Shown here: in pieces, positions 1-39,482 of the stretch
Layout of the letters: each line of letters starts with the position of its first letter
How positions within the stretch are numbered: the first letter of the stretch is position 1
Origin: Anaerolineae bacterium
Lineage (GTDB): Bacteria; Chloroflexota; Anaerolineae; Aggregatilineales; J027
Length of the DNA stretch: 39,482 nt
Direction: 5' to 3'
Assembly (NCBI GenBank): GCA_021463865.1
Contig: JAJTXY010000038.1
Coordinates: 1 to 39,482 of the forward strand
The notes under the pieces: model-generated
What the model was told of the DNA's origin: nothing
The model's database searches: none
The model's input: the letters and a program-made list of their open reading frames with translations, nothing else
Translations under genes and position numbers: made by a program

Positions 1-98
1 ATAGTTGTCATCCTGAGCCGCCTGTCTTAGATGTTTTCGGTTGCACCTCTACATCTAACTCCGCGGCTCTTCTTTTTCAACAACAGCCAAACTTCAGG

Positions 99-122
99 GT
101 GGGAGAGCTTAGCCTCTCCCAC
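99..122 (+). terminator. Hairpin before sugar ABC ATPase gene
   Basis: A perfect 9-bp stem (GTGGGAGAG at 99-107, CTCTCCCAC at 114-122) closes a 6-nt loop and is followed by a short T-run (127-131). It could be the terminator of an upstream gene outside the window. It could also be the attenuating hairpin often found between a binding-protein gene and its ATPase gene. The T-run is short, so termination is probably partial. Confidence 0.5.
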
Positions 123-161
123 TCCCACTTTTAATATTCAAGTTTGAGTGAGGTAATACCA

Positions 162-1715
162 GTGGAACCGCAACCGGCCCTGCGCGTGGAAGGCATCACC
201 AAAATCTTTCCGGGAGGGGTGCAGGCCCTAAAAGATGTTGATTTTGAGGTGTATCCCGGCGAAGTGTTGGCTTTGCTAGGAGAAAATGGCGCAGGCAAAT
301 CCACCTTGATGAAAATCCTTGCCGGGGTGTACCAGCGTGAGGCGGGGCACATCTTTCTGGGTAACCAAGAAATCCACCCTCAAAACCCAGCCCATTCTCA
401 AAAGCTCGGTATTTCCATCATTTATCAAGAACTGGCCGTCACGCTGAATCAGACCGTCGCCGCCAATATCTTCATCGCCCGCGAACCACGTTATGGAGGG
501 CTACTGACCCCTTTTCGGTTGGTAAATCGGCGCAAGATGGAGCAGGAGTCTGAAAGACTACTCAAGGTCGTGGGAGCTAATGTGGCTCCTTGGGACATAG
601 TGGGCACGTTATCGGTGGCTGAACGCCAACAGGTCGAAATCGCCAAAGCACTGTCGGTGGATGCCCGAGTGATCATTATGGATGAATCAACCTCGGCGCT
701 CGGTCAGGACGAAACTCATACACTCTTTGAAATTGTTCGTAGCCTGCGTGCGCGGGGACTGGCGGTGATCTTCATTACGCATCGCCTTGAAGAAGTGATG
801 GAGATCACAGACCGGATTATCGTGCTGCGCGATGGCGAGCGCGTTGGTATGCTCAAAACCGCAGAAACCAGCATTGATGAAATCGTGCGGATGATGGTAG
901 GGCGCGATATATCAGACATCTTCCAAAAAGAAGCTGTCGAAATCGGCGAACCGATCTTACGTGCAGAAAATCTGACCCGACAAGGGCGGGTTAAAAACGT
1001 CTCATTCAATTTACACCGGGGCGAAATCCTCGGTTTTGCCGGGCTGGTGGGGGCAGGACGCACCGAGACTATGCGTCTGATTTTTGGAGCAGATCGCCGT
1101 GACGCAGGTACCATTTGGATTGACGGTAAACCTATCCGCCTATCATCCCCCAGCCAAGCATTGCGAGCAGGGATCGGGCTAGTGCCTGAAGATCGTGCCG
1201 AGCAGGGGTTGGTGTTAGAAAATACCGTCTTATTTAATATCATGTTACCCACCTTGCGCCGCTTTTCCCGACTTGGTTGGGTCAATCGGCGAGCCTCGCG
1301 TCAGGCCGCCATGAATTATATAGAGCGACTACGAGTACGCACTCCCAGCGTAGAGCAATTCATCAAGAATCTATCGGGCGGCAATCAGCAAAAAATAGTG
1401 CTGGCTAAATGGCTTATGGTAAACCCGCGCGTCCTGATTTTGGACGAGCCGACGCGCGGCATTGATGTTGCTACAAAAGCCGAAATCCAAGCATTGATGG
1501 TTGAACTGGCGCGACAGGGCATAGGGATCATCATGATTTCTTCTGAAATGCCTGAAATATTGGCGATGAGTGACCGGATTGTCGTCATGCACGAAGGCCG
1601 TGTCGCCGGCATTTTAAGCCGCGAAGAAGCCACCCAAGAACGAATTATGGCGTATGCCAGTGGGCAGAGCGATGTGATGGAGAATAATAATCTGAAAGAG
1701 GATTTAGCAGTATGA
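162..1715 (+). CDS. Sugar ABC importer, duplicated ATP-binding subunit (RbsA/XylG-like)
   Basis: This is the energy-coupling subunit of a CUT2-type monosaccharide importer on the inner face of the membrane. It carries two ABC domains in one chain, as in RbsA, XylG and MglA. The N-terminal domain has a clean Walker A (GENGAGKST), an RbsA-like signature (LSVAERQQVEIAKAL), a Walker B ending in MDES and the switch histidine in ITHRLEEV. The C-terminal domain has the degenerate Walker A typical of the family (GLVGAGRTE), a canonical LSGGNQQK signature and LDEPTRGID. The GTG at 162 is preferred because AGTGAGG lies 8 nt before it. A TTG at 144 in the same frame lacks a ribosome site. The last base pairs overlap the permease gene (ATGA), so the two are co-translated. 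The substrate cannot be told from sequence, and no binding protein is visible before position 144. Confidence 0.93.
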   Translation: MEPQPALRVEGITKIFPGGVQALKDVDFEVYPGEVLALLGENGAGKSTLMKILAGVYQREAGHIFLGNQEIHPQNPAHSQKLGISIIYQELAVTLNQTVAANIFIAREPRYGGLLTPFRLVNRRKMEQESERLLKVVGANVAPWDIVGTLSVAERQQVEIAKALSVDARVIIMDESTSALGQDETHTLFEIVRSLRARGLAVIFITHRLEEVMEITDRIIVLRDGERVGMLKTAETSIDEIVRMMVGRDISDIFQKEAVEIGEPILRAENLTRQGRVKNVSFNLHRGEILGFAGLVGAGRTETMRLIFGADRRDAGTIWIDGKPIRLSSPSQALRAGIGLVPEDRAEQGLVLENTVLFNIMLPTLRRFSRLGWVNRRASRQAAMNYIERLRVRTPSVEQFIKNLSGGNQQKIVLAKWLMVNPRVLILDEPTRGIDVATKAEIQALMVELARQGIGIIMISSEMPEILAMSDRIVVMHEGRVAGILSREEATQERIMAYASGQSDVMENNNLKEDLAV

Positions 1716-2857
1716 ACACTCAACGATCAACCGTTTCCACCAATCGTCAGGTATCTCGCCTTTGGTTGCGCAGTATCATATCTGGTCAGGAAGCCGGTGT
1801 CTTTGTTATCCTAGTTTTGATGTGTGTATATCTGTGGCGTTCAACCGATACCTTTACTGGGCCTCAAAATGTTAGTAATGTCATCCTCGCTTTCTCATGG
1901 ATTGCCATTGCCGCGTTTGGTCAGTCGCTAGTGATTATTGCTGGTGGCATTGACCTGTCTACCGGCTCGGTTATGGCACTGTCGGGTTTAGCTGCTGCCT
2001 ATTTTATCAGCGGTGACCAGTCCCCTTGGGCCGTCAAAACGATTACTGAAACAGGTCGAGAGATCATGGTGGTAGACAGTCAGTACGTCCCAGTGGCACT
2101 TTTGGCGGGCTGCGCCATGGGGGCATTTATTGGCTTAGTGAACGGTTTATTGGTAGCTCGGGGTGGGCTGCCCCCGTTTATTGCCACCTTAGGCATGATG
2201 AGTATCGCACGCGGGGTGTGTTATGGATGGGCAAAGGGATGGCCCTTTCGCGGTTTCAATAGCGATTTCCGCGAGATTGGTCAAGGAGAATTGGAGCTTC
2301 CCTTCGTAGATTATAATTTACCCTATCCTACCATTATCATGATCATAATTGTGGTTGTCATGACTATTTTCCTGTCGCGTACCATTTGGGGTTATCGAAT
2401 CTACGCTCTGGGAGGCAATGAACAGGCTGCACAGCTTTCAGGGATTAATACACGGCGCGTAAAACTGCTGGCGTTTACCCTCTCTGGTTTGATGGCTGGT
2501 ATCGGCGGAACCTTGATGACCGCTCGCCTCGGTGTTGCTATGCCTACAGCAGCACAGGGTTACGAACTTGATGCTATCGCGGCTGTGTTTATCGGCGGAG
2601 CCAGTGTCAAGGGGGGTAAAGGAACCATGATCGGAACTCTAATTGGCGCGGCCACCATGCAGGTTTTACGCAATGGTATGAATCTGCGCGGCGTTGATGC
2701 CTATTGGCAACCAGCGGCGATTGGCTTTGTGATTATTATGGCTATCGTCCTTGACCGTGCTCGCCAAGACCCCCGTACTGGTGCATTTTTCAAGAAGCTA
2801 TTCAGGCTGGCACGCCATCCAAGAATCTTCCTCAAATCCAGCGAAGCCCTGCGCTGA
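1712..2857 (+). CDS. Sugar ABC importer permease (RbsC/XylH family)
   Basis: This is an integral membrane permease of a CUT2 sugar importer, 381 residues, somewhat longer than RbsC. The family core is easy to follow: a loop around GGIDLSTGSVMALSG, then NGLLVARGGLPPFIATLGMM, then the cytoplasmic coupling segment GGNEQAAQLSGINTRRVK, and near the end FIGGASVKGGKGT. An extra segment of about 30 mostly polar residues follows the second membrane region (around residues 105-130) and probably faces outside, as in some xylose-type permeases. The start overlaps the ATPase stop by 4 bp. After the stop a strong hairpin separates it from the kinase fusion gene. Confidence 0.92.
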   Translation: MNTQRSTVSTNRQVSRLWLRSIISGQEAGVFVILVLMCVYLWRSTDTFTGPQNVSNVILAFSWIAIAAFGQSLVIIAGGIDLSTGSVMALSGLAAAYFISGDQSPWAVKTITETGREIMVVDSQYVPVALLAGCAMGAFIGLVNGLLVARGGLPPFIATLGMMSIARGVCYGWAKGWPFRGFNSDFREIGQGELELPFVDYNLPYPTIIMIIIVVVMTIFLSRTIWGYRIYALGGNEQAAQLSGINTRRVKLLAFTLSGLMAGIGGTLMTARLGVAMPTAAQGYELDAIAAVFIGGASVKGGKGTMIGTLIGAATMQVLRNGMNLRGVDAYWQPAAIGFVIIMAIVLDRARQDPRTGAFFKKLFRLARHPRIFLKSSEALR

Positions 2858-2893
2858 AGGCGAATCGCCACCACAGGACAACCTTAACTATCA

Positions 2894-2923
2894 ATCCAGC
2901 CCAACAGCTATAGTGGGCTGGAT
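2894..2923 (+). terminator. Perfect 10-bp hairpin between permease and kinase-fusion genes
   Basis: ATCCAGCCCA at 2894-2903 pairs perfectly with TGGGCTGGAT at 2914-2923 around a 10-nt loop. Only a weak T-run follows (2924-2927). It lies between the permease stop and the next start, so it may partly terminate or stabilise the transporter mRNA and lower expression of the downstream fusion gene. Confidence 0.55.
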
Positions 2924-2935
2924 GTTTAGGGTAAA

Positions 2936-5494
2936 ATGGCTGGTATGGATAAAACAGGGCAGCCTTTTTTAAAGGCAATCGGGCTATGTAAGCGATACGG
3001 CGGTATTGAGGCGCTGCGCGACCTTGATCTGGATATTTATCCGGGCGAAGTGATAGGGGTCGTGGGTGATACAGATTCTGGTAAATCAACCCTGCTTGGG
3101 CTGATCTCCGGTACGCTCAAACCCGATACCGGGCGTTTTTATCTGCGGGGTAGACGGGTAGGATTATCGCCCTCTTACCGTGCGGCCCGTCAAGGTATAC
3201 GGGTGGTACATCAAGACATCAACATGGCCGAGTATATGAGCGCTCTGACCTATATTTTTGCCGGACAACCTCCGCCGGCACACCACCTGCTGTCCCGCTG
3301 GATTGGTTGGTGGAACAATCAGCAGTTGCGGGCCTATGCTGAAAAGGAATTCTTGCGTCTCGATTTTGAAATTCCGCCTCTCGATTGTCCGCTTAATGAT
3401 TTGACCAGTGCCCAACGTAAGATGGTGGCATTTGTCCGGGCGACCATCTGGATGCCCGATTTATTGCTGCTTGATGAGCCAATTAATGGACTTGAGGCCT
3501 ATAAACCCCATATTTTGCGACTGATTCGGGAGACACGTGATCGGCAGGGATCGGTACTGCTGGTCACCCAAAATCTGGATGATGTATTTTTGATTGCCGA
3601 CCGGATTTTAATCTTGAGAGCGGGCCGCAAAGTAACGGAGTGTCGTACCGCCTCGACCACTGTTGAAGCGGTTGTCCGAGTGATTTTGGAATCTGCCGAG
3701 GAAAAACTTACCCCGGCGGTATGGGCACTAAGCAATTATTTTGAGGTACAACGGCAAGCGCAAGAACTTGATCGTCTGAACAGAACACTCCAGCAGCGTG
3801 CCATTCAGTTGCAAGCCCATGCCGAAGTCGCACGAAGTGTCACATCCATTCTGGATCGTAACGAGCTACTTACCCAAATCGCCCAGATTATTCATCAGCG
3901 ATTTGGCTATTACCACACAGGGATATTTTTGATTAATTCTGAGGCCAATGAAGTTGTCCTACGCAGCAGCGCCCCTCAGAACCACGCCCAACTCACAGTT
4001 CCAGAAATTAGACTGCCAATGGATGAAATCAGTCTAGTGGGATGGTGTGCGCTGCATGGTGACGCACGACTAGCCAACGATGTTTCAAAAGACCCAATGT
4101 ATGTTCCCGATCACGGCTTGCCTGATACACGCTCTGAACTTGTGCTGCCGCTACGCATCGGTAAGAAGATTGTGGGTATCCTAGACTTGCAAAGCAATCA
4201 ATTAGACGCTTTTAGTGAAGATGATATGGTGGTGATGCAAAGCCTAGCCGATCAACTTGCGATTGCCATTCGGAATGCGGATTTATTTGACACAGCAGAG
4301 ATGGCCCGCGAACAGGCGGATAAGGCCAACCGACTCAAAAGCGTGTTTTTATCGAACATGTCGCATGAACTATGCACCCCCCTCACTGCAATCATTGGTC
4401 TGACTCAGGCGATGCTAGATTCCAACCTCAATATTTATCCCGTTCCCCTGCCCACTGAATATCAACGCGATTTACACACGATCAGCAAAAGCGGTGAGCA
4501 TCTGTTAGGGTTGATTAATGATATTCTGGATCAGAGTAAGATTGAGGCGGGCCAAATCAAACTCAACCAAACAGCTTTTGATTTGGGGAGTGTTCTTTAT
4601 GAAGTTATTTCTACGACCCAAGCACTATTACATGGGCGGCCTCTCGAACTCCAACAGGACATCCCGGCTAATCTACCGCTCGTATGGGCGGACAGCATCT
4701 ATGTACGCCAAGTGGTGCTCAACCTGCTTTCGAACGCTGCCAAATTTACAGAGCAGGGCTGTATCTGGGTGAAGGTTTCTTCCGCCGAGAATGAGTTAGT
4801 CGTTTGTGTCGCAGATACGGGTGTGGGAATTCCTGAACATGCCCGACAGAATATTTTTGATCGTTTTCACCGGGGCGACCTGACTGTATCACGCAAATAT
4901 CACGGCAGTGGGCTGGGGCTGAGCATCAGCAAGCAGTTAGTTGAATTGCAAGGGGGCCGTATCTGGGTGGAAAGCGAGGTGGGTATAGGCAGTAAGTTCT
5001 ATTTTACGTTGCCAATTGCTACCCCTCAACAAAGTGTACTAAAAACCCCAGTTTCGAATGAACCCCCCTTACATACCGCACGACGTTCGGTGATTTTTGA
5101 CGCTTCCCATGATGACTCTACCAATCTCAATGTTCGGTTTGTCCTGCTAGCGTGTTCTGAATCGGAGCTTACACTCTCTTGGCAAAAGGCACTTGAACGT
5201 GAAGGGTATATTGTCGAAATGGTTGCAGCGAATAAGATGTTTGTTGAAATAGCTGATTTAATGCTGCCTGACCTGTTGATTCTAGACGCGACCGATCCCC
5301 AAGGGGCAGAGTCTGAGCGGTTACTGCTCGATAATGTCGCACTTGGGCACATTCCATTAATTCTGGTTACCGCCGGATACACTACTAATGAGACGACAAA
5401 TCTTGGCAACCGTCGCGCCCCACTGTTTTATCTAAAGAAAGAAAATGCCTCTGCTCAAGAAATGAACAGAATAGCCGGGTCTTGTTTCGCCTAG
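2936..5494 (+). CDS. ABC-ATPase/GAF/histidine kinase/receiver-like fusion protein
   Basis: An 852-residue protein with no visible signal peptide or membrane segment. Residues about 10-255 are an RbsA-like ABC domain: Walker A GDTDSGKST (44-52), Walker B LLLLDEP (D180, E181). The signature is altered (LTSAQRKMV at 156-164) and the switch histidine is replaced by Gln212, so ATP hydrolysis is doubtful. A coiled stretch (about 270-305) leads to a GAF domain (about 310-445). HisKA follows with phospho-acceptor His477 in NMSHELCTPLTAIIG (the usual Arg is Cys). HATPase_c then has an N box (NLLSNAAKF, near 595), DTGVGIP and GSGLGLSIS. The C-terminal about 125 residues resemble a receiver with Asp784 in LLILDATD, but the acidic pocket near its start is poor. 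ATG 2936 has AGGG 4 nt upstream; ATG 2945 is an alternative. Next to a sugar transporter it is likely a transport-linked sensor. That role is inference. Confidence 0.85.
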   Translation: MAGMDKTGQPFLKAIGLCKRYGGIEALRDLDLDIYPGEVIGVVGDTDSGKSTLLGLISGTLKPDTGRFYLRGRRVGLSPSYRAARQGIRVVHQDINMAEYMSALTYIFAGQPPPAHHLLSRWIGWWNNQQLRAYAEKEFLRLDFEIPPLDCPLNDLTSAQRKMVAFVRATIWMPDLLLLDEPINGLEAYKPHILRLIRETRDRQGSVLLVTQNLDDVFLIADRILILRAGRKVTECRTASTTVEAVVRVILESAEEKLTPAVWALSNYFEVQRQAQELDRLNRTLQQRAIQLQAHAEVARSVTSILDRNELLTQIAQIIHQRFGYYHTGIFLINSEANEVVLRSSAPQNHAQLTVPEIRLPMDEISLVGWCALHGDARLANDVSKDPMYVPDHGLPDTRSELVLPLRIGKKIVGILDLQSNQLDAFSEDDMVVMQSLADQLAIAIRNADLFDTAEMAREQADKANRLKSVFLSNMSHELCTPLTAIIGLTQAMLDSNLNIYPVPLPTEYQRDLHTISKSGEHLLGLINDILDQSKIEAGQIKLNQTAFDLGSVLYEVISTTQALLHGRPLELQQDIPANLPLVWADSIYVRQVVLNLLSNAAKFTEQGCIWVKVSSAENELVVCVADTGVGIPEHARQNIFDRFHRGDLTVSRKYHGSGLGLSISKQLVELQGGRIWVESEVGIGSKFYFTLPIATPQQSVLKTPVSNEPPLHTARRSVIFDASHDDSTNLNVRFVLLACSESELTLSWQKALEREGYIVEMVAANKMFVEIADLMLPDLLILDATDPQGAESERLLLDNVALGHIPLILVTAGYTTNETTNLGNRRAPLFYLKKENASAQEMNRIAGSCFA

Positions 5495-5929
5495 TGGTAC
5501 CGCAAATCTGAATGTATTTCTCGGCTTCATTGTTTGAATAGTTTCCTATCTTCGAGAGCCAATGGTATGTATGTCACCATACAGCTCCGTTGCATGTTGC
5601 TGGCGTTCGTGCCCCTGCCGTTCATCCAACGTGGTATGAACCACCACGAATACGACTACCGGATTCTAGTTGAGAGGAATGGGTTAAGCTACCAATCGAA
5701 CGTCGTGGACATGATTTCAGACAAATATACCTACTTTGTGGTAATTTTAGTGGTTGAATCCATTACCAGAAGAGGCATATACGCTACTGCCAAATGAGTC
5801 GGTTTGGGGTTTTGATCTATCAGCCATTCAGGGTTCACCTTAGGGTAAATAGTTCTTACCCTTTCCAACGAAACTATTTGCCAAGCCTTCGATTCGATGT
5901 CTGGGGAACCTCACCCAGTTCCATCGACT
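5495..5929. other. 435-bp gap with no recognised gene
   Basis: No convincing coding sequence. Two open frames on the plus strand (5534-5797 and 5897-6112) have no ribosome site, no recognisable domain and a composition unlike their neighbours; the second overlaps the MarR gene. A 6-bp hairpin (CGTGGT 5630-5635 with ACCACG 5643-5648) is the only structure noted. No clear T-tract terminator for the kinase fusion gene is visible. Confidence 0.5.
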
Positions 5930-6382
5930 TTAAGCCGTTACGCATTCGGGGGTGATTGCGTTCGCCTCGACCAAGAGGGCATCACGAATCAGCAAGAGGG
6001 CACGCTGTACATTTTCATGTTCATCGGCTGGAATGAAGTCCATAATGCGATTAACATGGGCATTAAGAACCAGATTGAGCTGCTCAAAGCGTGCTCTTCC
6101 GGCAGCCGTTAACTGGAGCAGATAGCTGCGGCCATCTTCCTTATTCGGGGATTTGGCAACCAGTCCTTCGGCCTCAAGTTGCCCCACGACTCTTCCCATC
6201 CAGCTTTTTTCATATCCCAGTCGTGCGGCGAGAGCTAGGGGGGTGAGCGGTTCATGACGCCCTAGCTCGGTAATCACCATACACTGCGTTTGAGATTTGA
6301 CATCACAACAGGCAATGGTGTCCTGCTGGGCTTGTACATACAGATTGGCGACCTCGCGGAGCAGGGCATCGGTCTCGGACAT
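5930..6382 (-). CDS. MarR-family regulator with vicinal cysteines
   Basis: A 150-residue winged-helix repressor, normal length for MarR. The recognition region is LTPLALAARLGYEKSWMGRVVGQLEAEGL cut around residues 46-75, followed by the wing (SPNKEDGRSYLLQLT). Near the N-terminus Cys25-Cys26 and Cys34 form a CC-x7-C pattern that could bind a soft metal or sense thiol or oxidant stress. Another Cys is close to the C-terminus. The start at 6382 is chosen over the longer frame to 6430 because GGGGG lies a few bases upstream and because the longer start would sit in the operator. It is transcribed away from the sigma factor gene and most likely represses both itself and the divergent operon through the inverted repeats at 6398-6449. 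Confidence 0.88.
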   Translation of the reverse strand: MSETDALLREVANLYVQAQQDTIACCDVKSQTQCMVITELGRHEPLTPLALAARLGYEKSWMGRVVGQLEAEGLVAKSPNKEDGRSYLLQLTAAGRARFEQLNLVLNAHVNRIMDFIPADEHENVQRALLLIRDALLVEANAITPECVTA

Positions 6383-6407
6383 GGTAGACCCCCAAATATA
6401 GTTGCTA

Positions 6408-6435
6408 TTGACAACTATTTTACTTTGCATACAAT
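6408..6435 (+). promoter_or_regulatory. Promoter of the sigma factor operon
   Basis: TTGACA (6408-6413), a 16-bp spacer and TACAAT (6430-6435) fit a housekeeping promoter. The -35 box is embedded in the left arm of the inverted repeat, so bound MarR would block polymerase. Confidence 0.65.
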
Positions 6436-6446
6436 TTAGTTGTCAA
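6417..6446 (-). promoter_or_regulatory. Promoter of the MarR gene, overlapping the divergent one
   Basis: On the minus strand TTGACA (6446-6441) and TAAAAT (6422-6417) are separated by 18 bp. The two promoters face in opposite directions across the same 39 bp, each with its -35 box in one arm of the repeat. Confidence 0.55.
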
Positions 6447-6474
6447 TAGTTTTGGCTGACCTATGGGGGATATG

Positions 6475-7029
6475 ATGGAGATTACACCGGATACGTGGGA
6501 ACACTATCGCCATGAACTCAAGCGCTTTATTCATCGCCGCATTGAAAATCCGATGGACGCGGAAGATCTATTGCAGGATGTCCTCATTAAGGCTTATCAA
6601 AAGCAAAGCCAACTTACCGATACAGGGAAATTGCGTAGCTGGCTCTATCAAATTGCCCGCCATGCCATTACGGACTACTATCGCCTCAATCGCAATAGGC
6701 AGGTTGCGCTGGATGATTGGTCGTCCATTTTGATGACCGCGATAGAAGAACCTGACCATGAAGCGGCATTGTTGGCCTGTATATCCTGTCTCATCGAGGA
6801 ACTCCCCGACAAATACCGTGACCCACTCATGGCCTCAGACATCCACGAGATTCCGCAGCACGTGTTAAGCCAACAACTGGGTCTCTCGTATTCCGGCCTC
6901 AAATCGAGAGTACAGCGTGGGCGTGAAAAACTGAAACAATCGCTCGAATCCATTTGTGGAAGTGAAGTGAGCCAATATCGCCAAATCACCTGTGGTTCTC
7001 AATCCAGCGCTTGTAATTGCTCGATCTGA
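6475..7029 (+). CDS. sigZ: SigZ-like ECF RNA polymerase sigma factor
   Basis: An about 184-residue ECF sigma factor. Region 2 spans about residues 5-70 (HELKRFIHRRI, DAEDLLQDVLIKAYQK, RSWLYQIARHAITDYYR) and binds polymerase and the -10 box. Region 4 (about 100-155: LPDKYRDPLMASDI, then the helix-turn-helix LSQQLGLSYSGLKSRVQRGREKL) reads the -35 box. The chain ends with a short tail holding several Cys (CGSQSSACNCSI), a trait of the SigZ group. No anti-sigma gene is adjacent. ATG 6475 has GGGGGAT just upstream; in-frame ATGs at 6463 and 6472 are possible. The MarR operator controls it. It is followed after about 75 bp by the flavoprotein gene, probably in one transcript. Confidence 0.85.
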   Translation: MEITPDTWEHYRHELKRFIHRRIENPMDAEDLLQDVLIKAYQKQSQLTDTGKLRSWLYQIARHAITDYYRLNRNRQVALDDWSSILMTAIEEPDHEAALLACISCLIEELPDKYRDPLMASDIHEIPQHVLSQQLGLSYSGLKSRVQRGREKLKQSLESICGSEVSQYRQITCGSQSSACNCSI

Positions 7030-7103
7030 TTTTGCGTCTTTTTGGAATGACCTCCGTCTTCATAAGCAAAGAATCTTCAATTTCAACGCTGAGGAGTGAG
7101 ACC

Positions 7104-8567
7104 ATGAGTAGCAATCTTCCTGTCGCCGTGATTGGTGCAGGCCCGGTCGGTTTAGCCGCTGCCGCTCATCTAATGGAACGTGAGGAAACCCCGCTGATAT
7201 TTGAGGCTGGCCCTGAAGTGGGAGCCAATATCCGCAGTTGGCAGCATGTGCGGATGTTCTCGCCGTGGGAATTTACGGTGGATCAAGCATCCGTTCGGTT
7301 GCTTGAAAAACACGGTTGGGAAATGCCCCCCAAGCAGGATCTGCCTACCGGTTATGATCTGATCGAAAACTATTTGATTCCGTTGGCGGAACTGCCCGAG
7401 GTCAAAAAACATCTGCGGCTCAATGCCAAAGTGGTTGCCATTAGTCGGCGTGACATTGATAAGATGCTCGATGCCAAACGCGAGAATGCACCGTTTATCC
7501 TCCATGTTGCCTACACCGATGGCCGAGAAGAACTGGTTGAGGCTCGTGCGGTTATTGACGCATCCGGCACATGGCATCAACCAAACCCAGCTGGGTCGGG
7601 TGGTCTGTTTGCCATGGGGGAACAACGGAATGCGGAGCATATCGCTTATGGCATCCCCGATATTTTAGGAGCTGCTCGTAGTCGTTATCTCAATCAGCGA
7701 GTGATGGTGCTGGGGAGTGGGCATTCGGCCATCAACGCGCTGTTGGAATTGGTGGAACTTCAGGCGGATTACCCCGATACGCAGCTTTTCTGGGCCATGC
7801 GGAGTACCAACTTGACGCAGGTCTTTGGAGGTGGGGAAGATGATGCCTTACCTGCGCGTGGGAAATTGGGATTGCGGATTAAAGCCGCTGTTGAGAATGG
7901 GGCTTTGAGTATTGTCGCTCCATTCCGGGTACGCGAAATACAAGCGCTACCCGATGGGATGGAGGTCATTGGTGAGACCCCCGATGGTCTCATGTCTGTT
8001 CAGGTAGATGAACTGATTGTCTCAACCGGCGCACGCCCCGATCTCAATATGCTGCGTGAATTGCGACTTGAACTTGACCCATCGCTTGAAAGTACCCGTG
8101 CACTTGGCCCGATGATTGACCCCAATATCCATAGCTGTGGCACGGTGCGCCCACATGGCGAAGCCGAACTGCGTCATCCCGAAAAAGACTTCTATATTGT
8201 AGGGATGAAAAGCTATGGCCGTGCGCCAACCTTCCTGCTTGCAACGGGCTATGAGCAGGTACGCTCGGTAGTGGCGGCATTGGTAGGCGATTGGGAATCC
8301 GCCCGTGATGTCCAACTCAACCTACCTGAGACTGGAGTATGCAGCACGGATTCAGGCGGGGAGGGCGCGGCGTGCTGTGGGACTTCAAACACAGCTACAT
8401 CGCAAGCCAGTGTTGTTTCATTAGCCTCGATACCCGTTCGAGGTGAGCGTCTGCAACTGGTGAGTATCCCAACCGCCGCCAGCCGTGATTGTGGCTGTGA
8501 TGATACCTGCTGCGGTGATGGGGTTCGCTCCGCTTCTTGCGGCTGTGAGACGTCGTGCTGCTCATAG
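7104..8567 (+). CDS. FAD/NAD(P)-dependent oxidoreductase with Cys-rich tail (ArsO-like)
   Basis: A 487-residue soluble flavoprotein of the flavin-containing monooxygenase type. The N-terminal FAD fold has GAGPVG (about residues 10-15) and an acidic strand end (FEAGPEVG). A second Rossmann motif, VLGSGHSA (about 205), should bind NADPH. STGARPDLN near 310 is the FAD-contact motif common in this superfamily. The last about 70 residues are not part of the fold: they carry CCG, DCGCDDTCCGD and a final CGCETSCCS, about a dozen Cys in all, which suggests soft-metal or metalloid binding. The start at 7104 is fixed by GAGGAG 7 nt upstream; the frame is open to 7017 but without a ribosome site. Its neighbours (MarR, SigZ, MFS) match islands where ArsO-like flavoproteins occur. 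An arsenic role is inference. Confidence 0.85.
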   Translation: MSSNLPVAVIGAGPVGLAAAAHLMEREETPLIFEAGPEVGANIRSWQHVRMFSPWEFTVDQASVRLLEKHGWEMPPKQDLPTGYDLIENYLIPLAELPEVKKHLRLNAKVVAISRRDIDKMLDAKRENAPFILHVAYTDGREELVEARAVIDASGTWHQPNPAGSGGLFAMGEQRNAEHIAYGIPDILGAARSRYLNQRVMVLGSGHSAINALLELVELQADYPDTQLFWAMRSTNLTQVFGGGEDDALPARGKLGLRIKAAVENGALSIVAPFRVREIQALPDGMEVIGETPDGLMSVQVDELIVSTGARPDLNMLRELRLELDPSLESTRALGPMIDPNIHSCGTVRPHGEAELRHPEKDFYIVGMKSYGRAPTFLLATGYEQVRSVVAALVGDWESARDVQLNLPETGVCSTDSGGEGAACCGTSNTATSQASVVSLASIPVRGERLQLVSIPTAASRDCGCDDTCCGDGVRSASCGCETSCCS

Positions 8568-8593
8568 CAGTTTACAAGACCGCACCAGTATCT

Positions 8594-8630
8594 GGGTCTA
8601 CTTTTATCGCTGAGTAGACCCTCGTTTTTT
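8594..8630 (+). terminator. Intrinsic terminator after the flavoprotein gene
   Basis: GGGTCTAC (8594-8601) pairs with GTAGACCC (8614-8621), followed by TCG and six T (8625-8630). The MFS gene starts only 30 bp downstream, so it may act as a partial terminator within the operon. Confidence 0.8.
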
Positions 8631-8659
8631 AAATCTATCTACCAATAGAGGCCCAATAG

Positions 8660-9949
8660 ATGCCAAAAACGCGGCATTATTACGGTTGGTATATCACGCT
8701 TGCATTGGCAATCACCGAAACCATTTCGTGGGGGATTGTCTATTATGCGTTTTCCGTTTTTATGACGCCTATGCAAACGGATTTGGGTTGGTCGCGTGCT
8801 GAGATTACCGGTGGATTCTCTCTGGCTCTGCTAGTGACAGGGGCGATGGCCTATCCCGTTGGCTGGTGGGTGGATCGGCATGGCGCACGCTGGCTCATGA
8901 CGATTGGTTCGATTGTGGCGACCCTGTTGGTGATGGCATGGTCACAAGTCACCACCCTGACCGGATTTTATGTGATTTGGACTGGTTTGGGGGTTTGTTC
9001 GGCGAGTATCTTATATGAACCCGCTTTTGCAGTCATGTCCACATGGTTTGTGAGGCGACGCAGCACAGCCCTCGCCATTGTGACCTTTGCAGCCGGGTTA
9101 GCCAGCACGATTTTTCTGCCGCTCTCGGATATGCTGCTGAATACCTTTGGTTGGCGGGATGCCATACTGGGATTAGGCGTTTTCCTCGGTGTCACAACCA
9201 TCCCTTTACACGCCTTAGTTTTGCGTCACCGTCCGCAAGACGTTGGATATTTACCCGATGGGGATATCTATATCAGCCCTGAATCATCGGGCAAAATGGT
9301 ATCGGGAGTTTCACTATCAGAAGCACTCCACAACCGTTATTTTTGGCTACTTACACTGGCTTTTAGCTTGTCTTATCTTTCGGCTGCGGCCATCCGGGTA
9401 CACTTTATTCCCTTTTTGATTGATGAGGGGATTGATGCGAGTATTGCCGCCTATACCAGTGGGGCGATTGGGCTGATGCAGGTTGCGGGCCGCGTGGTTT
9501 TTGCCCCACTCGATAGCCGATGGTCAACGCGGGTGATGGTTACAGGTGTGTTTGCATTGCAGTCAGTTGCCATGCTGATTCTACTGATAGGGGTCTCTTT
9601 ATGGAGCATCGGCCTTTTTATCCTCATTTTTGGAGCGGCTTACGGGGCAAGAACCCTTGCGCGACCCTCGCTGTTAGCCGAAGTATTTGGTGTCTCCTAC
9701 TATGGACGAATTTCCAGCGTTATGGTGATTTTTCTGACATTGGCCTCGACGCTTGCGCCTGTTGGGGCAGGGTGGTTCTATGATGCTTTTGGCAGCTACG
9801 ACCTCATGTTATGGGTGATTTTTGTGTTGGCTATCGCTGCATCCGGCGTGATTCTTTTTGCGACGCCCCAATCCGCATATCTACCGCTTGAAATACCTTC
9901 CGTGCCTCAAGACATAGAATTGGAATCCTACGCCACTACCCTCACATGA
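8660..9949 (+). CDS. MFS transporter (OFA/monocarboxylate-type fold)
   Basis: A 429-residue membrane protein with twelve hydrophobic segments. The loop after the second segment holds the family motif as VGWWVDRHGARW. The central cytoplasmic loop lies around residues 185-215. The N-terminal YYGWYITLALAI and the early LGWSRAEITGGFS segment are typical of the OFA/MCT-like group of MFS proteins, which move organic anions, although related proteins are exporters. AGAGG 8 nt before ATG 8660 supports the start. It follows the Cys-tail flavoprotein past a terminator. The context suggests export of the oxidised or conjugated product, but no substrate is readable from the sequence. Confidence 0.85.
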   Translation: MPKTRHYYGWYITLALAITETISWGIVYYAFSVFMTPMQTDLGWSRAEITGGFSLALLVTGAMAYPVGWWVDRHGARWLMTIGSIVATLLVMAWSQVTTLTGFYVIWTGLGVCSASILYEPAFAVMSTWFVRRRSTALAIVTFAAGLASTIFLPLSDMLLNTFGWRDAILGLGVFLGVTTIPLHALVLRHRPQDVGYLPDGDIYISPESSGKMVSGVSLSEALHNRYFWLLTLAFSLSYLSAAAIRVHFIPFLIDEGIDASIAAYTSGAIGLMQVAGRVVFAPLDSRWSTRVMVTGVFALQSVAMLILLIGVSLWSIGLFILIFGAAYGARTLARPSLLAEVFGVSYYGRISSVMVIFLTLASTLAPVGAGWFYDAFGSYDLMLWVIFVLAIAASGVILFATPQSAYLPLEIPSVPQDIELESYATTLT

Positions 9950-10256
9950 CCCATGCAACCAGAAAACTTAGCAAGTAGCATCCGTCGTCACCTATGATTG
10001 GGTACGCAGTGTAGACTAACTTATTTGAGATACGGGGCACTGATGACTGCAATAGGATGAGGACACCCAGAACGATGTCGGTGACAATCTAGTTGTTGGT
10101 GAAACTGGCATCGAGTTCCCAACGATGGGTATGGCCGTAATTGCGCTATCGGAAATTAGTGGTTCTTCTTATGAACTTGGCTAGAATAAATGGAACATCA
10201 AGGTTCTTTTCATTCAGCGTTGCTGGCATCACGTAGCTTAATTGCTGGATGAACCG
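9950..10256. other. 307-bp gap with no supported gene
   Basis: This lies between the convergent ends of the MFS and LacI genes. No hairpin with a T-run was found on either strand. A minus-strand reading at about 10145-10018 looks faintly coding but holds a stop codon. It may be a decayed gene remnant. Confidence 0.4.
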
Positions 10257-11297
10257 CTAGACCGACCCACGCTCTACTAACATCCATTTGCTTTGAAAAA
10301 AACGTCCGGGGCCAGATACCTCTCCATCAATCCGTTCAAACAAAATTTCGGCCAATTGCACCCCAATCTCCGGCAAATTGCGCACGACAGTGGTTAAGTG
10401 AGGGTGAATAATGGTTGCCTCTGGGATGTCATCGAAACCCATGATCGCAAAATCTTGGGGCACACGATAACCCAAAGCCTGTGCCTCGGAGATAGCCCCT
10501 ATCGCCATTAACGCATTCGCCCCAAAAATGGCGGTGGGCGGGTTGGGCTGGGCGAGATATTCGTGCATCGCGTGTCGCCCTCCATCGAGGGTAAAAGCGT
10601 GTTTTAGGATATATCCCGGTTCGATAGACAGTCCAGCATCCAACATCGCCCGCTGATAGCCCTTGCAGCGTGCCGGGCCGGGGGGCATATCATCAATGGT
10701 GCTGATAAAACCGATGCGCCGATGTCCTTTTTCTTGAATCAGCCATGCAACCGCCTCATAGGTGGCCGGTTCACTGGTACCGCCGACTACATCCATCAAT
10801 GTATGTTCAACCTGAGCGCCGAGCGCAATCACCGGAATATGGCTGCGTAGGATAAACTGGTCTAGTTCTTCGGTTGAAAGACGATGGGGAGCCATTACAA
10901 TGCCATCTACCGGACGGCGCAGCACGGTGTCGAGAAAGCGCCGCTCGTTTTCATAAACATGGTCGCTGTTGGAAATCAACACATCATAGTCACGGGCACG
11001 GGCCACATCTTGAATGGCACGGACGATGGGGTGATAAAACGCATTGGAAATATCCCCGATCATGATGGCAATCATTTGCGAACGTTGGGTGCGCAAACTC
11101 CGCGCCGTCATATTCGGTTGATAACCCAATTCTTGTACCGCGTTTAAAATCTTCTGGCGGGTTTCTTCGCTAATAGGTACCTGCGAGGTACTGGTACTCA
11201 ATACTCGTGAAACGGTGCTTTGTGATACCCCCGCCAACCGCGCAACGTCGTGCATGGTCGGGTAAGTTGGTCTAGGTTTGTCGTTCTTTTTTGCCAT
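10257..11297 (-). CDS. LacI-family transcriptional repressor
   Basis: A 346-residue regulator of standard LacI/GalR size. The N-terminal helix-turn-helix is textbook (MHDVARLAGVSQSTVSRVLS, about residues 15-34), followed by the hinge helix region (YQPNMTARSLRTQRS). The rest is a two-lobed periplasmic-binding-protein-like sensor (IAIMIGDISNAFYHPIVRA onward; FDDIPEATIIHPHLTTV near the end). It is the last gene of the minus-strand sugar operon and starts about 80 bp after the epimerase stop. It probably binds the three 14-bp repeats at 16616-16657 and releases them on binding the sugar or a derivative. Confidence 0.92.
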   Translation of the reverse strand: MAKKNDKPRPTYPTMHDVARLAGVSQSTVSRVLSTSTSQVPISEETRQKILNAVQELGYQPNMTARSLRTQRSQMIAIMIGDISNAFYHPIVRAIQDVARARDYDVLISNSDHVYENERRFLDTVLRRPVDGIVMAPHRLSTEELDQFILRSHIPVIALGAQVEHTLMDVVGGTSEPATYEAVAWLIQEKGHRRIGFISTIDDMPPGPARCKGYQRAMLDAGLSIEPGYILKHAFTLDGGRHAMHEYLAQPNPPTAIFGANALMAIGAISEAQALGYRVPQDFAIMGFDDIPEATIIHPHLTTVVRNLPEIGVQLAEILFERIDGEVSGPGRFFQSKWMLVERGSV

Positions 11298-11378
11298 AAT
11301 TTCTGCCGTCTGTAAGTTTGCTACCTCAATTATCTAAGAACATGCAGCGCTAAAAAAGACCGATTTTTTGTATATGCC

Positions 11379-12332
11379 TTAGATAGTGATGCGTTTATTT
11401 TCAATCAACCAACTCACGGCTTCATACACGGCCTGTAAGGAGCTATAACGCGGGCGATAATCAATTACCCGCTGAGCCTTAGCTATGCTGGCATTGGGGC
11501 TGTGGGCGATATGGTCCCAAGTCGCAAGGGCGTCCACTGCCGAAACGGTTTTGCGCCACTCCTCCCACCCCAAAAACTTGAGATTGGCGGGCTGACCAAA
11601 CCATGCTGCCATCCCCTCGGCATAACCACGCAGTGTAATGGCCTGTGGAGAGACCACATGGAAGTTCTCGCCAATGCTGTTATTCCAATAGGCAATGGCT
11701 TGCATAAAGGCATGGGCGACATCCGCCGCATGGACATGATGCACTGTTTCCAAACCGAGATTGGGCAAGATAAGTTCTTCCCCACGTGCCAAACAGCCAA
11801 ACACTGCTGGATTGAAATTCCCCGCCGGATTCAGCGGGTTATAGCCCGGCCCAACAATGTGCCCCGGATGCAGCATCGTCGCCGGAAACCCATGCTGGCG
11901 TGATTGCTTGAGCAGATATGCTTCAATCGCCGCTTTTTGGATACCATATTCACCAAACGGGTGGCGCGGTTGATCTTCGGTGGCGGGGGCGTGGGTCGTA
12001 TGCCCATGGACCCAAACTGTGCCACAGTGTAAAAAATGATGGATATGGCCGCGCAAGGCTTCGACAAGATGTTTGGCGCTGTCCTCGGTAAAACAAATGA
12101 GATCAATCACGATGTCCGGTTTTAGATCGAGGATCGTCTGACCAAAAGTACCTGCCTGTTCTGCCACCTCGCGGTCAATATGGACGGACTCGACTGCATT
12201 CCAAGCGGCATGAGGTAGATATGGCCCGCGCTGTCCCCGCGTAACATTCACCACTGTATGGTCTTTTTCGACCAGCATGGGGATTAGATAAGTGCCAATG
12301 TGTCCACTGCCGCCAATGACAATAACACGCAT
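11379..12332 (-). CDS. NAD-dependent epimerase/dehydratase (extended SDR)
   Basis: A 317-residue Rossmann enzyme. Its nucleotide site is GGSGHIGTYL (residues 8-17). The catalytic Tyr/Lys pair is in EYGIQKAAIE (YxxxK, about 128-132), and a Thr/Ser-containing segment (HCGTVWVHG) precedes it. Members act on nucleotide sugars or on free sugars and sugar acids. In an operon with a sugar importer and LacI regulator it probably oxidises or epimerises the imported sugar. The exact reaction is not readable. Two intrinsic terminators lie between it and the upstream binding-protein gene, so its level should be well below that of the binding protein. Confidence 0.85.
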   Translation of the reverse strand: MRVIVIGGSGHIGTYLIPMLVEKDHTVVNVTRGQRGPYLPHAAWNAVESVHIDREVAEQAGTFGQTILDLKPDIVIDLICFTEDSAKHLVEALRGHIHHFLHCGTVWVHGHTTHAPATEDQPRHPFGEYGIQKAAIEAYLLKQSRQHGFPATMLHPGHIVGPGYNPLNPAGNFNPAVFGCLARGEELILPNLGLETVHHVHAADVAHAFMQAIAYWNNSIGENFHVVSPQAITLRGYAEGMAAWFGQPANLKFLGWEEWRKTVSAVDALATWDHIAHSPNASIAKAQRVIDYRPRYSSLQAVYEAVSWLIENKRITI

Positions 12333-12361
12333 AAGCGTTTTCCTTTTTCTGAAGTTTTTTG

Positions 12362-12385
12362 AAAACCCCTCCTTTTTAGGGGAGG
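12362..12385 (-). terminator. Second terminator/attenuator before the epimerase gene
   Basis: On the minus strand CCTCCCC (12385-12379) pairs perfectly with GGAGGGG (12372-12366) around a 6-nt loop and is followed by TTTT (12365-12362). It is only about 30 bp before the epimerase start. Confidence 0.7.
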
Positions 12386-12516
12386 GATTCGCAAGGAGAA
12401 TTTGGGAATTAGCTTGTTAATCGGTGTCGAATTTATAGATGGTGGTCGTCAGCTTTGGCCCGTCTGGATTCAACACCGTCGTTTCAAGTGTGTCCTTATT
12501 TTATTCGATGCGCTAC

Positions 12517-12560
12517 AAAAACGAGGCAGAGGTTTTAGGGTAGGGCTTAAAATCTCTGCC
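12517..12560 (-). terminator. Terminator directly after the binding-protein gene
   Basis: On the minus strand a 13-bp stem with one G-T wobble (12560-12548 with 12537-12525) and a 10-nt loop is followed by TCG and five T (12521-12517). It begins 10 bp after the binding-protein stop codon. With the next hairpin it explains a high binding protein to enzyme ratio. Confidence 0.85.
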
Positions 12561-12569
12561 CGGCCACTA

Positions 12570-13553
12570 CTAGCTGGCACGCCAGTATTGACTGTTGGAT
12601 TGATTGACAACAACCACGCCCGTATCCACATTGGGAGGCAAGGGGGAAATGCCAGCGGCTTGCCAATCGGCCACTGATTTGATGTTGCCATGTTTTACCA
12701 TGTACAAGAACATCATACCCCAGAAGCCCATTTGCCAAGTACCCTGCGCCAGTGACGCACCCAGTTCACCCCGGTCAATCAGGTCGAGTGTGCCTTCATC
12801 CGTATCGAAACCGATATGGTGAATATCACTCAACATGCCTGCCTCGCGGATGGCTTGGGCGGCACCCACAGCAGCGGGGGCATTGGTACTAAAAACGCCT
12901 TTGATGTCGGATTCGGCTTGGAGGAGGGCCGAGAGTTTGGTGGCGCTGACGGTGGTATTGTTTTCGTTGTCAATAATCAGGTCTTCACCCACTTCAATGT
13001 CGGGGAATTCGGCACGGAGGGTATCAATGAAACCATTGGTGCGCTCCAGCAGGTTGCCCTGCGACGGCACGGTTAACACAGCGGCCTTGCCCGATCCCAT
13101 CAGCGGCCCTAAATAGCGGGCAGCCATTACCCCAGCGGCATAGTTGCCCGTACCGAGGAAGGCATAACGTTTGCTCAAGGGAGAATCAGCATCAAATGTA
13201 ATCAGCGGCAGGCCGCTATCAATGGCACTGTTAATCGGTGCGACAAGGGCTTCCGGATTGATGACCGTTAGGGCGATCCCAGCAGGCTGTTGGGCAATAG
13301 TTTCTTCCAACACGCGCACTTCCGCCGTGATGTCATATTCGGGTGTTCCCGTGTAGATGGCTTCTACACCTAGAAAAGCCGCTGCGTCTTGCATTCCCCG
13401 ATAGCAGCCTTTCCAATAATCAATTCCGGATACAAAACTGACCATATAATAGGTTTCGCCATCTTGCGCCTTTGCGGGTTTCAGGCCGTGCATCGCCAAA
13501 ACACCCGCTGCCGTTGTAAGCGTTGAAGCCTTAAGAAAATCTCGTCTGTCCAC
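12570..13553 (-). CDS. Sugar ABC importer substrate-binding protein (Tat signal)
   Basis: A 327-residue exported binding protein of the RbsB/periplasmic-binding-protein type I family. The N-terminus MDRRDFLKASTLTTAAGVLA is a twin-arginine signal (RRDFLK), cleaved probably after AKA near residue 29. So it is exported folded or matured through Tat rather than Sec. The mature part begins with the family's first strand (YYMVSFVSGIDYWKGCYRGMQDAA) and includes TFDADSPLSKRYAFLGTGNY and GFDTDEGTLDLIDRG. It starts with GTG at 13553, with GGAAAGGG about 7 nt upstream. It is third in the operon after the ATPase and permease genes. The sugar is unknown. Confidence 0.92.
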   Translation of the reverse strand: MDRRDFLKASTLTTAAGVLAMHGLKPAKAQDGETYYMVSFVSGIDYWKGCYRGMQDAAAFLGVEAIYTGTPEYDITAEVRVLEETIAQQPAGIALTVINPEALVAPINSAIDSGLPLITFDADSPLSKRYAFLGTGNYAAGVMAARYLGPLMGSGKAAVLTVPSQGNLLERTNGFIDTLRAEFPDIEVGEDLIIDNENNTTVSATKLSALLQAESDIKGVFSTNAPAAVGAAQAIREAGMLSDIHHIGFDTDEGTLDLIDRGELGASLAQGTWQMGFWGMMFLYMVKHGNIKSVADWQAAGISPLPPNVDTGVVVVNQSNSQYWRAS

Positions 13554-13769
13554 TTTTGAACCCTTTCCTTTTAAGTTGTTGTTTTTCTGCTTTGTTAACG
13601 CTACGAAAGGTGTTCAGCCGGCTTGATCTCCTCTCGTGAACGCACCACCTATGGACTGGCGTATTTTGCCAGCGACTCTAGCCAAATCCTCTTGCGTAGA
13701 AGGTGAAACGGTCTGTTCCCCCCACGACGCGCTAGGAGAATTTAAGAAGATTTCATTGTTCAATGGACC

Positions 13770-14999
13770 TCAAGACGGCTTTGATTTGCTGTCTGTAAAA
13801 AGGTCGCCGCTTGCCAAGTGGTTCACCAAGTTTTTGGATCTGAACCACCAATGGCGCACAGTCGTTTTGATTTCCGCCCAATGTTGACCCAGCGTATCGA
13901 GTCCTACTGCCAACAAGAGCACTACGCCCATCGTCAGTTGTTGATAATAAACGGGCACTTTGGTCAGAATCATGGCATTGTTGATGAGCGCCACAAAAAT
14001 CAAACCCAGCAACCCACCTAACACCGTGCCTTTGCCGCCACGTAGACTGCAACCACCGATGATGCAGGCCGCAATCACGCGCAGTTCTTCGCCTGTTGCT
14101 GCGCCGGGGTCGGCCACCGTAAACCGCGACACCGAAAGGACGCCCGCCAATGCTGCCAGCATCCCGGAAAGGACATAGACCCCGATTTTCACGCGCCGCA
14201 CATTAATGCCGGAGAGCCGCGCCGCTTCTTCATTGCCCCCCACATAATAAATTTGGCGGAATCGGGCTGAGTGCCGCATCAAAATATCGCCAATGATGAT
14301 GGTGCCAATGCCGATGATAATGAGGTTGGGAAACCCTTTGGTCACACCTTGTCCCAGCGGATCTACAAAGGAGGGAAAATCTTCAAAAGCGACGGTGACG
14401 GGTGTGCCTTTGGTTAAGACAAGACCTAACCCACGTGCAATGCCCAACATGCCAAGTGTGGCGATAAACGGATTGATCTTGGCCCATGTAATCAGCAGAC
14501 CATTCACCGCACCTGCCAAGACCCCCACGCCAACCCCGTAAATAATTGCTGTGCCCACGCTGTGTCCATCTCGCAGCGCCATTGCTACGACGACGCCACC
14601 CAGCGCGTAAACCGACCCTACCGAGAGATCAAACCCGCCGGATACCAATGCCGCCGTCATGCCAAAAACCATAATCGCGGAGGCCGCGAATCCCAAGCCG
14701 ACAGCTCGTAAATTGGCTTCAGTAAAAAATCGCCCTTCGTCTATCGCATACGAGAGGCGCGAATCCAGTTCGCTGATGAGTCGCCCATTTTTGGCAGCAC
14801 GTTCCATTTCCTTGCCAAAACTATGAAAAAACTCACCTGTATAAAGATGTAACCCGCACCCAATTAAAATAAGCATGATGACCAAAGAAAATTCCCTAGC
14901 CCGCGCAATCTGTAATAACAATTGGAGCAGGCTACCTGTAATATTTTTTAGCGAAAAGCGTTCCATTAGAGGTTTACGCATCAGCGTCGTGGTCTCCAC
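13770..14999 (-). CDS. Sugar ABC importer permease (RbsC family)
   Basis: A 409-residue membrane permease of a CUT2 importer. Family landmarks are GGFDLSVGSVYALGG (about residue 122), NGLLITWAKINPFIATLGMLG, the coupling segment GGNEEAARLSGINVRRVK (about 258-275) and IIGGCSLRGGKGT. The N-terminal about 100 residues are longer than in RbsC and include a charged external stretch between the first two membrane spans. The GTG at 14999 follows GGGAG; an in-frame ATG at 14978 is possible. It is preceded by the ATPase gene (20-bp gap) and followed after about 215 bp by the binding protein gene. Confidence 0.92.
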   Translation of the reverse strand: METTTLMRKPLMERFSLKNITGSLLQLLLQIARAREFSLVIMLILIGCGLHLYTGEFFHSFGKEMERAAKNGRLISELDSRLSYAIDEGRFFTEANLRAVGLGFAASAIMVFGMTAALVSGGFDLSVGSVYALGGVVVAMALRDGHSVGTAIIYGVGVGVLAGAVNGLLITWAKINPFIATLGMLGIARGLGLVLTKGTPVTVAFEDFPSFVDPLGQGVTKGFPNLIIIGIGTIIIGDILMRHSARFRQIYYVGGNEEAARLSGINVRRVKIGVYVLSGMLAALAGVLSVSRFTVADPGAATGEELRVIAACIIGGCSLRGGKGTVLGGLLGLIFVALINNAMILTKVPVYYQQLTMGVVLLLAVGLDTLGQHWAEIKTTVRHWWFRSKNLVNHLASGDLFTDSKSKPS

Positions 15000-15019
15000 C
15001 GATTTATGACTCCCGTTTG

Positions 15020-16552
15020 TTAATTGACTTCAATCTTTGAAATTTCAGTGTCAACCTCAATTTTCGCCGGTTGTCCGCTTGCCGAACGCACAATCTTTTC
15101 TTCCGTCGCCTCGGCTGCGCTGTATTCCGCTACGATTGATCCTTCGTGCATCACGAGCACGTGATCACTCATCCCCAAAATTTCCGGCAACTCCGATGAA
15201 ATCATGATGACACCAACGCCACTTTCGGCCAGCGACCTGAGCAAGAAGTGAATTTCACGCTTTGCCCCCACATCAATGCCCCGCGTGGGTTCATCCACAA
15301 TCAAGATTTTGGGCTGAATAGAGAGCCACTTGGCGACAAGCGCTTTTTGTTGATTGCCACCGCTTAAGCGCTGCACTTCTTGTTCAATGCTCGGTGTACT
15401 GATATTCAATGTGCGAATATATTGCTCGGCTAATTCACGCTCTTTGGGGGCGGAGACAAACCCAATCGCACTCACGTCTTGAATGACAGTGGCTTCCACG
15501 TTCCACTTGAGGCTCATTTCAAGAAATAAGCCCGCTGCTTTACGGTCTTCTGGTAAATAACCAATGCCCAACTTGATGGCTTTTTTGGGGGACTGAATAT
15601 GGACAGGCGACCCGTTTAGGATGACCCTGCCCTCCGCATGGGGTTCTGCCCCAAACACGGCACGGGCCAATTCTGTGCGCCCCGATCCAATCAGGCCCGC
15701 GAAGCCAAGAATTTCACCTTTGTGCAGCTTGAAACTGTTACATTGCGACGCACCATGCAGTCGAAAGTTCTGTACCTCTAAAAGGACATCCCCCACCTGT
15801 TGGCTTTTTGGGGGATACATATGACCGAGGTCGCGTCCGACCATCATACGCACGATTTCGTCGGGTGTTACGTCACTTGTATTTTTTGTACCCACGTATT
15901 TGCCATCGCGCAGCACCGTAATGCGATCTGCCAGTGCAAAAATTTCATTCAGTTTATGGCTGATGTATAAAATGCCGACGCCATTGTCTGCTAGTCGTCG
16001 CAAAAACGCCAATAGAATATCCGCCTCATAATCAGTTAGGGCGGAAGTCGGCTCATCTAAAATCAAGACTTTGCAGTTGGAGGAAATCGCTTTCGTAATT
16101 TCGACGAGTTGTTGATTGGCAATCGAAAGCGCCTCCACCCGCGTCCTTGCCTCCACCGCGACGTTCAGTTGGCTTAACATCTGGGTGGTGTTCCGAAACA
16201 GGGTTGGGTAGCGTACCATGCCAAAAATGTTGGTAGGGAGCCGCCCCGGATAGATATTTTCGGCTACCGTCAACGCGGGCACTAGGCTTAATTCCTGATA
16301 GACGATGTTGATGCCATATTGCAAGGCTTCGTGGGGATTAGCGATGGTGATTGGGCGACCCTCAAAACGGATTTCGCCTGCATCGGGGCTATGCACACCC
16401 GCGAGGATTTTCATGAGAGTGCTTTTACCCGCGCCATTTTCCCCCATAATGGCGTGAATTTCACCCGCTTTCAACTCCACATTGACATGGTCGAGTGCAA
16501 GTGTACCCGGGAACTGCTTCGTGATGTTCACGGCCTCGAGCAGCGCAGTCAT
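15020..16552 (-). CDS. Sugar ABC importer, duplicated ATP-binding subunit (RbsA-like)
   Basis: A 510-residue tandem ABC ATPase of a CUT2 sugar importer. The first domain has GENGAGKST, the signature LSIANQQLVEITKAI, LDEPTSALTDYE and the switch His in ISHKLNEIF. The second has the altered Walker A GLIGSGRTE, a canonical LSGGNQQK and VDEPTRGIDVG. It is the first gene of the minus-strand operon. Its promoter and the LacI-type repeats lie directly upstream (16616-16685). It is clearly related to the ATPase at the start of the window, but belongs to a complete importer with its own binding protein. Confidence 0.94.
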   Translation of the reverse strand: MTALLEAVNITKQFPGTLALDHVNVELKAGEIHAIMGENGAGKSTLMKILAGVHSPDAGEIRFEGRPITIANPHEALQYGINIVYQELSLVPALTVAENIYPGRLPTNIFGMVRYPTLFRNTTQMLSQLNVAVEARTRVEALSIANQQLVEITKAISSNCKVLILDEPTSALTDYEADILLAFLRRLADNGVGILYISHKLNEIFALADRITVLRDGKYVGTKNTSDVTPDEIVRMMVGRDLGHMYPPKSQQVGDVLLEVQNFRLHGASQCNSFKLHKGEILGFAGLIGSGRTELARAVFGAEPHAEGRVILNGSPVHIQSPKKAIKLGIGYLPEDRKAAGLFLEMSLKWNVEATVIQDVSAIGFVSAPKERELAEQYIRTLNISTPSIEQEVQRLSGGNQQKALVAKWLSIQPKILIVDEPTRGIDVGAKREIHFLLRSLAESGVGVIMISSELPEILGMSDHVLVMHEGSIVAEYSAAEATEEKIVRSASGQPAKIEVDTEISKIEVN

Positions 16553-16615
16553 ATAAATTTTCCGTAAGTATTTTTGAGCAAGTCTGCTGTGTAAATTCTG
16601 GCTCTAATGATTTAT

Positions 16616-16657
16616 GCAATCGTATGCACGCAATCGTATGCACGCAATCGTATTCAC
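16616..16657. repeat. Three tandem 14-bp repeats, likely LacI operator array
   Basis: GCAATCGTATGCAC occurs twice exactly (16616-16629, 16630-16643) and a third time with one change (GCAATCGTATTCAC, 16644-16657). Read as TGCAATCGTATGCA the unit is a pseudo-palindrome centred on CG, the hallmark of LacI-family operators. The 14-bp period is about 1.3 helical turns. The array lies just downstream of the operon's promoter. Confidence 0.75.
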
Positions 16658-16685
16658 TTTAACATACGGAATATTTTTTTGTCAA
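16656..16685 (-). promoter_or_regulatory. Promoter of the sugar importer operon
   Basis: On the minus strand TTGACA (16685-16680) is followed after 18 bp by TAAAGT (16661-16656). The transcript would begin inside the 14-bp repeat array, so repressor bound there would block initiation. Confidence 0.55.
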
Positions 16686-16935
16686 GAGAATTGCTTTTTT
16701 TGTTAGACAAAATATCAACCGGGAGGGCCGAACACCCGAAATCCTCCAAGTAGAACTTTCGAAATTTTTCGGTTAATCATACTCGTCTATCTAATTCCGA
16801 TGACGGGTCTTCTTAGGCGGGTGGGTTTGATCACGTGGTGGTTTCAGTTCTTATGCAAAACCCAAAATGTCATTCGATTGGTAAGCGACTTATCAAAAGC
16901 GTTAAACTATAGGGATGAGAGGCAAGAGGGGGATT

Positions 16936-18198
16936 ATGAAAATAAAAAACTGGGCCGGAAATTACGAATATAATGCGCGTAATGTGCTTTACCCCACGAC
17001 GATTGAGCAAATTCAATCCCTTGTAAAGCAACACAAGAAAATCAGGGTCATCGGGACACGGCATTCGTTCAATGGGATTGCAGATTCGCCCGATACCCTT
17101 ATTTCGCTTGAACAGTATCCATCGTCTATCAGCATCCATCACGAGCAAACCAAGGTGTCGTTTGGGGCGAGTGTGACGTATGCTGAATTGTCTCGCACGC
17201 TTCATGCCGAGGGACTGGCGTTGCCCAATCTTGCCTCATTACCCCATATCTCAGTTGTGGGAGCTTGCGCGACTGCAACACATGGTTCAGGGGATGGTAA
17301 TCAGAATTTAGCGGCATCGGTATCCGGCCTAGAATTTGTCACTGCCGATGGGGAACTAGTTAGATTATCACGGGAACAATATCCCGAATTTTTTGAAGGG
17401 GTAATAGTTCATTTGGGCGGATTGGGCGTGATCGTGGGGCTTACCCTAGATGTTCTCCCTGCCTTTGAAATAACTCAAGTCGTCTACGAGCATCTTCTTC
17501 TAGCGCAATTAGAGACATATTTCGATGAAATTATGTCGAGTGCCTATAGTGTTAGCCTATTCACCGATTGGCGCGGAGATCATATCAATCAAGTCTGGTT
17601 AAAGGATCGTTCTGGTGGTCGTGCTTCATTCAGTCACACATCTGACTTCTATGGCGCGACGCCTGCCACCCATCAGAAACACCCCATCGCTGGTTTTTCG
17701 GCTGAGGCCTGTACGGATCAACTTGGAATCCCGGGCGCATGGCATGAACGCCTGCCTCACTTCCGCATGGATGCAGTTCCAAGCGCTGGCAATGAGTTGC
17801 AGTCCGAATATTTTGTCCCGCGTGACCATGCAATTAAGGCGATTCAGGCCGTTGGGACACTGAGGAGTCAGATAGCGCCCCACTTATTGGTGTCCGAAAT
17901 ACGCAGCATTGCTGCTGACACACTGTGGATGAGTCCCTGTTATCAACAAGATGCTGTTGCCATCCACTTTACATGGAAACCAGATTGGCCGGCTGTAAGC
18001 CAATTGTTGCCCCTCCTAGAAGCTCAACTGGCAGCGTTTGATGCCCGACCCCATTGGGGCAAACTGTTTTCCATGACGCCACACCGTATCCAAGCGTTTT
18101 ATCCAAAGCTGCCGCAGTTTCGAGAACTGCTTCAACACTATGATCCACAGGGTAAATTCCGCAATTCTTTTCTAGAAGCCATCCTTTGGGGAGAATAA
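16936..18198 (+). CDS. FAD-linked sugar-alcohol/aldonolactone oxidase (alditol oxidase-like)
   Basis: A 420-residue flavoprotein of the VAO/PCMH family. Residues about 10-175 are the FAD domain. IGTRHSFNG contains the His (about 41) that carries covalent FAD in alditol oxidase and L-gulono/D-arabinono-lactone oxidases. GACATATHGSGDGNQNLA is the pyrophosphate-contact loop. The C-terminal half is the aldonolactone-oxidase-type domain ending in the characteristic YDPQGKFRNSFL. Known relatives oxidise xylitol, sorbitol or sugar lactones with O2 to give peroxide. The start at 16936 is set by GAGGGGG. The ATG at 16915 has no such site. The gene faces away from the LacI-controlled importer, so it may act on the imported polyol or sugar. 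Confidence 0.85.
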   Translation: MKIKNWAGNYEYNARNVLYPTTIEQIQSLVKQHKKIRVIGTRHSFNGIADSPDTLISLEQYPSSISIHHEQTKVSFGASVTYAELSRTLHAEGLALPNLASLPHISVVGACATATHGSGDGNQNLAASVSGLEFVTADGELVRLSREQYPEFFEGVIVHLGGLGVIVGLTLDVLPAFEITQVVYEHLLLAQLETYFDEIMSSAYSVSLFTDWRGDHINQVWLKDRSGGRASFSHTSDFYGATPATHQKHPIAGFSAEACTDQLGIPGAWHERLPHFRMDAVPSAGNELQSEYFVPRDHAIKAIQAVGTLRSQIAPHLLVSEIRSIAADTLWMSPCYQQDAVAIHFTWKPDWPAVSQLLPLLEAQLAAFDARPHWGKLFSMTPHRIQAFYPKLPQFRELLQHYDPQGKFRNSFLEAILWGE

Positions 18199-18399
18199 AA
18201 TGAGCCATTCGAGGCACAACACCTCCCTCCCATAATGCCCGACATAATCGCATAATACATGTGAATAATCCGAGTGGTCGGCATATCAGCACGGATCCAC
18301 CTGTTTTGGTGAACCGTTTTCGCACGGCAGGTGGTTTGAACTGGATACCCCGTAACCCCCAGCATATCATAAACAACACAAATCTGATGACATATATCG

Positions 18400-18429
18400 T
18401 TGTCGTCTGCCATGCCAAAGGGATACAAT
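18400..18429 (+). promoter_or_regulatory. Promoter of the hydrogenase operon
   Basis: TTGTCG (18400-18405), an 18-bp spacer and TACAAT (18424-18429) lie about 50 bp before the first hydrogenase gene. Downstream, CTAATT-TCG-AATTAG (18453-18467) is a perfect palindrome touching the ribosome site AGGAG. It could be an operator or a hairpin that hides the site. Confidence 0.55.
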
Positions 18430-18476
18430 CTAATTGTGAAAAAATTCTCAAACTAATTTCGAATTAGGAGTGTGAA

Positions 18477-19064
18477 TTGGATAAGTTGGGTCTACTGCTG
18501 GGTGCAGCCTTCTGTGCAATCCAAGCGATCCGAACCACGAACTTGCTACTCTCTGTCCTCTGGTTAGCCAGTGTAAGTGCGTTAACATCCATCGTTCTCT
18601 TTACACTAGATGCACCAAACGCAGCCGTCATCGAAATCAGCGTTGGGGCGGGTTTGGTCGCTGTATTACTCGTATTCGCCATTAGTATCGCGGGCGAAGA
18701 AACGCTTCACAATCACGATACCCTCTGGAAGAAGATTCTACGCCATTTCCCTCTCATCACAGTCCTGTTGTTACTCCTCTGGATTCTCCTGCCACTGCCA
18801 GAAACACAGCCCGGTCTAAAGGATACTGCCACATTTAGCACAATCCTGTGGGAAGACCGTGCCCTTGATGTGTTGCTGCAAATCGTCATCATTTTCAGCG
18901 CGGTGTTAAGTCTATTGGGGCTGCTGGCCGATCAAAAATTGCCTGCTGCGGTGCAACATTATGCCGCGTCGCGTCCACTAGATGAAGCAACATCGCTAAC
19001 GGAGCATGTGGCAATAGCGGAGGACGAGGAGCCGATTTTAGAGGTGGAAAGGGAACTGGCATGA
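18477..19064 (+). CDS. Group 4 hydrogenase membrane subunit, MbhD-MbhE fusion-like (DUF4040)
   Basis: A 195-residue integral membrane protein. The first about 85 residues carry three hydrophobic spans and the MbhD/MrpA-tail motif (DAPNAAVIEISVGAGL, about residue 43). The second half has the MbhE-type motif WEDRALDVLLQIVIIFSAVLSLLG. In Mrp antiporters and in Mbh these pieces form part of the ion-translocating module. Here both are in one chain. It starts with TTG, supported by AGGAG 6 nt upstream; the overlapping GTG is out of frame. It is the first gene of the operon and overlaps the next by 4 bp. Its last about 35 residues are acidic and cytoplasmic. Confidence 0.82.
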   Translation: MDKLGLLLGAAFCAIQAIRTTNLLLSVLWLASVSALTSIVLFTLDAPNAAVIEISVGAGLVAVLLVFAISIAGEETLHNHDTLWKKILRHFPLITVLLLLLWILLPLPETQPGLKDTATFSTILWEDRALDVLLQIVIIFSAVLSLLGLLADQKLPAAVQHYAASRPLDEATSLTEHVAIAEDEEPILEVERELA

Positions 19065-19366
19065 ACGATGAAGAACTGACCCTACTAGGGGTGGTAATCT
19101 TGTTCAGTGTGGGTGTATATGGACTGCTGCTGACACATCACCTGATCAAGATTGTGATCGCGCTTCAAATTATCGGCAAGGCCGTGATTATCGCGTTTGC
19201 GGTTGCCGGAACGATGAGCGAACGGGTTCAATTGGCACAAAGCTTGATTGTAACTATCATCGTCGCCGACACGATGGTGGCGGTGATCAGCCTAGCATTG
19301 GTCATTCAAGTGAAACAGCGCCTCGGCACATTAGATGCTAGGGAACTGTCGAATCTGCGGAGGTGA
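19061..19366 (+). CDS. Hydrogenase/antiporter subunit, NuoK/MrpC-like
   Basis: A 101-residue protein with three membrane spans, the size and layout of NuoK, MrpC (MnhC) and MbhG. The segment GVYGLLLTHHLIKIVIALQIIGKAVIIAFAVAG is cut in the middle of the family core; it includes a conserved intramembrane Lys but has no clear counterpart of one of the NuoK glutamates. It should form part of the ion path between the hydrogenase arm and the large antiporter-like subunits. It overlaps the previous gene by 4 bp (ATGA) and is 3 bp from the next. Confidence 0.87.
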   Translation: MNDEELTLLGVVILFSVGVYGLLLTHHLIKIVIALQIIGKAVIIAFAVAGTMSERVQLAQSLIVTIIVADTMVAVISLALVIQVKQRLGTLDARELSNLRR

Positions 19367-19369
19367 GCG

Positions 19370-21118
19370 ATGACAGCATGGTTGGTCGGTCTCACCATTG
19401 GGCTGCCGTGGCTAGGAGCATTGATCGTCTGGCAAGTACCAGACCATTACCCACAACGGCAGCATGGAATCGCGGTGATAGCATCCCTCCTCACCGCAGT
19501 CGTTTCGATTGGACTGCTAACCACTTATTCACCCGAGGTGGCGCTGCGTCTGCACATCGGCGGCGTGTTTGGTGACTTTATTTTGGTACCGGATGGCCTA
19601 GGTGTATTGTTGGCGGCTATTGCGGCCATCATTGGTAGTCTGACCGTAATCTTCTCCGTCGCTTACATGGAGCATGAGTCCTGCCTGAGTCGCTATTATG
19701 CGCTGGTGCTCATTTTTATTGGCACGATGGCGGGTTTGGTGCTGGCGGGTAATTTGCTGCTGATGTTCTTCTTCTGGGAAATCACCGCCCTATGTTCCTA
19801 TGCCCTTATCGCCTTCGACCATGATAATCCGGCAGCGGTGGCGGGCGGCTTAAAGGCACTGGTCATCACCCAGTTAGGCGGTATTGGCTTACTGATTGGG
19901 GCACTGACGGCCTATGGACGCTTCGGCACAGATGAAATCGCGGTGTTGTTGGCACGGGCGGAAACCCTGCCCAAGACCGAATTAAGCCTGATCGCGTTCA
20001 GTTTTTTGATCGCGGCGATGGCAAAGTCGGCCCAAGTGCCTTTTCATAGTTGGCTCCCCGGCGCAATGGAAGCTCCTACCCCCATCAGTGCCCTGATTCA
20101 CGCGGCCACGATGGTGAACGCGGGCGTGTATCTGCTGGCGCGTTTTTATCCGGCCTTTGAAGATGTGACGGGCTGGACAACTGCGGTCATGACGGTGGGG
20201 ATCGTATCGGCACTTCTAGCGGCGCTCATGGCGTTGGTTGCCAATGATCTCAAGCGCGTCCTCGCCTATTCCACCATCAGCCAGTTAGGGTATATGGTTT
20301 TTGCCGTGGGAGCAGGTGGAATCTTTGCCAGTCAACTTCATTTACTCAGTCATGCCGTATTTAAAGCACTCCTATTTCTTGGCGCTGGAGCCGTTATTCA
20401 TAGCGTCGGCACACGTGATATGCGGCAGATGGGAGGGCTGTGGCGAGCTATGCCGCAAGCCACAATCGCCTTTGTCATCGGCGCGATGGCGCTGGTCGGC
20501 ATTCCCGGCACGAACGGCTTTTGGAGCAAAGAACTGATTCTGGAACGCGGAGTAGAAGATGCATCGCCCGTCTTTGTCGTTGGGCTGCTGATTGGCGTGG
20601 GCCTTACCGCCTTATACACGCTCCGACTGGTCTGGCTCGTCTTTGCCGGCACACCCCGATTTTCTGCTCAGGTACATGAAGCGCCCTCTACCATGCGAAT
20701 TTCATTGGGCATCTTGGCGGTTGGTTCACTGGTGACATGGCTGATGGTTTCGCCCCTAAGCAAGATGTTGGCAGAAACCCTGCCCACTCACCATCTCCAC
20801 TCCGAAACGACCCGTGATGTGATCTCGGACGTAATGACCGCCCCGATAACGGTGCTGGCACTTGTTTGTGTGGCGCTTGGCTTCCTACTGTGGGGCTTTC
20901 ACCATCGGCTCGGTTGGCTCACTGCCCGATTGCAGTTTCTTAACCGGATTGCCAGTCAAGATTTTGGCTTTGAGGCCCTCAATCGTATGGTCATGCGGAG
21001 TACCAGCACCCTTGCCGAACACCTGCGCTCGACCCAGACTGGTGAACTCAACTGGAATATCTGGGGAATTGTGGCGGGGTTGGTGGCGATCTTAATTTAT
21101 GTGGTGGTGGAGGTCTGA
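19370..21118 (+). CDS. Antiporter-like proton/sodium channel subunit (NuoL/MrpD-like, large)
   Basis: A 582-residue membrane protein with about fourteen or more spans, of the proton-antiporter superfamily (NuoL/M/N, MrpA/D, MbhH, HyfB). The intramembrane Glu is in LLMFFFWEITALCSYALI (about residue 136). The Lys/His segment is AKSAQVPFHSWLPGAMEAPTP cut near 220-240. The second Lys region follows (NDLKRVLAYSTISQLGYMVF, about 290). The tail extends past the core with a further span close to the end (IVAGLVAILIYVVVEV), as in NuoL-like members. It pumps H+ or Na+ using energy from the hydrogenase. ATG 19370 lies 3 bp after the previous stop. Confidence 0.9.
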   Translation: MTAWLVGLTIGLPWLGALIVWQVPDHYPQRQHGIAVIASLLTAVVSIGLLTTYSPEVALRLHIGGVFGDFILVPDGLGVLLAAIAAIIGSLTVIFSVAYMEHESCLSRYYALVLIFIGTMAGLVLAGNLLLMFFFWEITALCSYALIAFDHDNPAAVAGGLKALVITQLGGIGLLIGALTAYGRFGTDEIAVLLARAETLPKTELSLIAFSFLIAAMAKSAQVPFHSWLPGAMEAPTPISALIHAATMVNAGVYLLARFYPAFEDVTGWTTAVMTVGIVSALLAALMALVANDLKRVLAYSTISQLGYMVFAVGAGGIFASQLHLLSHAVFKALLFLGAGAVIHSVGTRDMRQMGGLWRAMPQATIAFVIGAMALVGIPGTNGFWSKELILERGVEDASPVFVVGLLIGVGLTALYTLRLVWLVFAGTPRFSAQVHEAPSTMRISLGILAVGSLVTWLMVSPLSKMLAETLPTHHLHSETTRDVISDVMTAPITVLALVCVALGFLLWGFHHRLGWLTARLQFLNRIASQDFGFEALNRMVMRSTSTLAEHLRSTQTGELNWNIWGIVAGLVAILIYVVVEV

Positions 21119-21119
21119 T

Positions 21120-22583
21120 ATGGAGACGAACTCGGTAGCGACTTTGATTGCCCTGCCGCTGGCACTTTCTCTGGCAGCGTACATCGTTGCGCGCCTAAAT
21201 CGCAAAATTCATCCGGGGTGGCTGTCACTGCTGATTTTGGCGCTGGCGTGGGGCGTTTTTGGCGTAGCGGCCAATGAATTTGACCGGGAAGGTACACTGA
21301 CCTATCGCGTGGGCATGATGCAGCTACAACTCGACGGCCTTAGCCTGTTGACGTGCGGCGCAATTCTGACACTGGGTACGCTGACGGTCATCTACTCGCT
21401 GGATTATATGGCTGAGGAAAGCGCGGCGGACAAATATTATGCCCTCGTGTTGCTACTGCTTGGCACCATGATGGGGTTGGTTTGCACCCGCGATTTGTTT
21501 AATGTGTGGGTTTGGTTCGAGGCGATGGCGATTTCGACCTTATTTTTGGTGGCGTTTTATCGTGAACAGCTGGCCTCGCTGGAAGCTGGGGTCAAGTATA
21601 TTGTACAAAGTGCGCTTGGGTCGGCGTTTATCCTGTTGGGCATTGCCCTCGTACTGGCCGAAACAGGTACTTTGGATTTACAAGAAATCGCCCAATTGAA
21701 CCAAGATTCGGCGGTGTTGTGGGCGGCGGGGGGACTGTTTATCGCCGGATTTGGGGTCAAGATGGCGCTCGTGCCGTTCCATACGTGGCTGCCGGATGCC
21801 CATGCCCAAGCCCCCAGTGGCATCAGTGCCTTGCTGTCCGGGTTGGTCATCGAAGTGGCACTCATCGCCTTGCTCCGCGCCCTAACCTGTGTCGCATTTT
21901 CGTGGGGAACGCTCCTGATTGTCTTTGGTGCAGTCAACATGCTGGTCGGGAATTTGCTGGCCCTCCGCCAGACCCAGATAAAACGCCTGTTGGCCTATTC
22001 TAGCCTTAGCCAGATGGGGTATATGGTGTTCGGGATTGGCATCGGTATTTATGCACAAACACTCAATGGGTTTGAGGGCGGGTTGTTCCATTTCTTCAAC
22101 CACGCCCTGATGAAAGGCCTCGCATTTTTGGCGGTTGGCGCTTTTATCTACAGCCTCGAAACGCATCAGCCTCTCCAAATCAGTGATTTGCGTGGTGCAT
22201 CGCGGCGCTATCCGTATATAGCATTGGCGCTCAGTTTAGCCTTGTTGGGTCTAGGTGGGCTACCACCGCTGGCCGGGTTTATGTCAAAATGGCAGATTTT
22301 TGCAGCGGGCATCGCGGTCCATGAGCCATTGATTACCTTGCTGGTCATCTTTGCAGCGCTGAACAGTGTTTTGTCGCTGGCCTACTATGCCCCCATTATC
22401 AATGTGCTCTATTCCCGGCAGGCCCAAGTTGAAATGGCGCAGGGTCGTACTGTCCCACCCATGATGGGGCTGTCTTTGTTGGTGTTGTCGGTGGCGATTG
22501 TGGTCATCGGTGTGTATCCGGGGCTACTGCATGGTGCGCTTGAACCAGCCGCCCGCGTCCTGTTAACCGCGTTTGGAGAGTGA
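21120..22583 (+). CDS. Antiporter-like subunit (NuoM/N, MrpD, MbhH-like)
   Basis: A 487-residue second antiporter-type membrane subunit. Key segments are FNVWVWFEAMAISTLFLVAF (intramembrane Glu), GVKMALVPFHTWLPDAHAQA (Lys and the PFHxWLPDAH motif, about 220) and QIKRLLAYSSLSQMGYMVFG (about 285). Like the preceding subunit it belongs to the ion-pumping arm. Two such subunits in one operon suggest at least two translocation paths, more than in the simplest hydrogenases of this group. ATG 21120 directly follows the previous stop; the frame is open further upstream but without support. Confidence 0.9.
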   Translation: METNSVATLIALPLALSLAAYIVARLNRKIHPGWLSLLILALAWGVFGVAANEFDREGTLTYRVGMMQLQLDGLSLLTCGAILTLGTLTVIYSLDYMAEESAADKYYALVLLLLGTMMGLVCTRDLFNVWVWFEAMAISTLFLVAFYREQLASLEAGVKYIVQSALGSAFILLGIALVLAETGTLDLQEIAQLNQDSAVLWAAGGLFIAGFGVKMALVPFHTWLPDAHAQAPSGISALLSGLVIEVALIALLRALTCVAFSWGTLLIVFGAVNMLVGNLLALRQTQIKRLLAYSSLSQMGYMVFGIGIGIYAQTLNGFEGGLFHFFNHALMKGLAFLAVGAFIYSLETHQPLQISDLRGASRRYPYIALALSLALLGLGGLPPLAGFMSKWQIFAAGIAVHEPLITLLVIFAALNSVLSLAYYAPIINVLYSRQAQVEMAQGRTVPPMMGLSLLVLSVAIVVIGVYPGLLHGALEPAARVLLTAFGE

Positions 22584-22584
22584 G

Positions 22585-22911
22585 ATGAACGATTTGTTGT
22601 TGCTACCGCCGATTGCGTTTCTGCTTTATCTTGGTCTGGTATGGGGTCTATCAACGCTTGGGCGCTGGCTGGCTCCTGAAAAAGCGTCCGTCAATAAATC
22701 GAGCAGCTATGCCAGCGGGGAAGCACCCGCCACCCGTCCGGCGGTTCCCGGTTATCGCCCCTTTTTTGTGGTGGCACTGTTTTTTGCTATCGTGCATTTG
22801 GGGGTATTGGTAGCAGGTACAAGCACGCTGACCCCGATGGCGGGCATTTTTCTGACTGGGGTGATGGTGTCGTTATTGGCGCTGATTTTAGAGTCGAGGG
22901 AGGCCGCTTGA
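22585..22911 (+). CDS. NuoA-like small membrane subunit
   Basis: A 108-residue protein with about three membrane spans: one at the N-terminus, then a polar loop holding SSSYASGEAP, then two at the C-terminus. The YxSGE loop is the counterpart of the conserved loop of NuoA (ND3), which senses the quinone/hydrogenase site in complex I. The length and gene position (before the NuoB-like gene) fit. ATG 22585 begins 1 bp after the previous stop, behind GGAG. Confidence 0.78.
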   Translation: MNDLLLLPPIAFLLYLGLVWGLSTLGRWLAPEKASVNKSSSYASGEAPATRPAVPGYRPFFVVALFFAIVHLGVLVAGTSTLTPMAGIFLTGVMVSLLALILESREAA

Positions 22912-22912
22912 G

Positions 22913-23383
22913 ATGACATGGCAGCATATGGTAGATGAGTTTAGAACATGGGCAAGAGTCAATTCGCCTTGGGTGGTGCATTTTAACACGGGGTCGTGCA
23001 ACGGGTGTGATATTGAAATCTTGGCAACCCTGACCCCACGTTATGACGCTGAGCGTTTTGGGGTCAAGCTGGAAGGCAGCCCACGCCACGCCGATGTGTT
23101 GATTTGCACCGGGCCTGTTACGCGGCAAGCACGGGATCGCCTGCTGCGCGTGTATGAACAGATGCCGGAGCCAAAATTTGTGATTGCAGTGGGGTCATGT
23201 GCGATTTCCGGTGGAGTTTTTCAGGGGTGCTACAACGTCATCGGGCATATTGATGAGGTGATCCCGGTAGATGTGTATATTCCCGGTTGTCCCCCCCGCC
23301 CCGAAGCCATCCTCGACGGCGTAGTAAAGCTGTTGAGCCACCTCAAAGACCCCGTGCTTGAAACCATGCAGGAGGCAGGTTGA
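22913..23383 (+). CDS. Group 4 [NiFe]-hydrogenase small subunit (MbhJ/NuoB-like)
   Basis: A 156-residue Fe-S protein. Four Cys can bind the single [4Fe-4S] cluster nearest the active site: Cys29 and Cys32 (GSCNGCDIE), Cys96 (VGSCAISGG) and Cys126 (PGCPPRPE). The SCNGCDIE form is that of Ech, Mbh and Hyc hydrogenases, not of the complex I subunit, whose cluster site has adjacent cysteines. It passes electrons from the ferredoxin subunit to the large subunit. The next gene starts at the A of its stop codon. Confidence 0.92.
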   Translation: MTWQHMVDEFRTWARVNSPWVVHFNTGSCNGCDIEILATLTPRYDAERFGVKLEGSPRHADVLICTGPVTRQARDRLLRVYEQMPEPKFVIAVGSCAISGGVFQGCYNVIGHIDEVIPVDVYIPGCPPRPEAILDGVVKLLSHLKDPVLETMQEAG

Positions 23384-23829
23384 TGGATACACAAGAGGCA
23401 TTAAAAAGCGCCGAAACATTGCTGACCGACTATCCCAGCACGCGCCCTGAAGAGAACCGTCTGGATGTGACGCTTGCGCCGGAAAACCTGAGCGCGGTGG
23501 TCAGTAATCTAGTCGCCGCACGCTGGGGCTATCTGATAGCGATTACAGGGCTGGATCAGGTTGCGCTGGGTCAACTGGAAATTCTATACCATTTTGGCGC
23601 GGGGGCGGCAGTCCTAACGCTGCGAATCCCGCTGCCGCGAATTCCAATTCCAAGCGTGGAAAGCATTTGTCCCATCATCCCCTATGCCAATGTCTATGAG
23701 CGCGAATTGGGCGAAATGTTTGGGGTGGAATTCAGGAACAGCCCTAATACAGATCGGCTGTTTTTGCCAGATGACTGGTGCAGCGATGTTTATCCGCTCC
23801 GTAAGGACGCCGTACTAAACGAGGAGTGA
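23383..23829 (+). CDS. NuoC-like hydrogenase subunit (30-kDa family)
   Basis: A 148-residue soluble subunit related to NuoC and to the N-terminal half of HycE. The family signature appears near the end as VYERELGEMFGVEFRNSPNTD cut at about 105-125, with LPDDW following. It sits against the small and large subunits on the cytoplasmic side and has a structural role. It is a separate protein here, as in Mbh and Ech, not fused to the large subunit as in HycE. ATG 23383 is preferred, with GGAGG upstream; the stop and start share bases with the neighbour. Confidence 0.85.
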   Translation: MDTQEALKSAETLLTDYPSTRPEENRLDVTLAPENLSAVVSNLVAARWGYLIAITGLDQVALGQLEILYHFGAGAAVLTLRIPLPRIPIPSVESICPIIPYANVYERELGEMFGVEFRNSPNTDRLFLPDDWCSDVYPLRKDAVLNEE

Positions 23830-23830
23830 A

Positions 23831-25021
23831 ATGGATATGGATACTACTGTACCGCAACGTTTTGTCGTACCAATTGGGCCGCAGCATCCCGCCCTCAAAG
23901 AACCCGGTCATTTTGAATTTACGGTGGATGGTGAACAAGTCACAGGGGCATCCGTCCGGTTGGGGTATGCCCATCGCGGCATCGAAAAAGCCACTGAGGG
24001 GCGTAACTGGGTACAAAATCTTTACCTCTTGGAGCGTATTTGCGGCATTTGTTCACATGTCCACGCCACCGCCTATTGTTTGGGCGTGGAAAAATTAGCT
24101 GGCGTGACAGCCCCGCCCCGCGCCCAAGCGATTCGCCTGCTGGTGGCTGAATTGGAGCGCATTCACAGCCATTTGTTGTGGTTAGGCGTGGCCGCGCATG
24201 AAGCGGGTTTCGATACCCTCTTTATGTATTCGTGGCGTGACCGCGAAACCGTGATGGATATTTTGGAAGCCCTGACGGGTAATCGGGTGAATTATTCAGC
24301 CAATCTGCTCGGCGGAGTCAAATTTGATCTCACCCCTGAATTAACCGATCAGATTTACGCGGGGCTTGAGCTTTTGGAGGAGCGTACCCATCAATATGTG
24401 GATGTGGTCACGTCGGACGCAACCCTGCTGCAACGCACTCGTGGCGTGGGCGTTACCACTCGTGAGCAGGCGGAGGAGTTGGGTCTGGTGGGACCAACCG
24501 CGCGGGCATCGGGGGTGGAACGGGATATTCGTGCCGAAGCGCCCTATGCCGCTTACTCTGACTTTCCGGTGAAGGTCGTGACAGCAACCGCAGGCGATTT
24601 GGAAGCGCGTTTTGTGGTGCGGTTGCAAGAGTTATTTGAAGCGTATCGCCTCATTCGTGCCGTACTGGAAAAATTACCCCCCGGTGATTTGCAGGCCCGA
24701 ATGCCACGTAAAATTAAGCCTGCCGAGACCATTAGCCGCGTCGAAGCGCCACGTGGGGAACTGTTCTATTTTATCAAAAGCAATGGCACCGATCAGCCAG
24801 AACGCATCAAAGTGCGAACCCCGACCTTGTGTAATCTAGCCTCGGTCTGTGTGCTGGCGATAGGCAGCCAACTGGCGGATGTGCCAATGATCCTAGCGGG
24901 GGTTGATCCGTGTTTTTCCTGTAATGATCGCATGGTGACGGTGTATTCCGGCGACACGGATCATACCCAGTGGACATGGAAACAGTTGCGACAATATGGC
25001 ATTGATTATTATCGAAGGTGA
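23831..25021 (+). CDS. Group 4 [NiFe]-hydrogenase large (catalytic) subunit
   Basis: A 396-residue catalytic subunit that reduces protons (or oxidises H2). All four nickel-iron ligands are present: Cys71 and Cys74 in ERICGICSHVHA, and Cys361 and Cys364 in DPCFSCNDR. This separates it from complex I NuoD, which lacks them. The C-terminal motif is followed by 29 residues that should be removed after Arg367 once nickel is inserted, as in HycE. The protease gene at the end of the operon fits this. The N-terminus (FVVPIGPQHPALKEPGHF) is typical of the family. The whole complex resembles ferredoxin-dependent, ion-pumping Mbh. Confidence 0.93.
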   Translation: MDMDTTVPQRFVVPIGPQHPALKEPGHFEFTVDGEQVTGASVRLGYAHRGIEKATEGRNWVQNLYLLERICGICSHVHATAYCLGVEKLAGVTAPPRAQAIRLLVAELERIHSHLLWLGVAAHEAGFDTLFMYSWRDRETVMDILEALTGNRVNYSANLLGGVKFDLTPELTDQIYAGLELLEERTHQYVDVVTSDATLLQRTRGVGVTTREQAEELGLVGPTARASGVERDIRAEAPYAAYSDFPVKVVTATAGDLEARFVVRLQELFEAYRLIRAVLEKLPPGDLQARMPRKIKPAETISRVEAPRGELFYFIKSNGTDQPERIKVRTPTLCNLASVCVLAIGSQLADVPMILAGVDPCFSCNDRMVTVYSGDTDHTQWTWKQLRQYGIDYYRR

Positions 25022-25023
25022 AG

Positions 25024-25947
25024 ATGAACGCCATTCAAGATTTGCTCACCCTAATGTTTTTCCCCGGTGGCTTGTTCGTGCTGGCGCTGGGTATGAGTTA
25101 TGAGTGGATAGACCGCAAACTAATGGCACGGGTACAAAATCGTGTTGGCCCACGCTGGTTTCAGCCCTATGCCGATATTGCCAAACTCCTTGTCAAAGAG
25201 GAAGTGATTCCGGCAGACAGCAACCGCCTGCTATTCATTGCCTTGCCCATCTTGGCACTGGCAGGGGCATTGACCGCCGCACTCTATGTGCCGCTGGCGG
25301 GGTTCGACCCATTGTACAGCTTTAAAGGTGATTTGATTGTGACGCTCTACCTGTTGAGCCTGCTTACCGTTTGCACCGGGCTGGCGGGAGCAAACACGAC
25401 TGATCGCTTTTCATTGGTGGGGGCGACCCGCACGTTGACCCAATTGTTTTCGTATGAAGCTCCCTTCCTGTTGGCGATGCTTGGCCCAGCGGTGGCGGCA
25501 CGCAGTTGGCAGATCAACGAGATTATTGCGGACGCTGATGGGCAATGGCTGTTGATTGTCCAGCCCGTTGGTTTTGTGGTGGCCTTGATTGGGCTGCTCG
25601 GCAAGCTGGAAATCGCGCCATTTAACGCGCCGGAAGCCGAAACCGAAATCGTCGCGGGGGCACTGACCGAATACAGCGGACGAGGCTTGGCCTTGTTTCG
25701 ATTGGGCCGGCATGTTGAACTGGTCGTGGGGCTAACGATGGTCGCGGCGTTTTACATGGGCGGGGTCAATGGACTGCCGTTGTTTATTCTAAAAACCCTG
25801 CTGCTGCTCCTGATCCTAGTGGGGATTCAATCACTGGTAGCCCGATTACGGATTGATCAGACGGTTGGGTTATGGTGGCGCTGGGGTGTGCTGTTGGTGC
25901 TGGCTCAATGGCTGGCGCTGGTCATTTGGGAAGGAGTACAGGCATGA
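25024..25947 (+). CDS. NuoH-like membrane anchor subunit (MbhM/EchB/HycD-like)
   Basis: A 307-residue membrane protein with about eight spans that anchors the catalytic arm and links it to the ion path. Recognisable stretches are ARVQNRVGPRWFQPYADIAKL cut near residue 35-55, TDRFSLVGATRTLTQLFSYE (about 125) and the charged loop LEIAPFNAPEAETEIVAGALTE cut near 200, rich in Glu as in NuoH. ATG 25024 follows the large subunit stop by 2 bp. Its end overlaps the ferredoxin gene by 4 bp. Confidence 0.9.
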   Translation: MNAIQDLLTLMFFPGGLFVLALGMSYEWIDRKLMARVQNRVGPRWFQPYADIAKLLVKEEVIPADSNRLLFIALPILALAGALTAALYVPLAGFDPLYSFKGDLIVTLYLLSLLTVCTGLAGANTTDRFSLVGATRTLTQLFSYEAPFLLAMLGPAVAARSWQINEIIADADGQWLLIVQPVGFVVALIGLLGKLEIAPFNAPEAETEIVAGALTEYSGRGLALFRLGRHVELVVGLTMVAAFYMGGVNGLPLFILKTLLLLLILVGIQSLVARLRIDQTVGLWWRWGVLLVLAQWLALVIWEGVQA

Positions 25948-26369
25948 AACGTCATACCCTATTGCAATATGCCATTCGGTCACTCTTTCGGCGGACAGCA
26001 ACACAGCGCTATCCTGCGGAACGGACACCCACACCCGAACGCTTACGTGGTACACTCCATTGGAACCCCGACGGCTGTACCGGATGCTGTTTATGTAGCA
26101 AAGAATGTCCCGCCAACGCGATTGAGATTATCACCATTGACAAGGCCGCCAAGCAGTTTGTCGCACGTTATCACGCGGATCGCTGCATTTATTGTGGGCA
26201 GTGTGTGATCAATTGTCGTTTTGGCTGCCTAACGATGTCGTCTGAGGAATGGGAGAATGCCGCGCTCCAAAAACAGGCTTTCACAGTCTATTATGGAGAT
26301 GTACCCAATGTCGAACGAGTCTTGGAAGGATTTGTTACACAAGATTCTGCATCCAACTCCCCCGCCTGA
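25944..26369 (+). CDS. Two-cluster ferredoxin subunit (MbhN/EchF/NuoI-like)
   Basis: A 141-residue subunit with two [4Fe-4S] sites: CTGCCLCSKECP (about residues 45-56) and CIYCGQCVINC (about 81-91), each with the C-x2-C-x2-C-x3-C spacing. It accepts electrons from soluble ferredoxin and passes them to the small subunit. No NADH-binding genes are present, so ferredoxin is the probable donor. ATG 25944 lies within the previous stop (ATGA) behind AAGGAG. A long upstream extension of the frame overlaps the NuoH-like gene and was discarded. The 3' end overlaps the protease gene by about 60 bp. Confidence 0.9.
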   Translation: MKRHTLLQYAIRSLFRRTATQRYPAERTPTPERLRGTLHWNPDGCTGCCLCSKECPANAIEIITIDKAAKQFVARYHADRCIYCGQCVINCRFGCLTMSSEEWENAALQKQAFTVYYGDVPNVERVLEGFVTQDSASNSPA

Positions 26370-26832
26370 CCGTCCCCTAAGAACCGCGATTGTGGGGATT
26401 GGGAATGTAATGTGCCGCGATGACGGGGTGGGGGAACTAATTGCCACACGCCTATCAGTGCGGTTGGCGGGATGCTACACTGTTCAGGTTATCGCCGCCG
26501 GAATAGCTCCTGAAAACTGTACTGGGTTATTACGGCGGTTTGAACCTGATCTGGTCATTCTCATTGATAGTGCGCGTTTTGATGCACTGCCGGGCACAGT
26601 GCGCTGGATAGTGCCTGAAGACATTGAGGGCGTAAGCGCTTCTACCCATACCCTGCCGCTTTCCGTGTTGGCAAATTATCTCGAAACAACCCTCCACTGC
26701 CACATCGGATTACTAGCTATCCAACCCCTTGATGTATCATGGGGGGAGGGTATTTCGTTGCCTGTTCAGATTGCGGCAGATGCACTTATTGAAGAACTTG
26801 TGGAGACTTTGTATCAAGACACGCTCGGTTAG
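26308..26832 (+). CDS. Hydrogenase maturation protease (HycI/HyaD family)
   Basis: A 174-residue nickel-dependent endopeptidase that trims the C-terminus of the large subunit. The fold starts with AIVGIGNVMCRDDGVGELIA (Asp of the family's GxGNxxxxDDG motif; here about residues 27-45). LVILIDSARFDALPG carries the second metal ligand Asp. The third ligand region is STHTLPLSVLANYL with a conserved His. The expected metal ligands are thus all visible. ATG 26308 has GGAG 9 nt upstream; the frame is open to 26257. It is the last gene of the operon. The hyp genes needed for the Fe(CN)2CO centre must lie elsewhere. Confidence 0.9.
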   Translation: MSNESWKDLLHKILHPTPPPDRPLRTAIVGIGNVMCRDDGVGELIATRLSVRLAGCYTVQVIAAGIAPENCTGLLRRFEPDLVILIDSARFDALPGTVRWIVPEDIEGVSASTHTLPLSVLANYLETTLHCHIGLLAIQPLDVSWGEGISLPVQIAADALIEELVETLYQDTLG

Positions 26833-27019
26833 AAAGTAGCCTGCTCATAACAGGGCTGGTGGCGGTTGGCAGCATCGTTGCAGCGTAGATCACCGGTAGT
26901 CAAATTCATCACATCAACGACCCTGCCAACGTCTTTTCACCACTCACCACTCGGAAGCCATGCTCCTCGATCATAGGTATATTGATAATCTGCTCGATTT
27001 GTTCCAGATCAAACTCCAT
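26829..27019 (-). pseudogene. Small reading frame with strong ribosome site, broken by a frameshift
   Basis: On the minus strand an ATG at 27019 sits behind a near-perfect ribosome site (AGGAGGA, 27028-27022). The frame gives 36 residues, starting MEFDLEQIEQIINIP, and stops at 26909. A shift of one base near 26920 opens a second coding-like stretch of about 30 residues ending at 26829 (…MNLTTGDLRCNDAANR…). Together they would make a protein of about 63 residues. I do not recognise it. It may be a true 36-residue protein, a frameshifted small gene, or a sequencing error. Its 3' end meets the end of the protease gene. Confidence 0.4.
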
Positions 27020-27054
27020 TTTCCTCCTATGCAATCTACAAAATTTGCCTCTTA

Positions 27055-27103
27055 TTGACAAAAATAAGTGCTGTGGCACAATATTAGTACGACTATCGTA
27101 CTA
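27055..27103 (+). promoter_or_regulatory. Promoter and 19-bp palindromic operator of the MarR/ABC operon
   Basis: TTGACA (27055-27060) is followed after 17-18 bp by an AT-rich -10 (around 27079-27084). Immediately after comes a perfect palindrome, TAGTACGA-CTA-TCGTACTA (27085-27103), placed at the expected transcription start. The site is the right size and symmetry for a MarR dimer, so the next gene probably represses itself and the exporter. Confidence 0.7.
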
Positions 27104-27155
27104 TTTGAAGATCGCACAATCCGTACTTCGTATTTGTGAAAGAGTGAGGTGAACA

Positions 27156-27614
27156 ATGCCCACCGGAGAAGAGATATTACCTTCGTCTACCCAAGTAGAA
27201 GTGATCAGTGATTTATTGCACCAAATCACTTGGGGTATTCGGTTGGATCAACTTGGCACATGGTCAAAAGCGTTGCGTGGCATGGCGCAACTTGACTTAC
27301 ATATTCTCAAACTCATCGCAGAACGGCCCGATATTATTTTGAAGGAAATATGCAGTGAACTTCATATTCCCAATAGTACCCTTACCAGCGCAATCAATCG
27401 TTTGGAGGAGCGAGGATTGCTGAACCGCGTTATTAGTCGCCGGGATCGCCGTTCCTATGGTTTGGCACTGACGACCAAAGGCTGGGAAATTAAGGCCGAA
27501 CATGATCGGGTGGATCAAATGATTGCGACTAAGGTGATTAAGGCTTTAGAAGGGGACGAAGAAGTGACCACCCTGACCACCCTCCTAAGCAAAATTGTGC
27601 AGCATTTTGAGTAA
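27156..27614 (+). CDS. MarR-family transcriptional regulator
   Basis: A 152-residue winged-helix regulator. The core reads LDLHILKLIAERPDIILKEICSEL cut near residues 48-70, recognition helix IPNSTLTSAINRLEERGLL (about 73-91), and wing SRRDRRSYGLALTTKG, all typical of MarR. It has no clustered Cys and so is unlike the MarR at 5930. GTGAGG about 7 nt upstream supports ATG 27156. It is about 80 bp before the ABC exporter genes and probably the local repressor, acting at the palindrome 27085-27103. Its ligand is likely what the ABC system handles. Confidence 0.9.
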   Translation: MPTGEEILPSSTQVEVISDLLHQITWGIRLDQLGTWSKALRGMAQLDLHILKLIAERPDIILKEICSELHIPNSTLTSAINRLEERGLLNRVISRRDRRSYGLALTTKGWEIKAEHDRVDQMIATKVIKALEGDEEVTTLTTLLSKIVQHFE

Positions 27615-27696
27615 AGCAGTTTTCATTTAGCCAAAAAATCCCCACATCGCCGCTATCTCAACTGCCACCGGGGAGTATCCAGATGGAGGTAGTGCA

Positions 27697-28401
27697 ATGA
27701 TAGTGCTAAAGCATGTGTCCAAGAAATATCAGATGGGCGCGGTGACCGTTATAGCCCTGAATGATGTGTCATTGAATATCGAAGAGGGCGAATTTGTAGT
27801 GGTCTTGGGGCCATCAGGCAGTGGCAAGACAACCCTTCTTAATATGATCAGCGCCCTAGACACCCCCACTGAGGGTACTATTACCGTCGCTGATCAAGAC
27901 ATCATCGCCATGAGTCGCTTAAAGCAATTTGACTTCCGACGTAATACGGTCAGTTTTATCTTCCAAAGTTTCAATCTCTTTCCCAGTCTAACCGCCGAGG
28001 AAAATGTCCAATTTGTGCTCGATATGCACTACAAGCGAGGTATACAGCCTACTGCACGGGCGGTGCTCGATAGTGTGGGCCTCGGTCTCCGCTATCACCA
28101 TTTTCCCCATGAATTATCGGGTGGTGAGCAGCAACGGGTGGCAATCGCACGGGCGTTGGCAACCGGCAATCCAGTCTTACTAGCCGATGAGCCAACGGGT
28201 GAATTGGATTTCAAGACGGGCGTCCAAATTTTGCAGCTCTTACGATCCCAAGCAGGCAACGGACGAACGGTGCTGGTTGTGACGCACAATCGGGAAATCT
28301 CACGGATTGCTGATCGTGTGATTGAATTGAGCAGCGGTGAAATTGTGCGAGATGGTGCGCCAGAAGCGGGTAGAGCGCCCATTGCTGAGTTGCATTGGTA
28401 A
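27697..28401 (+). CDS. ABC ATPase of MacB/LolD type
   Basis: A 234-residue ATPase of the group that powers FtsX-like permeases (MacB, LolD, YknY). It has Walker A GPSGSGKTT (about residues 38-46), Q-loop IFQSFNLFPSLTAEENV, signature LSGGEQQRVAIARAL (about 138), Walker B LLADEPTGELD and switch His in VVTHNREI. The GELD after Walker B is typical of this group. GGAGG sits upstream of ATG 27697. It partners with the permease that starts 10 bp after its stop. Such systems export peptides, antibiotics or lipids by a mechanotransmission mechanism rather than classic transport. Confidence 0.93.
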   Translation: MIVLKHVSKKYQMGAVTVIALNDVSLNIEEGEFVVVLGPSGSGKTTLLNMISALDTPTEGTITVADQDIIAMSRLKQFDFRRNTVSFIFQSFNLFPSLTAEENVQFVLDMHYKRGIQPTARAVLDSVGLGLRYHHFPHELSGGEQQRVAIARALATGNPVLLADEPTGELDFKTGVQILQLLRSQAGNGRTVLVVTHNREISRIADRVIELSSGEIVRDGAPEAGRAPIAELHW

Positions 28402-28411
28402 AGGGGGTGAA

Positions 28412-30871
28412 ATGATGAACCTCAAATTTTGGCTTAAGTGGTCTTATCGTGACGCCAGAGAACACTGGTTACAAGTGCTGGCGATTGCCGTGATTCTCGC
28501 CTTGGGAATTGGAGTCTATAGCGCTTTTGGCAAGCAAAAAGAATGGCGCATCGAATCACTGGATAAAAGTATGGCGATACTTGCCATGTACGATCTCCAA
28601 ATGGAATTGACAGAAGGGAGCTATCTCGATAGTACCGCGCTCGAATCCGCTTTGGTTGATATTGAAGGGGTCGAGGTGGTTGAAACTCGCTTAATGGTTC
28701 CAACCCTTGTGGACGCTTCCAAAGAGGGCGAAACGATCCTCTATCCGGGTCGGCTCATTGGTGTGGACTTGTCGGACGGTGGCCCGCATATCAGCAAATT
28801 GAATATCAGGGAAGGGTCAGGGTTAACCGAAGCCGATGCGGGTACGAACAAAGTCATTATGGACTATCTATTCACCAACTACCGAGACCTGTCGCCGGGG
28901 GATAGGGTCAAAATCACCGGAGATATCGAACTGGATTTCGTTGGACGTGGTCAAATCCCCGAAAACATGATGATTATACCGGGTACGGGCGGCTTCATGG
29001 AAAACGAAAATACGTTTGCCGTGATGTATATGTCGCGTGACACAGTTCAACAGATTAGCGGACGAGAGGGGCTAATCAACAATGCCGTCTTTCTATTGGA
29101 TGAGGATGCCAATCCTGATGCTGTTATCCACGACATTAAGCAGGTAATGGCTACCCAATTTGCCGATACGGGCTTCAACCTGACCCAAAAGGAGGATGAT
29201 AAGGTTTACAACGCGATGTATGCTGACGCGCGAGGTGACCAGCGCTTTTGGAATATCGTCGCTGGGTTGTTCCTTATCGGGGCGGCAATGGCAACGTTTA
29301 ATCTCGCGGGTCGTATTGTAGAATCGCAGCGCCGCCAAATTGGAATTGGCATGGCATTGGGCATCAAGCGGCATTGGCTGGCTTTGCGCCCAATCCTATT
29401 GGGTCTGCAAATCGCGGTGGTGGGAACCCTTTTCGGGTTGGGATTTAGCTTTCTATTCGGGCAAGCGCTTCTTGGAATCTTCAAGGACTTTTACCCGCTT
29501 CCCTATTGGGGCAGGCTCTTCTATGTTGAGAGCTATCTCAGAGCGTCTGTTCTGGGGGTGATGGTGCCCATTATTGCCACGCTGTTTCCGGTTTGGCGGG
29601 CTGTGCGTGTCCAGCCAGTGGACGCCATTCAAACAGGCTATCTGGTTGCAAAAGGGGGCGGCCTGTCCTATTTAATGGAATATGTTCCCCTTCCCGGCAA
29701 GGGTTATATGCAAATGCCATTCCGCAATATCCTGCGTTCCCCGTGGCGCAGTTTGATGACGATACTCGGCGTCTCGATTGCTATTATGCTCTTGGTGGCG
29801 ATGGCGGGCCTGCTGGATACCTTCAACCGCACCATTCACCGCGGCAGCGACTTTTATATGGAGTCCTATCCTGATCGGCTGGATGTGGTGCTGGATAATT
29901 TCTATCCGATCAATAGCCAACATATCTCCGACTTGCAGCGGCTTGAACAAGACGGGCGGCCTCTATTTAGTAAAGTGGATGTGGGCCTCGTCATAGCGGG
30001 TGAATACGTCAATTCGGATGATGAGGAGATGTTGGCGGTGATTGAGTTGTACGATCCCGCTACAGCCTTGTGGCAGCCGACGCTGGAGGAGGGTAATTTA
30101 CCTGATGGTGAACGTGGTATCGTCATTTCCGAAAAAGCAGCCAAAGACCTCGGTGTAGAGGTGGGTGAAACAGTTCGGATTTCGCTCCCTGTACGAGAGG
30201 GCCTGCTGTCCTACCGCATGGAAGAAATGAATATTCCGGTGATCGGTATTCACGACAATCCGTTACGGATGCAGGCCTATATGAGCCTGAATCAAGCCGA
30301 ATTGATGAATATGGCAGGTTTGTCAAACACCCTAACCCTCTATCCAGCCGATGGCGTCACGACTGCACAAATGCGGCGCGTGATGTTTGCCCAGCCGGGT
30401 GTTGTATCCGTTCAGGCCGTTAAGGATATTGCCCAAAGTTTTGAGGAGTCTATCGAAATCTTTAATACGGTACTCATCATGATTCAAGGGGTCGTCGTGA
30501 TACTCGCCTTTCTCATCGCCTTCAATTCCACCACCATCAATGTGGATGAACGGATGCGCGAGATCGCCACTATGTTTGCCTTTGGGTTGCGTATCCGCAC
30601 CGTCACCCGGATGCAAGTGGTCGAAAATATCGTTACCGGGCTATTCGGTACTATTTTGGGCGTTATTTTCGGCTACATGGTGATCGTCTGGATGATGGAA
30701 AGTCAGATCAAAGACATGGTGCCAGACTTCCAGTTCAATGTCTATATTGCCTCTGGGACACTGTTGACGGCGGCAGTGTTAGGTATTCTCGTGGTGGGGC
30801 TAACCCCCTTGTTAAGCATTCGTAAGATGCTCCGAATGGATATTCCTTCCACACTGCGGGTTATGGAATAG
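28412..30871 (+). CDS. FtsX-like ABC permease, two-repeat (MacB-PCD/FtsX type)
   Basis: An 819-residue membrane protein with two copies of the unit made of one span, an outer domain and three spans. The first unit has a span at about residues 18-38 (VLAIAVILALGIGVYSAFG), an outer domain to about 285, then three spans ending near 410. The second has a span at about 450-470 (MTILGVSIAIMLLVAMAGLL), an outer domain to about 680, then three spans to the end. ERMREIATMFAFGLR is the usual FtsX motif before the final spans. The two-repeat form is the one common in Gram-positives and Chloroflexota. GGGGGTGA precedes ATG 28412/28415; the frame further upstream overlaps the ATPase gene. Confidence 0.9.
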   Translation: MMNLKFWLKWSYRDAREHWLQVLAIAVILALGIGVYSAFGKQKEWRIESLDKSMAILAMYDLQMELTEGSYLDSTALESALVDIEGVEVVETRLMVPTLVDASKEGETILYPGRLIGVDLSDGGPHISKLNIREGSGLTEADAGTNKVIMDYLFTNYRDLSPGDRVKITGDIELDFVGRGQIPENMMIIPGTGGFMENENTFAVMYMSRDTVQQISGREGLINNAVFLLDEDANPDAVIHDIKQVMATQFADTGFNLTQKEDDKVYNAMYADARGDQRFWNIVAGLFLIGAAMATFNLAGRIVESQRRQIGIGMALGIKRHWLALRPILLGLQIAVVGTLFGLGFSFLFGQALLGIFKDFYPLPYWGRLFYVESYLRASVLGVMVPIIATLFPVWRAVRVQPVDAIQTGYLVAKGGGLSYLMEYVPLPGKGYMQMPFRNILRSPWRSLMTILGVSIAIMLLVAMAGLLDTFNRTIHRGSDFYMESYPDRLDVVLDNFYPINSQHISDLQRLEQDGRPLFSKVDVGLVIAGEYVNSDDEEMLAVIELYDPATALWQPTLEEGNLPDGERGIVISEKAAKDLGVEVGETVRISLPVREGLLSYRMEEMNIPVIGIHDNPLRMQAYMSLNQAELMNMAGLSNTLTLYPADGVTTAQMRRVMFAQPGVVSVQAVKDIAQSFEESIEIFNTVLIMIQGVVVILAFLIAFNSTTINVDERMREIATMFAFGLRIRTVTRMQVVENIVTGLFGTILGVIFGYMVIVWMMESQIKDMVPDFQFNVYIASGTLLTAAVLGILVVGLTPLLSIRKMLRMDIPSTLRVME

Positions 30872-30878
30872 TTTTTAT

Positions 30879-30897
30879 GGGGGAGACAACCTCCCCC
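30879..30897. terminator. Hairpin between convergent genes
   Basis: GGGGGAG (30879-30885) pairs perfectly with CTCCCCC (30891-30897) around a 5-nt loop. It lies between the ends of the permease (+) and sat (-) genes. Neither side has a good T-run (five T lie upstream on the plus strand), so it may work as a weak terminator or as an mRNA end protector. Confidence 0.5.
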
Positions 30898-30929
30898 AAT
30901 AGTTCTATCTACTCTGTTTTCGCGCCGAT

Positions 30930-32108
30930 TTATGCCCCTACTTGGTAACTTGCCATCAAAATGCGGCTGACTTCTGGACGTGTAAATTCTGTGGGCAGCA
31001 TCTCACCGCGCGACAACATCTCCCGTACCTGTGTACCACTTAAGGCGATATGGTCGTCTTTACCATGTGGACAGGATTTGAGGCTGACCACACCGCCACA
31101 CTTTTTACAGTAAAAGGTATGTTCAAAAAACAGCGGGGTAATGCCGATTTCCTCTGGTGTGAATTGGTCAAAGATGTGATGGGCATCATAGCTGCCATAA
31201 TAATTGCCAACCCCCGCATGATCCCGCCCCACAATAAAATGAGAACAGCCATAATTCTTGCGGGCAATGGCGTGGAAAATGGCCTCACGTGGGCCAGCAT
31301 ACCGCATCGCAGCCGGGAATGCGCTCAAGACCACGCGATTCAGCGGATAGTAGTGGTTGACAATCGCCTGATAACTTGCGACACGCACCGCTGCCGGAAT
31401 ATCATCCGATTTGGTTTCCCCTACCAGTGGATGAATCAATAGACCGTCCACGATTTCCAGTGCCGTCTTTTGAATATATTCATGAGCACGATGAATCGGA
31501 TTACGGGTTTGGAAACCGACTACCCGCCGCCAGCCCCGTTCGCTGAAGATGGCCCGTGTTTCCGAGGGTGTGAACCGAATATCAGGAAATTCTTCATTAA
31601 CACGCTGGGGTAAATTGATGACATGCACATCACCTCCCAACAGCACCGATCCTTGTTTATACAGACGTGCTACGCCGGGATGGGCCACTTCCGTTGTACG
31701 ATAGACCTGCTGTGCCTCGACCTGTGGGTCATAGGTGTATTTATCGCTGATGTCCAAAATCGCCAGCAGACGGGTTGCCCCATGTACCTGCTCAGTCAGT
31801 GCGGCAGATTGCCCAATCTTCAAATTTTCGGCAAGGGTCTCATCTACGGCCAGCGTCACCGGGATTGACCACGCCAGCCCATTCGCAAGGTGCATGGTCT
31901 GAACCACTGATTGATAATCAGCCTGATTCATGTATCCCGATAGCGGACTCAGTGCCCCCACTGCGATCATTTCGAGGTCAGCCAAATTTAGATCATTGAG
32001 TGGAATTTGGGGCAGGGTGGCGGCGCGTTCAAGGGCGACTTCACGTTCAGCCCCATCCAAAAGACGATTGACGAGTGTGCCTCCGTGCGGGGCAATGAGT
32101 TTAGACAT
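30930..32108 (-). CDS. sat: Sulfate adenylyltransferase (ATP sulfurylase)
   Basis: A 392-residue single-chain ATP sulfurylase that makes APS and PPi from sulfate and ATP. Active-site motifs are FQTRNPIHRAHE (QxRN and HxxH) around residues 198-209 and the downstream VGRDHAGVGNYYG. A CKKCGGVVSLKSCPHG segment (about 320-335) gives the Cys/His zinc-type site of many bacterial forms. The length is normal. It is the last gene of the sulfate operon and overlaps the APS kinase gene by 8 bp. Confidence 0.95.
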   Translation of the reverse strand: MSKLIAPHGGTLVNRLLDGAEREVALERAATLPQIPLNDLNLADLEMIAVGALSPLSGYMNQADYQSVVQTMHLANGLAWSIPVTLAVDETLAENLKIGQSAALTEQVHGATRLLAILDISDKYTYDPQVEAQQVYRTTEVAHPGVARLYKQGSVLLGGDVHVINLPQRVNEEFPDIRFTPSETRAIFSERGWRRVVGFQTRNPIHRAHEYIQKTALEIVDGLLIHPLVGETKSDDIPAAVRVASYQAIVNHYYPLNRVVLSAFPAAMRYAGPREAIFHAIARKNYGCSHFIVGRDHAGVGNYYGSYDAHHIFDQFTPEEIGITPLFFEHTFYCKKCGGVVSLKSCPHGKDDHIALSGTQVREMLSRGEMLPTEFTRPEVSRILMASYQVGA

Positions 32109-32655
32109 GATAAGCGGCCTCCTTGACCGGAATCAACTGGCGAGTTTCCAGATAGGCCAAAATCTCCCCAATACTTTCTTGTAGGCTCTGGCGATCCGTA
32201 TTCACCTCAATTTCGGGGTTAACGGGGGCTTCATAAGGGTCATCAATTCCGGTGAAATTTTTGATTTGCCCGGTCATCGCTTTGGCGTACATACCCTTTA
32301 CATCACGGTCAATACACGTTTGCAGCGGGGCATTGACATACACCTCAATAAAATTGGTCGTCTCTTGGCGCACTTTGTCGCGGGTGGCTTGATAGGGCGA
32401 GATAAACGAGGCCAGCACCCCAACGCCGTTCCGCGAAAGCAGTTTAGCGACAAATGTCACCCGTTCGATGTTTTTGTCGCGGTCTTCTTTGCTAAAACCC
32501 AAATCGCGCGTTAGGCCTTCGCGCACCGTATCGCCATCCAGCCGTTCAATGTGTAGACCCCGCTGCCGCAATTCTTGTTCCAACGCAACGGCGATGGTTG
32601 TCTTACCCGCGCCGGATAGCCCTGTTAGCCACAATGTAAAACCTTGCTTACTCAT
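32101..32655 (-). CDS. cysC: Adenylylsulfate (APS) kinase
   Basis: A 184-residue kinase that phosphorylates APS to PAPS. The P-loop is WLTGLSGAGKTT (about residues 9-20), DGDTVREGLTRDLGFS is the APS-contact region, and the lid is KGMYAKAMTGQIKNFTGIDDPYE cut near 125-145. All family residues are in place. It overlaps cysH by 4 bp and sat by 8 bp, so the three are tightly co-translated. Its presence beside an APS-type reductase is notable and discussed in the findings. Confidence 0.95.
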   Translation of the reverse strand: MSKQGFTLWLTGLSGAGKTTIAVALEQELRQRGLHIERLDGDTVREGLTRDLGFSKEDRDKNIERVTFVAKLLSRNGVGVLASFISPYQATRDKVRQETTNFIEVYVNAPLQTCIDRDVKGMYAKAMTGQIKNFTGIDDPYEAPVNPEIEVNTDRQSLQESIGEILAYLETRQLIPVKEAAYHV

Positions 32656-33356
32656 GATTCTTGTTTAGCTCCTGTTGATGTATGAATACCACATTCAGTT
32701 TTGGCGCTGCTCACCCAACGCCCAGAACGACCATCCGCACCAGCCGTGACGGGTTGAGTACAGGTCGGGGTGTGGCAGCCAATACTGGGATAACTCTGGT
32801 CGTGTAAAGCGTTATAGGGCAGGTCATAGGTATGGATGTACAGCCAAATCATCTCCTCTGTCCATGTGGCAAAAGGGGAAAGTTTGACATTTTGATGTTT
32901 GGTGTCCCATGAAATAATGGGGGTTGAACCGCGTCCAGTTTGGTCACGCCGTAAACCTGTAATCCACGCCGGGTAATTGCCCAAAACAGCATCGAGCGGG
33001 GCGACCTTGCGTATGTGACAGCATTGATCCGGGTCGCGTTCCCACAGCCCCTCCCCATATTCAGCCGCCTGCTGCTCAACCGTTAGCGCAGGGCGTATAC
33101 GGGTCAAGTTGAGATTAAAACGCTGCTCGACCTCATCCATCAAAGCATAGGTTTCTGGGAATAACAAACCCGTATCGAGCGTGAGCACTGGCGTTTGGGG
33201 AGCAATTTCAATCAGCATATGCAGTGTGGCGATCCCCGTTGGCTGAAAACTGGTCACGACGGATAAACCTGCGCCAAATTCTTCTACAGCCCATTTGAGG
33301 ATGTGTTGAGGTGCGGCGGTCTCAAAATCTTGGTTTAGGTGTTCAAAATCGAGCAT
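32652..33356 (-). CDS. cysH: Assimilatory APS/PAPS reductase with Fe-S motif
   Basis: A 234-residue thioredoxin-dependent reductase that forms sulfite and AMP (or PAP). The nucleotide-binding segment begins SVVTSFQPTGIATLHM. The catalytic Cys is in the C-terminal ECGIHT. Two Cys pairs, CCHIRK (about residue 110) and CHTPTC (about 193-198), are the [4Fe-4S] ligands found in APS reductases and absent from the enterobacterial PAPS enzyme. So APS is the likely substrate, although some Fe-S types, such as that of Bacillus, also accept PAPS. AGGAGA lies just before ATG 33356. It begins 2 bp after cysA. Confidence 0.94.
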   Translation of the reverse strand: MLDFEHLNQDFETAAPQHILKWAVEEFGAGLSVVTSFQPTGIATLHMLIEIAPQTPVLTLDTGLLFPETYALMDEVEQRFNLNLTRIRPALTVEQQAAEYGEGLWERDPDQCCHIRKVAPLDAVLGNYPAWITGLRRDQTGRGSTPIISWDTKHQNVKLSPFATWTEEMIWLYIHTYDLPYNALHDQSYPSIGCHTPTCTQPVTAGADGRSGRWVSSAKTECGIHTSTGAKQES

Positions 33357-33358
33357 GG

Positions 33359-34432
33359 TTAGTTCTCCTGAAATGGCAGCAAGTGAAAATCTTGGATGCC
33401 GACGAATACTTCTTGACCGGGTATCGCACCCAATGAACGAACTTTTTCGGGACTCAACAGCACATGCAGTGGCTTGGCAGCGGAAATATCCATCAGTTGC
33501 ACGGTAGCTCGTTCCAACGACCCAGCAAAAGTGATATTCGAGATACGCCCCCGCCCGATCAACGATCCGCTAATTAGCTCTTGCTCAAGGGCCAAATCAA
33601 TTTCTTCAGGGCGGCATACCAGATGCACGTCCTGATTTTGCAGGTGTTCGGTTTCCGACGGTGCAGGTAGCGACACCTGACCCACATAGACGGTTTTCCC
33701 GTTGCGTCGTGCATTTAATACGTTGGCAGTACCCAAGAAATTGGCCGTATAGAGGTGTTTGGGGCGGCGATACAGTTGGGCAGGTGTCCCAACTTCAAGC
33801 AGTACCCCCCGGTCAATAATGCCAATCCGGTCAGCCAGTTCAAAGGCTTCCTCTTGATCGTGCGTCACCAAAATGGTTGTGATCTGGAGTTGTTGCTGAA
33901 TCTCGCGTAGGCTGTGGCGCAGTTGACCACGAATTTTGACATCCAAGGCGCCGAACGGCTCATCTAGTAATAATACGCTTGGATTTGGAGCGAGGGCGCG
34001 TGCAAGGGCCACCCGCTGCTGTTGACCGCCGGAAAGTTGCGCTGGCATCCGCCCACCTAAGCCATCCAGCCCAATCATGTTCAATAATTCCGTTACACGT
34101 GCCTGACGATCTTTGCGATGGGCTTTGCGAACCTTCAGGCCAAATTCGATATTGGCGGCGGCATTCAAGTGGCGGAACAGCGAATAATTTTGGAAGACAA
34201 AACCTGTATCCCGTTGCTGTGGCGACAGGCGGGTGACATCCCGCCCATTGAGTTGAACACTGCCACTGTCTAACGAAGTTAGCCCCGCGATAATCCGCAA
34301 AATGGTGCTTTTGCCGCTGCCACTCGCCCCCAAAAGCACAAACAACTCCCCCTGCTCAATTTCCAAACTCACATCATTGACGACAGTCTGCCGTCCATAT
34401 TTTTTTACCAGATGATCCAGTTGAATGGTCAT
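33359..34432 (-). CDS. cysA: Sulfate/thiosulfate ABC importer ATPase
   Basis: A 357-residue ATPase. Walker A GASGSGKST (about residues 36-44), Q-loop FVFQNYSLFRHL, signature LSGGQQQRVALARAL, Walker B LLLDEPFGALD, and switch His in LVTHDQEEAFELADR are intact. The QNYSLFRHL stretch is characteristic of CysA. A TOBE-type regulatory domain fills the last about 115 residues. ATG 34432 is preferred because GAGGGTGAA lies directly upstream and it starts 1 bp after the cysW stop. The TTG at 34453 would overlap cysW. Confidence 0.94.
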   Translation of the reverse strand: MTIQLDHLVKKYGRQTVVNDVSLEIEQGELFVLLGASGSGKSTILRIIAGLTSLDSGSVQLNGRDVTRLSPQQRDTGFVFQNYSLFRHLNAAANIEFGLKVRKAHRKDRQARVTELLNMIGLDGLGGRMPAQLSGGQQQRVALARALAPNPSVLLLDEPFGALDVKIRGQLRHSLREIQQQLQITTILVTHDQEEAFELADRIGIIDRGVLLEVGTPAQLYRRPKHLYTANFLGTANVLNARRNGKTVYVGQVSLPAPSETEHLQNQDVHLVCRPEEIDLALEQELISGSLIGRGRISNITFAGSLERATVQLMDISAAKPLHVLLSPEKVRSLGAIPGQEVFVGIQDFHLLPFQEN

Positions 34433-34433
34433 T

Positions 34434-35243
34434 TCACCCTCGTTGACGATCAAGACGCCATTTTAGTAGACTCATGACGAGTAAAATCAAGACAGAGACA
34501 GCCCCCAAGACTAATGAAATGCTGTAGGCTCCGATGCGGTTGCGGTCATGCAAAGCGCGATAGACGTACATCGTGGCGGTTTCGGTTTTGCCCTCAATCC
34601 CGCCGCTGACAACGGCCACCGCGCCGAACTCACCCAATGAACGAGCCAATGTCAGCACCACGCCATAAATCACCCCGACCCAAATCCCCGGCATGACGAT
34701 CTGCCAGAAGGTACTCCATCTGCTTGCCCCCAACGTATAGGCCGCTTCTTCGGGTTCAATCGGCAGGCTTTCCAGAACGGGTCCAACTTCACGTGAGACA
34801 AACGGCAGGGCGACAAATGTTTTGGCAAGGATGATGCCGGGGTAGGCGAATACAATCGCAAATGTGGTTGGCTCCAGCCAGCCATTGCGCCCAAACAGCA
34901 CAATCATGGTATAACCCGCGATGACGGGTGAGAATACAAATGGAATATCCACCAATGCGTTGACGAGTGTGCGGCCATAAAAACGCTGCCGGGCCAGCAC
35001 CCACGCGATAATCACCCCAAAAACCGTGTTCAAGAGGGTCGCAATAATCGAAAATTCAAAGGTGATGCGCAGGGCGTGTTGAACACCGTCATCTTGTAGG
35101 GTGTCTTTGATTGGCTGCCACCCGCGCTCAATGGCCCCGTCGGAAATTGCATAAATCGGGGCGATAATCAGCGCCGCTGCATAGGCCAGCACGAGCAAAA
35201 TCAACAGGATTTGCAGAGGATTTTTCGGCCCAATTTCACGCAT
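34434..35243 (-). CDS. cysW: Sulfate ABC importer permease CysW
   Basis: A 269-residue inner-membrane permease with six spans. The EAA coupling loop is EEAAYTLGASRWSTFWQIVMPG (about residues 170-190, cut here). LARSLGEFGAVAVVSGG is the sulfate-permease hallmark. It pairs with CysT to form the channel. ATG 35243 is chosen, giving an 8-bp overlap with cysT behind GAGGGCGGAAA. The longer frame to 35318 runs into cysT. Confidence 0.93.
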   Translation of the reverse strand: MREIGPKNPLQILLILLVLAYAAALIIAPIYAISDGAIERGWQPIKDTLQDDGVQHALRITFEFSIIATLLNTVFGVIIAWVLARQRFYGRTLVNALVDIPFVFSPVIAGYTMIVLFGRNGWLEPTTFAIVFAYPGIILAKTFVALPFVSREVGPVLESLPIEPEEAAYTLGASRWSTFWQIVMPGIWVGVIYGVVLTLARSLGEFGAVAVVSGGIEGKTETATMYVYRALHDRNRIGAYSISLVLGAVSVLILLVMSLLKWRLDRQRG

Positions 35244-36093
35244 GTTTCCGCCCTCGCAAAAAGTCAATGGATACCGTAATCGTGAAGGCCACCGCCAATA
35301 ACACCAATGAAATTCCACTGGCGGCCTGCATATTGCCGGATTCGACTTTGGTATAGATATAAACCGTCGCGGTCTGTGATTTCATCGGAATGTTGCCTGC
35401 CACAATGATGATTGAGCCAAATTCACCCAAACCCCGTGCAAAACTGAGCAGTGCCCCGGCGATGATGGCAGGTCGGATAGCCGGAAAAATGATGCGCCAG
35501 AACGTTTCCCAATTGGATGCCCCCAACGTTTGAGCAGCTTCTTCTTGATTCAAATCCAACTGCATCAAAACGGGCTGCACCGTGCGGATGACAAATGGGT
35601 AGCCGACAAACAACAGCGCCAACATAATGCCGGGCGGCGCGAATAAGATGCGATGCCCCGTATTTTCCTCAATAAAACTGCCGACAATCGTTTGTGGGCC
35701 ATACAGCAGCACCAGCATAACCCCTGTAACCAGCGTCGGTAGCGCAAAGGGTAAATCAATAAAGGCATTAAAAATAGCCTTGCCGGGGAAACGATATTTG
35801 ACCAGCACATAAGCGGTCAGCGTTCCCATTATCGTGTTTATCACTGCCGCCGTAGCCGCCGTCCGCAGCGATAATTTGAGGGCACTATAGGCGATGCGGT
35901 TGTTGATGCTCTCCCAAAAAACGGTCAACCCGTGCTCAAAGCCTTTATAGCTGACGACGATAATCGGTACGGCGATGAGGAGGAACAAATAGCTGACGGC
36001 CAGCAAACGCAGACTCCATTTGCCCCATGCAATGGCTGGGAAAGAAAAGGGACGGTCCCAAAGTCCACCCTTATTCAACGTTTTAACGGTCAT
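35236..36093 (-). CDS. cysT: Sulfate ABC importer permease CysT (CysU)
   Basis: A 285-residue permease partner of CysW with six spans. Landmarks are FIDLPFALPTLVTGVMLVLLYG (cut; about residues 120-140), the EAA loop EEAAQTLGASNWETFWRIIFPA and FARGLGEFGSIIIVAGN. The two permeases share about the same coupling loop but differ enough to be a true hetero-pair. Its start overlaps the binding-protein stop by 4 bp. Confidence 0.93.
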   Translation of the reverse strand: MTVKTLNKGGLWDRPFSFPAIAWGKWSLRLLAVSYLFLLIAVPIIVVSYKGFEHGLTVFWESINNRIAYSALKLSLRTAATAAVINTIMGTLTAYVLVKYRFPGKAIFNAFIDLPFALPTLVTGVMLVLLYGPQTIVGSFIEENTGHRILFAPPGIMLALLFVGYPFVIRTVQPVLMQLDLNQEEAAQTLGASNWETFWRIIFPAIRPAIIAGALLSFARGLGEFGSIIIVAGNIPMKSQTATVYIYTKVESGNMQAASGISLVLLAVAFTITVSIDFLRGRKHA

Positions 36094-37133
36094 TCACCCG
36101 CAACCTCGGCAATTAATCCAGTGAAACGACCTTCATCACCAAACAGTTCCTTACGAACCACGCTCCATCCACCAAATTCCTCAATCGTGAACAGGTCTTC
36201 AATTTCTGGGAATTTCGCGGCCAATTCTTCATCGGCGGCGACTTCTGCCATCACTTCTTTATTGACCGGACGGAAGCCATTTTTAACAAAAATACGTTGG
36301 GCTTCGGCGCTCTGGGCAAAAACTACAAACGCCTCGGCCACTTCCCGCGTACCATGTTCATCTACGTAGGCATCTACGACGGCGATGGGGTTTTCAATCA
36401 GGATGGTCGAAGTGGGATAAATGACGCTATACGTGTTGCCCGCTGCTTCACCCGCAAAGATTTCGTTTTCATAGGTGATGGCGACATCCCCAATCCCATA
36501 TTCGAAGGTCAAAATGCTCTCACGTCCATCACGGTCAAAAACAACCACATGCTTCAATAATTTGGTCAAAAATTCCGTCGCGCCCTCGTCATCCACCGCG
36601 TAACCTTCCACGAATCCACGTCTGGCCGCACCATAGGCCGCCAAAATATTCCATTGAGCGCCTCCGCTCGTCGCAGGATCAGGCGTAATGACTTCCACAT
36701 CCCCTGCGAGGTCGTCCCAATCTTCAATTTCCAATGGATTGCCTTCCCGCGTCGCCAATATCACCACTGAATTGGTCACAAAACCGTTATAGTTCGCTTT
36801 CCAGTCGTGGGTGATGAGTCCTGCATCTACCAGACGGGTCACGTCGCTTTCGACGGATAGGGCTACGATGTCGGCTTCAAAACCACCCGCTACGGCCCGC
36901 GATTGAGCGCCGGATGCTTGGTAGGATTCTTGCACGATAACGGTCTGTCCGGTTTTTTCTTTCCAATAGGCTTGGAAGGCGGGAATGATATCCTCATAGG
37001 CTTCGCGGGGAACGGCATAGGCCGCAAGGGTAATCGTAACGGTCTCTGGTTGATCTTGCGCTTGAGTCGGCACGCCAAACGGAATTAAGCTGAGAAACAG
37101 GGCCAGAATAAGCAGGGTCTTACGGGTTTTCAT
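36090..37133 (-). CDS. Sulfate-binding protein of the ABC importer
   Basis: A 347-residue exported binding protein. A Sec signal with basic start MKTRKTLLILALFLSLIPFG ends at a likely cleavage site after TQAQ/AQA near residue 25. There is no lipobox Cys. The mature part matches Sbp/CysP: SYQASGAQSRAVAGGFEADIV cut near 70-90, LSVESDVTRLVDAGLI, ITPDPATSGGAQWNILAAYG and GIGDVAITYENEI, the family's sulfate-contact stretches. It is the first protein of the sulfate operon. The ribosome site (GAGG, about 10 nt upstream) lies inside the Cys-rich leader frame 37120-37254, which overlaps its first 14 bases. Confidence 0.93.
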   Translation of the reverse strand: MKTRKTLLILALFLSLIPFGVPTQAQDQPETVTITLAAYAVPREAYEDIIPAFQAYWKEKTGQTVIVQESYQASGAQSRAVAGGFEADIVALSVESDVTRLVDAGLITHDWKANYNGFVTNSVVILATREGNPLEIEDWDDLAGDVEVITPDPATSGGAQWNILAAYGAARRGFVEGYAVDDEGATEFLTKLLKHVVVFDRDGRESILTFEYGIGDVAITYENEIFAGEAAGNTYSVIYPTSTILIENPIAVVDAYVDEHGTREVAEAFVVFAQSAEAQRIFVKNGFRPVNKEVMAEVAADEELAAKFPEIEDLFTIEEFGGWSVVRKELFGDEGRFTGLIAEVAGE

Positions 37134-37254
37134 GTTGTTTTATCCTCTTTTTTCGTCTAGGGTCAAAATAGCGGCAACCATCGCAACAACAGCCAGTCGT
37201 CGTTTGGCTGCTACACATACAGTTACAGGGTTGACACATCTCGTAAGAACGCAT
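37120..37254 (-). CDS. Cys-rich 44-residue leader peptide overlapping the sulfate-binding gene
   Basis: A minus-strand frame begins with ATG at 37254 (GGATAGGG just upstream) and ends with TAA at 37120, after the start codon of the sulfate-binding gene (37133). It encodes 44 residues with eight Cys (7, 10, 12, 14, 22, 23, 24, 27): MCQPCNCMC, then GCCCDGC, then a basic tail (RRKKR). Ribosomes translating it would pass over the ribosome site of the downstream gene. When charged Cys-tRNA is scarce, stalling at the triple Cys codons (about 37191-37183) would alter access to that site. The model follows poly-Cys leader frames described for mycobacterial sulfur genes. A small metal-binding protein is the alternative. 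No homologue is known to me. Confidence 0.65.
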   Translation of the reverse strand: MRSYEMCQPCNCMCSSQTTTGCCCDGCRYFDPRRKKRIKQHENP

Positions 37255-37299
37255 GAATCCCTATCCTTTCAAAAAAGAGTGATTGATGAGCCAGACAAC

Positions 37300-37330
37300 A
37301 AAAAAGCCGCCCCAGATTTGGGAACGGCTT
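37300..37330 (-). terminator. Intrinsic terminator in the leader of the sulfate operon
   Basis: On the minus strand AAGCCG (37330-37325) pairs with CGGCTT (37309-37304), and an inner CCC/GGG pair closes a 6-nt loop. Six T follow (37305-37300). It lies 46 bp before the Cys-rich leader frame. It could end the transcript of the 178-residue gene upstream, or act as an attenuator of the sulfate operon. Confidence 0.85.
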
Positions 37331-37426
37331 GGTGATTTCCTCACTTGTGCGCTGCCAATTAAATCAAGGCAGCTTTAGCCCTCCAACATCCGGGTACGTC
37401 AACAGACTGTTGTTAGGACAACAACA
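37326..37426 (-). promoter_or_regulatory. Structured leader before the terminator, possible riboswitch-like element
   Basis: On the minus strand a 7-bp hairpin (TGTTGTT 37426-37420 in complement sense with 37414-37408), a 6-bp hairpin GCTGCC/GGCAGC (37373-37368, 37356-37351) and GTGA/TCAC (37344-37341, 37335-37332) precede the terminator. GGCT (37380-37377) can pair with AGCC (37329-37326), which is the 5' arm of the terminator, so an alternative antiterminating fold is possible. It does not match a SAM riboswitch or T-box that I recognise. No confident promoter was found in 37450-37550. Confidence 0.35.
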
Positions 37427-37550
37427 CATGGCGCAATGGGTGGAGGTAAATAATGTTCGACTCATAAAATTTAAGTTACCCTGCCTATGGAAAAAACACA
37501 AGAGTTGCTTTGGTGAAATTTGACAATCAAAACACTAGGCGGTTAATTGC

Positions 37551-38087
37551 TTATTCCTTCAGATAGCTCTCAAAACCTAGTTTCTTTAAGGCTTTGAGTG
37601 TCAATTCCTCCATATCGTCACGGGCATAATAAAAGCGGACAGAGTTTTTGAAATCTCGGTTTTCGGTCATGTTATACAAATTGCCACGTTGATTTTCTTC
37701 AACACAAAGCAGGGGGTCTACCTCAAACACATAGCGCGTTCTGTAGAGTAAACAGCGGCGGTCATCAGGATTTTTGGGCCTCCCAAACATCTGCTCATAA
37801 AAGGCAAAAATCCCATCCTCTTGGGTCAACTTGGTGGTGAAATCAGGCAAATCACGTATCTTCCCTTTCTTATAGGGATGATATTCAGCGAGTTTGGTAA
37901 GGGAGATTTCGGCTTGTGTATCAGTAAGGGGTGAAATCGTGAGGCGTCCCTTTACTGTTGCGTTGACGACCTGCCCTCCGCCATCTACCATTTTCAGAGA
38001 ACCATTTGCATTGATGTCGAGGAAATGCAGATAATCATACCAGTGCGGGTTTGCACTAAGTACGGTGGGCAATTTTAGGAATGTCAT
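37551..38087 (-). CDS. Unknown 178-residue protein
   Basis: I do not recognise this protein. It is soluble, without signal or membrane spans. The N-terminal half looks beta-rich (NANGSLKMVDGGGQVVNATV, TQAEISLTKLAEYHPYKKG). A mixed half follows with FYEQMFGRPKNPDDRRCLLY and a C-terminal helix (EELTLKALKKLGFESYLKE). Two isolated Cys are not a metal motif. It lies between cobA and the sulfate operon in the same direction, about 90 bp after cobA. The terminator at 37300-37330 lies between it and the sulfate genes. A link to sulfur metabolism is only positional. Confidence 0.7.
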   Translation of the reverse strand: MTFLKLPTVLSANPHWYDYLHFLDINANGSLKMVDGGGQVVNATVKGRLTISPLTDTQAEISLTKLAEYHPYKKGKIRDLPDFTTKLTQEDGIFAFYEQMFGRPKNPDDRRCLLYRTRYVFEVDPLLCVEENQRGNLYNMTENRDFKNSVRFYYARDDMEELTLKALKKLGFESYLKE

Positions 38088-38174
38088 TTCGCTGAATCCC
38101 CTTGTATTGTCAACTGTCTAGATGAATCAGTATACTATGGCAGGAGATATAGGCTGTGATATGGTTGAGGCAAG

Positions 38175-38945
38175 TCAAAACCAATCCAATCCCATATGAC
38201 GCAGGCGCGTAACCTCCCCCATCACCGTAATCGCTGGACTGGATAAGCCTGCCTCCATCACTCGACCCGCTATGGATTCAAGTGTACCCCCTACTGTGCA
38301 CTGATTAGCTGTCGTGCCCCATTGGATGCACACGGCTGGCGTTTCGGCAGAAATGCCTTCCTGTATCAATTCTCGGCAAATCTTTTCCAGATGATTGACC
38401 CCCATCATCAACACCAAAGTCCCCAAACGAACCGCAGCGGCAAGGGCAGGGTAATCAATGCTGTTCCCTTCTTTCGTTGGGTCTTCATGCCCAGTAAAAA
38501 CGGTAAAAGCGCTGGCGACATGCCGATGTGTGACCGGAATTCCGGCATAGGCAGGCACGGCAATCGCACTGGATACCCCCGGCACAACTTCAAACGGGAT
38601 ATTGAAAGCATAACAGGCCAAGCCTTCCTCCCCGCCCCGCCCAAATACAAATGGATCACCGCCCTTAAGCCGCACTACCCTACACCCCTTGCTGGCCCGG
38701 TCAATCAAAATTTGATTGATCTCCGACTGGTCAAGCCGATGTTTTTGCGGCAGTTTACCCGCGTAAATCAGTTCGGCGTCAGATCGGGTTTCCTTGAGTA
38801 ATTCCATTGGGATAAGCCGATCATAAACCACGACATCGGCTTGGCGAACTAGGCGCAGCCCTTTGACCGTAATCAAATCAGGGTCGCCGGGGCCAGCCCC
38901 CACCAAATAAACTTTCCCTACTGCTGCCGATGGCTGATTACTCAT
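38175..38945 (-). CDS. cobA: Uroporphyrinogen-III C-methyltransferase (siroheme pathway)
   Basis: A 256-residue SAM-dependent enzyme that methylates uroporphyrinogen III twice to precorrin-2, the precursor of siroheme and B12. The motifs are VGAGPGDPDLITVKG (about residues 15-29), RLKGGDPFVFGRGGEE (about 98-113), and PGVSSAIAVPAYAGIPVTHR (about 122-141). It is the single-domain form without the CysG oxidase/chelatase part. Its neighbour, with probable chelatase function, overlaps it by 8 bp. In a sulfate-assimilation locus it most likely supplies siroheme to sulfite reductase, which is not in the window. Confidence 0.93.
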   Translation of the reverse strand: MSNQPSAAVGKVYLVGAGPGDPDLITVKGLRLVRQADVVVYDRLIPMELLKETRSDAELIYAGKLPQKHRLDQSEINQILIDRASKGCRVVRLKGGDPFVFGRGGEEGLACYAFNIPFEVVPGVSSAIAVPAYAGIPVTHRHVASAFTVFTGHEDPTKEGNSIDYPALAAAVRLGTLVLMMGVNHLEKICRELIQEGISAETPAVCIQWGTTANQCTVGGTLESIAGRVMEAGLSSPAITVMGEVTRLRHMGLDWF

Positions 38946-39482
38946 TTTCTAACGCCTTTTCCAGTGTCTCCAATGCACGGCTCATCCAGAAATTGCAGGC
39001 TTCCCGACAAGGGAGGGTGGTGTAGGTGGGGGCAGCATTATCCGCCCATGTCGGCTGACAAACACACTGACCGCAAATGCGCGTGACCAAAGCTGCTTGG
39101 GTCGCTGCATCTAAACGGGTCAATTGGCGATAGTTTCCTGTTTGCCGTTCAAGTGTTGCCGCTAATGGAATGGCCTCAAAGTTGCCATTTTTATGATTAG
39201 CCCAATCCGCCAATACCCCCGGATAAATGGTCTCGACAACGGCTGGCAAATCGGAAAAATGAGGTGGCTCAATCCGCCATCCGCGCGGCAAATCCCTTGA
39301 GGTCGCCAATGGCCGGAACGGATTTTCCCGCACGATGCGGCGCAGGATTGGCAAATCGGGGATGAGTTGATAGGGGGTATCGCCCCAAACCTGTACCCCA
39401 TCCAGTGTAATTTCTAACTCTCCCAATTTCGCCCGTTTTTCGTAGGCCACCCAATCCAAAAATGCGGCATGACCGACCTTTG
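38938..39482 (-). CDS. DR2241-like Fe-S protein, C-terminal part (probable CbiX-type chelatase)
   Basis: The 3' part of a gene whose start lies beyond the window. The frame is open to position 39482 and codes for about 181 residues here. The end carries CGQCVCQPTW and LPCREACNFW: five Cys in a C-x2-C-x-C…C-x3-C arrangement, like the Fe-S domain of the Deinococcus DR2241 family. In that family an N-terminal CbiX-like sirohydrochlorin ferrochelatase domain is joined to a stabilising domain and this cluster domain. The 8-bp overlap with cobA fits a siroheme role. The chelatase domain itself is not visible, so the assignment rests on the tail and the neighbour. Confidence 0.7.
   Translation of the reverse strand, partial: KVGHAAFLDWVAYEKRAKLGELEITLDGVQVWGDTPYQLIPDLPILRRIVRENPFRPLATSRDLPRGWRIEPPHFSDLPAVVETIYPGVLADWANHKNGNFEAIPLAATLERQTGNYRQLTRLDAATQAALVTRICGQCVCQPTWADNAAPTYTTLPCREACNFWMSRALETLEKALENE

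Follow-up and report, generated by a model that had tools for sequence, protein, structure and literature searches.

Attenuators of the classical trp, his and ilv type consist of a leader ORF containing the regulatory codons, an intrinsic terminator, and an antiterminator whose formation is governed by the ribosome. Polycysteine leaderless short ORFs of mycobacteria have reportedly been described by Canestrari et al. in 2020.

According to the accessible parts of the cited articles, ilvB1 of M. tuberculosis is an example of an ilv-type attenuator (PMC13236596), and the mycobacterial polycysteine ORFs precede cysteine and sulfur genes and are elongated at a speed that is said to depend on cysteine (PMC9031893, PMC13236596, PMC9094748). 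For Actinobacteria, candidate Cys leader peptides upstream of cys operons were listed by Seliverstov et al. 2005; in the available excerpts of that paper, conserved terminator hairpins were not found at these leaders (PMC1262725). The metNIQ leader of S. lividans, which the available text of PMC8079986 lists as methionine-dependent, ends with ARCMCRRMCAF and is also Cys-rich; judged by these residues, it might sense cysteine. A study from 2010 states in its accessible sections that leader peptides had previously been known in Proteobacteria and Actinobacteria only, and adds the Firmicutes (PMC2965389). None of the literature found that names Chloroflexota evidently deals with Cys leaders; this is weak evidence, as subscription papers mostly lay outside the search and texts were seen in part.

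Architecture and conservation of the sulfate locus

The window, i.e. the whole stretch of 39,482 nucleotides analyzed here, contains a sulfate operon with sbp as its first gene, followed by genes for permease, ATPase, CysH, APS kinase, and sulfate adenylyltransferase. Within the operon, only the names of sbp and cysH are based on models. A sequence-only reading had flagged upstream of sbp a 44-codon frame with eight Cys codons, three of them contiguous, which begins behind a purine-rich ribosome site, ends 14 bases inside the sulfate-binding gene, and includes the ribosome site of that gene. All of this was confirmed on the sequence. Missed by that reading were a second Cys frame (containing CAMCCC) and a terminator, both located upstream of the flagged frame. 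The layout in 5'-to-3' direction on the minus strand is leader 1, terminator, leader 2 (the flagged frame), sbp. The features are:

30930..32108, minus strand: sulfate adenylyltransferase, sat-like, named by reading
32101..32655, minus strand: APS kinase, cysC-like, named by reading
32652..33356, minus strand: PAPS/APS reductase, cysH (NF002537 and TIGR00434 over cut-off; PF01507)
33359..34453, minus strand: sulfate transporter ATPase, cysA-like, named by reading
34434..35318, minus strand: sulfate permease subunit, cysW-like, named by reading, start uncertain
35236..36093, minus strand: sulfate permease subunit, cysT-like, named by reading
36090..37133, minus strand: sulfate-binding protein, sbp (TIGR00971, 224.9 bits versus a cut-off of 155.5)
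37120..37254, minus strand: leader 2, ORF of 44 codons with 8 Cys, 14-base overlap with sbp
37183..37191, minus strand: Cys run of leader 2, codons 22-24 (codon 22 is Arg in L011)
37304..37330, minus strand: intrinsic terminator and U tract; 37329-37311 is the modelled 3' arm of the antiterminator
37351..37373, minus strand: hairpin GCUGCC...GGCAGC over the stop codon of leader 1, with one two-sided G-C to U-A change
37364..37465, minus strand: leader 1, ORF of 33 codons, MSRTLFTSTHCAMCCCPNNSLLTYPDVGGLKLP; stop TGA at 37366-37364; Cys codons 11, 14, 15, and 16
37377..37394, minus strand: modelled 5' arm of the antiterminator, CCCGGAU GUU GGAGGGCU, inside leader 1 and invariant in all four genus genomes with sbp
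37418..37426, minus strand: UGU UGU UGU run of leader 1, codons 14-16

Leader 2 (37254-37120) translates to MRSYEMCQPCNCMCSSQTTTGCCCDGCRYFDPRRKKRIKQHENP and starts with an ATG directly behind the ribosome site GAAAGGATAGGGATTC. The ATG of sbp is at position 37133, and the sbp ribosome site GAGGA occupies positions 37147-37143. For leader 1, the ATG at 37465 was chosen as start, with an in-frame TTG further upstream; no clear ribosome site was seen. The motif TAACTT (TAATTT in L011) lies 7 nt 5' of this ATG (window 37463-37480, minus strand) and might be a -10 box, in which case leader 1 could be leaderless. Further upstream on the minus strand, an ORF of 178 residues (37551-38087), which had no match of weight in Pfam or NCBIfam, lies between the leader region and a tetrapyrrole methylase gene (38175-38945). 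The C-terminus of a DR2241/Fer4_23 protein is encoded at 38938-39480. Judging from their domains, the latter two plausibly serve siroheme formation for the reduction of sulfite or nitrite.

As far as the mycobacterial polycysteine ORFs are depicted in the partly available sources, the locus resembles them in its contiguous Cys codons, its short ORFs, and the presence of several cysteine or sulfur loci per genome. A Cys run preceding a sulfur gene is found in both leader 1 and leader 2. However, the mycobacterial system is portrayed there as translation attenuation, whereas downstream of leader 1 there is an intrinsic terminator that overlaps a predicted antiterminator; moreover, mycobacteria belong to a different phylum. 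The mycobacterial ORFs are leaderless; leader 1 might be so as well, and leader 2 has a ribosome site. With the actinobacterial leaders, as given in the excerpts of PMC1262725, the locus shares runs of Cys codons in short ORFs 5' of cys operons. In those leaders the Cys codons are close to the stop, as in several members of the order studied here but unlike leader 1. The features shared with trp, his and ilv attenuators are the leader ORF with regulatory codons, the intrinsic terminator, and a predicted competing antiterminator; different are the amino acid, cysteine, and the second Cys-rich ORF, which lies beyond the terminator and overlaps the first gene. The genes concerned (sulfate-binding, PAPS/APS reductase, and cysK loci) belong to the pathway that yields the presumed regulatory amino acid.

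Four other genomes of the genus were compared; sbp is present in three of them (93-94% identical) and absent in one. The layout is common to all four genus genomes that possess sbp. In leader 1, none of the four Cys codons varies, and the terminator stem is likewise invariant save for a loop-closing deletion in L010. Leader 2 is open in all four genomes, with one length difference of 9 nt that keeps the frame, and six of its eight Cys columns contain Cys throughout. C10 is replaced by Arg in L010 and L011, and the first residue of the run, C22, by Arg in L011. The sequence-only reading had named relatives with conserved gene order and missing leader Cys codons as evidence against its proposal: the gene order is kept, and most Cys codons, albeit not all, are kept as well.

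The variable columns at codon positions 1, 2, and 3 number 5, 3, and 5 in leader 1 and 6, 6, and 8 in leader 2 across the four genomes. No sign of codon-level selection was seen for either leader; most pairwise comparisons contain more non-synonymous than synonymous changes. In the hairpin that spans the stop codon of leader 1, one G-C pair is replaced by U-A through changes on both sides, alongside an exchange of Lys31 for Asn in leader 1, which may be a single event. The covariation score of the whole structure was equalled in 94 of 500 shuffles. Covariation is uninformative on the antiterminator because its two helices are invariant in the four sequences. Neither leader peptide had a match in Pfam or NCBIfam, and a profile of leader 2 run against its own genome yielded only itself as significant. 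An Rfam scan of window positions 36900-38200 gave sub-gathering matches only, and no gathering-score match was obtained at the leaders of L120, L125, L082, L099, and L075.

Folding with a ribosome positioned on the leaders

The effect of translation on RNA structure was modelled by stepping a ribosome footprint codon by codon along the leader, with footprint size and equilibrium being assumed. The leader RNA of the sulfate operon adopts the terminator fold when it is free or when the ribosome sits on the stop codon of leader 1; in the model, stalling at the Cys codons of leader 1 favours a mutually exclusive antiterminator. The terminator probabilities for free RNA, for a ribosome at the stop codon, and as a mean for stalling at codons 14-16 were 0.92, 0.94, and 0.25 in the window; 0.90, 0.93, and 0.02 in L009; 0.90, 0.91, and 0.02 in L010; and 0.94, 0.94, and 0.45 in L011. 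When the sequence following the Cys run was shuffled 300 times, the stall effect was matched by 1, 0, 0, and 4 shuffles, respectively. The effect is not limited to Cys codons: the terminator probability was also low at codons 9-10 in all four sequences and, in L009 and L010, at codon 20. With the ribosome at codon 23 or beyond, it again exceeded 0.9 in every sequence.

If the RNA 5' of position 37411 is removed, the structure of minimum free energy is the antiterminator, in which CCCGGAU...GGAGGGCU pairs with AGCC.UUCC...AUCUGGG. In the ensemble of a slightly shorter truncated construct, the terminator had a probability of 0.63, and 51 of 1000 shuffles were at or below this value. The energy of the antiterminator duplex was equalled in 127 of 2000 shuffles. 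These last two shuffle tests are weak, and weight was put on the position-dependent test.

For leader 2, the sequence-only reading had proposed that a ribosome stalled at the flagged Cys run frees the ribosome site of sbp. The unpaired probability of this site with a ribosome stalled at codons 22-24 was 0.43-0.48 versus 0.56 for free RNA in the window, 0.39-0.51 versus 0.58 in L009, 0.33 versus 0.33 in L010, and 0.67-0.73 versus 0.64 in L011. The model thus lends no support to the proposal, and the run itself is incompletely conserved. Exposure of the next ribosome site by stalling, as in the mycobacterial type, is therefore not predicted at leader 2.

Cys-rich frames at other sulfur loci

Within the genus, a Cys-rich short frame (...CMCSC...) precedes cysK-cysE in all four genomes; its start was chosen within a longer open frame. 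Another such frame, MNTMRQNCMCCMCEKRGR, precedes the second cysK and is identical in all four. No Cys-rich frame was found before the third cysK-like gene (0/4) or before an extra cysE-like gene (0/1). Both cysteine synthase leaders are followed by a terminator-like hairpin ending in a U-rich tract. For the second cysK, the modelled terminator probability dropped from 1.00 to 0.07-0.12 (0.11-0.20 in L128), and did so exclusively when the A site was placed at codons 11-12; the value of 0.12 at codons 10-13 was attained in 2 of 300 shuffles. As the four sequences are nearly identical, they count as one case. The cysK-cysE leader displayed no switch in the same model. A match to the SAM-I/IV riboswitch (43.2 bits versus a gathering score of 41.1) is located on contig C42 of the window's genome (L120:626-747, minus strand), downstream of the cysK-cysE pair. 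RNA control of the sulfur genes may therefore be of two kinds.

A profile of leader 1, run against 298 genomes of the class, gave strong matches (E <1e-23) in three genus genomes only, the next E-value being 0.006. Because this profile is confined to the genus, the regions 5' of sbp were scanned to find relatives, a search for short frames rich in Cys that the sequence-only reading had suggested. In the order, 154 genomes were searched and sbp was found in 28, with starts set by rule. A dense Cys frame, defined as a short frame that contains four or more Cys within 8 residues and lies not more than 350 nt upstream of sbp, is present in 14 of these 28 members, compared to 0/28 on the opposite strand; the shuffle P-value was below 0.05 in 13 of the 28. 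The 14 loci are not independent, as they are confined to 7 of 15 genera. In the window's genome, where both leaders qualify, 2% of dinucleotide shuffles yielded such a frame. Inspection by eye added L084, L085, L088, L094, and L102, which brings the number of sbp loci with a Cys frame to 19 of 28; in the other nine (L077, L079, L093, L095, L096, L097, L098, L100, and L103) none was seen by eye. Elsewhere in the class, 0 of 19 sbp loci inspected have a dense Cys frame (Fisher P 0.0002, kinship ignored). These 19 derive from 48 matches, with 18 weaker ones left out; of the 30 loci, 22 lie outside the order, and 3 were dropped due to a short upstream region. The Cys runs seen over signal peptides in L059-L061 were discarded, being Leu codons read out of frame.

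The leaders of the order are mostly dissimilar. Six genomes from two genera have leaders beginning with MHLYS in which Cys adjoins the stop; a profile of these gave strong matches only in its six source genomes among the 154. In L087-L091 and L101, the conserved MHLYS codons AUCUCUACUC are able to base-pair with GAGUUUAAGGAGA, the ribosome site of sbp, according to the folds predicted for most loci, which could constitute a translational switch. G269 has a leader with 13 Cys and G503 the leader MAPKTRCCTVCCDCLNCRCSSAW; both are followed by a terminator-like hairpin. Among 13 further leader loci of the order that were scanned, these are the 2 with such a hairpin between leader and sbp. For G269, no clear stall switch at its Cys codons emerged from the folding model. 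NCBIfam had no match for eight leader peptides from the order. Direct repeats of the TGTGACC type, spaced about 11 nt apart, occur before sbp in L077 (1320-1385), L079 (955-1000), and L005 (about 1215-1300), and presumably resemble boxes of the OmpR/PhoB family; L077 and L079 have no Cys leader at sbp.

Upstream of cysK-family genes, the threshold was reached in 6 of 20 regions and in 0/20 on the opposite strand. This comparison covered 12 genomes, chosen from the 24 sbp-bearing genomes of the order outside the genus; by eye, a leader is present in 11 of the 12. The frames have endings such as CACCCLKRGR, and in G387 a leader is present at a cysK-family gene and none at sbp.

Possible explanations for the leader frames

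That Cys frames recur at the genes for sulfate-binding proteins and cysteine synthases supports the idea of the sequence-only reading that sulfate uptake is controlled by a Cys-sensing leader, whereas the mechanism assigned to the flagged frame finds no support. A cysteine-responsive leader system at the sulfate and cysteine synthase genes is likely. For the sulfate operon, we think it rather probable that it is under ribosome-mediated transcription attenuation, with charged tRNA-Cys being sensed via leader 1. Sequence and computation show the two frames, the terminator, the alternative pairing, the conservation of these parts, and the repeated occurrence of Cys frames at sulfur loci; we infer translation of the leaders, stalling of ribosomes in them, cysteine as the signal, and any action of leader 2. 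With ample cysteine, ribosomes would cross CAMCCC and either occlude or release the 3' portion of leader 1; the terminator at 37330-37304 would then form, and transcription would end before sbp. With scarce cysteine, a ribosome would stop at the UGU codons of leader 1, and 37394-37377 would pair with 37329-37311, which comprises both terminator arms and the loop. Transcription would then proceed through leader 2 into the operon genes. Leader 2 lies beyond the terminator, and its overlap with sbp makes translational coupling of the two probable. It is unlikely to be the main switch of the operon; as a probable companion of the leader 1 switch, it may provide with its Cys codons a second, weaker gate.

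It is conceivable that control resides instead in translational attenuation at leader 2, where a stall would expose the sbp ribosome site and leader 1 with its terminator would be minor. This would fit a Cys-rich frame that overlaps sbp and is open in all four genomes, and 11 of the 13 further loci of the order lack a terminator between leader and sbp in the scan, which implies some other mechanism there. Nevertheless we regard it as improbable for this operon: accessibility of the site did not rise upon stalling in the window, L009, and L010, and rose slightly in L011; C22 and C10 vary; and the terminator has to be passed before leader 2 is reached. Leader 2 might also encode a small Cys-rich protein of the CxxC type, perhaps metal-binding, that is co-expressed with the operon, leader 1 being the attenuator. 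Its CxxC-like spacing, good ribosome site, and six invariant Cys columns are compatible with this, but we find it unlikely given that no Pfam or NCBIfam family matches, that changes between congeners are mostly non-synonymous, and that its profile detects nothing else of significance in its own genome.

If both frames were non-functional chance ORFs and the hairpin the terminator of the upstream gene (38087-37551), the lack of codon-level selection on either leader would be accounted for, and false out-of-frame Cys runs do exist over the Leu-rich signal peptides of L059-L061. Chance is nonetheless a very poor explanation for frames at 14 of 28 sbp genes of the order, compared to none of 28 on the opposite strand and none of 19 outside the order, for two further Cys frames at cysK loci in all four genomes, and for a position-dependent switch that is rare among shuffles.

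Beyond attenuation at leader 1, a wider interpretation can be offered tentatively, and we would not favour it over its negation: an order-wide regulon of cysteine leader ORFs for sulfate uptake, cysK-cysE, and the second cysK, in which mostly unrelated leaders arose repeatedly and the sulfate operon of the genus is doubly gated, by the terminator and antiterminator of leader 1 and then by the sbp-coupled leader 2. If the leaders act as proposed, attenuation by amino acid leaders would extend to a little-studied phylum, and a terminator-based cysteine attenuator would stand against the actinobacterial cys leaders, which are terminator-less in the available part of PMC1262725. Dissimilar Cys leaders at the same genes would form a natural series for the replacement of transcriptional and translational attenuation by one another. 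Scanning upstream of sulfate-binding and cysteine synthase genes could serve as a cheap finder of sulfur regulation in uncultured genomes.

Elsewhere in the window, genes on the plus strand at 19370-26832 read like a cluster for a membrane-bound NiFe-hydrogenase or a complex-I-like enzyme together with a maturation protease, and a flavoprotein-like ORF at 7017-8567 (plus strand) has the Cys-rich tail CGCDDTCCGDGVRSASCGCETSCCS.
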